In this document: piece by piece, positions 1-64,000 of the stretch
Numbering within the stretch: position 1 is the first letter of the stretch
Layout: each line of letters begins with the position of its first letter
From: Hydrangea macrophylla
Taxonomy: Eukaryota; Streptophyta; Magnoliopsida; Cornales; Hydrangeaceae
Direction of reading: 5' to 3'
Assembly (NCBI GenBank): GCA_033977485.1
Contig: CM066988.1
Span: forward strand, 30,748,001 to 30,812,000
DNA length: 64,000 nucleotides
The notes under the pieces: generated by a model
Told to the model about the DNA's origin: nothing
What the model saw: the letters and a program-made list of their open reading frames with translations, nothing else
Database searches by the model: none
Position numbers and translations under genes: made by a program

Positions 1-457
1 ATAGAATCTACCCTCTGATTCAGAGTAAGCATTCCCTTGAGAATGTCACCAAGTCGATTACTGAGTACTGCAGTCTTGTTGATAAGAGTTATCAACATGT
101 TTGGTAATCATGAGAGGTGAATGGGACTCAAGGATTATAAGAAGTAATCATGATTCAGGTTGACAGTAACTGTTTATCCGACTACCTGAATATGATTGCG
201 AATGCTGACGGTAGAGGGACATTAGTACAACATACAAGTCTAGTTATCGCTTCGGATATGTTCTTTTGCGTTGGAGTTCAGTTATCGTTTTATAGTGGAG
301 TAAACGTTAACTGATCAGTCGATTAATTTGCTGATCAAAGAGTTTGGTCATGGGAGTTAATCAACTGATCTGAGCCAACAATAAAGAGCCTAGGAGGTTC
401 CACTCTTAGCTCCGCTAGGATGCTTGGAAAGGCAAATGAGGATGATGGCAAGACAGG

Positions 458-570
458 TTCGATCGATTGAAGTTGTCTCGATCGATTGAAGTCTAGACAG
501 GTTCGATCGATTGAAGATGGTTCGATCGATCGAATGTTCGATCGATTGAAGCCACTTCGATCGCTCGAGA
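458..570 (+). promoter_or_regulatory. CpG palindrome cluster upstream of copia TATA box
   Basis: Six copies of a 13-14 bp near-palindrome (TTCGATCGATTGAA, TTCGATCGATCGAA, TTCGATCGCTCGAG and similar) are spaced about 16-24 bp apart and end 22 bp before the TATA box. The same block recurs in the 3' LTR at about 7652-7765. Position and repetition suggest promoter elements; the binding factor is unknown. Confidence 0.6.
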
Positions 571-591
571 GCTAGGTCGGTTCTGGCAATC

Positions 592-600
592 TATAAATAG
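592..600 (+). promoter_or_regulatory. TATA box of copia 5' LTR
   Basis: TATAAATAG directly downstream of the palindrome cluster; the same box is at about 7786-7794 in the 3' LTR. This marks the U3/R border region. Confidence 0.75.
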
Positions 601-951
601 GGCAGCTGCGTTCTGGAAAAAAGGTTGTTCGTCGTTTTGAACGTCAGAAGCTGCAGAAACTGTTTTGGAGCCCCAAAACCTTCTGTATCCTCTCCATTAG
701 GGTTCCCACCAACCCTAGCCCTTCCTGCGAGCATCCATAGGAGTCATAAGAGTGAAGACCATCTAGTGGAGGCTGCTGGAAGTCAGAGATTTCAGAATTG
801 GGTTCAAGACAGTAAGGTATAATTCTTGTCCCCTCTTGTGCGCATCTATAGAGTTGATGGGTAGTAGATCCGGGCATGCCAATTAAGTTTTATAACTTGA
901 TTTTTCCGCTGCGCGTTTAAACTTAGAACTTAAACCGGTTTTTCCAACAAT

Positions 952-965
952 TGGTATCAGAGCCA
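952..965 (+). other. Primer binding site, initiator tRNA-Met
   Basis: TGGTATCAGAGCCA starts two bases after the LTR end and is complementary to the 3' end of plant initiator tRNA-Met, the usual copia primer. Complementarity stops after 14 nt. Confidence 0.9.
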
Positions 966-2645
966 CGCTCGTTTGGATCTACAGATGCGTTTTTGGAACA
1001 ATATTTTGATTTGCATGATGATTTTAGAACTATTTTCGAAACTGCATCGTCACAGATCTGTTTCTGCAGTGTTATCGCAGCAGTATACAAATCTGTGATT
1101 GCATAGGATGCAAGGCGGGTTCGATCGATCGAACATATTTCGATCGATCGAACATACTGTTCTCAAGCGATCGAACAGTCTTCGATCGATCGAAACCTTC
1201 TGGTATTCGATCGATCGAATGAAGCTAGATCGATCGAGACAGATACTTTGTCAGGTTCTCTATTTCACAATTTTTAAGAGTTTTGAAATTAAAAACTTTA
1301 ATTTTAAAATATTCTGTAAAATTTTCAAATCATTCTGTGAAACAGAATGTTCAAGCGATTGAACAGTGTTCAATCGATTGAAGGTTCGAGCGATCGAACG
1401 GTCTTCGATCGATCGAACTGTGACAGAGAAGTAAGATGTTGTTTTAAGTTCTAATTCAGTATGTAAAGAGTTTATATACTGTGTGAATCAATTAAGTGTT
1501 TCAACAGTTACATATATTTGTTATGTATGTATGGATGCGTGTACGACTAACCCTTTTGCAGCTAGATTAGTCGCTATCTCCCATGGCACCAAATCATTTG
1601 AATATTTGTATTTAAATTGTTTGAGATTGGTGCATGTTGTAATTTAAGTTTGGTTTGGTTTTAAGGCATATGTAAAGGGCGCTGCGACTTCAATCCTACG
1701 AAAAGGAAAGTCGCACCGGTTTCCCTAGCCTTTTATTTTGTTGTTATTTCTATTTCTAGATAAATTGTAAACTTTGAAAGAAGCATAGGACAAATGTAAT
1801 AGAATTAGAAAATCCATGAAGATGGAGCAAGGAGCCGTTATCCATGAAGATGGAGCTAGAGACGATCAAACCAAAATGAGGTTCTATAGAGATAGAGCCA
1901 TGGGAGATAGAGGCATTGTTTGAATGCCTATATTTCATTTTAGTTTTTTGTTTTATGTGCTTGGTTTGTGATTGGCGTACAATACATTGTTGCATGCACG
2001 CAAAACAAGTTTTCTAAAATAAAATTCAAAAACCGTTTTCAATACATTAGTAAACATTAGATGTTTATGGGAAGTGTGTAGAAACAGATTTTCTCAAAAA
2101 GCAAAATCCTTTTTACTAAAACTAGTGGGAGAGGGTCTTATTAATTACACCCACGATCTTCCATTAACGGTTCACTGTAAGATGAGTGGTGCATTCTGTG
2201 TCACCTCGTCAGGGGTGATCATTCCATACGGAGGGTGCATTACTCATTGGTTACTAGATGTGAACTTCTTTTGATAGGATCAATCAGACGTGTTAGAGGG
2301 TGACCACCACACGGAGGCGCTACTTGAGACGGTTGTGATTGGATCGTAGTTAATGGTACACACTAGCTAAGCTATGGATAAGGGATCCCACACGAGGCAT
2401 TATTCATAAACTTAGAGATCAAATAGGTTCGGAAGTCATAACTTGTTTTGCAAGAGTTGCATAGCGGATAAGTTATGATAAATTGAAAGATCGAACATTG
2501 ACCACCACACGGAGGCTTTATTCTTTCGTTTCGATATTCCGGCGACTTTGTTTTAAAATAAGAGTTTTAAAAGGATTCTTTTATTTCAAACTGTCAAATT
2601 TTGATATCCATATTTATTTTGTTTTGATTTTTATAGTAAATCATA
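966..2645 (+). other. Untranslated leader of copia element
   Basis: 1.7 kb without a credible ORF. It carries a second cluster of TTCGATCGATCGAA-type palindromes (about 1118-1235 and 1350-1425), a short direct duplication of a block containing ATCCATGAAGATGGAGC (about 1810-1860), and two copies of ACCACACGGAGGC (about 2307 and 2502). It is long for a leader and may contain packaging or dimerisation signals; that is inference. Confidence 0.6.
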
Positions 2646-3734
2646 ATGTCTGGATCTGCATTTAGTCCACTTGCCACCATACTCACTCAAAATAAGTTAA
2701 CTGGAAACAACTATACTGAATGGAAACGTAACCTTGACATCGTGTTAACTGCGGAGGATCACATATATGTCCTCACCACCCCAAGCCCTGAAGAACCCGC
2801 GGAAAATGCTTCGGCAGCTGCCAGACGCGAGTTCGACAAATGGAAGAAGTCGAATGGAATGGCTCGTTGCTATATTCTGGCCTCAATGGCTGGTGTGTTG
2901 CAACACCAATTCCAATCGAATGATTCTGCTAGTGACATTATCACATCCCTGAAAAAGATGTTTGGGGAGCATGGCAGCCCTGCCAGGCAGGTAGCCATGC
3001 AAAAGATAATGAGTGCAAAGATGTCGGAAGGGACTCCAGTCAAGGAACATGTTTTAAAAATTATTGGTTATTTAAACGAGTTGGAGACCCTAGGTGCCAA
3101 CATTGATGCACAGACCCAAGTTGATATGATCCTTAATTCGCTGTCGCCTTCATTCGCTCAATTTAAACTTAACTATAATATGAATCAAATGAATTTTTCA
3201 ATGAGCGAATTGATGAGTTTTCTTTTGGCAGCGGAAGGGGTGATCAAACCTGGGGTCAACGTTTTGAACGTTGAGAAAAGCGCTTCCTCTTCCCGATCTG
3301 TGCCGAAAGGAAAGAAAGGGAAGAAGAAAGCTAGCACTGGTGGTTCAAGTGTTGGACCAGTCCCTAAGATTGCAAAATCTAAGGGAAAAGGTAAGGGCAA
3401 AGGGAAGGTGGGTGGCCAAGGCAAAGGAAAGTGTTTCCAATGCGGTGAGAAGGGCCACTGGAAGAGGAACTTTCCAGAATTCTTAGCTACAAGAGTTCAA
3501 GGTATGATTGAATCACATGTGATTGAAGTAAGTTTTATAACGGATACTTCAAACACTTGGTGCATTGATTCTGGTGCGACTAACCATATCTGTAATTCAT
3601 TGCAGGTGTTCAGATCAACCAGGAGGTGCAATGATGGGGAAATCGTACTTACTCTAGGTTCTAGCGCAACCGTTTCTGCGGTTTCTATAGGAGTCGTAGT
3701 TTTAGAATTTCTAGACAATAAAATTTTGATTTGA
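2646..3734 (+). pseudogene. copia gag and protease N-terminal part
   Basis: Starts at ATG 2646, the first ATG after the leader followed by a long open frame. Residues 1 to about 200 are a copia-type gag, a nucleocapsid-forming protein. A basic Gly/Lys-rich stretch and a CCHC zinc knuckle (CFQCGEKGHWKRNF, about residue 260) follow. The last cysteine of the knuckle is Phe here, so it should not bind zinc normally. The aspartic protease motif WCIDSGATNHIC lies near residue 302. The frame stops at TGA 3732-3734 and continues in the same frame, so this is a nonsense mutation in a single gag-pol frame. Confidence 0.9.
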
Positions 3735-5387
3735 TCAGATGTACTTTACGTCCCTTCAATGAGACGTAATTTAATTTCAGTTTCTAATTTATCGAATAAT
3801 GGTTATTCTTTTCATTTTGGAACTGAAGTTGTGATTAAAAGAAATAGTTCTTTTATATGTTCTGGTGTTAAATCAAATGGTTTGTATGTGATTACTCCCA
3901 ATATTTCTAAAGATTCTTGCATGGAACTTAATAACTCAGTGGTTACTGTACCATCTAAAAGAAAGAGACCTTCCACTAATCCAACAAGGCTTTGGCATAT
4001 GAGGCTTGGCCATATCAATCTAAATAGGATTGGCAGATTAGTCAAAGAAGGGATCTTAGGCGATTTGGTTCTAGAACCAATGGAAGTCTGCGAGTCTTGT
4101 TTAGAGGGTAAGATGACCAAAAGGCCCTTTCCTACAAAGGGAAATAGAACCGATGCATTGTTGGAATTAGTTCATACTGATGTGTGTGGACCAATAAATA
4201 TTAGAGCAAGGAGTGGTTATGAGTATTTTATAACATTTACTGATGACCACTCCAGGTATGGATATGTGTACCTAATGCAGCACAAGTCTGAAGCCTTTGA
4301 AAAGTTCAAAGAGTTTAGAGCTGAAGTGGAGAAGCAATTGGGCACACATATCAAGGCCATTCGATCTGATCGAGGGGGCGAGTACCTCTCTAATGAGTTT
4401 ATTGATCACCTCGTACAGAATGGGATTCTGTCACAGTTGACTGCACCTGGTACGCCTCAGCAGAACGGTGTAGCAGAGAGAAGGAATCGGACTCTTTTAG
4501 ACATGACTAGGTCGATGATGAGTTACTCGGAGTTGCCATTATTCCTTTGGGGTTATGCTTTGGAAACCGCTGCGTACATACTAAATCTAGTACCAAGCAA
4601 ATCTGTTCCCAGGACACCACGAGAGATGTGGATTGGGCGCAAGCCTTCTTTGCAACATCTCCGGATATGGGGGTGTCCGGCACATGTGCTGAAAGGAAAG
4701 ATGAGCAAGTTGGATTCTAGATCGGAAGTATGTTACTTCGTAGGGTATCCAAAGGGTACTTATGGATGGTATTTTTATGATCCAAGAGAGCAGAAAGTGT
4801 TTGTTAGTACGAATGCTGTTTTTTTGGAGGATGACTATATCATGAACCATAAGCCTAAGGGAAGGATAGATCTTAGAGAGATAGAAGGAGAGCCCTCAGT
4901 CCAACCCGTAGTTGATAACGATATAAATCAAGGAAATACCACTTCTTCACCCATTTTCGCACCGGTACCTCGTCGTAGTGGGAGGATTATCAGCCAGCCT
5001 GATAGATACTTGTTCTTAAGAGAAGTTTTTGAAGCTGTCTCCATAGAATCTGAATCTGATCCTGCCACATACGAAGAGGAAATGGCTGATGTAGACTCGA
5101 CTCATTGGATTAAAGCTATGAAGGCTGAATTAGAATCTATGGATTCTAATCAGGTCTGGGATCTTGTAGAGCTTCCAGCCAATATTAAACCCATTGGTTG
5201 TAAGTGGGTCTACAAGAGGAAAAGAGGATCTGATGGAAAGGTTGAAACCTTTAAGGCTAGGCTTGTAGCGAAAGGTTATACTCAAAGGGAGGGCATTGAC
5301 TATGAGGAAACCTTCTCGCCGGTAGCCATGCTGAAGTCCATCAGAATACTCTTATCCATTGATGCATGCCTAGATTATGAGATCTGA
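3735..5387 (+). pseudogene. copia integrase and start of reverse transcriptase
   Basis: Same frame as the gag part. It shows the GAG-pre-integrase HHCC zinc site (HMRLGHIN, then CESC), and the integrase catalytic triad as [17 protein letters not shown] and [11 protein letters not shown]. The N-terminal RT block follows ([25 protein letters not shown]). Integrase before RT is the defining copia order. The frame ends in two adjacent stops, TGA and TAG at 5385-5390, where related proteins have Trp-Gln, consistent with G-to-A and C-to-T changes. Confidence 0.92.
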
Positions 5388-5390
5388 TAG

Positions 5391-6629
5391 ATGGACGTCA
5401 AGACTGCATTCTTGAATGGCAATCTTGAGGAGGACATCTATATGCAACAACCAGAAGGGTTCATAGCTGGTCGGAAAGGTAACTTGGTATGCAAGTTGCA
5501 AAAGTCCATTTATGGGCTTAAGCAAGCATCCAGAAGTTGGAACATCCGATTTGACCAAGCGGTCTAGTCGTTTGGTTTCATACAGAATCTGGATGAACCT
5601 TGTGTATACAAGAAGAGTGAAGGGAAAGTGGTGGCCTTTCTTGTGCTTTACGTTGACGACATTCTACTCATTGAAAATGATGTAGCAGCGCTGTCAATAG
5701 TCAAGGTTTGGCTAGCTAGTACTTTCGATATGAAGGATCTAGGAGAGGCGAGCTATATTCTAGGGATAAAGCTCTTTCGGGATCGCAAGCGAAAAATAAT
5801 GGGATTATCTCAAGCTGGTTATATCGATAAGGTGCTAACTAGGTTTTCAATGGATAATTCGAAGAAAGGTTTGTTACCTTTCAGGCATGGTTTAGCGTTC
5901 TCCAAGGACCAGTGTCCAAAGACACAGGAGGAGAGGAATCGCATGGCAGGAGTTCCCTATGCTTCAGCAGTGGGAAGTCTTATGTATGCGATGTTATGCA
6001 CTAGACCAGATATTTGCTTTGCCGTTGGCATGGTTAGCAGATATCAGTCGAATCCAGGTCTAGAGCACTGGACAGCCGTCAAGCACATTCTTAAGTACTT
6101 GAGAAGGACTAAAGATTACATGCTTATGTACGGTGGTAGTGAGTTAATTCCAGTAGGATACACTGACTCGGAATTTATGTCAGATAAAGATTCGAGGAAG
6201 TCGACGTCCGGTCATCTCTTTACCTTGGGAGGTGGTGCTGTCAGTTGGAGGAGCATTAAGCAGAAATGCATTGCAGACTCAACTACAGAAGCTGAGTATG
6301 TGGCTGCTTGTGAAGCCGCAAAGGAAGCTGCTTGGCTTAAGAAGTTCTTTATGGAGCTCGAGGTGGTACCAGCGTCGCTGTCACCTATTACGTGTGATAA
6401 TAGTGGGGCAGTGGCTCAGTCCAAGGAGCCAAGGAACCACGGAAAGGGAAAGCACGTAGAGCGGAAATATCATCTTATCCGAGATATTGTTCAACGTGGA
6501 GATGTGACTGTCACCAAGATTGCCACCGCTGACAATCTTGCTGATCCGTTTACAAAGGCCTTGCCACAGAAGGTCTTTGATCGTCATCTAGATAGTCTAG
6601 GTCTCAGATGTAATCCTGTATGGTTATGA
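5391..6629 (+). pseudogene. copia reverse transcriptase C-terminal part and RNase H
   Basis: Continues the same frame after the double stop with MDVKTAFLNGNLEEDIYM; a further TAG lies at 5565-5567. The RT active site is YVDDILLI (about 5650). RNase H is seen as TDSEFMSDKDSRKSTSGHLF, then TEAEYVAACEAAKEAAWL and a C-terminus LADPFTKALP. It ends at TGA 6627-6629, 15 bp before the 3' LTR. The four stops and broken knuckle make this copy non-autonomous although the LTRs are young. Confidence 0.92.
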
Positions 6630-6633
6630 GTGT

Positions 6634-6644
6634 AAGTGGGAGTT
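6634..6644 (+). other. Polypurine tract of copia element
   Basis: AAGTGGGAGTT immediately before the 3' LTR TGTTGGG; plus-strand priming site. It overlaps nothing but the gap after the pol stop. Confidence 0.75.
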
Positions 6645-8143
6645 TGTTGGGTTTGTGCCCTCAAACCATTACTATATGTATTAGACATAAGCATTTTAAT
6701 ATATGGATATCAGCTTTACATTTTATGATGTATGCTTCTTTCATGAGATGATTGTTTAATCCATAAGTATCATAGTAAGTTTTTCGTGTGTGTATGAGAT
6801 ACATACAATGAGATAAGAATTACTATTCTTTGATACTTAAAGCTTGTCACAGTGGATGATGAGACTGGATATCTCATCAGGTATACACTGTAGCATCATT
6901 AACTACCATTAGATGGAGTGATAAATCTCAATCACTAGAGTGTGACTCTTGGTTAGTATGCCAGTGCTTATAGTGCATTGACGGACCTGAGTTTCCTATT
7001 GACGCTCAATGCTGTCAACAGTCAATAGGAACTCATAACTTGTATAAGGTATGTGTTCTCAATCTTGAGACGATTATGAACACAGACTGTGGATATGACT
7101 GCTTTGACTTACCAACCAGTGAGGTCTATAGAAGATCAATACCTGGGTATCTTGGGTATGTCATGTTCATAGGGTTGTGAACATATATTGTCAAGATAGA
7201 ATCTACCCTCTGATTCAGAGTAAGCATTCCCTTGAGAATGTCACCAAGTCGATTACTGAGTACTGCAGTCTTGTTGATAAGAGTTATCAACATGTTTGGT
7301 AATCATGAGAGGTGAATGGGACTCAAGGATTATAAGAAGTAATCATGATTCAGGTTGACAGTAACTGTTTATCCGACTACCTGAATATGATTGCGAATGC
7401 TGACGGTAGAGGGACATTAGTACAACATACAAGTCTAGTTATCGCTTCGGATATGTTCTTTTGCATTGGAGTTCAGTTATCGTTTTATAGTGGAGTAAAC
7501 GTTAACTGATCAGTCGATTAATTTACTGATCAAAGAGTTTGGTCATGGGAGTTAATCAACTGATCTGAGCCAACAATAAAGAGCCTAGGAGGTCCCACTC
7601 TTAGCTCCGCTAGGATGCTTGGAAAGGCAAATGAGGATGATGTCAAGACAGGTTCGATCGATTGAAGTTGTCTCGATCGATTGAAGTCTAGACAGGTTCG
7701 ATCGATTGAAGATGGTTCGATCGATCGAATGTTCGATCGTTCGAAGCCACTTCGATCGCTCGAGAGCTAGGTCGGTTCTGGGAATCTATAAATAGGGCAG
7801 CTGCGTTCTGGAAAAAAGGTTGTTCGTCGTTTTGAACGTCAGAAGCTGCAGAAACTGTTTTGGAGCCCCAAAACCTTCTGTATCCTCTCCATTAGGGTTC
7901 CCACCAACCCTAGCCTTCCTGCGAGCATCCATAGGAGTCATAAGAGTGAAGACCATCTAGTGGAGGCTGCTGGAAGTCAGAGATTTCAGAATTGGGTTCA
8001 AGACAGTAAGGTATAATTCTTGTCCCCTCTTGTGCGCATCTATAGAGTTGATGGGTAGTAGATCCGGGCATGCCAATTAAGTTTTATAACTTGATTTTTC
8101 CGCTGCGCGTTTAAACTTAGAACTTAAACCGGTTTTTCCAACA
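6645..8143 (+). repeat. 3' LTR of copia element (1.5 kb, complete)
   Basis: Begins TGTTGGGTTTG and ends CCAACA (TG...CA ends). It has the same palindrome cluster and TATA box as the 5' copy. One cluster unit reads TTCGATCGTTCGAA here against TTCGATCGATTGAA in the 5' copy. It is followed by GGGGA, which would be the target duplication if the unseen left flank matches. Confidence 0.95.
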
Positions 8144-9323
8144 GGGGATTCCATGAAACTTCAAATTGGAGGATCCAAATCACGAATATAAGACTTGGAT
8201 CCACAAATTATACATGATTATAGTCATAATCGATCTTAATTCTCTCATAAATCATCAATTTATAGAAAAATAAGGGATCCAGCTCAAGGAATTCAAGTGG
8301 GATATTGAAGATCCCATTGATTTCCAAGAGAATAGCACGGACAAAGAGAGATGAACTCTAAACCCAATAGATGATCTAAGTCAAATTTCTCTTAGAAAAC
8401 TCATTTTACATTAAATTCATGGTTATTTAAATCCAAACCAACAAATATGAATGAAAATTCAATCACAATTCAAGTGGTGTGTGATGAAATGAGGTTAGAA
8501 GAAACTTTTTGAAAATTGTGTAAAGATCCTAGGATATTCTATGAATTGTGATAAGAAAATAAAATAATATTGGAGAATTACCTCTATAACTCCTCAGAAT
8601 TTTCTTGTTTTATGAAGATCTTCAAGCTCTCTTCAATGGCTTCTCAACAAAATTTTCTTGAAACTCTCTCTATTCACTCACCCAATATCTCAATTGTTCA
8701 ACCCCTCACAATGGCGATGTATCTCCCTTTATATAGACCATTTAGGAGAGGTTAATTCTGTAAATTCGGGGAATTCCCATATACAATGGAATCTTTGGGT
8801 GTTTAATACGTATTTGAATTAAAGCAGACTGTTACAGTCCCGCTGCTTGTCTGCAACACAGTGATTGAGTGTTACCGGGTCCACCGTGTGCCGCCTTTTC
8901 TTGTCTTACTTTTATTTTGAAGTTCTTTTCTTTTCTTTCTTTTCAAGTACTTTTTTTTTTTTTTTTTTTGTCTTTTCAAATTCTTTTCTTTTCTTTTCTT
9001 TTCCTTTTTAGATTCTTTTAATCAAAATCCATTTTTCTTAACAAAATAGAAGAAAACACTTACTATGTATATGTATATATATATGTTTTGAATACTTTTA
9101 AATTAATTAATAAACTCCTATTCGTATTTTCACACTAGAAGTCCCCTCAACACCATGTTTTCTTCTCTTCTTTTTGAACTTTGAGGTTTTGGAGATTGAG
9201 AGGCTTTCCAAAGAGATTGAATTACCCTTAAAGACTTTCGAATTCTATCGAACATTGTCGTCATCAATTTCAGAGGTAATAGTCCCCTGAATTCGACATT
9301 CGGTCAAAGTCAGAATGTCTACA
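8144..9323 (-). repeat. 3' LTR fragment of the Tat/Ogre-like element
   Basis: On the - strand the LTR starts TGTAGACATTCTGACTTTGACC at 9323 and runs down to 8144, where the copia insertion cuts it. It has a T-rich tract at about 8950-9005, a block with GTAACAGTCTGCTTT that parallels GTAACAGACTGCTTT of the intact LTR, and a TATATAAA near 8728-8735. Downstream, a leader with CCTCATTTCATCACACACCA is shared with the intact LTR at 39610. About 1.2 kb of what is 3.4 kb in the intact relative. Confidence 0.75.
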
Positions 9324-9337
9324 ATTTGCCCCTCTTT
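9324..9337 (-). other. Polypurine tract of the Tat/Ogre-like remnant
   Basis: AAAGAGGGGCAAAT on the - strand directly before the TGTAGACA LTR start; nearly identical to the PPT at 53869-53882 of the intact element. Confidence 0.75.
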
Positions 9338-9487
9338 GGTAGAGCTTGTGAAGCAACGCGTGTCAGAAGTGAATGTCGAAGCCTATGTGAAGACAAGTCT
9401 TTGACCAAGCTGTCTAAGTCAGGAAAAAACAAAGATGCGTTGCAAAAACGGGCAAAGAGATGGTCAGTACTGGTCGTGCTCAATGGT

Positions 9488-9531
9488 GAGCTGCCTATGT
9501 ATCCCATCGGGATTCATACCAGTGCCTAGTT
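9488..9531 (-). other. Conserved hairpin motif near PPT (remnant copy)
   Basis: On the - strand: GAACTA, then a short stem ATCCC-GAT-GGGAT, then ACATAGGCAGCTC. The same motif occurs three times in the intact Tat/Ogre element (50003, 50103, 53671), and the copy nearest the PPT there ends in the same GGCAGCTC. Confidence 0.6.
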
Positions 9532-9794
9532 CGGGCAAGGAACAGCATACGGGCATAAATAATCATACGGATGAAGGCACCTATCCTATCGTGATGCACG
9601 TGCTCATGCAATAACTGCTGCCTATGAATTTTCATGCTTTATGCTTTCAAGTTATGCAAATGCGATGCTGTTTTGATGTACATGGATGCATTTCATGGCC
9701 TATGCCTTTAAAACTTGGGGCCATTTTATCTTAAAGACGAGCTCTGTTCAGAACTTAGAGTTTTCTAAAGTCATCAATTGGTCTTCTTTAGCAT

Positions 9795-10378
9795 CCGTAA
9801 CCACCTCGCCCCCCGGATAAGTGCTTTTCAGTATCTGTAGCCATCTCGCCCCTCGGATAAGTGCTTTTCGGTATATGTAGCCACCTCGGTCCCCCGGATA
9901 AGTGCTCTTTAGTATCCATAGCCACCTCGGCACCCCAGATAAGTGCTTTTTGGTATCCGTAGCAACCTCGACCTCCCGAATAAGTGCTTTTCGGTATCCG
10001 TAACCACCTCGGCCCTGCGGATAAGTGCTCTTTAGCATTCGTTGCCACCTCAGCCCCCCGGATCAGTGTTCCTCAGTGCCCGTAGCCACCTCGGCCCCCT
10101 GGATAAGTGTTCTTCAGTATCCGTAGCCACCTCAGTCCCCTGGATAAGCGTTCTTTAGTATTCGTAGCCACCTCAGTCCCCCCAAATAAGTGTTCGTCAG
10201 TATCTATAGCCACCCCAGCCCCCCTAATAAGCGTTCTTCAGTATCTGTAGCCACCTCGGCCCCCCGAATAAGTGTTCTTTAGTATTCGTAGCCATGTCGG
10301 CCCCCGGATAAGTGTTCGTCAGTATCTGTAGCCACCTTGACCCCTCAGATAAGTGTTCTTCAGTATCTGTGGTTACTT
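9795..10378. repeat. Tandem array of about 14 units of 42 bp
   Basis: Units read roughly GTAGCCACCTCGGCCCCC then GGATAAGTGTTCTTCAGTAT with 10-25% divergence. The unit is a multiple of three, which creates spurious long open frames with a KSTYPG-like repeat on the - strand. It lies in the position of the 73-bp array of the intact Tat/Ogre element but shares no sequence with it. Confidence 0.85.
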
Positions 10379-10439
10379 CTAACTCAAGGATTCAATTTTC
10401 AAATTTCAAGTTTAAATTTCAAATCTTTAAGTTTAAATT

Positions 10440-11180
10440 TCAACATCCATAGTCAATTCGACTAATCAAATCCGGGAGTTACTCTGACTTGAAAGTATTT
10501 CAATTTTTCAAAATCCGAAATCAATCAGACTCACAGAATTCAAATTTCCAAAATTGGGAGTCAATCAGACTTGAAAGAATTTCTATTTTTCCAAAATCGG
10601 GAGTCAATCAGTCTTGACAGAATATCTATTTCCAAAATCGAGAGTCAATCAGACTCAAAAGAATTCTAGTTTCAAAAATCGAGAGTCAATTAGACTCAAA
10701 AGAATTTCAAATTTCAAAAATCGGAGTCAATCGGACTCGAAAACTTTTCATATTTCAAAAATTGGGAGTCAAGCAGACTCAAAAAATACCTATTTCAAAA
10801 ATCGAGAGCCAATTAGATTCAAAAGAATTTCCTATGTTCAAAATCAGGAGGCAATCAGAGTCGACAAAATATTTATCCAAAACCGGGAGTTAATCAGATT
10901 CGACAGAATATCTATTTCCAAAATTGGGATTCAATCAGACTCAAAAGAATTTTAAAATTTTAAGACCGAAGTCAATAAGACTCAAAAACATTTCTTATTT
11001 CAAAAATCAGGAGTCAAATAGACTCAAAAGAATTTCAAATTTCCAAATTCGGAGTCGATCTGACTCAAAAGAATTTTAATTTCCAAAATTAGGATTCAAA
11101 TTGGACTCAAAAGAATTTTAAGTTTTCAAATTCGGAGTCAATCTGACTCAAAAGAATTTCAATTTCTAAAATTGGGAAAA
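10440..11180. repeat. Degenerate 35-40 bp repeats (GGGAGTCAATCAGACTC type)
   Basis: About 18-20 imperfect copies of a unit such as AATCGGGAGTCAATCAGACT followed by CAAAAGAATTTC. They resemble, in the opposite orientation, the TTGACTCCGATTTTG-type repeats at 52090-52840 of the intact relative, so this is the hypervariable 3' region of the element. Confidence 0.75.
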
Positions 11181-11279
11181 CTTTGTAGGACGTCTAAGCA
11201 AAATTCGGTGGTCCCCATGTAAATATGAAAAAAATTTGGGGGGCAGGCCAACTGTCCCTCGCAGTGGCACTCAAAACAG

Positions 11280-11325
11280 ACACTATACCACTACAGCATT
11301 CAGCGAGTGCCATGGCCTTTTCATC
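11280..11325 (+). promoter_or_regulatory. Decayed CpG palindrome cluster before antisense ORF remnant
   Basis: GTGGCACTC, then GCATTCAGCGAGTGCCATGG, a degraded form of the GGCACTCACTGAGTGCC palindromes at 51787-51895 of the intact relative. Both lie just upstream of an ORF antisense to the element. Confidence 0.4.
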
Positions 11326-11610
11326 GTCTGCAACTGGGTCTTGCAGTTTGTTTCAAAACATGATTTTCTTTTCTTTTTTCTTCATTCTTCTCTCCTCTTC
11401 TCATAGGATTTCCTCCCCCAAGATTTTCAATCCTCTTGATCCTAGACTCATATCCTTCCCATCACAGTTTAGTTTACTTGTACTTAACCATAAAGATCAC
11501 ATCTTTTGCTTGATTCATGATTAAAAACTATAGTTTCTTCACATTTTGCATGTTTTTCCTTAAGTGTTTCCAAAAACCCCTTATTCTTTCTTGCAGATCA
11601 AAGTCAATGA

Positions 11611-11837
11611 CTAGAGGTTCAGGCTCCCAGGGACCTCCGAGGAAGAAGTACAACCCCTCCTTAGGCCACGATCCTTCGTTTTTCCTCCAAAACCCTGAGT
11701 TGCACCTCTGGGCACGTGCTTTTCGTAAGGAGGTACAATCCAAACTTTCATTTCACACCTTTGATTCCCTTGATGATAATACAATGTACGATGCCAATGC
11801 ATGTATGAGAATGACATTAATTTCCTGCAATTTGTGA
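11611..11837 (+). pseudogene. Possible remnant of antisense ORF in Tat-like element
   Basis: A short open frame beginning MTRGSGSQGPPRKKYNPSLG, antisense to the element that contains it. It sits where the intact relative carries its antisense ORF, after the palindrome cluster. A good 3' splice-site-like run (TTTCTTGCAG, ending at 11597) precedes it. I see no match of the residues to the intact ORF, so it may be a different exon, a different gene fragment or chance. Confidence 0.3.
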
Positions 11838-12029
11838 TTTTTTTATTACCCTAAGCCATTGTTGTTGTGGATTTCCAATGTTTCTTTGGATTGATTTTGA
11901 GTGAATTCTGGATGCTAGGACCACATCTAGGATTGATATTATGCTTTGCTTGTTCTCTATTGCCTTGGATTTCATTGATTTCGATCCGAGCTCATGCCCA
12001 AATTTCTATTATTATTATTACTTTTTTTT

Positions 12030-12640
12030 CTTCTCTTTTCAAAATGGGGGTCATGTTGACTTAATCAAGTTCACGATGAATTTTCTTTTCCAAAACGGAG
12101 TTGCATTGATTCAAACAAGCCTTTCAATTTTTTTTTCCAAAATGGGAGTCGCCTCGACTCAAATAAGTTCTTGATTTTTTCTCTCTTAAAAAAATGGGAG
12201 TCGCCTCGACTCAATCAAATTCCTGATTTTTTTTATTTTTTAAAATGGGAGTCATCTTGACTCAAATCAGATTCTTGATTTTTTTATCTATTTTAAAAAA
12301 TGGGAGTCGCCTCGATTCAAACAAGTTCTTGATTTTTTAATTTTCTTTATATGGGAGTGACATTGACTCAATCAAGTCTTTTGATATTATATATATATAT
12401 ATATCTTTTTAAAAAAAACGGTAGTTAATTTGACTCAATCAAGCCTTTTGATTTTTTTCTTTTCAAAAATGGGAGTCACCTCGACTCAAACAAGTTCTTG
12501 TTTATATTTTTCTTTTCTTTATATGGGAGTCACATTAATTCAATCAAACTTTTCATTTTTTCCTTTTAAGAATTGTAGTCACATCGACTCAATTAAATTC
12601 ACAATTTTGTGGAGTAGCATGGACTCAAGAACTCATATTA
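12030..12640. repeat. Degenerate 55-70 bp repeats (ATGGGAGTCGCCTCGACTCAA type)
   Basis: About nine copies of AAAATGGGAGTCGCCTCGAC then TCAA(T/A)CAAGTTCTTGA with T-rich spacers. Related in sense to the GGAGTCAATC repeats at 10440-11180 and again part of the variable 3' region of the old Tat/Ogre-like element. Confidence 0.75.
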
Positions 12641-12828
12641 TACGAACGGAGTCACTATAACACCCGTAATTTGTATTATTAATAATGTAATTTCTGAAGA
12701 TTTATTATCAATATTTTCTATATGTGTAAAAGAGATTTTGAGTATGCTTGACATTCCATGTGTGATCATGTATTTCGTATCATAAATCCTTTTAAAACAA
12801 AACAAAACCTTGTTTATTCATCAAACCT

Positions 12829-12890
12829 GAGCGCTCAAGATGCGCGAGCGCTCGAGGTGCGAGGGCTCGGGAGGAGCGAGCACTCGAGCT
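12829..12890 (+). promoter_or_regulatory. CpG palindrome cluster upstream of chromovirus TATA box
   Basis: GAGCGCTCAAGATGCGCGAG, then CGCTCGAG, GAGGGCTCGGG, GAGCGAGCACTCGAGC. Ends 44 bp before the TATA box at 12935. A single related piece (CGAGCGCTTGAGC) lies downstream near 13514. Confidence 0.55.
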
Positions 12891-12934
12891 TAAAAAGATA
12901 TGAATGACATTTTTAACCCTGGGCTCTAAAAATC

Positions 12935-12943
12935 TATAAATAG
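12935..12943 (+). promoter_or_regulatory. TATA box of old chromovirus LTR
   Basis: TATAAATAG in a GC-poor context following the palindrome cluster; same box sequence as in the copia LTR. Confidence 0.65.
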
Positions 12944-14000
12944 CAAACCATTTTTTGCATTTTTTGTTTACAAAATCAGAGTGATACAAAGAGGGTTCTT
13001 AGAGAGAGTTTTGAGAGTTCATGTCCATTTTTTCCACACATCCTCTTGCACATGTTGAAGCTCTGAAATTGAACATTTGAAGAATCAAAGGAGAATTGTT
13101 AGCTTTGGAAGCTTGCATGTGGAGCTCTTGAAGCTTGATCAAGCTCAACACACACATATTCATCTCATTTCATCATCTACTTGTCTTAATCATCCTTTGT
13201 GACTATTACAACTCACATACAATATGTGTATATACATGTATATATTTTGTAAATTTGGTTGCATGTGAGTATTGAGCATGATCTAGCATCAAGAACAACA
13301 TCATTTTCATTTCTTGCTATAAATGATGCATAAACCATCATCCATTTAGTTTCATCTCATTTTGAGTACTTCAATTCATGTATGATGTCTACATTAACAT
13401 GTATGATATGCTTAACAAGTTGCATGTGTGATTTGAGTAGAGATTTCAAAGTTGAAGTATCAAAATCATAGTTATATCTTAAAATGAAACATACTGCTAG
13501 AAACTGCTAAACCCGAGCGCTTGAGCTTAACAGTATTTTGATTTCCTTGTTTGCTTGTATGATTGAAGTTAATAGGGTTTGTACTATGAGTTTTGTTAAC
13601 CGAACCTGGAACTGTATATATGATATATATATATATATATATGAATGAGCTAGTCAATTTTTGTAGTTGTACTGCATGCTTGTTTAGTAGTACCATGTTA
13701 TGTGAGCGATCAATTCATTCTTCATATGTTGATTCATATAACATGTAATTCCTTATGAAGTTGAATTATCATTATGATCAGTATAATAATGTTAATAGTA
13801 ACGCGTCGGGTTGAATAACTAATGATTAGGAGAGAACAAGTCCTAAATACATGCCTTTATTCACATTTGTTAGTGCTTTTTACTCTATTTTATTGTATTT
13901 TTTATTTCATTTTCCATTTTCTGTCAGGTTTTGAAAGAAAACAAGAATCTAGGCAAAAAAGGGTGTAAAAAAAGAATAAAAGAAGTAGAAAAAGCCACAT

Positions 14001-14057
14001 CGCGCGACAGACCAAAACCTCGCTCGCGCGAGACCCCAAAAAGGCGCTCGCGCGACC
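14001..14057 (+). promoter_or_regulatory. CpG palindrome cluster upstream of Athila-like TATA
   Basis: CGCGCGACAG, CTCGCTCGCGCGAGACC and GGCGCTCGCGCGACC, about 140 bp before the TATA box. The 3' LTR copy (21077-21164) holds a longer, rearranged version, so unit number varies. Confidence 0.55.
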
Positions 14058-14195
14058 TATGTAAAAATTGAAGTTGCGTATTTTAGTGTACTGAAGATCC
14101 TTACGAAAACGAAACTGCCTAATTACGTCCAGAATGTTAAAAATAGTAGTTTTAGTGCGATTAGGTTTAAAAAAGCTTCCTAATTCTTCCAAATT

Positions 14196-14204
14196 ATATA
14201 TATC
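14196..14204 (+). promoter_or_regulatory. TATA box of Athila-like 5' LTR
   Basis: TATATATAT followed by CTTATTGTAAAT; conserved in the other three LTRs of the family. Confidence 0.65.
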
Positions 14205-15100
14205 TTATTGTAAATCAATTTTGGGGTTACACAACATTACACACATTCATATACAACAAAAGCTTTAGCCATTGAAGATAGGGAAGCAAGGAGAAGAAGA
14301 AGAAGACCAAGGATTCCCATGGCCTCCTCCATCAAGCTCTTGCCAATCTTCGATTCTATGGCCGCTTAAACCAAGTTCTAGGGTTTCAATGAAACCCTAG
14401 CCAAGTAATAGGGTGTGTTTTATGTTTTCTTTTAGATTTATTATGTATGGATGATGATTACATGTTTAGAGGATTTTTTATAATAAAATCAAACTTCTAT
14501 TGATTAAATCGTTACTTTCAAAGTTTATTCTTGTCTTAGATCTATTTTGAATGTGATGTGCTTAATGATCTACATTTGCTGTGCTTGTATGGATTATTTA
14601 CATGTAATGGTGCTTAGTTGAATTGTAATATTAAGTAGTCGAATAGTTCATGCCTAGGTAAGATGGAGTGTACCACAACCCTAGTTTAGTGTGAGACACT
14701 TCGTGCCAATTGAAGATGAATTATGGTGATGCTTGAATCGTAGTTATCTTCTTAAAGGAGGAATTGGGCTTGTAGCTACAAATTTTCCATTATTATCCAA
14801 TATAACAAACTAACTGAATGCATAGATATCCTTATTATGAAGCTAGTGGTGAATTTGTAATCCTAGGTTCCATACACATATTTATCACAACTTTAAATTG
14901 CTTTCATGGTTTAGATTTATTTTCATTGTTCTTAGTTTAATCAAAATCAAAATTCTGTTTTCTTAATAAACCAAGTTTAGGTTTTAAAATTAAAGTGCTT
15001 TAGTATTTCAATATATGTGGGTTCGACCTCTACTCCCACACTACAAATCCTTTAAAGTAGAGTACACTTTTTATATCTTGATTTTGACAAGATCAATTTT

Positions 15101-15114
15101 TGGCGCCATTGCCG
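15101..15114 (+). other. Primer binding site, tRNA-Asp
   Basis: TGGCGCCATTGCCG, five bases after the LTR, matches TGGCGCCGTTGCCGGGGA (complement of tRNA-Asp 3' end) with one change and decay after 14 nt. The - paralogue retains the perfect 19-nt version at 59501-59519. Confidence 0.85.
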
Positions 15115-15587
15115 ATATTGCAGATCCTTTAGCTTTAGAATCTTAGTTTAGTTAATTCGTAAATATTACGTTAGTTTTCTTTTTCTTATTTTCTGTTTTG
15201 TTTTGAGTCACTAACGTTTCCTTTTCTTTTGTAGATTTTCTCAAGTCATCAAATTCTAGCGTCTTGGAGAGGAATTGCTTAGCACATCAAAGGAGCTTAC
15301 GCGAATCAAACACACAAATAAGATAAATTCAAGTAAATCGCTTCTTTTAAAATTCGCTTCAAACCACTGTAAGTCAGGGTGCTGAGATGCACTATTTGCA
15401 TTAGTTTAGGAGTGATTTGCATGTGCATTAGCTAGGACACCTGGGGCACTGGGCTTTGACGCGAATCACTGCATAATAGGATAACTTTCATGCATCATAG
15501 TAGTTGTGTGCTTGTTGTCTTATTTTGTGTGATTGCTTTTCGTTTTTGTTGAGTCAGTCATTATTTTAGTTTATTTTCTTTGAGTTT

Positions 15588-18267
15588 ATGTTCGGTACAC
15601 GTTCAAGTAAACCAAAATTACATCCGTTTGATCCTGAACTTGAACAAACCCTTAGAATCCTTAGGTCATCAACCCAAGCTTCAAGAGCTCGGTTGATGCT
15701 ATACAACGAATCGACACCTAAACTGTCGTCTTTGTTTGAGTCTGAAATACGAAGTACCCTTAAAAGACTAAACAAACCATGCGTCATTAACATTGAACCG
15801 ATTCCAATGGCTGACTTAGGAAACAACAGTAATAACGAAAATAACAGAAATAACCCTTATATATCCTCGCCTCCTCTGCTAAAAGACTATTTCACTCCTA
15901 CGGCCTACACACCACCATCATACATAGAATTACCAGAGGTGAAGGCATCTCACTTTGAGATAAAGTCATCTACCATCGTGCTACTCCCCTCATTCCATGG
16001 TCGTGTGAAAGAGGACCCATATCACCATTTAGGAGACTTTCAAGATATGTATGCAACCTTGAAAATACAAAACTTAACTGACGATGAGTTAAAATTGTGC
16101 CCTTTCCCATTTTCTCTAAAAGACAAAGCTAAGTATTGGCTCCAATCTCTTTAGCTAAACACTATCAAAACATGGAAGGGTTGCACATGACGTTCTTGCA
16201 AAAGTTTTTCCTGATTATGGGTACAAATTAAATAAGGGAATTCATAACAAACTTTGTAATGCAAGATGGGGAAACACTTTATGACACTTGGGAACAATTT
16301 AAAGAATTATTACGCTCTTGCCCACATCATCAAGTTCCCAAGTGGCAATTGGTATATGTTTTCTACGAAGGGCTTATCCCCTCTGTATGAAACACAGTCG
16401 ATGCTGTTTGTGCGAAGATGTTCCTCCACAAAAGCGCCAATGAGGGCTGGAAAATTTTTGAAACATTAAGCGAAAACTCTATGCACCAGGATGTGTCTGT
16501 ACGCCCTGAGGGATATCATTCGCAACCTAAACGAGAGGTAAAGTTCGAGTTAAGTCACTCAATTGAATTGCAAGAACTATCTAAAAAACTTGACCGACTT
16601 ATGACAATGAAACAAACGACAAGCACACCCTCTTACAAAACTTGTCAAATATGTTCCGACCATTCACATTCTACACTTACATGTCCATCCACGTCTCAAT
16701 TTCTGGATTTTGTGGAGCAACACATAAACTCTATCACAATTCCCACAAAATAATTATAATCCTATGACGAATAAGTCGAACGCACTGTGGAACAGTCATC
16801 CGAACCTCTCATGGAGGTCTAATGCTGAAGGGCCCTATCCGTCTCAAAAGCCGAAGATGACAAACTTCCCTAATGCGTTTGACCTCAACCCAACCAATAC
16901 CAACAGCCTCCCTTCCGTGCTAATCCTCCCAGGGATAATGCTTTTGAGGAGAAGGTGTTGGCATCCCTGAAAAATCTTGAAACGCATGTCCAAGCACAAG
17001 CACAAATAGTGCACTCTCACACACAATCCATTACGAAGCTTGAGTCCCAAATGGGACACCTGGCTAATTCGAAGAGTCATAGAAATGAGGGTAAGTTGCC
17101 TAGTCAAACTATTCAAAATCCTAAGGTACAATATGAGGGTGGGGGTTCGAGTGAGAAAGTAAATGCCGTCTTGACTAGGACAACTACTCGAGAGGAGGAA
17201 GTTATTGTAATTCCGAATGGGAGTGGGAAAGATGAGAACATTAATTCGAATAAAGAGAGGGGTGAGGCCACGAGTCGAGTTAGGAAAGAAAATGAACCGG
17301 CCTCAACTAATCATATTCTAAAACTGCCTTTTCCACCAAACGTCGACGAACCATCACATATTTCAAAGAAAGGGTCAAAAATGGAAGATATACTTGAGGT
17401 GTTTAAACAAGTTCAAATTAATATTCCATTCCTCGATGCGATAAAACAAATTCTCGCTTACGCCAAATGTCTAAAAAACTCATGTACTCAAAAGCATAAA
17501 TTACACAATCATACTCCAAAAAAGGTCTTCTTCACGAAAAAAGTATGTTCGATTTTCCAACCCGTGCCCCCAAAGTATAAGGATCCCGAAACACCTACCA
17601 GTTCATGTATCATAGGTGACACTGCCATTCATCGGGCTCTTGTTGATTTGGGAGCGAGTGTGAACCTCTTACCTTACACTGTCTATGAACAATTAGGACT
17701 AGGTAAACTTAAGCCCACGGCTGCTACCATACAATTAGCGGATCATTATGTTAAAATTCCTAGAGGAATCGTCGAAGACGTCCTAGTTAAGGTTGATCAA
17801 TGCTTCTATCCTGTTGATTTCATGCTCTTGACACCGAACCTGTGCTAGATGCTAGGAAACACACCCCTATTATTCTTGGTTGACCCTTCTTAGCAACTGC
17901 TTATGCTCGTGTCAACTGTCGAACAGGGGTAATGAAAGTGTCATTTAAAAATATGAACCTTAAATTAAACATTTTTAACGCTATTGATCAACCTCCCAAA
18001 GACGATGATTACCTAAGTGTTGAAGATAGTGCGGTTAGACGAACAATTGAACCCCATAAAGAATTAAAAGTGAGTATGGAGAATAAAATAGTGAGTAATG
18101 AGCGGATGAATACGAATAATCCGGATCCTAATGAGGACTTTACTCAAAAGGTGAGAAATCGATTTGAACATAATCAGGGAGAACAGTTGACCGAGTTACA
18201 AAATAATGACATTAGAGAAATTCCTTCAAGGGTACGAATTCCAAGTTACGTCCTCCATAAATATTGA
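15588..18267 (+). pseudogene. Athila-like gag-protease, several frameshifts
   Basis: ATG 15588 begins MFGTRSSKPKLHPFDPELEQ, a gag N-terminus shared with the intact paralogue at 59030. Gag homology runs to about 17130 (FPFSLKDKAKYWLQSL, then CPHHQVPKWQL in another frame, then a cysteine/histidine segment CQICSDHSHSTLTC). The protease has DLGASVNLLPYTVYEQLGLG near 17650; Leu in the second place is normal for this group. Its second motif ILG(R)PFL near 17873 carries a TGA. TAG at 16152-16154 and several indels break the frame. It ends VRIPSYVLHKY. No polymerase follows. Confidence 0.88.
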
Positions 18268-18474
18268 TCTAGAACAGTCTAGCTGAAGATGTAAAAGACA
18301 GCGCTTCCTGGGAGGCAACCCAAGTTTTATTTTGTCCGTTTATCTTATTTTAGAGAAAAAATTTTTAGGTCATTTCGATCAGTTTTTGAGTTCTCTAGAC
18401 AGGTTTGGGGGTCGGAGTTAATTTATTTTGCACTTCTCACATACAACAAGTGAGCCAAGAGGAAAAGACAAAAT

Positions 18475-18690
18475 TGCGCGAGGTGTCACTTGTGCAACCC
18501 GCTTGCGCAAGTTTGTGCCTTGGGAAAATTTCTGAAATTTTATATATATGCTCTCAGGATTAACTCGCGCCTTGATTCACGCATGGGAGGACTCCTTTCT
18601 TGTGCGGTCCACTCGCGCGAGCCATGCATTCTATTAGAAAAAAATATCTCACAGAGGGATTCGCGCGTGCGATGGCCGCTCGCGCGACCC
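18475..18690 (+). promoter_or_regulatory. Internal CpG palindrome cluster of Athila-like element
   Basis: TTGCGCGAGGTG, CCGCTTGCGCAAG, AACTCGCGCC, CACTCGCGCGAGCC, TCGCGCGTGCGATGG and CCGCTCGCGCGACC: the same motif as upstream of the LTR TATA, here 4 kb inside the element. The paralogue has its version at 37143-37375. Confidence 0.5.
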
Positions 18691-19106
18691 CCCCAATTCT
18701 GAAACTTTCTTTTCTGTCTTTTCTCTTGCCTTCTCCCAAACCTGGTCAATTAGTTTTTCTCCTTTTTGTTTACTCTCTTAGGCCCCTTTCAGATCATGTT
18801 CTTCTTTGATTTGTTAGTTTCTACTTGTTCTATTTTTTTTGGTTAAGTTTTTCGATTTTAGTTTAGTTTTTCAACAAGTACGTCCTTGTCTGTATTACAT
18901 ATATCATTGTTATTTTGTTTGTTTATTTTCTTTTGTCGAGTATTGACAGGTGAATTAGTAGCTCTATTCAGAGTAATTGCACTGTATCGCTATATTCATA
19001 TCCGTTTACTTGGTTTGTGATTGCCAAGATCGAGGTAATGTTATTCCTTCCTTACGTACTCTTCTCTCTTTCATTTTATTGTTTCATTAGGGGCAATAAA
19101 AAGTTT

Positions 19107-19121
19107 AAGTTTGGGGGTATG
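19107..19121 (+). other. Internal polypurine-tract-like motif
   Basis: AAGTTTGGGGGTATG resembles the true PPT (GTAGGTTTGGGGGTG) before the 3' LTR. The paralogue keeps it at 36729-36743. Could be a second plus-strand priming site; inference from sequence only. Confidence 0.45.
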
Positions 19122-19811
19122 CACTCACATGCACATTATTATGCACCGATTTTACCCCAATTTTTTAGAAAAAAATTTCAATACTTATGCTTAAATAAAC
19201 GATGTTACCGACGTTTTTGCAATTTTGAGTCGATACTTCTTATTAAGAAACTTGGATTGTTATAGAATGGTAACAAGGAAAGATATGGTTAAATATTTGC
19301 TGAAGTCATGATGCGACGTTTAGGATATGTATCGTTCGAATCGTAGTTTTATATCATAGATTTGCACACAAACCTATGAACTGCACATAGTTGCTTGAAT
19401 ACATGTTTGATGTGAATTATAATATTATTCGGATTTCTAGATAACATATAGTGTGGAGACTAGACCCAGTGAGCTTTTGAGCCTATCTTTTCTTTTTAGA
19501 GGGTTATAAATACATTTTGTGTTTGTCAAATTTCATGTAAAATAGCGCATCTACTCATTGTTTAGTATCGTATTCTTGTTTTGGTTCATAGTCAAGTTAA
19601 AATATTTGCTACCATGCTAAATAATCTTCTGTCATAAATGTTGAAGAACCACATGACCATAGAAAATGATGGTAGACCCTCTTTTTTTACCATCGACCGA
19701 AAAATGATAAAATTTCCTTGGTTCGCCCCTTTGAGCCTTTAAAGTGCCTTTGTTTCTTTAATCACAATGATTTTATTTTTTTTTTGCTCCAACTTGGCCA
19801 ACTTGGAGTAT

Positions 19812-19842
19812 ACCACTGAAAGATTGATCAACTTTTAGTGGT
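19812..19842. other. 31-nt palindrome in Athila-like 3' region
   Basis: ACCACTGAAAGATTGATCAA then CTTTTAGTGGT: arms pair around TTGATCAA with few mismatches. Preceded by CTCCAACTTGGCCAACTTGG, also near-palindromic. Both are recognisable in the paralogue at about 36026-36080. Confidence 0.5.
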
Positions 19843-20886
19843 GATAAGGCGATGTGTCGATTAAGAAGAAGAAAACAAGATGATGTTTGGGGTAGTTGCC
19901 TTGGTATTCGATGAATATTCATTTCAAAAGCAACGAAAAGAAAAAAAAGAGTTAAAAGAAGAAAAAAAAGGTTGAAAGAAGAAAAAAATATATGAAAAGA
20001 AGAGAATGAAAATATGGAAGTTGGGTGAAGAATGAAACGATGAAAGTTGGTTGAAGAATGAATGAAAGAAATTGAATATGTCTTACAATGCCACTCTAAA
20101 ACTACTTAATGAATCATTTCTATTCTTTTTCATTACCTGAGCCGCATTACAACCTTTGAAAAGTCCTATTTGATCCTATAAAACATGTTTTGGATATGAA
20201 AATGATGGGAAGGGGATTAAAACATGGTAACGAGTAATTTTTCTTGACTAATGGCGTCCTATCAATGAGACTACTGTTCTTTCGTATCATGCGTCTTTTT
20301 TGAGTCATATGTGAGCATTTCTTGTTTTGAAAACATATTTATTTTGCTCCCATATATTAGAAAAATCATACATGTTCTGAGTGTTTCATTTTAGAGTATA
20401 ATTAACATTGTGAGATTCGTAGTCGAAGCATAGTTGGACGGTTATCTGAGTTATATTCCAACTTCATGACATGCGCGTGTTCATTTGACTACCACATCAC
20501 ACACATGCAATTTTATGAGAAGCTCTATTGAATTATACGATGCATGTGCTTGGGATTGTTTTTCATAATGTAGGTGGACGTTTGGTTCGTTTCTTCTTGT
20601 TCGTTATTCTATTTCAAATCATTATTTTATGATAAGGAGTATTGGCTATTATGTTTTTTGTTTTTAATAAAGCTTTTAAAATATGTAATGAAATAAAGAT
20701 GGTTGTGGGTAACTTGTTGACGAGAACCCTTACGAGACTTCACTCGTCCGACTAGGGACACCTAGAGGTTTAAAAGGCTTGTTGCATATGCTAAATGCAA
20801 TTGCGATCCATGCGAAAATGGAGTAGGAACTTTATTTGTATTAGCAATTTTGTTTTCTGTTCTTTTTGCTCGAGGACTAGCAAAAT

Positions 20887-20901
20887 GTAGGTTTGGGGGT
20901 G
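20887..20901 (+). other. Polypurine tract of Athila-like + element
   Basis: GTAGGTTTGGGGGTG immediately before the TGATCGAG start of the 3' LTR. Confidence 0.8.
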
Positions 20902-22209
20902 TGATCGAGAGAGAACAAGTCCTAATTATGCACCTTTAGTCACATTTGTTAGTGCTTTTTACCTTATTTTATTGTATTTTTATTTCGTTTTCCATTTTCT
21001 GTCAGGTTTTGGAAGAAAACAAGAATCCAGGCTAAAAAGGGTGTAAAAACAGACTAAAAGAAGCAGAAAAATCCACATCACGCAACAGACCAGAACCTCG
21101 CTCGCGCTGCCCGCTCATGCGAGACCCCAAAAAATGCGCACTCGCGCGGCCTGCTTGTGTAACCTATGTAAAAACTGAAGTTGCATATTTCAGTGTACTG
21201 AAGATCCTTACGCGAACGAAATTGCCTACTTACATCCAGAATGTTAAATACAGCAGTTGTAGTGCGATTATGTTTAGAAAAGCTTCCTAATTCTTCCAAA
21301 ATCTATGTATATCTTATTGTAAATTAATTTTGGGGTTACACAATATTACACAATGTTATACACATCCATATACAACAAAAGCTTCAGCCGTTAAAGAGAG
21401 CGAAGCAAGGAGAAAAAGAAGACCGAGGATTCCTATGGCCTTCTCCATCAAGCTCTTGTCAATCTTCGATTCTATGGCCGCTTAAACCAAGATCTAGGGT
21501 TTCAATGAAACCCTATCCAAGTAATAGGGTGTGTTTTATGTTTTCTTTTAGATTTATTATGTATGGATGATGATTACATGGATTTTTCATAATAAATTCA
21601 AACTACTATTGATTAAATCATTACTTTTAAAGTTTATTCTTGTCTTAGATCCATTTTGAATTTGATGTGCTCAATGATCTATATTTGCTGTGCTTGTATG
21701 GATTATTTACGTGTAATGGTGCTTAGTTGAATTGTGATATTAAGTAGTCGAATAGTTCATGCCTAGTGAAGACGGAGTGTGCTGTAACCCTAGTTTAGTG
21801 TGAGACACTTCATGCCAATCGAAAATGAATTATGTTGATGCTTGAATCATAGTCATCTTCTTGAAGGTGGAATTGGGCTTGTAGTTACAATTCCCCATTA
21901 TCATCCAAATAATAAACTAACTGAATGCAAAGATATCCTTATTATGAAGCTAGTGGTGGATTTGCAATCCTAGGTTCCATAAACATTTTATCACAACAAC
22001 TTTAAATTGCTTTCATAGTTAGATTTATTTTCATTATTCTTAGTTTAATCAAAATCAAAATCAAAATTCTGTTTTCTTAATTAACCAAGTTTAGGCTTTA
22101 AAATTAAAGTGCTTTAGTTTTTCAATCTCTGTAGGTTCGACCTCTACTTCCACACTACAAATATTTTAAAGTAGAGTATACTTTTTACATCTTGATTTTG
22201 ACAAGATCA
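20902..22209 (+). repeat. 3' LTR of Athila-like + element
   Basis: TGATCGAGAGAGAACAAG to ACAAGATCA, homologous throughout to 13823-15095. CpG cluster at 21077-21164, longer than in the 5' copy. Followed by ATTAA and resumption of the interrupted chromovirus LTR. Confidence 0.92.
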
Positions 22210-23328
22210 ATTAATATTGTAATGAAGAATAATATGAATAATGTACCTAAATGAAGAAGGGTGTTGGCGGACGTATGAGGCATGGTCGTGTTGCATGGTT
22301 GTGTTGTATGTTTGAGTTGGATGATCTCATCGATTATTCTAAGCGTGGTCGCATATTACCATATGACCTTAATGGTCTTGTTGTCCATGCATCGTGTGGA
22401 TTTTGTAAGTATGGGTCGTGTTTGTCGTGTTGTCGAGTTAGGGCCAACTATAGGCTCACGAGAAATTAGAGGGCCAAGTGTGGCCGTATTTTGCATTTGA
22501 GGGTCAAGTGTGGCCGTGTGGAAGAGTGCGATTGAGTTAGGGCAAATTATGGGCTAAGCTAGAAATTAGATGGCCAAGTGTGGCCGCATTTCGCATTTGA
22601 GGGTAAAGTATGCCTGTGTGGAAGAATGCGATTGAGCTAAGTCTAATTATGGGCTAAGCGAGTGTATTAAGGCCAGTCTGGGCATGATGTGTTGTGTTAT
22701 CATGTGTTGACAGAAGCTAGTACAATGGATTTGTGCACGTTGTGTTGCATTGGTATGGTTGCATAGTAAAAAAGAACGTTGGGTTGAGTAAGAATTTGTG
22801 TAACATCACGATAACTTCTAAGTGATAACATAAATAGTGTATATGTTCATATTGTGTTTGGTTTGTAGTACTTCATTCAGCTTTCAACTGACTGTCGTGT
22901 TGCCCTAGACATTTATGTCTAGCTGTTGTAGTTCCAAGTGTTGGAGCTGCTGTTCTGTTGGGTGAGTACCATGATGGTGAGCATGTGGACGAGGAAGGCT
23001 GGGGCTTAGCCAGTTGAGAAGACGATCGTGTTGTTGAAGCCATTTTTTCCAGTTGGGGAATTTTATTATTTGTCTTTTATTTTGTAGTTGTTGTTATCGG
23101 CCGTTTGACCTCTAGACTTCTGTTTATTTTATTTTGGAAGATTATAATGGAGATTGTAAGACTTTGTTATTGCTTCTGCTATACTTAGAATCATTTATGC
23201 TATTATTATTACTCTGATATTTTATATTCTTGATATTTTGGACAATCATGCGATCTGTAACTTGTTGAGTCTGTGGGTCCGATAAGGAAGCTTACTTCCC
23301 TTAATTATCGCAAAGCTGAGGCGTGACA
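22210..23328 (+). repeat. Old chromovirus 5' LTR, second half
   Basis: Continues the LTR after the Athila-like insertion and ends CAAAGCTGAGGCGTGACA. Contains an imperfect tandem duplication of about 110 bp (about 22437-22660) with GGCCAAGTGTGGCCG, GAGTGCGATTGAG and ATTATGGGCTAAGC. Total LTR length without the insertion is about 2.3 kb, comparable to the 2.2 kb LTR of the - chromovirus. Confidence 0.85.
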
Positions 23329-23337
23329 GGAATTGTT

Positions 23338-23350
23338 TGGTATTAGAGCA
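23338..23350 (+). other. Primer binding site of old chromovirus, initiator tRNA-Met
   Basis: TGGTATTAGAGCA, nine bases after the LTR; one change from TGGTATCAGAGC, complementary to initiator tRNA-Met. Confidence 0.8.
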
Positions 23351-23696
23351 CTACGTTTAATTGTGCTCGTGATTGTCCTACTTTAAGTTATGAACCATAA
23401 GATTACCTTGCTAGAATGACACTAAGGTAGTTACGACGCCGATTCGATGAAGACTTCTGGAGTTGCTTTACATCTTAAGTTGTGTACCACAACTTTTATT
23501 GTTCTTTTCTTTCATCATTTGCATATTGTTGCATCTAGCCTAACGTTTCTCAACATCCGCGTATGTGACTGCATCTCATGTACATAAATAGTATGTGTGT
23601 AAATATAATTATAATTGATTTTGGGTGGTAAATATTTCAGAACCATTTACTAAAAGCGTTTGTCTAATATGAGAAATTCTTGCACACATAATCAAG

Positions 23697-24680
23697 ATGA
23701 TTAGAGTTACTCGCAACAACTGTAATGGAACCAGACTAGCTGAACCAGTTCCAGAGGGACCAGAGCCCACTGAATTTTTTTTTAGAGATTTCTTCGAAGG
23801 TTGGAGCACATTGGTGATCAGCAAGGTGCGCATCATTATCCTTTGCCACCTCTGCCATCTCCATCGAGACCTATCGGAGATAAGCTATTAGAAAGATTCA
23901 GAGCTTTACACCCAGAGAAGTTTGATGGCGTGTCAGGAGCATTGAAAGCCGAGCAGTGGATTAGAGAGATGGAGACATGTTTCAAGGCATTGGCTTGCAC
24001 AGACGTTGACAAGAAGAGATTTACGGAGTTTCAGCCTTCTTTTTCTGCACAATGGTAGGAAGCTCAAATAGCCGATTTGGGAGAAGAAGCTATCAGACGT
24101 CTAAACTGGGAAGAGTTCAATACCATGCTTCTTCAAAAGTATTTTCCTACATTTAAGAGAGACAAGAAGGAAAAAGAATTTATTGATTTGGTCCAAGGAA
24201 CTAAGACTGTTTAGGAGTACACAGTCGCTTTTGAAAGGTTATCTCATTTTGTCCCACACTTGGTGGATACTCTAGAGAAGAAGAATAAGAGATGTCTGCA
24301 TGGGCTAGGGATGACTATTTAAGGCCATACCATGAGTTTTGTGATTCAGCCATTTGAGAACCTGGTGAAGTTAGCCTCTAATTTGAAGACAACGTATGGG
24401 AGTTAACAGCAAAAGTAGGTTGCATTCAGGGCAGATCGTGTCCACCCTAACTCATACCGTAATGTTAGAGTGAAGAGACAATAGAATGGTCCAAGAGGAT
24501 AAGTACCCAATCCTCTGGTGGGACAAGCTCAATTGCCTGGTACGGTACCTGCATTAGGAGCACCAGCATAAGGATTCAACCCTGGTGTATGCTTCAATTG
24601 TGGGATACTAGGATATTTGTTAAGGGATTGCACATTACCCAGTAGTAACAAGCGATAAGACATTGTCTATTTCTTTTGGG
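23697..24680 (+). pseudogene. Old chromovirus gag remnant
   Basis: In pieces and several frames: a segment with RPIGDKLLERFRALHPEKFD (about 23865) and EQWIREMETCFKALAC matches the gag of the - chromovirus (LLANFRGLRPEKFDG, EQWIREMELIFEALEC). Later pieces include KYFPTFKRDKKEKEFIDLVQ and a zinc knuckle CFNCGILGYLLRDC near 24590 with Tyr replacing the usual His. Stops such as TAG at 24056-24058 interrupt it. It cannot encode a working capsid. Confidence 0.8.
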
Positions 24681-26480
24681 GCAAGAAGGGCCATGTTAGC
24701 AGAGATTGCCTTCTCTGCCAGCGAGTAGAGATTGGACCTGCAGCCCTGGTTAATCAAGTAGGTGTCAACTCTATTACTCCAAGAGTAGCAGGATTCGATG
24801 CTATTGAACAGTAAAACCTCAACGGTATGCTCACCCTTTATAGCAGTCGTGCATCAATCTTATTTGATACTGGAGCCACAAATTCATTCATCGCATACAA
24901 AGTCGTATGAGAATTAGGTTTAGAACCTCAGAACCTCGACGTAGCTTTAAACTTGGTTTCAACCTTAGGCATCATTATAAATTTGGGAAAAGTGAACAAG
25001 GAGTGTGTGCTGATCTTAGATGAACGAGGGTTACCTGTATATTTGATTATGTTGTTCATGAAAGAGTTCAATGTAATCTTAGGAATCGACTGACTAACAA
25101 AGTTTAGTTCCAAATTTGACTGTGTTAGTAAGACGATTTCCTTTACATTACTAGAAACATAATTGTTCATTTTCTAGTGTAATCCGCTGAGCAATGCGTT
25201 TCTCATAACCCGTTTGACTGCGATGGCAAGTACCAACACGGAGACTACTACTGCCCAAATCCCAGTGGTATGAGAGTTTGAGGATGTATTCTAAGACATC
25301 TCTGGTTACCCCCAAAGTGAGGGATTGACTTCAGTATTCAGTTACACTGATATCGAAGACCCTGTATCTTATGGCGCCTACAAAAATGCAAGAGCTGAGT
25401 AAGAATTTTCAAGAGCTAGAGAACCTTGGATTCATCTGACCTAGCACTTCACTGTGGGGAGCACCTGTATTGTTTGTTAAGAAAAAGGATGGATCAATGC
25501 GACTCTACATAGTCTATAGGGAGTTGAACAAGATTACAATCAAGAACAAGTACCCACATCCTTGGATAGACAATCTGTTTGATCAATTGCAAGGAGCCAC
25601 AGTGTTTTCAAATATCGATCTGCGATCAGGGTATCATCAGTTACTTGTTTGAGAAGAGGACGTGACAAAGATAGCTTTCGGCTCGAGGTATAGGCATTAT
25701 GAATTCTTGGTTATGCCTTTTGGTTTGACCAATGCCCCAGTGGTGTTCATGGATTTGATGAATCGGTATTCAGACCTTATCTAGATCAGTTCATTATCAT
25801 TTTTATCGACGATATCTTAATCTACTCAAAGACTATGGAAGAGCACGAGAGCATTTAAAGATTACCTTATAGACCCTTAGAGACAACCAGCTTGTCTCCA
25901 AGTTTAGCGAGTGTGAGTTTTGGCTTAATGAAGTCAAGTTCTTGGGACATATTGTTTCTCGGGAAGGCATCTTAGTAGATTCCGTGAAGACCAATGCAGT
26001 GTTGAATGAGAGCCGACTTAGAAATGCTTTAGAGATTAGAAGTTTTCTTGGGTTAGCTGGGTATTATCGTCATTTTGTAGAAGGATTTTCCAAAATTGTA
26101 GTCCTGCTTACTAATCTGACGAAGAAGGAGACCAAGTTTGAATGGCAAGATAAGCACGAACGCGCTTTTCAGGAGTTAAAGAGAAATTAACTTTTGTGCT
26201 AGTGCTAGCTATTCTGAGAAGTGGAAAAAGATTTGTTATCTATAGCGATGCTTCATATCAAGGTTTAGGGTGTATGTTCATGCAATACGGGAGAGTCATT
26301 GCTTATGGATCCAGACAACTGAAGCTGTATGAGAAGAACTACCTGACACATGATTTGGAGTTGGCATCCATTGTGTTTGCACTCAAGATATGGAGATACT
26401 ATCTATTTGGAGAGCAGTTCAATCTATTTTTCAATCATAAGAGCTTGAAGTATCTATTCTCGCAGAAGGAGCTTAACATG
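24681..26480 (+). pseudogene. Old chromovirus protease, RT and RNase H remnant, truncated
   Basis: Protease motif ILFDTGATNSFIAYK near 24860. The RT fingers and palm are [29 protein letters not shown] and [12 protein letters not shown]; the active site [10 protein letters not shown] lies near 25800. RNase H is VIYSDASYQGLGCMF, ending SQKELNM at 26478. At least a dozen stops and some indels are seen. The frame breaks at 26481 because of insertion of the - chromovirus; the flanking ACATG (26476-26480) is the left target duplication, its partner being outside the window. Confidence 0.88.
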
Positions 26481-27178
26481 TGTCACGCCCCGGAGCAGCA
26501 TAAATAGAGAAAAATAAATTTCCTTTATGGGTCCATAGGGAATGACGGGTGAAAGTCACTGATATCCACACCAAATAGTACTAGTCCAAACAGGAACAAA
26601 AACAACTGAAGTAAAAACAGTTCTATCTATTACAAACATCAGAGTACGGTCCACAGGATCGCGACAGGTCTGGAGACAACATATGCCCAAGTACCCGTCA
26701 AACTAAAACTAGATAGAGTTCAACAGAACAACGGAAAATATGCTATATATCACTATCTTCAGTCTTCAGCTGGCATAAGGGTATTCATCAGTGTAACCTC
26801 CTTCTCTAACGTACCCGGCATCAGTGGGGCCACCCTCTGCATAATTCCTTTCAGGGTAGTAACCGCTGCTGTAAGCTCCACTATCTGCATCAAAAGGGAC
26901 AGGGAAATCTGGACGGGGATTGTCCAGGCAATAATGGCCGTTAGCTTACTGAGAGCTGAGTGAATAGAAACTCACAGGGTATCAATGCTATAACGTGTAA
27001 CAAGTTATTGAATGTCTAAGATATAGTTCTATTACATAATATCTTCTTTGTATTCCAACATCGCAACTCAACCCTTATCGTCTTATTATCCTCAGACCGG
27101 AACGTCAACATACTCTGTCTAGAAAGAACAGACTCAATCATTTAACATATGTAGACATACCATCATTCTGTCCATTTG

Positions 27179-27478
27179 CTCGTTAAGGATATAAACCATC
27201 CACCGCATTCATGGACACCACGTCAGTCCATCCCCCACTCGTTAAGGATATAAACCATCCACCGCATGTCAGGGATATAGTGCTTTGAACAACAGCATAT
27301 CAAATCTATTGCCACGACTTCTCGTAGTATACCAGTGATCACCATTCCACCGCTCGTTAAGGATATAAAACATCCACCGCTCGTTAAGGATATAACATTG
27401 ATCATCTGGCTACCTTAGGACTACATGGTCCTGCCCACTTCTCGCTGCTCGTTAAGGATATAAACCATCCACCGCATG
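27179..27478. repeat. Dispersed 28-bp repeats inside chromovirus LTR
   Basis: CTCGTTAAGGATATAAACCA followed by TCCACCGC occurs at about 27180, 27238, 27353, 27381 and 27450, with spacers of 0 to 90 bp. The same set is in the other LTR at about 62592-62890. Lies downstream of the transcription start, in R/U5. Confidence 0.75.
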
Positions 27479-28339
27479 TGAAAGCATATCATGACCAGGC
27501 GTTCGCCCACACGTACCATTTCCAGAACCTATCAAACCTACTTAAAACACTGTACTTCTATCGATACATGGCTTCCCATGTGGCCTGACTACTCTGATTG
27601 AAATAAACGGATATCGAACTCATACATGAACCGTACATTATCTAACGTCACTGTATTAATCCATTATTCTTAATCATACTTATCTGTGTTGTCACATTCT
27701 CCCCGATTACCCATAATCGCATAAATAGAAGTCCAAATCATGAATCGAGTATTCGAACTTCACATAAAATAAACTAAAGAATTAAACCATGTTCTGCATG
27801 TCTTGACCGATTGAAACCATTTCGATCGATTGAGGGAAAAAGAAGTTCGATCGATCGAAAGTAGTTTGATCGATTAAACCGTCGATTGATTGAGCTCTGC
27901 TCGATCGCTCGAGAGTTGTCTTCTCCAGCAGATTCCAAACAGCACATAAATCAACGTCTTAGGGACGTTTTTAATACGATTAAACATACCAAAAGCTCGT
28001 AAACATTATAGTAAAGAGATCGAGTGAGTAAAAACTCACTTAAGGTGTTAAGGTCGCGTTTGGCGAAGCTTTGAGCTCCCGAAGCTTTAATGGTGGCCTC
28101 CTCTTTCTCTCGCCGCTTCTCGGTCTCTTGTTGCCTCCTTTTTTTCTTCTCTCCTTCTCCTTCTATTCTTCTTCTTCTTCCCTTCTTCTCTTCTTTTCTC
28201 TATACATATATATATATATCTATATGTGTGTGTGTGTGTATATATATATGGAGGTATGTGTATAATATATATAACACACTCTCACACTCTCTCAAACTCT
28301 CACAATTCAGTAAACTCTCTCACTCTCACGAGGTTTATG

Positions 28340-28347
28340 TATATATA
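28340..28347 (-). promoter_or_regulatory. TATA-like box of chromovirus LTR
   Basis: TATATATA on - between the upstream palindrome cluster and a CT/AG-rich leader; conserved in the 5' LTR near 63753-63760. Confidence 0.55.
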
Positions 28348-28397
28348 GAGAATGGGAGGGCAAGGTGGCAGCATTTGCGCAGAAAGTGGGATTCTGA

Positions 28398-28605
28398 TAT
28401 TTGCACTCTTGATCGATCAAAATATTCTCGATCGATCAAACTCGATTCGGTCAGGTTTGATCGATTGAAGAAAGTTTGATCGATTGAAGGGGGGACCACG
28501 TATTAAATTCAGGTCGGTAGGGTTTCGATCGATTGAACAAGGTTCGATCGCTTGAACTTCTGGGATTCTCGATCGCTCGAACTAACTTCGATCGATCGAA
28601 GATGA
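28398..28605 (-). promoter_or_regulatory. CpG palindrome cluster upstream of chromovirus TATA
   Basis: About nine copies of (T)CGATCGAT(C/T)GAA variants, including TTCGATCGATCGAA, TTTGATCGATTGAA and CTCGATCGCTCGAA. The motif is the one found in the unrelated copia LTR (458-570); both also share the variant CGATCGCTCGAGAG, here at about 27901 in the downstream cluster. Confidence 0.6.
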
Positions 28606-28680
28606 AATTGGATGAATGGTCAAAGGCAGTATATGGAACCTCTATGCATTAAATATTTATTGAAAATACGGGGTATTACA

Positions 28681-28693
28681 TCATCCACCACCC
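28681..28693 (-). other. Polypurine tract of chromovirus on -
   Basis: GGGTGGTGGATGA on - directly before the 3' LTR TGTAATACC. Confidence 0.75.
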
Positions 28694-28719
28694 AACAAAA
28701 GATTTCATCCTCGAAATCG

Positions 28720-29461
28720 GAAACATACAGAGTTAAAACAAAAACGGAAACTTCTCACACATCTCTGACTCTAGTTCCTATGAAGCTTCTCCTTCATCAT
28801 GATGCTTCAACTGAATCTTGACTAATGGAATCTCCTTATTCCTGAGCTTCTTGACTCCATGATCAAAACTACGAATTGGTCATTCGTTAAATGTAACGTT
28901 GTCGTTGACTTCAATATCCTCAAAGTTGATCTCGTGCGCTGGGTTATGAACACACTTCCTCAGCATACTGATGTGGAAAACGTTGTGCACTCCTGACATC
29001 TTCGGGGGCAGCACAAGGCGATAAGCAACTTTTCCAACACGCTTTAGAATCTTGAACGGTCCAATGAATCATGGCGATAATTTGCCTCTCTTTTGACCAA
29101 ATCTGACGATGCCTCGAACAGGCAAAACTTTGAGTAGCACATGATCTCCAACGGCAAACTCTAAATCTTTGCGTTGCTTGTCAGCATAACTTTTGTGTCG
29201 GGTCTGAGCTGTCTTCATCTTCTCACGTACAATCTGAATCTTCTCACTAGTCTCTCGTATCATTTCTGGCCCAAGAAGTTGAGTATCCCCGACTTCAGTC
29301 CAACATAACGTTGATCGGCAAAGTCTTCCGTAAAAAGCTTCGAACGGCGCCATTCCTATGCTCGAATGATAACTGTTGTTGTAAGCGAACTCTATCAAAG
29401 GTAAGTGTGTCTCCCAAGAATTCTCAAAATCAATGACACAAGCACGTAACATATCTTCCAT
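28720..29461 (-). pseudogene. Integrase C-terminus and chromodomain-like tail
   Basis: From MEDMLRACVIDFENSWETHL (integrase core end) through the conserved FEAFYGRLCRS and KSYADKQRKDLEF blocks. After TGA at 29069-29071 the same frame goes on with GPFKILKRVGKVAYRLVLPP and VHNVFHISMLRKCV, the IN C-terminal GPF/Y module. A chromodomain-like segment follows, KLRNKEIPLVKIQLKHH then EAS(stop)ELESEM, where the usual EATWE tryptophan codon is now TAG. Chromodomains direct insertion to marked chromatin; this one would be non-functional. This tail identifies the element as a chromovirus, most like the Tekay/Del group. Confidence 0.85.
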
Positions 29462-30928
29462 TACTTAATTAACTTTTTCAGTCTGACCATCGGTCTGTGG
29501 ATGAAAAGCTGAACTCAAGTTCAATGTTGTTCCCATCGCTGTCTGGAGACTCTTCTAAAACTCTGCAGTAAAGCGCGAATCCCAATCTGACACAAGAGAA
29601 ACAGGTACTCCGTGTAACCGTACTATGTTTTGTAGATACATTCGGCTCAAACGTTCCACTGGATACGTCATACTATAGGCAATAAAATGTGCCATCTTCG
29701 TAAGTCCATCCACAATTACCCAAATAGCGTCGTGGTTCTGCTGTGACTTCGGCAATCCTACCACAAAATCCATGGTGATGTGTTCCCATTTCCATTGAGG
29801 AATTGGTAACGGCTATAGAAGTCCAGGTGGTTTCTGATGTTCTGCCTTTACTTGTTTACAAGTAAGACACTGAGAAACATACTCAGCCACTTCTCGCTTC
29901 ATTCCTTCCCACCAGAAATTTCTCTTCAAGTCCTTGTACATCTTCGTACTTCCTGGATGAATCGTCATCCGTGACTTATGAGCTTCATCCAATATGTCTT
30001 TCTGGAGATTTCTTTCGTTAGGTACACAGAGTCTACCTTTACATCGTAAGGTTCCGTCTGTACTTATACTCCAGATCTCTGGTTCCTTTGATGCCATCTT
30101 GGTGAACCAAAACTTGAAATCTTCTGCTGTCTGCTGAGCTTCTATGATACGGCTGATCAAAGTTGGTTGTACCATCAGACATCCAAAATGTTGTCTTTCC
30201 ATTGGTTCCACTGGCTGAAGCTTGAATTCGGCTAACACCTCCAATGCTTTCCATTCTCGAATTAGTAATGCAGCGATCACTAGTCGAGGTTTACGGCTCA
30301 AAGCATCTGCTACGACATTTTCTTTACTCGGATGGTATTGCAATGAAAAGTCATAGTCCTTGAGTAACTCCATCCATCTTCGTTGTCGCATGTTCAACTC
30401 CTTTTGAGAGAACAAATACTTCAAGCTCTTATGATCGGAAAATAGATCAAACTTTTCTCCATAGAGATAGTGTCTCCAAATCTTCAAGGCAAACACTATT
30501 GCTGCCAATTTCAGATCATGCGTAGGATAATTCTTCTCGTGTACCTTCAATAGTCTTGATCCATTTGCAATAACATTCCCGTCTTGCATAAGTACACAAC
30601 CCAATCCCTGGTGCCATGCATCACTGTAGATCACATACCTTTCTCCACTCTTAGGTATCGCAAGTACCGGTGCAGAAGTCAATTTCTCTTTTAACTCCTG
30701 AAATGCACCCTCATGCTTGTCCGTCCATTCGTACTTTATCTCCTTCCTTGTTAAATTCGTCAATGGTCCTACTATCCTGGCGAATCCTTCTACGAATCTT
30801 CTGTAATATCCTGTTAACCCAAGAAAACTTCTGACCTCTGTCGCATTGGTCGGTCTGTTCCAACTTAAGACTGCATCAATCTTAGATGAGTCCACAGAGA
30901 TACCATCTCGAGATATAACGTGTCCCAA
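29462..30928 (-). pseudogene. RNase H and integrase N-terminal/core of chromovirus
   Basis: The 30928-29813 open frame has the RT thumb ([20 protein letters not shown]), RNase H ([44 protein letters not shown]) and the integrase HHCC finger ([18 protein letters not shown]). After TAG at 29813-29815 the frame continues with the integrase core: MDFVVGLPKS, VSDWDSRFT and DGQTEKVN carry the D, D, E residues. TAG codons at 29555-29557 and 29462-29464 lie where Gln is expected. All in one frame, so only nonsense changes are needed to explain it. Confidence 0.9.
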
Positions 30929-31417
30929 GAATTTGACTTCCTATAGCCAAAACTCATACTTGCTGAACTTTGCATACAACTTGCTATCTCGAAGTGTCTG
31001 CAAGGCAACCTGTAAATGCTCCTTGTGATCCTCTTCTGTCTTTGAGTAGATCAGTATATCATCGATGAACACTATAATGAATTGATCCAGATATGGTCTG
31101 AATACTCTATTCATTAAGTCCATAAATACTGCTGGCGCATTCGTCAATCCAAAAGGCATAACTAGAAACTCGTAATGCCCGTATCTTGTCCTGAATGCAG
31201 TCTTCGATATATCCTCTGGTCGAACTAACAATTGGTGATATCCTGAACGTAAATCGATCTTGGAAAAGATCCTAGGTCCTTGTAATTGGTCGAATAGGTC
31301 GTCTATCCGAGGAAGTGGATATCTATTCTTGATCGTAACCTTGTTCAACTCCCTGTAGTCTATATAGAGTCGAAGTGTTTCGTCCTTTTTTTCACAAACA
31401 GAACTGGTGCTCCCCAA
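30929..31417 (-). pseudogene. Reverse transcriptase palm of chromovirus
   Basis: [51 protein letters not shown] and the active site [15 protein letters not shown]. Ends with a TAG at about 30941, and the same frame resumes with [10 protein letters not shown]. The preceding protease frame joins through an A-run (about 31388) that has changed length, giving a frameshift. Confidence 0.92.
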
Positions 31418-32301
31418 GGTGACATACTCAGGCGAACGAAAACTAAGTCTTCAAGTTCCTGAACTTGCTTCTTCAGTTTCGACATCTCAGTTGGTGCCAT
31501 CCTATATGGAGTCTTAGAAATCGGCAATGTACCAGGTACTAATTCCACACAGAAGTCTATTTCTCTTTTCGGTGGAAGTCCTTTAATATCCTGAAATACA
31601 TCCTGAAAGTCTTGCACAATAGGAATCTGATCCATCATGAGCTCTGTACTTGTACTCCCGATTGTAGCCAAACTACTCGTAAGAAACATATCGCTCGTCG
31701 GCTGACACTGAAATCTAATCATCGGCCTTCTTTGTCTCGGAAATACAATCGTCCTAGTAGGGCAATCCAAATTGGCACCATACTTAGTTAACCAATCCAT
31801 CCCTAGGATAACATTAAATCCTGAGATTGACAGAACTTCCAAGTCTGCTGGAAGATTCCTATCTCCCAAAGTCAATGGGTAATCTTTACACACTTTACTC
31901 AACTTAACTGTCACTCCCAAAGGTGACATAGCATTCAGTGTTGACTCAAGTGTCTGGGGTTCTAAACCCAATTGACGCATAATCTTAACAGCAATAAATG
32001 AGCGTGCAGCTCCAGTATCAAATAAAGCTTTAACTGGACTATGAAAGAGTACAAGCGTACCTTCCAAATGTTGCTGCTCATCAGCGTTAATGTCTGCTTC
32101 TTCTGGAATGATAGCATTCATCCCTGCCTGATCTGGAGGTCCTTGTATCCCTTGAACTGGTGCCCTATAGTATCCTCCTTGTGGTGCACGGCAATCCCTG
32201 CTCAAGTGCCCTGGCTTGTTGCAATTTTGACAGTTCACACTCATTCGGTGGTTAACCCTAGAAGCTGTGCAAACTTTGCAATATGTCCTAGCTTCCCACA
32301 A
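31360..32301 (-). pseudogene. Zinc knuckle, protease and RT start of chromovirus
   Basis: Contains a CCHC knuckle CQNCNKPGHLSRDC, then the protease LFDTGAARSFIA (catalytic Asp), VILGMDWLTKYGANLDC, and the RT N-terminus [19 protein letters not shown] and [14 protein letters not shown]. It is in a different frame from gag upstream and RT downstream, so one indel lies near 32290-32330 and one near 31388. A first knuckle (CFNCGKLGHIAKF) is in the gag frame just upstream. Confidence 0.9.
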
Positions 32302-32380
32302 TTAAAGCATCTCCGCTATTGCTCTGTGGCGCTGTCAACAGTGCTTGAGGCTGTGGTCCTTGCTGGTGATATTGCTGGGG

Positions 32381-33250
32381 TCAAGTATAGCCCTGTTGTG
32401 GCTTTCTGGTTCCCTCCCAGGTTCTCTTGTTACCTTGGAAATTCCCTTGAGGTCTCCAACCTTGGGTATTCCTTGGCGGCAGGTTATGGAAATTCCTCTG
32501 CTGAAACCCTCTTGATGGCTGAGGTCGATTCATCTGCAGTTGTTGTGCTGGATAAGCATCCTTTTCTAATCCTGCAGCAAATCTGACAATCTCTTCAAAT
32601 GATTGATTCAGATGACCAACCATCATATGTCTGAGATGGGGATTCAATCCTTGGTAAAACCTCTTCACCTTCTTCTGTGGCATGTCTATCATATGCTGAG
32701 CAAATCTGGATAGACGCTCAAACTGTGTTGTATATTCCCTGACATTCCATCCTCCTTGGACTAGATTAAGAAAGTTCTTCTCCTGTTGATCTCTCTCATC
32801 CTCTAGGAAATACTTCTCCAAAAATCGTCCTTTGAATGTCTCCCACGACATAGCTTTAGCAGCATCAATCCCAATAGTGGCTCGCTCAGCTTCCCACCAA
32901 TCTGCGGCTGCATAAGTGAGCTGAAACGTTGCAAGGCGACGTTTCTCTTGTTCGCTGCATTCCAATGCTTCAAATATTAACTCCATCTCTCTTATCCATT
33001 GTTCTGCTTTCCATGGTTCTGTTAGTCCATCGAACTTCTCGGGACGTAACCCACGAAAATTTGCTAACAACTTATCTCCAGTCTGTCTTGGTGGCGGGGG
33101 TGCAAGAGGTCTCTGGTGGGTGGAGTGAATATATGTATCCCCCACATGCTCCATTCTCTGCATAAATGCTTTGAAAATTCCCGTCGGATCCATCCCTTCC
33201 GGAATAGGTGCTCCATTACGCGCTTGGTGATTTCTCAAGGGTCCTACCAT
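32381..33250 (-). CDS. gag of chromovirus on -
   Basis: ATG 33250 starts MVGPLRNHQARNGAPIPEGM. Central gag: LRPEKFDGLTEPWKAEQWIR, TYAAADWWEAERATIGID, WETFKGRFLEKYFLEDERDQ, then FYQGLNPHLRHMM, the retrotransposon capsid fold. A Gln/Arg/Pro-rich C-terminus follows. It ends at TGA 32381-32383 before the zinc knuckles, so the stop is probably a mutation and the original product was a longer gag-pol. The start is separated by about 350 bp from the end of an upstream extra ORF. Confidence 0.88.
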   Translation of the reverse strand: MVGPLRNHQARNGAPIPEGMDPTGIFKAFMQRMEHVGDTYIHSTHQRPLAPPPPRQTGDKLLANFRGLRPEKFDGLTEPWKAEQWIREMELIFEALECSEQEKRRLATFQLTYAAADWWEAERATIGIDAAKAMSWETFKGRFLEKYFLEDERDQQEKNFLNLVQGGWNVREYTTQFERLSRFAQHMIDMPQKKVKRFYQGLNPHLRHMMVGHLNQSFEEIVRFAAGLEKDAYPAQQLQMNRPQPSRGFQQRNFHNLPPRNTQGWRPQGNFQGNKRTWEGTRKPQQGYT

Positions 33251-33645
33251 GATGATAACGAGTATCGCCTACAAGAGACATATTGATCAACTAAAAGTCT
33301 TCTCGTAGAAACGAAACCAAGATAGAACGAGAAGTAACAAGAGCTAACAGTTCTACAAAACAATACATCAAACAACCAACAATCAATAGCAAAAGTACTT
33401 CTGGTACATATATATCAAAAGATGTACCATGGAGTACACAGTAACCATACCATGTACCACGTGGGACAAGGCTAAAACAGTACTAAGGTCAACTACTACT
33501 ATCTATACAAAGCTAGGGTCAAATAGCTATCTCTCAAGCCCCCAAAAATCTAGTGGACAACATGTCCTAATAAAACTAACAAAACTAAACTTGCAGGTCC
33601 TGACTCAAAAGTCGTCAGCGTCTGATCTTGCTGGTGGTGCCTCGT
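33251..33645 (-). other. Spacer between extra ORF and gag; left side of Athila-like insertion
   Basis: Non-coding except its first part: on - the extra ORF continues from the insertion site for about twelve codons to a TGA at 33606-33608. The rest is an A-rich spacer with no recognised feature. The terminal CTCGT (33641-33645) pairs with CTTGT at 60843-60847 as target duplication with one change. Confidence 0.7.
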
Positions 33646-34962
33646 TGATGTTGTCAATATCAAGATATAAAAGTATACTTTACTTTTCTAAAGATTTGTA
33701 GTAGTGAAAGTAAAGGTCGAACCCACAGAGATTGAAATACTACAGCGCTTTAATTTTAAAACCTAAATTTAATTAATTAAGAGAACGGAATTGGATTTGA
33801 ATTTTAATTAAACTAAGAACAATGAAAGTAAATCTAAATTATGAAAGCAATTAAAAATTATTTTTATAAATATGTTTAGGGAACCTAGGATTGCAAATCC
33901 ACCACTAGCTTCATAATAGGAATATTTATGCATTCAATTAGCTTACTAAGTTGGATGATTATGGGGAATTGTGGCTACAAGCCCAATTCCTCCGTCAAGA
34001 AAATAATCATGGTTCAAGCACCAACATATTCCATCTTTGGTTAGCACGAATTATCCCACACTAAACTAGGGTTGTGACATAATTTGTCTAATCTAGGCAT
34101 GGATTATTCGGATACTTGATAGCACAAATCAATAAAGCACCATCACATGTAAATAATCTAAACAAGCACAGCGAGCATAGATCATTGAGCACATCACAGT
34201 CAAAATAGATCTAAGACAAGAATAAACTTTGAAAGCAATGATTTAATCAATAGAAGTTCGATTTATTTATAAAAATCCTCGGAACATGTGACTGTCATCC
34301 ATACATAATAAAACTAAAATAAAAACATAAATAAAACCCTATTACTCGGCTAGGGCTTCATTGAAACCCTAGATCTATGTCTAAGCTGCCATGGAAGTGG
34401 AGATCGGCAAGTAGTTGATGGAGGAGGCCATGGAGATCCTTGGTCTTCTTCTTCTTCTCCTTGCTTTTCCCTCTTCTATGGATGGTAGTATATGTATATA
34501 TGGCTGTATGTAATATTTGGCAACCCTTTAATTGAAGTAAATTAGAGTATATATAGATTTACAATAAGTTTTTGGAAGCTTTCCTAACTCAAAATGCATT
34601 AAAACTGCTGTATTTAGCTTTCCAGACGTAATTAGGCAGTTTCGTTCGCATAGGAATCATCAGTATACTGAAATACGCATCTTTGCTTTTTGTACGGATC
34701 GTGCGAGCGCGACATTTGGTACTTCGCGCGCGCGGATCGCGCGAGCGATTCTGGGATTTTCGCGCGATCAGACCGCGCGAGCGATGTGGGTTTTTCAGCT
34801 TCTTTTTGCTTGCTTTTTCACCCTGTTTAGCCTGATATACTTGATTTATTTCAAAACCTGTCAGAAAATAGAAAACGAAGTAAAAATATACAAAAACAGG
34901 ATAAAAAGGTACTAACAAATGCTCGTTATGGTGTATAAATAGGACTTGTTCTCTCCCGATCA
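33646..34962 (-). repeat. 3' LTR of Athila-like - element
   Basis: Has the family CTAGGGTTTCAATGAA block (here as its complement near 34360), TATATATA at 34548-34555 and the GCGCGAGC cluster at 34696-34790. Confidence 0.92.
34696..34790 (-). promoter_or_regulatory. CpG palindrome cluster of Athila-like - LTR
   Basis: GTGCGAGCGCGAC, TCGCGCGCGCGGATCGCGCG, AGCGATT, CGCGCGATCAGACCGCGCGA. Lies about 140 bp upstream (on -) of the TATATATA at 34548. In the other LTR (60580-60665) units are gained, lost and moved, whereas flanking sequence is nearly the same. Confidence 0.55.
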
Positions 34963-34977
34963 CACCCCCAAACCTAC
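34963..34977 (-). other. Polypurine tract of Athila-like - element
   Basis: GTAGGTTTGGGGGTG on -, identical to that of the + paralogue (20887-20901). Confidence 0.8.
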
Positions 34978-37575
34978 ATTTTGCTAGTCCTCGAGCAAAA
35001 CTACAATAAACACTAAACTACTAATAAAATAAAAAAGTACTCCATTTTCACATGGATCACGATTGCATTTAGCATATGCAACAAGCCTTTTAAACCTCTA
35101 GGTGTCCCTAGCCGGACGAGTAAAGTCTCGTGAGGGTTCTCGTCAACAAGTCACCCACAACCATCTTTATTAACTTGTAAATTTTTTTAAAAAAAAAATT
35201 ATTAAAAATAAAGAACATAATATTCAATACTCCTTCATCATATAACAAAGATTTGAAATAGAATAATGAACAAGAAGAAACGTAATCAAACGTTCACCTA
35301 CATCATGAAAAACAATCCCAAGCACATGCATCGTATAAATCAATAGAGTTTCTCATAAAATTGCACGTGTGTGATATGGTAGTCAAATGAACACGCGCAT
35401 GTCATGAACATGGAATATACTTTGGATAACTATCCAACTATGCTTCAACTACGAATCTCACAATGAATTACACTCTCAAATAAAACACTCAGAAACAGGT
35501 GTAATTTTTCTAAAATATGTGAGTAAAGGAAATATATTCTCAAAACAAGAAACCACTCACATATGACTCGGAAAAGACGCATGACACAAAAGAACAGTAG
35601 TCTCATGGATAGGACGCCAATAATCAAGAGAAATTAATCATTACCATGTTTTAATCCCCCTCCCATCGTTTACATATCCAAACCATGTTTTCCAGGATCA
35701 AATAGGACTTTTCAAAGGTTGTAACATGGCTCAGATAATGAAAAAGGATAGAACGGATATATCAAGTAGTTTCAGAATGACACTGTAAGGCATGTTCGAT
35801 TTCTTTCATTCTTCTTCTACAAACTTCCATCTTTTCTTTCTCTTCATTCCTTTTCATTCATTTTTCTTCTTTTCTTTCATTTTTTTTTTCAACCTTCCTC
35901 TTCTGTATTATGTTTCTTTTCCTTTTTTCTTTTCTTGCTTCTCAAATGATTATTCATTGAATACCAAGCAACTACTCCAATAGCATCTTATTTTATTCTT
36001 CTCAATCAACACATTGCCTTAATACTACTAAAAGTTGATCACTCTTCTAGTGGTATACTCCAAGTTGATCAAGTTGGAGCTTTTAAAGAGGATAATGGTG
36101 AACAAAGAAAAAGAGGCATTGTAACGGCTCAAAGGGGCGAACTAAGGAAATTTTTATCTTTTATCGGTCGGCAGTAAACAAAGAGGGCCTAAAATCATTT
36201 CCTAGGATAATACGGTTCTTCAATGTTTACAATGGAAGATTATTTAGCATGGTAACAAATATTTTAACTTGACTATTAACCAGAACAAGAATAATGAGAC
36301 TAAACAATGAGTTAATGCGTTATTTCAATGAAATTCGACAAACACAAGATGTATTTATAACCCTCAATAAAGAAAAGATAGGCTCAAAAGCTCACCGGGT
36401 TTAGTCTCCACCTTGTGTTATCTAGAAATCTGAATCATATTATAGTTCACAACCAACATGTATTCCAATGACTACGTGCAGTGCATAAGTTTATATGCAA
36501 ATCTATGATATAAAACTACGATTCAAACGATACATAACCTAAAACGTTATATCATAACTTCAGCAAATGTTTAATCACATCTTCCCTTGTTTACCATTCT
36601 ATAACAATTCAAAGTTCTCTATCAAAAAGTATCAAATTGATATTGCAAAAACGTCGGTAACATCGTTTATTTAAACACACTTATTGAAAAATTTTAAAAT
36701 TTTGCATACTAATGTGCATGTGTGAGTGCATACCCCCAAACCTAAACCTTTCATTGTCCCCAATGAAACAATGAAACGAAAGAAAGGAGAGTAGGAAAGA
36801 CAGGAACGATAGTACCTTGGTTTCGGCAATGACAAACAGGTAAATGTATAAGAATATGGCGATAAAGTTCAATTGTACCTGTTAATACTAGATAAAAAGA
36901 AACTAACAAAAGAATATTAAAAGTAAATGAAACCTAAATATGGAATATAAATCTAAAAACTAAGCTAAACTAAACTAAACGAGCAAATGGAAAAGAAATA
37001 AAACGAAAAAGTATAAATGTAACAAGGAAAACAACGAACACGAACTAAACTGAACCAAATAAACAAAAACAGAAAAGAAACACAAATAAAATAGGTAGGG
37101 GGAAGGATATAGAAAACAAAAGGGAAAAACAGGAAAATGGGGAATCGCGCGAGCGGCCGCTCGCGCGCGCGAATTCCCAAATTTTGTTTTTTATTTTTTT
37201 ATTTATTTATTTTTTTAAAATTTTGCTCCAGCGAGCCACCTCGCGCCCGCGAAATGAGGCGCGAGAAAAAGCAGAGGCATCATATAAGAAAAAGCAAGGA
37301 AAAACGCCTAAGGCACAAACTCGCGCCAGCGGACCGCACGAGCGAGGCCTCGCGCGAGCGGGCCGCGCGCGTGAGTTCAGTTTTTTCCATTTTATGGCTA
37401 AAATTATGTATATAATATTAAAATAAATTAATTCTGACCCCCAATCCTGTCCAGAAAACTCTAAGGCTGACCAAAACGACTTAAAAACAAAGAGAACCGA
37501 CGAAATTAAGCTTGGGTTGCCTCCCAAGAAACGCTATCTTTTACGTCTTTAGATAGACCGTTCTAGCTCAAGATT
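34978..37575 (-). other. Conserved non-coding 3' half of Athila-like - element
   Basis: No gene. On - it repeats the order seen in the + paralogue: GGCAACCC block (37511-37534, here a clean CTTGGG-ttgcct-CCCAAG hairpin), CpG cluster (37143-37375), PPT-like AGGTTTGGGGGTATG (36729-36743), then the palindromes near 36026-36080 and a CT-rich tract (35800-35940). Confidence 0.75.
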
Positions 37576-38558
37576 TATGGAGGCCGTAACTCGGATTTTG
37601 TACCCTTTAGGGCATTAGGGAGATTCTGGTGAAACGTCGAAACAAGGTCGCTATGTGTTAATTCATTTGACGGCTCACCTTTATCGTAACTTACATCGAT
37701 TCTTTACCTTTCGAGTAAATTCTTCATTAGGGGCCGAGGTATTAGGATTCATCCACTCATCATTCACTATATTATTCCCGGCACTCATATTTATTACGTT
37801 CTTAGGCTCAATATTCCGTCTCACATCACATTCCGCCTCACATAGGTTATCGTCGTCTTTAGGAGGTTGATCAGCAGCATTAAAAACATTTAATTTTAAT
37901 TTTATATTCCCGAACGACACTTTCATCACCCCTATTCTACAATTGATACGTGCGTTGGCCGTGGCTAAGAATGGACGACCAAGAATAACAGGAGTGTATT
38001 TTCTAGCATCTAGCACCGGTTCGGTGTCAAGGACCATAAAATCAATGGGATAGAAACATTGATCAACTTTTACTAGGACGTCTTTGACGATTCCTCTAGG
38101 TATTTTGACAGAACGATCCGCTAATTGAATAGTAGCGGCCGTGGGCTTAAGTTCACCTAGACCTAGTTGTTTATAGACATGATAGGGTAAGAGGTTAACA
38201 CTAGCACCTAAGTCAAGGAGAGCCCGATGAATGATAGTGTCACCTATGACACATGAAATCGTAGGCGTACCGGGATCCTTATACTTTGGAGGAGCGTGTT
38301 GGAAAATTGAACTTACTTTTTTCATGAGGAAGACCTTTTTCGGAGTGTGACTGCGTATTTTGTGCTTTTACGTACATAGGTCTTTTAAACATTTAGCATA
38401 AGTGGGAATTTGTTTTATAGCGTCGAGGAAAGGAATATTAATTTTAACTTGTTTAAATACCTCGAGTATATCTTCGACTTTTGACTTTTTCTTTGAAAGA
38501 TGAGATAGTTCCTCAATATTAGGTGGATATGGCATTCTCGGAATATAATTTGTTGGGA
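37576..38558 (-). pseudogene. Athila-like protease and gag C-terminal part (left of Tat/Ogre)
   Basis: Continues the gag frame of 59030-57474 across the Tat/Ogre insertion: counting bases with one copy of CCGAT removed keeps the frame exactly. It has KKSKVEDILEVFKQVKINIP, a TAA near 38369, then PPKYKDPGTPTISCVIGD, the catalytic DLGASVNLLPYHVYKQLGLG and VILGRPFLATANARINC. It ends near 37575. Only two stops (TAG 57474-57476 and this TAA) interrupt the whole gag-protease frame, so this copy is better preserved than the + one. Confidence 0.88.
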
Positions 38559-39090
38559 CCGATTGTAGACACCCCGATTTTGACCAAACGTCAAATCCAG
38601 GGATTGGTTACCTCTCAAAAGACCGATGATGACAATGACTGGTTACATTCGAAGATTTCCCAGGAAATTCAAAATCTTCAATTGATTCTTCAAGACAAAA
38701 TTCAAAATTAAAAATAGAAAAATATAAAAAGAAAAAAGAGAGAGAGAGTTTGGGTATTCGGGAGAAACTCGAACAAAGAAGAACGTGTGAGAAACACAGT
38801 CTGGGAACCAGTTTTTAAGAGAATAAAAAAAAAAAGAGAAAAGAAAGAAAAAAAAAAGAGAGAGAAGTTCTTTTGAAAGAAATAGAAGAACAAAATAAAT
38901 AAAAATCTTGGAAAAAGGAGAAAATACAAAAAAAAAAAAGTTGTATATTTAGATGTATACCATGCACATGGTTGATACCATGCACATGGGGGATCTTAAT
39001 GCAAATATACACATACATAAAATAAGAAAATTGTGTTTACCCCAACATATTTTCGAAAAATCAAAAAGAGGGACAAAAATCAGTTAGCCC

Positions 39091-39215
39091 CGGCACGCGG
39101 AAAACGCGGCGGCACTCACTGAGTGCCGCGCCGGCACTCTCTATTTGCCGCCCGGCATTCAGTGAGTGCCGCCCGGCATTCAGTGAGTGCCGCCGGCACC
39201 CATCGAGTGCCGCTG
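39091..39215 (+). promoter_or_regulatory. CpG palindrome cluster of Tat/Ogre LTR
   Basis: CGGCACTCACTGAGTGCCG at 39110-39128 (9-bp arms), followed by CCGGCACTCTC, CGGCATTCAGTGAGTGCCG (twice) and CGGCACCCATCGAGTGCCG. Ends about 95 bp before the TATA box. Repeated in the 3' LTR (about 54405-54530) and again, inverted, upstream of the antisense ORF. Confidence 0.6.
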
Positions 39216-39309
39216 GCTGTAACAGACTGCTTTTCTCACATGTTCTAGAAGAAATCTTTGCACATGGGTCTCCACCCGAATTTACCCATTTATCCCTGGA
39301 TTGATGGTC

Positions 39310-39317
39310 TATATAAA
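39310..39317 (+). promoter_or_regulatory. TATA box of Tat/Ogre 5' LTR
   Basis: TATATAAA in GATGGTCTATATAAACAAAC; also in the 3' LTR at 54624-54631 and in the old relative at about 8728-8735 (-). Confidence 0.75.
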
Positions 39318-39890
39318 CAAACCTTCTCTTCCATTTTTGGGGGACTTGGCATATACTTGAATCAATACATATACTTGAATTTAGAGAGAGAGAGATATAC
39401 AAAATCATATAGAGAGAAGAAGAATTTCTTGAAGAAGCTTGAAGAATTTGAAGAACTTTTGAAGAAAATCTTGGAAGATCTTCACAAGAAGTTGAAGAAT
39501 CCCTTGAGGTTTTAGAGGTAACCTCTCAATCACTTGATAGAATTAGGCCATTCAATCACAAGTTCATAGTTCTAGGAACTTTACACATTTTCAAAACCTC
39601 TCTTCTTACCTCATTTCATCACACACCACTTAGAACTTGTGATTGAATCTCATATTATTTCATTGATTTGGATCTAATTGATGCCTTGGGTTTAAAATAA
39701 ATTCAACCTTGAAGATTTGTGTTCTTAGTTTTCTAAGTAATCTTTGATTTTCCTTATTTATATTTCATCCAAAAGGTTCATGAGATCTTCCATATCTCAT
39801 AGAATCTCTTTGAGTTTGATTATTTAATTTCCTATGATCTTATGATCTATATGGAGATTAGAATGAATCATAGTCTTACATATAATTAGT

Positions 39891-40300
39891 GAGATTCAAG
39901 TCCTAATCCATGACTTGAACCTCTCCATTAAGAAATCTTGTGGAATACTTACTATATTCCAATGAGGTTTAAGTAGATTTTAACTTCATTTAGTCTCCAA
40001 TGACCATCAAATGGTAGGAGAAAATGTGAGATTCAAGTCTTAATCCATGACTTGAACCTCTCCATTAAGAAATCTTGTGGAATACTTACTATATTCCAAT
40101 GAGGTTTAAGTAGATTTTAACTTCATTTAGTCTCCAATGACCATCAAATGGTAGGAGAAAATGTGAGATTCAAGTCCTAATCCATGACTTGAACCTCTCC
40201 ATTAAGAAATCTTGTGGAATCCTTGCTATATTCCAATAAGGTTTGAGTAGATTTTAATTTCATTTAGACTCCAATGACCATCAAATGGTAGGAGTAATAA
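39891..40300. repeat. Three tandem units of 137 bp in Tat/Ogre LTR
   Basis: Units start GAGATTCAAGTC at 39891, 40028 and 40165; the first two are almost identical, the third has diverged and grades into related sequence to about 40430. The same three units lie in the 3' LTR from about 55205. Confidence 0.88.
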
Positions 40301-42003
40301 GTTGAATTCAAACTTGGGTCCATAGGTTTGAGTTCATTATTTGAGGATTTTGTGAAGTTCATTTCAATACTTCATCAAGATCCATAAGTGTAGTATGCCT
40401 CATAGTCTTCAATGACCATCAAATGGTAGAAGAAATAGTTTGGTTTGAGCCCCAACTTCATGTTCTAATAGTTGAGGCCAATCAATAAACTTGAACTAGC
40501 AAAATGAAACAGTGGGTTCACAAACTGTTTTTAATCAAGGATTTTTAGTTTGAAATCCGACCGTTGGAATCGAATGAAACCAACGGGAAAATGTTCATAA
40601 CACATTTCTCTACCACTGTGATTTTTGTTTTAGTAAGATCTTGTGATTAGAATGGTTTGATCATGGTTTTTGTGAGCTAAATACAATCTGTCCAGAGTTT
40701 TAAAATACTTTCAGAATAGTAAGTCCGTTTTGAAATTAATAAATCAGAACCCTAATTAAGTTTTTGGGGTCTCAAATAATTTTTTATAAGTACCTTAATG
40801 TGTTAGGAAGGTACCCTAAAAAGATCTAAATGTTTCTCATTTTTTTACTATTTTTAGAAAATCATACAAGATCTCTGGACAGAGAGTTGCAGAATCCTGA
40901 GTGAGGTCTAGTATTTTCCATATTCCCGGAGATCTAACCGTTGAAATCTTGATTTTCAAATTGGGTTAGAAACTAGACTCACAGAAGCATAACATATCCA
41001 AAGATCATCAAGATCTAACCGTTGAATTATTTTATTCTTATTTTTGAATGGCTGGTCTGCTCTCTGTAAATCACAAAAAAACTGCTACTGTTTTGTCTAA
41101 ACTCGTTTATTTTTGATTCAAATGGTCTCCTAATGTCTTGAGACCCAAACCATGTTTTGAGTAATGATAATTTGACTTAAATCCAGAGGTTTAATGATCC
41201 AAATTAGTGAATAAATTCACATCTCACTCTTGTTTATAATCATTCATTCATTCATATACATTGATGCTTATAATTAGGAATAGTTCTTGAACAAAGTTGG
41301 ACTTAGTTGAATTTAATTGAATATGACTTAGGATTGATTACTTTTTGATATTATACCTAGTATAAAGCATGTGTACTAACCTTTATTTTGTAGCGCTTTG
41401 AGGTACAATTTCTCAACCCTTCTCTAGTTTAATCTACTTCATTGATTTTAATTGATTTTTCGACCCCATGTGCGACACCTTAGCTCAGGTTTTGCCTTAT
41501 GTGAATATATGAATTAGAGACCTTTTCTTAGGATTTCTATTCTTGCATGCATTACACGTTTAATATTCGCGGCCGGATCCCGGGTATGTTTTCTAGTTCT
41601 CTATTGCATATCATATCGCTTGCTACTTGAATTACATGGCTTATGAATGATATTTTGCCAATTGTAATTTTACACCCTTTTGACATGCTTTTGTGATGTA
41701 TATATATATATATATGTATTAGTTGAGGGCATGCTTAGATTAATAATTTGATTAAAAAGGATGTTGAGTAGAGGCCTATCGCGAGATAGGATGAAAGGGG
41801 GTGTTTTAGTCCGTCGGGCTCCTTCCCCTTTCATTCCATAATCCCCGGACCCAGTTAAATCTTTGGTTTCGCAAAAGATCAGTTGCTTTTAAAAAATGGT
41901 TTCTTAATTTTTCCTTTTAAAAATTAAGTGGCGACTCTTTGAATTTGAAAAGTGTTTTAAAAAGTGGGTAAAATTTGAAAGAAAACCTGCGGTATCCACA
42001 ATC

Positions 42004-42053
42004 TGGCGACTCTGCTGGGGATCGAACCCAGAATCTCTGGTTTCGCAGACCAG
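42004..42053 (+). other. Extended primer binding site, complement of tRNA-Arg 3' half
   Basis: TGGCGACTCTGCTGGGGA (42004-42021) is the standard 18-nt complement of the tRNA-Arg end including CCA. The match to plant tRNA-Arg(ACG), recalled from memory, continues for 50 nt through the T arm, variable loop and anticodon arm to position 27. Only two positions differ, both in the anticodon loop (42042, position 37, and 42046, position 34). The anticodon stem CTGGT...ACCAG is intact. It is followed by an imperfect fold-back copy (42049-42071). Confidence 0.85.
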
Positions 42054-42071
42054 AATTCTGATTTTGGGTTC

Positions 42072-43267
42072 ACTCGAGGATTAGACTTGAAAGCATCCTT
42101 TTTAATCAAATTAAGTAATTTTTGTGTGCCCGTTGCATTGCACTTGCATGTCTCGCCAGTCGATTGCACGGAACTATGACCTTGGAGGCTCGGGGCAACC
42201 CGGTCGGTCAAGCCATCATGGGGCCGTGTGGTCACCCTTGATCTCGTACCATGTGTTGGTATATGAAGCATCCTATCGGGTGTGTGTCAAGGGTCCCTTA
42301 TTTGACCAAAACCCGGCCTTTGCATAATAGCTTCTATAGAACCTTTCGAAATTAGGGAATTGATTCTTGATTAGGATTTATATGCTAGGAAGTTTTGTAT
42401 GCCCGTAAGGGATTATTTGAGATGATGACGACGCTTGCTTGATAGAATATATGTAAATCACTTTTGAGCGATTCTTTCTTATGTCCCACGACATTTGGGA
42501 ACATGCTAGATCTTGATTATGTGATTACATATCTTACATCTTGCTAAGCTAAGCATCATTGACCTTGTATGCATCCAAATTCATGAAGAGTATGACGATG
42601 GTCCGATCATGTGATCCTCCCACCCAAAAGATTTTAAATACGTTTTATAGAGGTGTTCAATCACTTTTTTTCAAAATTGTTGGAATTTACTTTCGGATTA
42701 GAATTTCAAATCAAACCGTATGTTGGAACCCAAATTCTTGAAAGAATTGGAAAGTTTTACCAACTAAAGGAATGCTTTTTCAAAGCAAAATTTGGACCTA
42801 ATCATCTTTTTGTTAAGGAATATAATCCAAGAAATCTCTGCAATTAAAGAAGTCCTTTTCAAATAAATTTCAAAAGCAAAGTTTCAACCCAATCATCTTT
42901 TATTTAGAAATGTTGTTGTTTTCAAAGGAAAGCTTCTTAAGGAATTTTGGAAAAGATCCCATCATCTAGGGGAAATACTTGGATTTCCAAAAATTCTAAA
43001 TTTGAAAACCTTGAAGGGGTAAAAAAGGGATCACAATGAAAGGAGAAATTAGCACACTCAACATGGATGAGGATTTTATGTGCTTATGTGTTTATGTGTT
43101 AGGATTAGAATTTTCTTTTACTTTGCATATAGAATAGGCACACACACACACATGCATTTGCATCCGTGTGGCATATGAATCATTCATGAAAGCATATAAA
43201 TCAATAATAAAAGTAAAAGAAATAATGGTAAGAAATAAAAAAGGTTGTTAAAATAATTGAAACAAAT
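42072..43267 (+). other. Leader of Tat/Ogre element
   Basis: 1.2 kb untranslated sequence between PBS and gag. Contains a GC-rich stretch (42120-42310) and AT-rich sequence with a short CA run (43139-43151). Short open frames here have no recognisable domain. Confidence 0.6.
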
Positions 43268-46200
43268 ATGGTTGTAGGTAAAAAGATAGAATCAACCACG
43301 AGCATAGCCTGGTACAGAGATTCTACTGCAAGATTAGTGAGAAAAGAGATGGCACAAGAGGCAAATGCGAGGGAAATGGCAGAGTTGAGAACAATAGTGG
43401 AACAGCAAGCGGGTCAAATGACTAGAATGATGACCATGATAGAAGCACTAGCACGACAGCAGCCAGGCAATGATCCTCCCCACAGGGATGAAGATTGGTT
43501 TGATGAGGCAGAAGGGATTGAAGCGAGGGAGAAACTAGAAAAGGAAAGGGCTGAGAAAGACAAGCTGATGACTGAGAAAATGGAGAAGTTGGAAAGGGTG
43601 GTCCGAAAAGCCCAAGGAGTTGACACCTATTTGTTGGAGTTAGAAGGATTGTATGAAGGGGTTTGTGAGGTATTGCCCGCAGGATTTAAGATGCCTGTAT
43701 TTGATAAGTTTGATGGAACGGGGAACCCGCGCAGCCACATCAGAATGTGTATAGGGGCATTTCAGCCCAGCGGTCTAAGCACTGGCATGATGGCAGTCTT
43801 GTTTCAACAGACTTTAACTGGGGCTGCTTTGTCTTGGTATCTCACTCTGGAACCAGGGAAGACTAGGAATTGGGAAGAAGTGGTAAAAGCGTTTGTGGCC
43901 CAATATGAATACAACCAAGACCTGGATGTTACTATCAGGGATTTGGAGACTACCAGACAGGGAAACAAAGAATCTTTTGCTGAATTTCTAAGCCGGTGGA
44001 GAGGAAAAGCTGCCAAGATGATACAAAGGCCGACTGAAAAAGAGCAAATCCGAATGCTGATAAAGAACCTCCAACCCGTCTATCAGGAGAAGATGAGGTT
44101 CCAATCCCTCAATACCTTCACCGAGGTGTTCGATGTAGGAACCAGAATCGAAGATGCGATACAGGAAGGGATCATTAAAAAAGAGGAGCCAGTAAACAGG
44201 TACAGACGGCCGAACTATGGAACAGGAGGAGGACATTCGGGGGGTCATTCTGGGTCTACGGATGTGAACGCACTAAGCGAACCTGAGAAAAAGTTTGATA
44301 TAACCAGAAGTTACCCAAAGAGGGTAGGGGACAAGCCTTTAAGAAGGTTTTCAGAGTTGGGAGTATCCTTGTCCACGGCTCTCGATAGGCTGGTGGCAAA
44401 AGGACATCTCAGCCTACTAGAGCCGCGACCCAGACCAAATCCACTACCTCCGAGTTTTAAATCTGATTTATATTGCAAGTTCCATCAGGAGCAAGGGCAC
44501 TCAACTGACCGGTGTTTAAGACTGAAGCATGAGATTCAAGATTTGATTGACAAGAAAATAATATCTGAACCACCCACCAACCCACCAAATGTTACCAGGA
44601 ATCCGCTACCAGAACATCATGCTGTACCACCACCCAGAATTTACTACTTGGGAAATGGGGAGAACTCTTTTGATCCATCAGCATTGATTACTAAGTTGGG
44701 AAGTCCGAAAAAAGCCTATCAAATATTGGAGGATTCACAGATCTGCACTCTAAAAGGGCTGGTAGATGAAGGCAAAGGGAAAGAAATAGAAGAGACTGGT
44801 GACGCAAATTGGTGGGCACCTGAAGCTGATAATTTACTTTGGTACAAAGGGGACGATGTTCAGAATCACAAGGAGGACCTTTGGTATGAAAGTGAAGAGG
44901 AAGGTGTGGAAGTTACTAAGGCATGGGATGGACTTTGGGTTAAAGAAGGAATCAGTCACCTCACACGATCTGAGAGACATTTTAAACCACATGAACTTGA
45001 GGAGGATCACCCGGAACAGGAAATGAGTAAAGGAAAGGGAAAACTGAACGAGGAAGAAGAGGAGGACAGAGTCTTAAGACAAATGAAGAAGACACAAGCA
45101 AATATCACTATTTGGGGGTTGCTGATCGCTTCCAAGCGCCATAGGCAAGCAGTACTTGATGCTCTCAATCAGTCAGATGTCTCCATCAATGTTACTCCGG
45201 AAGATCTCGTCGGCATGATCGGTAGAAGTCCAAGTCTTGCTATATCATTTTCTGAAGCTGACTTACCTCCTGGGGGACCTGTTTTCAATAAGCCGTTGCA
45301 CATCACCGTTGAGTGTCTAGGAAATTCTCTACCTGCTTGCCTTGTCGACAACGGGTCTGCATTAAATGTATGCCCTTTTCGAACAGCTAAAAGGATGGGG
45401 CTCGATGAATCCACATTTATACCATCGGAACAAAAGGTGAGGGCTTATGATAATACTCTACGGGCAGTGATGGGGATCATCTTTCTGAATCTCTTTGTCG
45501 GGACTGGTGAAAGGGAAACAGAATTCCAAATCATTGACATTCCTGCATCATTTAACCTACTTTTGGGAAGGCCGTGGCTTGATAGTTTGGGTGCCATTCC
45601 ATCAACCCTCCATCAGAAAGTTAAATACATTTGGAAGGACAGGGTATGCGATCTTCTGGGAGATAGCTGGATAAATGTGTCTGGAGCCTCATCAAGTGCT
45701 CCAATTTTAGAAGTACAGATGCAAGAAGGCGAAGCAAGTTTGGGTGGGTTTGAGTTCATTAATGTCATAGAAGAAGGGAAACCGAAGGAGTTCTTACCAC
45801 TTTATTTTGATCAATACGCCAGTCCACTGGTGGCCGGAATCATGAGAAAAATGGGGTTCTTCCCAGGGATGGGTTTAGGTAAGAAGCACCAAGGATTATC
45901 AGAATTCCCGAATATCATTACACAAACCCACACCCATGGGCTAGGATACTCACCAACCAAGGAGGAGTTGAAGAAGAAGAAGAAAGCAACTGATGCACCG
46001 ATGGAACCATACCTGAAAACTCTTAATGGGTACTTCATCAAGAAGGGGGAAGATTTTCCGTTTTGTGGTTTTCCAGAGCCATGGTTGGATGAAGCAGAAA
46101 AGTGTATGAAGCCAGGATTCGAGATCTTCTTTGCGCATGACTACTCTGATTACGAGGACCCTTATCTTCAACAGCCTGCAAAAACTGCCATTATTCAAGA

Positions 46201-47083
46201 CTGGGTATGTACCTTGGACGGCTCGGCAATGAAGAACCTGCTAGAAGAAAGGAGTGGAGGAACTGAAAAGGGGAACTCTGCAGAGAATAAGAATGAAGGT
46301 GAGAAAAGCCAGGAAGAAAAAGACAGCAAGGAGAATAAGGAAAAAGAGAAACCAGAGAACAAAGAGAAACCAGAAAAAGTGGAAATGGAGGAGATAACTC
46401 AGGAAGAGGAACGGGAAGATCATTTCATCGCTGATATAGGAGGGGAAAGTAAGAAAGAATGGGTCTTTGAGTCTAGTGATAAGTACCCCCCTCACCCAGA
46501 GTCTGTAATGGCCCAAATGAGGCGTCTTTCCATTTCTATGTCTGTTGTAATTGCTCCCAAAAAAGTTAATGAGAATGTGACCAATTCTGCTTACTTGACT
46601 GTGCATAATAATAACTGTGATGCATATAATGAAAATGATGAAATACCTCATGAATTGCAAAAATTAATTGAAAAAGAAAGTGAACCTGCATGCAAAATCA
46701 TGGAAAGCACTTTAACCATTAATCTGGGAAATGAAGGTAATCCACAAAATGTTTCTATTGGCTCCACACTTAACAATGAGGAAAGCGAAGAATTAATCAA
46801 TCTATTAAAAGAATTCAAGGATGTCTTTGCATGGTCTTATGATGATATGCCAGGAATTGATCCAGAAATTGTCCAACACCATATTCCCCTTTTCCCGAAT
46901 TCAAAACCCGTGAAACAAAAATTAAGGCGAATGAGGCCTGAATGGGCGCTTAAAGTGAAGGAGGAGGTTGAAAAGCAATTGAGAGCTGGATTCTTGATTG
47001 TCACTGAGTATCCTGATTGGGTCGCCAATATTGTACCGGTCCCTAAAAAGGATGGTCGTGTTAGGGTTTGCGTAGATTTCTGA
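43268..47083 (+). CDS. Tat/Ogre gag-protease-G-patch and start of RT
   Basis: 1271 codons. The ATG at 43268 is the first of the frame; ATG 43349 (MAQEANAREMAELRT) is an equally good start. A coiled-coil-prone charged stretch comes first, then capsid (FKMPVFDKFDGTGNPRSHIR, TLTGAALSWYLTL, about residues 140-280). A Cys/His knuckle (YCKFHQEQGHSTDRC) is near residue 400. The protease has CLVDNGSALNVCPF near 692 and LLLGRPWL near 765. A G-patch follows (MRKMGFFPGMGLGKKHQGL, about 856-905), then a Lys/Glu-rich linker (about 1000-1060) and the RT N-terminus (KKDGRVRVCVDF). The TGA at 47081-47083 replaces an Arg codon of the RT motif; the frame continues after it. Confidence 0.93.
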   Translation: MVVGKKIESTTSIAWYRDSTARLVRKEMAQEANAREMAELRTIVEQQAGQMTRMMTMIEALARQQPGNDPPHRDEDWFDEAEGIEAREKLEKERAEKDKLMTEKMEKLERVVRKAQGVDTYLLELEGLYEGVCEVLPAGFKMPVFDKFDGTGNPRSHIRMCIGAFQPSGLSTGMMAVLFQQTLTGAALSWYLTLEPGKTRNWEEVVKAFVAQYEYNQDLDVTIRDLETTRQGNKESFAEFLSRWRGKAAKMIQRPTEKEQIRMLIKNLQPVYQEKMRFQSLNTFTEVFDVGTRIEDAIQEGIIKKEEPVNRYRRPNYGTGGGHSGGHSGSTDVNALSEPEKKFDITRSYPKRVGDKPLRRFSELGVSLSTALDRLVAKGHLSLLEPRPRPNPLPPSFKSDLYCKFHQEQGHSTDRCLRLKHEIQDLIDKKIISEPPTNPPNVTRNPLPEHHAVPPPRIYYLGNGENSFDPSALITKLGSPKKAYQILEDSQICTLKGLVDEGKGKEIEETGDANWWAPEADNLLWYKGDDVQNHKEDLWYESEEEGVEVTKAWDGLWVKEGISHLTRSERHFKPHELEEDHPEQEMSKGKGKLNEEEEEDRVLRQMKKTQANITIWGLLIASKRHRQAVLDALNQSDVSINVTPEDLVGMIGRSPSLAISFSEADLPPGGPVFNKPLHITVECLGNSLPACLVDNGSALNVCPFRTAKRMGLDESTFIPSEQKVRAYDNTLRAVMGIIFLNLFVGTGERETEFQIIDIPASFNLLLGRPWLDSLGAIPSTLHQKVKYIWKDRVCDLLGDSWINVSGASSSAPILEVQMQEGEASLGGFEFINVIEEGKPKEFLPLYFDQYASPLVAGIMRKMGFFPGMGLGKKHQGLSEFPNIITQTHTHGLGYSPTKEELKKKKKATDAPMEPYLKTLNGYFIKKGEDFPFCGFPEPWLDEAEKCMKPGFEIFFAHDYSDYEDPYLQQPAKTAIIQDWVCTLDGSAMKNLLEERSGGTEKGNSAENKNEGEKSQEEKDSKENKEKEKPENKEKPEKVEMEEITQEEEREDHFIADIGGESKKEWVFESSDKYPPHPESVMAQMRRLSISMSVVIAPKKVNENVTNSAYLTVHNNNCDAYNENDEIPHELQKLIEKESEPACKIMESTLTINLGNEGNPQNVSIGSTLNNEESEELINLLKEFKDVFAWSYDDMPGIDPEIVQHHIPLFPNSKPVKQKLRRMRPEWALKVKEEVEKQLRAGFLIVTEYPDWVANIVPVPKKDGRVRVCVDF

Positions 47084-47799
47084 GATTTGAACAAAGCTAG
47101 CCCTAAGGACGATTTCCCTTTACCCCACATCGATGTATTAGTAGATAATACTGCAGGGCATGAACTTCTGTCTTTCATGGATGGATTTTCGGGGTACAAC
47201 CAGATCTTAATGTCACCAGAGGATAGAGAGAAAACAACCTTCATCACACCTTGGGGGACCTATTGTTATAGAGTCATGCCATTTGGACTTAAGAATGCAG
47301 GTGCAACCTACCAGAGAGCTGCCACCACGTTATTACATGATATGATTCATAAAGAAGTGGAAGTATATGTGGATGACATGATAGTAAAATCTAAGGAAAG
47401 AGGAGGGCATTTGGAGGCATTAAGAAAATTTTTTGAAAGGCTAAGAAAGTTTGGGATGAGGCTAAATCCACAAAAATGCACCTTTGGGGTCACCACTGGA
47501 AAATTACTGGGATTTCTAATCACCCAGAGAGGAATTGAGGTAGATCCTACCAAAATTCAAGCCATAACCGAAATGTCACCACCAAAGAACGAAAAGGAGT
47601 TGAGAGGGTTCCTAGGAAGAATACAGTTCATCAGCCGCTTCATATCCAAACTCACCATGACCTGTGACCCATTGTTCAAATTGTTGAGAAAAGGGGAGAA
47701 ATTCAATGGGATAGCCAATGCCAAAAAGCCTTTGAAAAGATCAAAACCTACCTTCAAAACCCGCCTGTTCTATCACCCCCTAAGCCTGGGAAACCTTTA
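47084..47799 (+). pseudogene. Tat/Ogre reverse transcriptase palm
   Basis: Same frame as the gag-protease part, opened by the TGA. It shows DLNKASPKDDFPLPHIDVLV, FSGYNQILMSPEDREKTTFI, MPFGLKNAGATYQRA and the active site VYVDDMIVKS, then the connection region RGFLGRIQFISRF. An apparent loss of one base near 47703 shifts the frame before the RNase H domain, so RT and the downstream enzymes cannot be made as one protein from this copy. Confidence 0.92.
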
Positions 47800-49971
47800 T
47801 TGCTATACCTATCCGTAACTGAAAACTCCATGGGTTGCATGCTGGCCCAGGAAGAAGAAGAGGGGCGTGTGGAAAAAGCCATATACTACCTGAGTAAGAG
47901 GATGACCGGATATGAATTGAACTATTCACCATTAGAGAAAGCTTGTTGGGCCCTGGTGTGGTGTACCCGTCGCCTTAGACATTACATGTTAGCCTTTCCT
48001 ATCACCCTGATATCCCGAATGGACCCACTCAAATACCTTTTTGAAAAACCTGCCCTAACCAGTAGGATATCCCGTTGGACCATGATGCTGGCTGAATTCG
48101 ACATTAGATATGTCACTTCCAAATCTGTCAAGGGGAGAGCCGTCGCCGAGTATTTAGCTGACCTCGCCATAGAGTCCGAAGAGAAGGGGGAATTCAAGTT
48201 CCCAGATGAAGAAGTAATGGAAGTAAAAGAGAGCCTTTGGAAAATGTATTTCAATGGAGCAGCTAATCAAATAGGGTACGGGGTAGGAATTATCCTCATA
48301 TCACCTAACGGAGCCCCCACTCCATTGGCCGTTAAGCTCAAGTATAATTCAACTAATAACACAGCAGAGTATGAAGCCTGTATAATTGGGATAGAAGCAT
48401 CCTTGGCTTTGGGAGTGGAAAAGATTGATGTTTTCGGGGACTCTAATCTGATAATATCGCAAGTAAGGGGTGACTGGAGAATTAAGCATGAGAAGTTGAG
48501 ACCTTACCATGAATACCTAGAGAGTCTGAAGATGCAATTCAAAAGAATTTCGTTCTATTACCTTCCCCGTGAGGAGAACCAATTGGCAGATTCCTTAGCA
48601 ACCTTAGCCTCAATGATCCACATTCCTGTGGGAGTCTCCATGATTCCTTTATCTATAGAAGTGAGAACTCGACCTTCGTATGAAACAATCGCCGCCATTG
48701 AAGAAGAGAGAGAGGATGAGATACCATGGTATATAGATGTTTGGAACTTTGTTGAAAAAGGAGAATATCCCGGAGGAGCTTCAGAGAAGGATAAGAAAGC
48801 AATTCGTAGATTTTCAGCCCAGTTTGTAATCTGTGCGGGAAAGTTGTGGAAGAAGTCCTACACCGGTTATAATTTAGAATGTCTATATGGAAGGGAAGCA
48901 AAGAAAATGATGGAAGAGGTACATGAAGGAGTCTGTGGGCCCCACATGAGCGGACACATGTTGGCCAAAAAGATAATTCGGCAGGGATACTATTGGACGA
49001 CCTTAGATAAGGATTGCTGTGAGTATGTTAGGAGATGCCATAAATGTCAGATTCATGCAAATTTGATGCATACCCCGCCTTCCCAACTCTATAGCATGAC
49101 CACCCCTTGGCCGTTCTCTGTGTGGGGTATTGATATCATCGGGGAAGTAATTCCGAAAGCTTCAAATGGGCACCGGTACATAATTGTGGCGATAGACTAT
49201 TTTACCAAATGGGTAGAAGCGGCATCATACGCAACTTTGAAGGCAAAAGATGTGGTGAATTTTATCCAGAAAAATATAATCTGCAGATACGGGGTACCAA
49301 ATGAGCTTATTTCTGACCATGGGAGTCATTTTCAGGGAGAGGTTATCCCATTCTTAGAGAAGTATAGGATCACCCACCACCAGTCCTCACCATACAGACC
49401 ACAAACAAATGGAGCAGTAGAGGCAGCAAACAAAAATGTAAAAGCCATTCTGGGGAAAATGACGGATACATACAGAGATTGGCATGAAAAACTACCTTTC
49501 GCTTTGTGGGGATATCGAACTTCCGTGAGAACCTCAACCGGGGCTACACCATACTCGTTGGTCTATGGGATGGAGGCTGTTTTACCAGTGGAAGTTGAAA
49601 TACCATCTCTAAGGGTTTTGGCAGAATGTGAAGTAAGTGAATTAGAATGGTTGCGGGGGAGATATGAGGAATTGATGTTATTTGATGAGAAGAGGTTGGC
49701 CGCTATAAACCATACTCGGGGATATCAGAAAAGGATAGCTCGTGCTTTCAACAAAAAGGTTCGCCCAAGGAAGCTTGCTGAGGGTGACCTGGTCCTCAAA
49801 GAACTTAAAACGCCTGTTTATGACCCACGAGGAAAATTCAAACCCAACTGGGTCGGACCATATATCATCAAGACACTCCTCTCCGGGGGAGCTGCCTATC
49901 TCATGGACCTAGATGGAGTTGAGTTTAAACAACCAATCAACCTCGATCGCCTCAAAAAGTACTTTGCTTGA
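47800..49971 (+). CDS. Tat/Ogre RNase H, archaeal-type RNase H and integrase
   Basis: The domain reading starts upstream of the first ATG because of the frameshift near 47703. RT-linked RNase H: LSVTENSMGCMLAQ, EKACWALVWCTRRLRHYM. Second, archaeal-type RNase H: KMYFNGAANQIGYGVGIIL, NTAEYEACIIGIEASLALG, FGDSNLIISQVRG, LADSLATLASM. Its first catalytic Asp is Asn (AAT 48253-48255). Integrase: HMSGHMLAKK...CHKCQIHANL finger, then WGIDIIGEV, LISDHGSHFQG and NGAVEAANKN (D, D, E), GATPYSLVYGMEAVLPVEVE and a GPYIIK C-terminal module. 723 codons, otherwise intact, ending TGA 49969-49971. Integrase would join element cDNA to chromosomal DNA. Confidence 0.92.
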   Translation: MLYLSVTENSMGCMLAQEEEEGRVEKAIYYLSKRMTGYELNYSPLEKACWALVWCTRRLRHYMLAFPITLISRMDPLKYLFEKPALTSRISRWTMMLAEFDIRYVTSKSVKGRAVAEYLADLAIESEEKGEFKFPDEEVMEVKESLWKMYFNGAANQIGYGVGIILISPNGAPTPLAVKLKYNSTNNTAEYEACIIGIEASLALGVEKIDVFGDSNLIISQVRGDWRIKHEKLRPYHEYLESLKMQFKRISFYYLPREENQLADSLATLASMIHIPVGVSMIPLSIEVRTRPSYETIAAIEEEREDEIPWYIDVWNFVEKGEYPGGASEKDKKAIRRFSAQFVICAGKLWKKSYTGYNLECLYGREAKKMMEEVHEGVCGPHMSGHMLAKKIIRQGYYWTTLDKDCCEYVRRCHKCQIHANLMHTPPSQLYSMTTPWPFSVWGIDIIGEVIPKASNGHRYIIVAIDYFTKWVEAASYATLKAKDVVNFIQKNIICRYGVPNELISDHGSHFQGEVIPFLEKYRITHHQSSPYRPQTNGAVEAANKNVKAILGKMTDTYRDWHEKLPFALWGYRTSVRTSTGATPYSLVYGMEAVLPVEVEIPSLRVLAECEVSELEWLRGRYEELMLFDEKRLAAINHTRGYQKRIARAFNKKVRPRKLAEGDLVLKELKTPVYDPRGKFKPNWVGPYIIKTLLSGGAAYLMDLDGVEFKQPINLDRLKKYFA

Positions 49972-50603
49972 AACCTTGCCTTTCAAAACTTCCAGAATTG
50001 ATGAACTACGCTTGACCTGATTCCCGATAGGGGATACGTAGGCAACCTGCTCGGTTCGGTCACAAAATAAAAGATGTATGAGTGTTCTTTCTAGCCTTAG
50101 CCGAACTACTGCGGACCTGATACCCGTTCGGGGATAAGTAGGCAGGCCCACAAGGCCCTCGGTCCAAAGCCCAAGAGTCCCAAGTTTTCACCATACCAAA
50201 CTAGGGGCAAACTTGCGTTTGCCCAAGAACCACATCTAAATCCAAAAACCAGGGGCAAACTTCGTTTGCTAGAACCAAGGAACCCAGACAAAGCTTAAAC
50301 CCATTTCTGGCTATCATAATGAGCATCAGGTGAAGACAAGCAAGAATTCATTATATGGAGAGATTAAAACTAAGAAAGAATCATGAAAGAGTAATAAAAC
50401 CTGAAGGAAACATTGAAGGAAAAACTGATCATAACACAGAGAAATTAAAGAAGTGCTAACTTTGATTCCTCATGATTAGGTCATTTTCAAAATACAAAAG
50501 AAAAAGAAAATGCATCACAAAAAATAAACATGGCAAAGCTAAGCAGAATTTGTCAAAAGTTTTTGCTTCGTCCTTCTTTCTTTTACTTTTGTCTGTCTGG
50601 AAG
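49972..50603 (+). other. 3' region after integrase: hairpin motifs and PPT-like hairpins
   Basis: Two copies of the conserved hairpin motif lie 100 bp apart (50003-50045 and 50103-50145). Two short perfect hairpins built on a PPT-like core follow (GGGCAAAC-TTGC-GTTTGCCC at 50205-50224 and GCAAAC-TTC-GTTTGC at 50255-50269). An A-rich tract leads to the antisense ORF. No sense gene. Confidence 0.65.
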
Positions 50604-51686
50604 CTACCCCCTGACCAGAGCCTGAATCTCGAGCGAATACTCTGCGGTCGGAACAACTGGAGTTGGAATCCTCCGGAAGGGAGCTGATACCCTATCATGC
50701 CAAGCCTCCGCAAATATCCTCGCAGTCGAAGGACGTAGAGCAGAACTCCTCGAGAAGTCGGCAGTAATAATATCGGGGACATCCTGGAGCAAGCCGAACT
50801 GACGGGCTACCCGGCTGGGAATGTAAAAGGTGGTGACTCGCAGGCCAGTCAACCAAATCCCGGGGCGCCCAGGAAGTCGTACCGCGACGGAGCAATAAGA
50901 CCATCGGGGGGATATCCAGCAGACGTCCTCATAACTCAAGTCTCGAAACCAAGCAAGCCAGCTAGAAACTGTGCGGGAGGGGTAATGGACACCCATGCGA
51001 TCATAAGGGAGCAGCCTCCCGAGGGGAAGGTGAGCAAAGAAGCCCAAACGCTCGAAGAGCCAAATCTGTAGGACGTGGGGTGACCCCGAGAGCAGCATCG
51101 ATCCGGCAGTATGTGCATGATCCAGGCCTAGCAAAGTCTCCCCCAGAATGAGCATAACGGCGCTCCGCATCTCTCGGAGGCCGCATACGACTGGAATCAG
51201 AATGTCAGTAGAAGACTGAAATAAAAAGTGGGAAAGCATCGCCAAAGAAAGGGCATTCCGCCTAATAACCTGATACCCCCCGTCATCAGGATCACCGATG
51301 GGTGCATAAGTGGAGGAGAGGCGATCAAAATCAATGTGACGATCACGAACAGAGGAGCTGGCAGCGCCCCGAGAGATGCCGAGAAGGGCCGATAAATCCT
51401 GAATATATCCTGCCTGAATCTGTGGAATAATCAAATCAGCATACGGATCAGTGTGAAGGATAGAGCTAAACTCCTCAAAGAGAGGACAGACCTCCTCGTG
51501 ACCAAACCGAAAGACGTGAAGGGAAGGATCCCAACACATGATAGCTGCTCTAAGAAAGTCCTCATCCAGAGCTATGTGGCGAAATGCGAATAGATCAGTC
51601 AGTCTGTGAGACTCAAAATTGAGTCGATCGATACTAGAGAGGGAATCCATCCATGGATATAAAGTATCAGAACTGATGAGGGCCAT
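50604..51686 (-). CDS. Intact antisense ORF of Tat/Ogre element, unknown function
   Basis: 360 codons without interruption, ATG 51686 to TAG 50604, opposite to the gag-pol strand. N-terminal part has LDEDFLRAAIMCWDPSLHVF followed by RFGHEEVCPLFEEFSSIL; the W-D-P...F-R-F-G...P-x-x-E-E-F pattern resembles the plant mobile domain / DUF7745-type proteins that ride on plant transposons. The middle has hydrophobic helices (LSLAMLSHFLFQSSTDILIP). Upstream on its strand lie a CT-rich 5' leader, a CpG palindrome cluster and a TTTATAAGG box, a plausible promoter. Antisense extra ORFs are known in Tat-lineage elements; their role is unclear. Preservation while pol carries lesions suggests recent selection or simply youth. 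Confidence 0.8.
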   Translation of the reverse strand: MALISSDTLYPWMDSLSSIDRLNFESHRLTDLFAFRHIALDEDFLRAAIMCWDPSLHVFRFGHEEVCPLFEEFSSILHTDPYADLIIPQIQAGYIQDLSALLGISRGAASSSVRDRHIDFDRLSSTYAPIGDPDDGGYQVIRRNALSLAMLSHFLFQSSTDILIPVVCGLREMRSAVMLILGETLLGLDHAHTAGSMLLSGSPHVLQIWLFERLGFFAHLPLGRLLPYDRMGVHYPSRTVSSWLAWFRDLSYEDVCWISPRWSYCSVAVRLPGRPGIWLTGLRVTTFYIPSRVARQFGLLQDVPDIITADFSRSSALRPSTARIFAEAWHDRVSAPFRRIPTPVVPTAEYSLEIQALVRG

Positions 51687-51786
51687 GAGAGAAGGTGAGA
51701 TTTTGGAGAAGAAATCCGAGAGAGGAGGGAGGAGAGAATGAAAAAGAAAGAAGAAGAAACCAAGTTTTGAACAAACTGCTGCTCAA

Positions 51787-51895
51787 ACCGGCACTCGGCG
51801 AAAAAGCGCCGGCACTCACTGAATGCCGCCCGGCATTTGGTAGAGTGCCGGCCGGCACTCAGTGAGTGCCGTTTCCCTTCACCGAGTGCCGCCGC
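51787..51895 (-). promoter_or_regulatory. CpG palindrome cluster and promoter of antisense ORF
   Basis: On -: GCGGCGGCACTCGGTGAAGG, CGGCACTCACTGAGTGCCGG, CCGGCACTCTACC, CGGCATTCAGTGAGTGCCGG. Same motif and similar number of units as the LTR cluster. A TATA-like TTTATAAGG lies upstream on - near 51968-51976, about 280 bp before the ATG. This is the only other cluster of this motif in the element. Confidence 0.5.
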
Positions 51896-52089
51896 GCATG
51901 ACAGGTGGCCTTTTTACCCCTAATTTTCACTATTTACATAAGGACCCCCGAATTTTGCTCCCATGTCCTTATAAATTTTCCCTCGTTTCAAAAGAACCCC
52001 CGAGGTTTGAAAGATGAGTTTTAAAGCCCTTTTATAAGTAGGAAAAGGCCCCTACTTGTTGAAAATTTTGTCAAGGAACACCCAATTGC

Positions 52090-52840
52090 AATAAATAAGC
52101 TGATAAAATCTAATCGACCCCAGATTTCTATGAAGATTGACTTGCTTGGGGTCTAATTGACTCCTGATTTTGAAAAAATAATAAGTTGAGTTCATTCGAC
52201 TCCGGATTACTCTGAATTTGAATTTGATTGAAGTCTAATTGACTTCAAATTTGGAAAATAAGAAAATTGAGTCTGATTGGCTCCGGATTTCTTTTAAATT
52301 GAATTTGATTGGAGCCTAAATTGACTCCCAATTTTGAAAAATTGATAAGTTGAGTTCATTCGACTCCGGATTACTCTGAATTTGAATTTGATTGAAGTCT
52401 AATTGACTCCAAATTTTGGAAAATAAGAAAATTGTGTCTAATTGACTCCTGATTTTGGAAAATGGATTCAGATTCTTTAAAAATTGATCTGCTTTGAGCC
52501 CGATTGGCTCCGATTATAAAAAAAAAATAGATTTGATTTGAGCCTGATTGGCTCTAATTCCTTGAAAATATATTGAGCCTGCTTGGCTTTGACTCTTTGA
52601 AAGATGGTTTAATTTGAGCCTGATTGGCTCCAATTCTTAGGAAATTGATTCGAATTGAGCCTGATTGGCTCTGATTCTTTGAAAATTGATTTGGTTTGAG
52701 CACGATTGGCTCCGGAACTTTGAAAAAGATTTGAATTGAGCCTAATCGGTTTCAACTCTTTGGAATTTGATTTGATATGAGAGGCTTGTTTGATTCTGAA
52801 ACTTTGAAAATTGATTTGGTTTGACTCCAAGTTAGGAGAA
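52090..52840. repeat. Degenerate repeats (GATTGGCTCCGATT / GATTGACTCC type)
   Basis: About 15 imperfect copies of a 45-65 bp unit such as TTGAGCCTGATTGGCTCCGA and TTGAAGTCTAATTGACTCC. Related in pattern to repeats of the older relative at 10440-11180 and 12030-12640. Variable 3' region of the element. Confidence 0.75.
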
Positions 52841-52857
52841 AATTCAGCCGACTGTTC

Positions 52858-53430
52858 TTTGATTTTAGAAATTTTGAGCATAGAGCTGCTCAATCTTTCT
52901 GCGTGCTACCTGATTCGGCTTAGCCGATCGGATGATTTTAGAAATTTTGGGCATAGAGCTGCTCAATCTTTCTGCGTGCTACCTGATTCGGCTTAGCCGA
53001 TCGGATGATTTTAGAAATTTTGGGCATAGAGCTGCTCAATCTTTCTGCGTGCTACCTGATTCGGCTTAGCCGATCGGATGATTTTAGAAATTTTGGGCAT
53101 AGAGCTGCTCAATATTTCTGCGTGCTACCTGATTCGGCTTAGCCGATCGGATGATTTTAGAAATTTTGAGCATAGAGCTGCTCAATCTTTCTGCGTGCTA
53201 CCTGATTCGGCTTAGCCGATCGGATGATTTTAGAAATTTTGAGCATAGAGCTGCTCAATCTTTCTGCGTGCTACCTGATTCGGCTTAGCCGATCGGATGA
53301 TTTTAGAAATTTTGAGCATAGAGCTGCTCAATCTTTCTGCGTGCTACCTGATTCGGCTTAGCCGATCGGATGATTTTAGAAATTTTGAGCATAGAGCTGC
53401 TCAATCTTTCTGCGTGCTACCTGATTCGAC
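52858..53430. repeat. Tandem array, eight units of 73 bp
   Basis: Units begin TGATTTTAGAAATTTTG(A/G)GC at 52858 and every 73 bp after; each holds TCGGCTTAGCCGATCGG, close to a palindrome. Units are nearly identical (single-base variants only), so the array grew recently. It lies just upstream of the PPT region of a Tat/Ogre element, a known seedbed for plant satellites. Confidence 0.92.
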
Positions 53431-53670
53431 TATGGAGCGTAAGGCGTGAAGCGGCTCAGTCGATCAAATGATTCTCAAAAGAGTATGCGTGTATGTCATT
53501 TACGATGTTCCTAGAGAAGGACGGTATCATGATAGGATAATTCAAACGTATAGGGTGCATTTAAAAGGAACTTGGGAGCATGGGGCATACAACCATTGAA
53601 CATGTGCATCACGATAAGATAGGTGCAGTCATCCGTGTGATTATTTGCAGTTGTGTGTTGTCCCTTACCC

Positions 53671-53712
53671 GAACTACGTCCTGGTCTGATTCCCGTTGGG
53701 ATACGTAGGCAG
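53671..53712 (+). other. Conserved hairpin motif near PPT
   Basis: GAACTACGTCCTGGTCTGAT, stem TCCC-GTT-GGGA, then TACGTAGGCAGC. Third copy of the motif in this element, 157 bp before the PPT; the old relative has its copy in the same place. Confidence 0.65.
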
Positions 53713-53868
53713 CTCATCTTTGAGCACGACCAGCATTTGGCCATCTGCGCACCCGATTTTGCAACGTACTTTTTGTTTTTACCTGGATTCGACTATTTGG
53801 TCAAAGGCTTGTCTTTCACACAGGCTTTGACATTCGTTTGTGATACGCGTTGCTTCACAAGCTCTGTC

Positions 53869-53882
53869 AAAGAGGGGCAAAC
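53869..53882 (+). other. Polypurine tract of Tat/Ogre element
   Basis: AAAGAGGGGCAAAC immediately before the 3' LTR TGTAGACACC. Confidence 0.85.
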
Positions 53883-56800
53883 TGTAGACACCCCGATTTT
53901 GACCAAACGTCAAATCCAGGGATTGGTTACCTCTCAAAAGACCGATGATGACAACGACCGGTTACATTCGAAGATTTCCCAGGAAATTCAAAATCTTCAA
54001 TTGATTCTTCAAGACAAAATTCAAAATTAAAAATAGAAAAATATAAAAAGAAAAGAGAGAGAGAGAGTTTGGGTATTCGGGAGAAACTCGAACAAAGAAG
54101 AACGTGTGAGAAACACAGTCTGGGAACCAGTTTTTAAGAGAATAAAAAAAAAGAGAAAAGAAAGAAAAAAAAAAGAGAGAGAAGTTCTTTTGAAAGAAAT
54201 AGAAGAACAAAATAAATAAAAATCTTGGAAAAATGAGAAAATACAAAAAAAAAGTAGTATATTTAGATGTATACCATGCACATGGTTGATACCATGCACA
54301 TGGGGGATCTTAATGCAAATATATACATACATAAAATAAGAAAATTGTGTTTACCCCAACATATTTTCGAAAAATCAAAAAGAGGGACAAAAATCAGTTA
54401 GCCCCGGCACGCGGAAAACGCGGCGGCACTCACTGAGTGCCGCGCCGGCACTCTCTGTTTGCCGCCCGGCATTCAGTGAGTGCCGCCCGGCATTCAGTGA
54501 GTGCCGCCGGCACCCATCGAGTGCCGCTGGCTGTAACAGACTGCTTTTCTCACATGTTCTAGAAGAAATCTTTGCACATGGGTCTCCACCCGAATTTACC
54601 CATTTATCCCTGGATTGATGGTCTATATAAACAAACCTTCTCTTCCATTTTTGGGGGACTTGGCATATACTTGAATCAATACATATACTTGAATTTAGAG
54701 AGAGAGAGATATACAAAATCATATAGAGAGAAGAAGAATTTCTTGAAGAAGCTTGAAGAATTTGAAGAACTTTTGAAGAAAATCTTGGAAGATCTTCACA
54801 AGAAGTTGAAGAATCCCTTGAGGTTTTAGAGGTAACCTCTCAATCACTTGATAGAATTAGGCCATTCAATCACAAGTTCATAGTTCTAGGAACTTTACAC
54901 ATTTTCAAAACCTCTCTTCTTACCTCATTTCATCACACACCACTTAGAACTTGTGATTGAATCTCATATTATTTCATTGATTTGGATCTAATTGATGCCT
55001 TGGGTTTAAAATAAATTCAACCTTGAAGATTTGTGTTCTTAGTTTTCTAAGTAATCTTTGATTTTCCTTATTTATATTTCATCCAAAAGGTTCATGAGAT
55101 CTTCCATATCTCATAGAATCTCTTTGAGTTTGATTATTTAATTTCCTATGATCTTATGATCTATATGGAGATTAGAATGAATCATAGTCTTACATATAAT
55201 TAGTGAGATTCAAGTCCTAATCCATGACTTGAACCTCTCCATTAAGAAATCTTGTGGAATACTTACTATATTCCAATGAGGTTTAAGTAGATTTTAACTT
55301 CATTTAGTCTCCAATGACCATCAAATGGTAGGAGAAAATGTGAGATTCAAGTCTTAATCCATGACTTGAACCTCTCCATTAAGAAATCTTGTGGAATACT
55401 TACTATATTCCAATGAGGTTTAAGTAGATTTTAACTTCATTTAGTCTCCAATGACCATCAAATGGTAGGAGAAAATGTGAGATTCAAGTCCTAATCCATG
55501 ACTTGAACCTCTCCATTAAGAAATCTTGTGGAATCCTTGCTATATTCCAATAAGGTTTGAGTAGATTTTAATTTCATTTAGACTCCAATGACCATCAAAT
55601 GGTAGGAGTAATAAGTTGAATTCAAACTTGGGTCCATAGGTTTGAGTTCATTATTTGAGGATTTTGTGAAGTTCATTTCAATACTTCATCAAGATCCATA
55701 AGTGTAGTATGCCTCATAGTCTTCAATGACCATCAAATGGTAGAAGAAATAGTTTGGTTTGAGCCCCAACTTCATGTTCTAATAGTTGAGGCCAATCAAT
55801 AAACTTGAACTAGCAAAATGAAACAGTGGGTTCACAAACTATTTTTAATCAAGGATTTTTAGTTTGAAATCCGACCGTTGGAATCGAATGAAACCAACGG
55901 GAAAATGTTCATAACACATTGCTCTACCACTGTGATTTTGGTTTTAGTAAGATCTTGTGATTAGAATGGTTTGATCATGGTTTTTGTGAGCTAAATACAA
56001 TCTGTCCAGAGTTTTAAAATACTTTCAGAATAGTAAGTCCGTTTTGAAATTAATAAATCAGAACCCTAATTAAGTTTTTGGGGTCTCAAATAATTTTTTA
56101 TAAGTACCTTAATGTGTTAGGAAGGTACCCTAAAAAGATCTAAGTGTTTCTCATTTTCTTATTATTTTTAGAAAATCATACAAGATCTCTGGACAGAGAG
56201 TTGCAGAATCCTGAGTGAGGTCTAGTATTTTCCATATTCCCGGAGATCTAACCGTTGAAATCTTGATTTTCAAATTGGGTTAGAAACTAGACTCACAGAG
56301 GCATAACATATCCAAAGATCATCAAGATCTAACCGTTGAATTATTTTATTCTTATTTTTGAATGGCTGGTCTGCTCTCTGTAAATCACAAAAAAACTGCT
56401 ACTGTTTTGTCTAAACTCGTTTATTTTTTATTCAAATGGTCTCCTAATGTCTTGAGACCCAAACCATGTTTTGAGTAATGATAATTTGACTTAAATCCAG
56501 AGGTTTAATGATCCAAATTAGTGAATAAATTCACATCTCACTCTTGTTTATAATCATTCATTCATTCATATACATTGATGCTTATAATTAGGAATAGTTC
56601 TTGAACAAAGTTGGACTTAGTTGAATTTAATTGAATATGACTTAGGATTGATTACTTTTTGATATTATACCTAGTATAAAGCATGTGTACTAACCTTTAT
56701 TTTGTAGCGCTTTGAGGTACAATTTCTCAACCCTTCTCTAGTTAATCTACTTCATTGATTTTAATTGATTTTTCGACTCCATGTGCGACACCTTAGCTCA

Positions 56801-57307
56801 GGTTTTGCCTTATGTGAATATATGAATTAGTGACCTTTACTTAGGATTTCTATTCTTGCATGCATTACACGTTTAATATTCGCGGCCGGATCCCGGGTAT
56901 GTTTTCTAGTTCTCTATTGCATATCATATCGCTTGCTACTTGAATTACATGGCTTATGAATGATATTTTGCCAATTGCAATTTTACACCCTTTTGACATG
57001 CTTTTGTGATGTATATATATATGTATTAGTTGAGGGCATGCTTAGATTAATAATTTGATTAAAAAGGATGTTGAGTAGAGGCCTATCGCGAGATAGGATG
57101 AAAGGGGGTGTTTTAGTCCGTCGGGCTCCTTCCCCTTTCATTCCATAATCCCCGGACCCAGTTAAATCTTTGGTTTCGCAAAAGATCAGTTGCTTTTAAA
57201 AAATGGTTTCTTAATTTTTCCTTTTAAAAATTAAGTGGCGACTCTTTGAATTTGAAAAGTGTTTTAAAAAGTGGGTAAAATTTGAAAGAAAACCTGCGGT
57301 ATCCACA
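53883..57307 (+). repeat. 3' LTR of Tat/Ogre element
   Basis: Nearly identical to 38564-42000; differences are scattered single bases and lengths of A and TA runs. Ends GTATCCACA and is followed by CCGAT, the target duplication. Confidence 0.95.
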
Positions 57308-57312
57308 CCGAT

Positions 57313-59030
57313 TCATTTTCTTTTCTACTTTGATTCACATCCTCACCCCTCTCTTTATTAGAGTTGATGTTCATATCTATCACATTCTCATTCTTATTAG
57401 GGGTTTCTATCACCTCCTCTCGTGTAGTCATCCTAGTTGAGATGACATTTACTTGTTCATTCGACCCCTTAACCTAATATTGTCCCTTAGGGTTTTGAAT
57501 TGTTTGACTAGGCAACGTCCCCTCGTTTCTACGACTCACTACAATAGCTAGTTGTCCCATTTGGGATTCAAGCTTCGCAATGGATTGTGTGTGAGAGTGC
57601 ACTATTTGTGCTTGTGCCTGTACTTGTGTTTCAATTTTATTAAGGGACGCCAACACCTTTTCCTCAAAAATGTTACCCCTTGGAAGGTTCGGATTAGGAG
57701 GCAGTTGTTGGTATTGATTAGGTTGAAACTGAGGTCGATATGCATTAGGAAAATTAGTCGCCTCATTAGGATTATTATTATTATTTTTCCATGAGAAGTT
57801 AGGATGGTTTCTCCATGGCGCATCCGGATTATTAGTAGTCGAATTATAATTATTTCGTGGGTATTGTTGAATAGAATTAATGTGTTGCTCCACGAATTCC
57901 GAAAATTGAGATGCAGAAGGACATGCAAGGATAGAATGTGACGGATCAGAACATAGTTGACACACTTCATGAGCGGGTGCGGTTGTCGCTTGATACATTG
58001 TCATAAGTCGGTCAAGTTTTTTAGATAATTCTTGAAATTCAATAGAATGACTCGACTTAAACTTCACCTCTCGTTTGGGTGGAGGAAGATATCCTTCCGA
58101 ACGTACCGACACAGCCTGATGCATCGAGTTCTCGCTTAAAGTTTCAAAAAATTTCCAGGCCTCGTCGGTGCTTTTGTGTAGGAAGGTTCCCGTACAAACG
58201 GCATCGATTGTATTACGGACAGAGGGAATAAGCCCCTCATAGAAAACCTGTACCAACTGCCACTTAGGAACCTGATGATGTGGGCAAGAGCGTAATAATT
58301 CTTTAAATTTCTCCCACGTATCGTAAAGCGTTTCCCCATCTTGCATTATAAAATTAGTGATAGATTTCCTTATTTGATTTGTACACATAATAGGAAAAAA
58401 CTTTTGTAAAAATGCAGTGTGTAAGGCTTCCCATGTTTTAATTGTGTTTGGCTCAAGTGATTGAAGCCAATACTTCGCTTTGTCTCTTAAAGAAAACGGA
58501 AAGAGCCGTAATTTTAATTCATCATCATTTAAATTTTGGATTTTCAAAGTAGAGCATATGTCCTGAAAATCTCCTAAGTGTTGATATGGATCTTCATTTA
58601 GACGGCCATGGAAAGACGGAAGTAGCGAGATCGTAGACGACTCTATCTCAAAGTGAGATGCCGTCGCCTCCGGTAATTCGATACCGGCTTGTGGCGTGTA
58701 AGTCGTAGGAATAAAATAATTTATAAGTGGAGGAGGTGGCGGTATATTAAAATTATTCATATTATCTCCGTTGTTATTTTGGTTGTTATTGTTATTTCCA
58801 ATGTCTGCCATTTTAATCGGTTCTATGTTATGAAAGCGTGGTTTCTTTAATCTTGTAAGGGTACTACGTATTTTGGATTCAAATAAAGACGTTGGTTTTG
58901 GTGTCAAATCGTCGTCTATTAAAAACCTAGCTCTAGAAGTCAAGTTTGAAGACTTATTAACTCTTAGGGTGCGTTCAAGTTCAGAGTCGAAAGGTTGTAA
59001 TTCCGGTTTATTTGAACGTGTACCTAACAT
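57313..59030 (-). pseudogene. Athila-like gag (right of Tat/Ogre), 518-codon open frame
   Basis: ATG 59030 starts MLGTRSNKPELQPFDSELER. Gag shows LPSFHGRLNEDPYQHLGDFQ, LRLFPFSLRDKAKYWLQSLE, ITNFIMQDGETLYDTWEKFK, CPHHQVPKWQLVQVFYEGL and a knuckle-like CQLCSDPSHSILAC. An Asn-rich low-complexity region and a coiled-coil-like C-terminus (IVHSHTQSIAKLESQMGQL) follow. The open frame ends at TAG 57474-57476, and the same frame reaches the Tat/Ogre insertion at 57312 and goes on at 38558. It gives the reference for the broken + copy. Confidence 0.9.
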
Positions 59031-59500
59031 AAACTAAAACAAAGGAAAAGAAACTAAAACGACTAACTAAACAAAAGAAACAAATAGCAATCACGCAAAT
59101 AGGGCAACAGGCACACAACTACTATGATGTATGCAAATTATCCTGTAATGCAATGACCGCGTCAAGCCCAGCGTCTCGGGTTTCCTAGCTAATGCAATGC
59201 AATTAACCCTAAACTAATGCAAATAGTGAGTCACAGCGCCCTGACTTACAGTGGTTTAAAGCGAGTTTCAAAAGAAGCAATTTATTTAATTTTATTTATA
59301 TATTTTTTTTCGCATATGCTCCTTTGATGTGCTTAGCTAATCCTCTCGGAAACGTTAGGATTTGATGACTCGAGAAACTACAAAATAAAAAGCAAAGTTA
59401 GTAATTTAAAACAAAAACGGAAAATAAGAAGAATAAAAACTAATATAATATTTACGAATTAACTAAACTAAGATTATAAAACTAAAGGTAGTAATTTGCA

Positions 59501-59519
59501 ATCCCCGGCAACGGCGCCA
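59501..59519 (-). other. Primer binding site, tRNA-Asp (perfect)
   Basis: On -: TGGCGCCGTTGCCGGGGAT, 19 nt complementary to the tRNA-Asp end; complementarity then ceases. A normal-length PBS, useful contrast to the 50-nt one at 42004. Confidence 0.9.
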
Positions 59520-59524
59520 AAAAT

Positions 59525-60842
59525 TGATGTTGTCAATATCAAGATATAAAAGTATACTTTACTTTTCTAAAGATTTGTAGTAGTGAAAGTAAAGGTCGAA
59601 CCCACAGAGATTGAAATACTGTAGCGCTTTAATTTTAAAACCTAAATCTAATTAATTAAGAAAAACAGATTTTGATTTGATTCTAGTTAAACAAATAATA
59701 ATAAAAGTAAATCTAAATTATGAAATAAATTAAAAATTATTTTTATAAATATATTTAGAGAACCTAGGATTGCAAATCCACCACTAGCTTCATAATAAGG
59801 GTATTTACGAATTACTTTAGCTTATTAAGTTGGATGATAATGGGGAATTGTAGCTACAAGCCCAATTCCTCCGTCAAGAAAATAACTATGGTTCAAGCAC
59901 CAACATAATCCATCTTCGGTTAGCACGAATTATCCCACACTAAACTAGGGTTGTGGTATAATCCGTCTAATCTAGGCATGGACTATTCGGATACTTGATA
60001 GCACAATTCAATAAAGCACCATTACATGTAAATAACCTATATAAGCACAGCAAACATAGATCATTAAGCACATCACAGTCAAAATAGATCTAAGATAAGT
60101 ATAACCTTTGAAAGTGATGATTTAATCAATTAGAAGCACGATTTATTTATAAAAATCCTCGGAACATGTAATCATCATCCATACATAATAAAACTAAAAT
60201 AAAAACATAAATAAAACCCTATTACTTGGCTAGGTTTTCATTGAAACCCTAGATCTAGGTTTAGTTGGCCATGGAATTGATGAACAGCAAGAGGTTGATG
60301 GAGGAGGCCATGGGAATCCTTGGTCTTCTTCTTCTTCTCCTTGCTTTTCCCTCTTCTATGGATGGAAGTATATGTATACATGGCTGTATGTAATATTTGG
60401 CAACCCTTTAATTGAAGTAAATTAGAGTATATATAGATTTACAATAAGTTTTTGGAAGCTTTCCTAACTCGAAACGCATTAAAACTGCTGTATTTAGCTT
60501 TCCAGACGTAATTAGGCAGTTTCGTTCGCATAGGAATCATCAGTATACTGAAATACGCATCTTTGCTTTTTGTACGGATCACACGAGCAGACCGCGCGAG
60601 CGCGACATTTGGCACTTTGCGCGCGCGGATCGCGCGAGAGATTCTGGGATTTTCGCCCGAGCGATGTGGGTTTTTTAGCTTCTTTTTGCTTGCTTTTTCA
60701 CCCTGTTTAGCCTGATATACTTGATTTCTTCCAAAACTTGTCAGAAAATAGAAAACGAAGTAAAAATATACAAAAACAGGATAAAAAGGTACTAACAAAG
60801 GCTCGTTAAGGCGTATAAATAGGATTTGTTCTCTCCCGATCA
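59525..60842 (-). repeat. 5' LTR of Athila-like - element
   Basis: TGATCGGGAGAGAACAAATC on - down to GATATTGACAACATCA. CpG cluster 60580-60665, TATATATA near 60427-60434. Its U3 end supplies the stop codon that now closes the interrupted extra ORF of the chromovirus. Confidence 0.92.
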
Positions 60843-61735
60843 CTTGTCCTCTGAATCCATCTCCATCTCCTCGAGTGGATCGTCCTCAACTGGAGCAATA
60901 AGATCTCCGACTACAACTCCTATATCCCAATCCTCTATCACCTCTGCATCGTCATCCTCCATCACGTCTGCTATCGCTTGGTTGGCGACATCAACTGCTA
61001 CTGCGGCGAATCCATCGGCTATATCAAGAGCTCCCGCTATGGCTGCCTTTCCTATAACAAAAGCTGCTGGCTGTGCTACCATCTGAGCTATCCATCCTAC
61101 TGCCATATTGGCCATGGCAGCCATATGCATAATGGGTCCAGCTGGTATCTGAAGCACAACCGGTGCCTCTGGCACAACTACCTCCTCATTGAGTGCATCC
61201 TCATCTACTACCATGTCTGCCTCAATAGCCTCTGGGTCCGGTGCTGGATCCTCTGGCTCAAACTCTGGCTCCTCGGGGTCATCCTCAGGCTCATCATCAT
61301 CTGCATCGTTCGCATGCTCATCCTCAGGCTCTGGGTCCTCATCCTCCTGAATCGGCTCAGGCTCTGGGACTGGTACATTGGGTACCGGTGATGGTGGTGC
61401 TGCCGGTGCTGGTGCAACTACAGGCTCTGGTGGACCGGCTACAATAGCTCTCAACTCAATCTCATCCATCTCGGGCTTACTCTGAACTAACCGTAATATC
61501 TCCTGGAAAATGTCTCTACCAATCCTCGCGGTATGGTAAGCATCCATACGCATCTGCGTCGGGTGAGTCCTCTCTGTCACATAAAGTGCTCTCTACATGT
61601 CCTCCTCCAAATGTCTACTAGCTATCTGGCACAACGCTCACGATAAAACTCCGGGTCGGCTAGCTCCACAGTATCCCCATGGATCACTTGTCCTCCATAA
61701 GCATCAGTAACAAACTGATGGAACTCTGGATCCAT
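60843..61735 (-). pseudogene. Extra ORF upstream of gag in chromovirus, acidic, unknown function
   Basis: On -, ATG 61735 opens MDPEFHQFVTDAYGGQVI; this frame has TAG at 61622-61624, and a frame change near 61580-61600 leads to a long open frame (61592 to the insertion). That frame has a charged/amphipathic start (MRMDAYHTARIGRDIFQEIL), a Pro/Asp/Glu-rich middle (PEPEPIQEDEDPEPEDEH), and an Ala-rich hydrophobic stretch (AAMANMAVGWIAQMVAQPAA) with a second acidic tail. It is cut near its C-terminus by the Athila-like LTR; the rest (about 12 codons) is at 33606-33640. I know no function; it lies where some Ty3/gypsy groups carry an ORF1 before gag. Confidence 0.65.
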
Positions 61736-61872
61736 GCTATCCTGTAAAGGAAAACTATCTATCGTCAGGAAGATGAACTTATCTTATACTCATATCTCAT
61801 CTCAAGAAAATCTTAAATACTAGAACCAGATGGTGAGGAATCCATCGGTGAATGACAATATCAGAACCTAAG
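61736..61872 (-). other. Short leader between PBS and extra ORF
   Basis: About 140 bp, no feature recognised apart from the start context of the extra ORF. Confidence 0.5.
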
Positions 61873-61886
61873 ATGCTCTGATACCA
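61873..61886 (-). other. Primer binding site of chromovirus on -, initiator tRNA-Met
   Basis: On -: TGGTATCAGAGCAT, seven bases inside the LTR end; 12 nt complementary to initiator tRNA-Met. Confidence 0.88.
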
Positions 61887-61893
61887 AAAATCC

Positions 61894-64000
61894 TGTCACG
61901 CCCCGGAGCAGCATAAATAGAGAAAAATAAATTTCCTTTATGGGTCCATAGGGAATGACGGGTGAAAGTCACTGATATCCACACCAAACAGTACTAGTCC
62001 AAATAGGAACAAAAACAACTGAAGTAAAAACAGTTCTATCTATTACAAACATCAGAGTACGGTCCACAGGATCGCGACAGGTCTGGAGACAACATATGCC
62101 CAAGTACCCGTCAAACTAAAACTAGATAGAGTTAAACAGAACAACGGAAAATATACTCTATATCACTATCTTCAGTCTTCAGCTGGCATAAGGGTATTCA
62201 TCAGTGTAACCTCCTTCTCTAGCGTACCCGGCATCAGTGGGGCCACCCTCTACATAATTCCTTTTAGGGTAGTAACCGATGCTGTAAGCTCCACTATCTG
62301 CATCGAAAGGGATAGGGAAATCTGGACGGGGAATGTCCAGGCAATAATGACCGTCAGCTTACTGAGAGCTGAGTGAATAGAAACTCACAGGGTATCAATG
62401 CTATAACGTATAACAAGTTATTGAATGTCTAAGATATAGTTTTATTACATAATATCTTCTCTGCATTCCAACATCGCAACTCAACCCTTATCGTCTTATT
62501 ATCCTCAGACCGGAACGTCAACATACTCTGTCTAGAAAGAACAGACTCAATCGTTTAACATATGTAGACATACCATCATTCTGTCCATTTGCTCGTTAAG
62601 GATATAAACCATCCACCGCATTCATGGACACCACGTCAGTCCATCCCCCGCTCGTTAAGGATATAAACCATCCACCGCATGTCAGGGATATAACGCTTTG
62701 AACAATAGCATATCAAATCTATTGCCACGACTTCTCGTAGTATACCAGTGATCACCCATCCACCGCTCGTTAAGGATATAAACCATCCACCGCTCGTTAA
62801 GGATATAACATTGATCATCTAGCTACCTTAGGACTACATGGTCCTGCCCACTTCTCGCTGCTCGTTAAGGATATAAACCATCCACCGCATGCGAAAGCAT
62901 ATCACGACCAGGCGTCCGCCCACGTACCATTTCCAGAACTTATCAAACCTACTTAAAACACTGTACTTATATCGATACATGACTTCCCATGTGGCCTGAC
63001 TACTCTAATTGAAATAAACGGATATCGAACTCATACATGAACCGCACATTATCTAAAGTCACTGTATTAATCCATTATTCTAAATCATACTTATCTGTGT
63101 TGTCACATTCTCCCCGATTACCCATAATCGCATAAATAGAAGTCCGAATCGTGAATCGAGTATTCGAACTTCACATAAAATAAACTAAAGAATTAAACCA
63201 TGTTCTGCATGTCTCGACCAATTGAAACCATTTTGATCGATTGAGGAAAAAAGAAGTTCGATCTATCGAAAGTAGTTCGATCGATTGAACCGTCGATCGG
63301 TTGAGCTCTGCTCGATCGCTCGAGAGTTGTCTTCTCCAGCAGATTCTAAACAGCACATAAATCAACGTCTTAGGGACATTTTTAATATGATTAAACATAC
63401 CAAAAGCTCGTAAACATTATAGTAAAGAGATCGAGTGAGTAAAAACTCACTTAGGGTGTTAAGGTCGCGTTTGGCGAAGCTTTGAGCTCCCGAAGCTGTA
63501 ATGGTGGCCTCCTCTTTCTCTCGCTGCTTCTCGGTCTCTTGTTGCCTCCTTCTTTTTTTCTTCTCTCCTTTTCCTTCTATTCTTCTTCTTCCCTTCTTCT
63601 CTTCTTTTCTCTATACATATATATATATATATATATCTATATGTGTGTATGTATATATATATGGAGGTATGTGTATAATATATATAACACACTCTCACAC
63701 TCTCTGAAACTCTCACAATTCAGCAAACTCTATCACTCTCACGAGGTTTATGTATATATAGAGAATGGGAGGGCAAGGTGGCAGCATTTGCGCAGAAACT
63801 AGGATTCTGATATTTGCACTCTCGATCGATCAAAATATTCTCGATCGATCGAACTCGGTTCGGTCAGGTTTGATCGATTGAAGAAAGTTTGATCGATTGA
63901 AGGGGGGACCACGTATTAAATTCAGGTCAGTAGGGTTTCGATCGATTGAACAAGGTTCGATCGCTTGAACTTCTGGGATTCTCGATTGCTCGAACTAGCT
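61894..64000 (-). repeat. 5' LTR of chromovirus on - (partial, about 90 bp missing)
   Basis: Homologous to 26481-28680 from its GGGGCGTGACA end up to the window edge, with about 3% differences in the part compared. It carries the 28-bp repeats (about 62592-62890), the palindrome clusters (about 63220-63325 and 63820-64000) and a TA/TG microsatellite (63617-63662). Confidence 0.92.

Follow-up and report, generated by a model that had tools for sequence, protein, structure and literature searches.

The primer-binding site (PBS) of an LTR retrotransposon in the 64-kb window, by which we mean the whole stretch of DNA that was analysed, continues for another 32 nt along its primer tRNA, such that positions 42004–42053 form an ungapped complement to positions 76–27 of a reference plant tRNA-Arg(ACG). 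We consider it probable, with moderate confidence, that this extension is a captured primer over-extension that was copied from a mature tRNA and later inherited.

The complementarity to tRNA-Arg continues beyond the PBS

As the reference, we used a plant tRNA-Arg(ACG) of the Arabidopsis type, which ARAGORN reads as tRNA-Arg(acg). Alignment to this sequence places the 18-nt PBS, the complement of tRNA positions 76–59, at 42004–42021 on the plus strand, beginning 3 nt past the LTR end at 42000. The 32-nt extension, the complement of positions 58–27, follows at 42022–42053 on the same strand and is indicated by alignment and by a sub-threshold Rfam match. As reverse complements, the PBS agrees with the reference tRNA at 17/18 positions, the extension at 30/32 and the stretch that follows at 7/26, which rules out a tRNA complement past position 27. 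The match had been predicted to run beyond the 18-nt PBS through the T arm, the variable loop and the anticodon arm to position 27, and this was borne out: instead of being lost beyond 18–20 nt, it goes on for 30 of 32 more positions of the reference tRNA. Both mismatches in the extension, opposite tRNA positions 37 and 34, had been foreseen as well. The accompanying statement that only two of the 50 bases differ holds for an isodecoder with A67; against the Arabidopsis-type tRNA, there is a third mismatch in the PBS, opposite position 67, and this could be an isodecoder difference.

The probability of at least 30/32 matches at one place is 2.5e-16 under equal base frequencies, which excludes a chance origin, and the next-best match to these 32 nt, on either strand of the whole window, reaches 21/32. 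Independently of the reference tRNA sequence, the Rfam tRNA model matches positions 42064–42007 on the minus strand with 23.3 bits (E 0.039 for 1101 bases searched), short of the gathering score of 29. We rejected a tRNA gene, as ARAGORN finds 0 of them in the window. Complement of the primer tRNA lies immediately 3′ of the PBS and without interruption (30/32), as in a primer over-extension sequence.

The remaining PBSs of the window are short. Measured to the first mismatch against reference tRNA ends, they extend for 14 nt (at 952), 19 nt (at 59519, minus strand) and 7 nt (at 15101, where the mismatch is internal), and a fourth, TGGTATCAGAGC at 61886 on the minus strand, for 12 nt by eye, in an LTR without delimited ends. 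Of the range of 12–19 nt that the original prediction had given for these four sites, the values 14, 19 and 12 stand, while the site at 15101 falls outside.

The extended PBS belongs to an Ogre-type Ty3/gypsy element

Judged by its elements, the window resembles plant DNA with many nested LTR retrotransposons. The one that carries the extended PBS is a complete, nested Ogre-type Ty3/gypsy element with damaged coding regions, spanning 38564–57307. Self-BLAST and boundary inspection delimited its 5′ LTR (TG...CA) at 38564–42000 and its 3′ LTR at 53883–57307, both on the plus strand, and the two are 99.1% identical by BLAST (19 substitutions in 3425 aligned positions). A 5-bp target duplication, CCGAT, flanks the element at 38559–38563 and 57308–57312, and a purine-rich stretch precedes the 3′ LTR. 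The whole is enclosed by an outer LTR element, whose LTRs at 33645–34963 and 59524–60843 share 91% identity in self-BLAST.

Domain profiles identified Gag, G-patch, RT, RNase H, RVT_3 and integrase frames on the plus strand at 43232–49971, in the order Retrotrans_gag, RVT_1, RT_RNaseH, RVT_3, rve, which is the gypsy order; the RVT_3 domain would represent an additional RNase H. The polyprotein is interrupted by a stop codon at 47081–47083 and a frame change within 47668–47818, and since the element otherwise looks young, this copy was probably either mobilized with help or has decayed since its insertion. An extra ORF lies in antisense orientation (minus strand) at 50604–51782 and matches DUF7745 (PF24924, 33.4 bits versus a cut-off of 26), while its match to the plant mobile domain PF10536 is sub-threshold (30.4 bits; cut-off 34.9).

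Ogre elements are characterized by a PBS for tRNA-Arg and by tandem repeats, and tandem arrays are known in the 3′ untranslated regions of such elements. In the present element, an array with a 73-nt period is located at 52787–53504, just upstream of the 3′ LTR, and both LTRs hold 137-nt tandem repeats (39752–40434 and 55066–55748). The Ogre-type traits that we found comprise the tRNA-Arg PBS (as judged against the reference tRNA), the long LTRs and the 5-bp target duplication. In the accessible parts of two descriptions of the lineage (PMC6317226, PMC5407846), the Ogre/Tat elements are, like the present one, very large and equipped with an additional RNase H, and the primers of non-chromoviruses include tRNA-Arg. 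The same descriptions give them an extra ORF resembling the plant mobile domain, to which the antisense ORF with its sub-threshold PF10536 match may correspond; such an ORF is present in 57% of Ogre elements according to the former excerpt (PMC6317226). By its sequence features, the element at 38564–57307 thus fits the Ogre group as portrayed there.

A second, worn copy of the extension lies in U5

Beyond the original prediction, we observed another copy of the tRNA-Arg complement in the U5 part of both LTRs. Windowed alignment and shuffles located this worn copy, which covers tRNA positions 57–27, at 41846–41882 on the plus strand, and sequence comparison revealed an identical one at 57153–57189 (plus strand) in the 3′ LTR. 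With two 3-nt insertions set aside, the U5 copy agrees with the extension at 28/31 positions, and with the tRNA complement at 26/31 plus the two insertions. Both variant bases, opposite positions 34 and 37, as well as the end at tRNA position 27 are common to the U5 copy and the extension. The U5 copy has three substitutions and the two insertions of its own, whereas the extension has no private change at all, which is suggestive of its maintenance.

The alignment score between the U5 copy and the extension (19) was unmatched in any of the 842 other 300-nt windows, and none of 2000 dinucleotide shuffles made from the final 300 nt of the LTR, and none of 300 made from the entire LTR, reached it. 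U5 scored 15 when compared with the plain tRNA complement, and 4/842 windows did equally well, which links the U5 copy to the variant-bearing extension. A scan of the internal region for more copies of the extension returned none (best score, 10). We also considered and rejected a duplication that would extend beyond the two copies into their surroundings, given that the likeness of their flanks was equalled by 200/1000 and 404/1000 shuffles, and that 993/1000 shuffles were as good as the upstream U5 flank when compared with the PBS.

The two LTRs are nearly identical, yet the U5 copy is worn, and we therefore take this copy to predate the present insertion. Barring a repeated writing of the variant bases, the extension would then be inherited too, and from the sequence comparison it is probably older than the present insertion. 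As the worn copy has the same two variant bases, these are probably no scar of the last replication cycle alone.

Two further features of U5 deserve mention. The initial 10 nt of the PBS, TGGCGACTCT, are repeated at 41929–41938 on the plus strand, 75 nt upstream of the PBS, and again at 57236–57245 in the 3′ LTR; the repeat may represent a former PBS or an additional contact with the tRNA. A match to the Rfam wcaG RNA at 41855–41942 stayed below the cut-off (30.8 versus 42 bits; E 0.0013) and is probably due to chance.

Possible traces of modified tRNA positions

The original prediction interpreted the extension as a record of the modifications of a mature tRNA, and this interpretation fared differently from position to position. 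Opposite position 34 of the reference tRNA the DNA carries C, which is the base that inosine predicts and which had been expected; the chance of hitting exactly this change is approximately 0.02 if two random, equally likely changes fall on 32 sites. The misreading claimed for m1G37 did not agree with the published signature that we found for this modification. Indeed, the extension shows G to A in the sense of the tRNA, while the change printed for position 37 of two Dictyostelium tRNAs is G to T (PMC8163159, as far as its text is accessible). In the same portion of that work, one of these two positions was called m1G by HAMR and the other by tRNAmodviz only, m1G may at times be read without misincorporation and signatures depend on the position. 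In Arabidopsis, m1I37 is read as T (PMC6874348). Given that m1G signatures vary and that the element's own polymerase may differ, the disagreement at position 37 is not decisive. C-to-T decay in a CCG context would account equally well for this base.

At position 58, m1A typically causes A to be misread as T or G, according to the accessible text of PMC8163159. The extension has the regular T opposite A58, so the misreading of m1A58 is absent, which weighs little since correct reading also occurs. The copy had further been predicted to stop beside dimethyl-G26, and it does end at position 27, adjoining G26. In the sections available of a study of Arabidopsis tRNAs (PMC11658184), misincorporation at m2,2G26 is widespread, with tRNA-Arg(ACG) unnamed in the main text, and truncations occur just 3′ of such modifications. 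In sum, of the three modified sites considered within the copy one fits, in addition to the end point: the C opposite position 34 and the end at 27 speak for a record of modifications, and the G-to-A change at position 37 and the traceless m1A58 do not. For endogenous retroviruses, the known tRNA modifications did not coincide with the positions of PBS mutations (PMC7472051, in the part available). Judged from the sequence, we regard it as plausible that the extension records tRNA modifications.

The two variant bases could also have a simpler source, namely an unmodified tRNA or tRNA precursor, or an unusual isodecoder, in which case they would be later mutations or the isodecoder's own bases. 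Two changes are few, the one opposite position 37 is a C-to-T change in CCG and hence would be typical of the decay of methylated cytosine in plant DNA, and two of the three private changes of the U5 copy are likewise C to T. However, the T-to-C change opposite position 34 is no decay change, and G34 in a eukaryotic tRNA-Arg would be unusual. Moreover, the stretch begins with the complement of CCA, which is absent from tRNA genes, even though a PBS would have such a complement anyway. Altogether, we consider an unmodified source unlikely.

Origin of the extension

Normal plus-strand strong-stop synthesis ends before m1A58, after copying 18 nt of the tRNA. The original prediction proposed that synthesis had instead read past m1A58 on a mature tRNA; the continuity with the PBS, the orientation, which is that of plus-strand cDNA, and the end at position 27 agree with this proposal, while m1A58 itself left no trace. 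The cDNA orientation and the continuity with the PBS make tRNA copying the simplest origin. We therefore picture the capture as follows. In an ancestor, the reverse transcriptase making plus-strand strong-stop DNA would have passed m1A58 on a mature, inosine-bearing tRNA that was still joined to the minus strand, and synthesis would have halted before dimethyl-G26. The over-long end would have been kept when the second strand transfer was resolved, such that the RNA of the element came to encode the complement. Since then, the extension would have been inherited and would render further over-extension harmless: over-extended plus strands would be transferable because products ending anywhere between positions 59 and 27 match the minus strand. 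The extension may also strengthen primer annealing. Besides the change at position 37 and the traceless m1A58, two points speak against the capture. When first transferred, a plus strand with an over-long end would fail to match the minus strand there, such that an extra repair or template-switch step would be needed, and the U5 copy is unexplained by the capture step alone, the flanks of the two copies being unlike.

With I34 counted as G, each of the 50 positions is able to pair with the tRNA, in keeping both with the capture and with an alternative view, in which selection made the stretch. Complementarity to the anticodon and T arms would have evolved or been kept for the selection and annealing of tRNA-Arg, the variants would have been tolerated as still pairing (C with I34, U with G37), and the upstream primer-activation signal (PAS) and anticodon-loop contacts would have their counterpart in the U5 copy. 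Under the same treatment of I34, the predicted duplex over the 50 positions amounts to −108.1 kcal/mol versus −38.9 for the 18-nt PBS, pairing is likewise predicted for the U5 copy (−44.9 kcal/mol), and the PAS and A-loop contacts of HIV-1 provide a precedent (PMC13191261, accessible text). Yet a stepwise gain of 32 contiguous complementary bases is unlikely without templating, an end at precisely position 27 is not what selection for pairing would lead one to expect, and in a mature tRNA m1A58 and m1G37 would each block one pair. Based on these arguments, pairing may be the present function of the extension and not its origin, and selection as the origin appears improbable to us.

We are similarly doubtful of a variant of the capture in which mature tRNA serves as the template for renewing the extension over many cycles. 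The polymerase of the element would habitually pass m1A58 and read as far as m2,2G26, with C always written opposite I34 and T opposite m1G37, and the U5 copy would be an earlier capture that decayed after losing contact with the template. Finally, a rebuilding of the extension from a U5 hairpin, with an older U5 donating the variant bases by recombination or template switching, is very unlikely: the variant bases are common to both and the U5 copy does score higher with the extension (19; 0/842) than with the plain tRNA (15; 4/842), but the extension agrees with the tRNA much more closely (30/32) than the U5 copy does (26/31 plus two insertions), the extension is contiguous with the PBS and the likeness between the flanks of the two copies does not exceed that of shuffles.

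Inverted repeats and predicted folding

An inverted-repeat search with shuffles revealed a perfect 20-nt inverted repeat, with one arm in the LTR (41744–41763) and the other in the leader (42094–42113; both given on the plus strand), that surrounds U5, the PBS and the extension. The inverted repeats of 200 shuffles reached at most 12 nt, and a scan of the 64 kb in 127 windows of 501 nt found none longer than 16 nt. By pairing over a long distance in the RNA, the 20-nt repeat could keep the PBS within a stem. The predicted fold of the 401-nt region has a z of −6.3. Around the copy of the anticodon arm, a hairpin is predicted at 42024–42071 (plus strand) from the inverted repeat 42024–42035/42060–42071, with a z of −2.74; its 12-bp stem was equalled in 15/1000 shuffles, and we therefore place little weight on it. 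The downstream arm, GATTTTGGGTTC at 42060–42071, has the sense of the tRNA, resembles it at 11/12 positions and is inverted relative to the T-arm part of the extension. From its sequence, it might have arisen when an over-extended plus strand folded back.

Search for relatives and precedents

The exact PBS pattern occurred once in viral contigs and 21 times in genome contigs. None of these 22 matches, inspected over 30 nt upstream and 60 nt downstream, had ATC before the PBS; one (L013) continues with TCAAACC, which is 6/7 like the tRNA complement, and then diverges. We took them all to be chance matches in prokaryotic or phage DNA. A longer pattern had 0 matches in genome contigs, tRNA-gene patterns had 0 in viral contigs, and protein-guided scans of the viral contigs with RNase H-integrase (two candidate stretches) and RT (one) yielded 0 confirmed relatives. 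Sequence strings were absent from the literature text that was searched, and in a literature search that mostly covered sources outside subscription journals, and these partly as excerpts, we found no description of a PBS extension of such a size in a retrotransposon.

Significance

The element may be the relic of an event in which a tRNA primer was copied too far, and its 32 extra bases of primer complement suggest that some plant polymerases pass the m1A58 block and that a genome can retain the product. If sister copies share the end and the base opposite inosine, the leaders of retrotransposons would become an archive in which past tRNA modifications, which leave no other fossils, can be dated. 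If the extension is instead rewritten repeatedly, the DNA of the family would continuously display how the primer tRNA is modified. In addition, the extension offers a test of how the second strand transfer deals with over-long ends.

Comparison with known systems

The available portions of the Ogre/Tat descriptions (PMC6317226, PMC5407846) make no mention of complementarity past the PBS; related arrangements are known from other elements. In the Ty1/copia element Bianca, with its half-tRNA-Ile PBS, the match likewise reaches the anticodon, with A34 edited to inosine, as described in the part of PMC6317226 that is accessible. The Bianca primer is a half-molecule of the tRNA, whereas the present element binds an intact 3′ end, from which its complement runs on. 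HIV-1 possesses extra complement to the T arm and the anticodon loop of its primer upstream of the PBS, in the form of the PAS and an A-rich loop (PMC13191261, from the text at hand), and the U5 copy can be compared with these. The HIV-1 motifs are separate, while the U5 copy looks like one worn, continuous stretch of tRNA.

The closest likeness is to the primer over-extension sequence of lentiviruses and spumaviruses, which lets over-extended strands transfer (Muthuswami et al. 2002, as cited in the accessible part of PMC13191261). There, as here, complement of the primer tRNA lies directly downstream of the PBS, and according to the same part, over-extended strands transfer only where the leader holds the matching complement. 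This sequence is thought to allow plus strands that have passed m1A58 to transfer still, and by analogy we propose the same role for the present extension. The lentiviral products that can transfer end at Psi55 or m5Um54 (PMC13191261, same portion), which would make the lentiviral stretch a few nucleotides long, as opposed to the 32 nt found here, which run through the T arm, the variable loop and the anticodon arm to position 27. The host likewise differs, being a plant Ty3/gypsy element in place of a lentivirus or spumavirus. As far as the sequence allows, the extension is best filed as an unusually long case of the known primer over-extension sequence.
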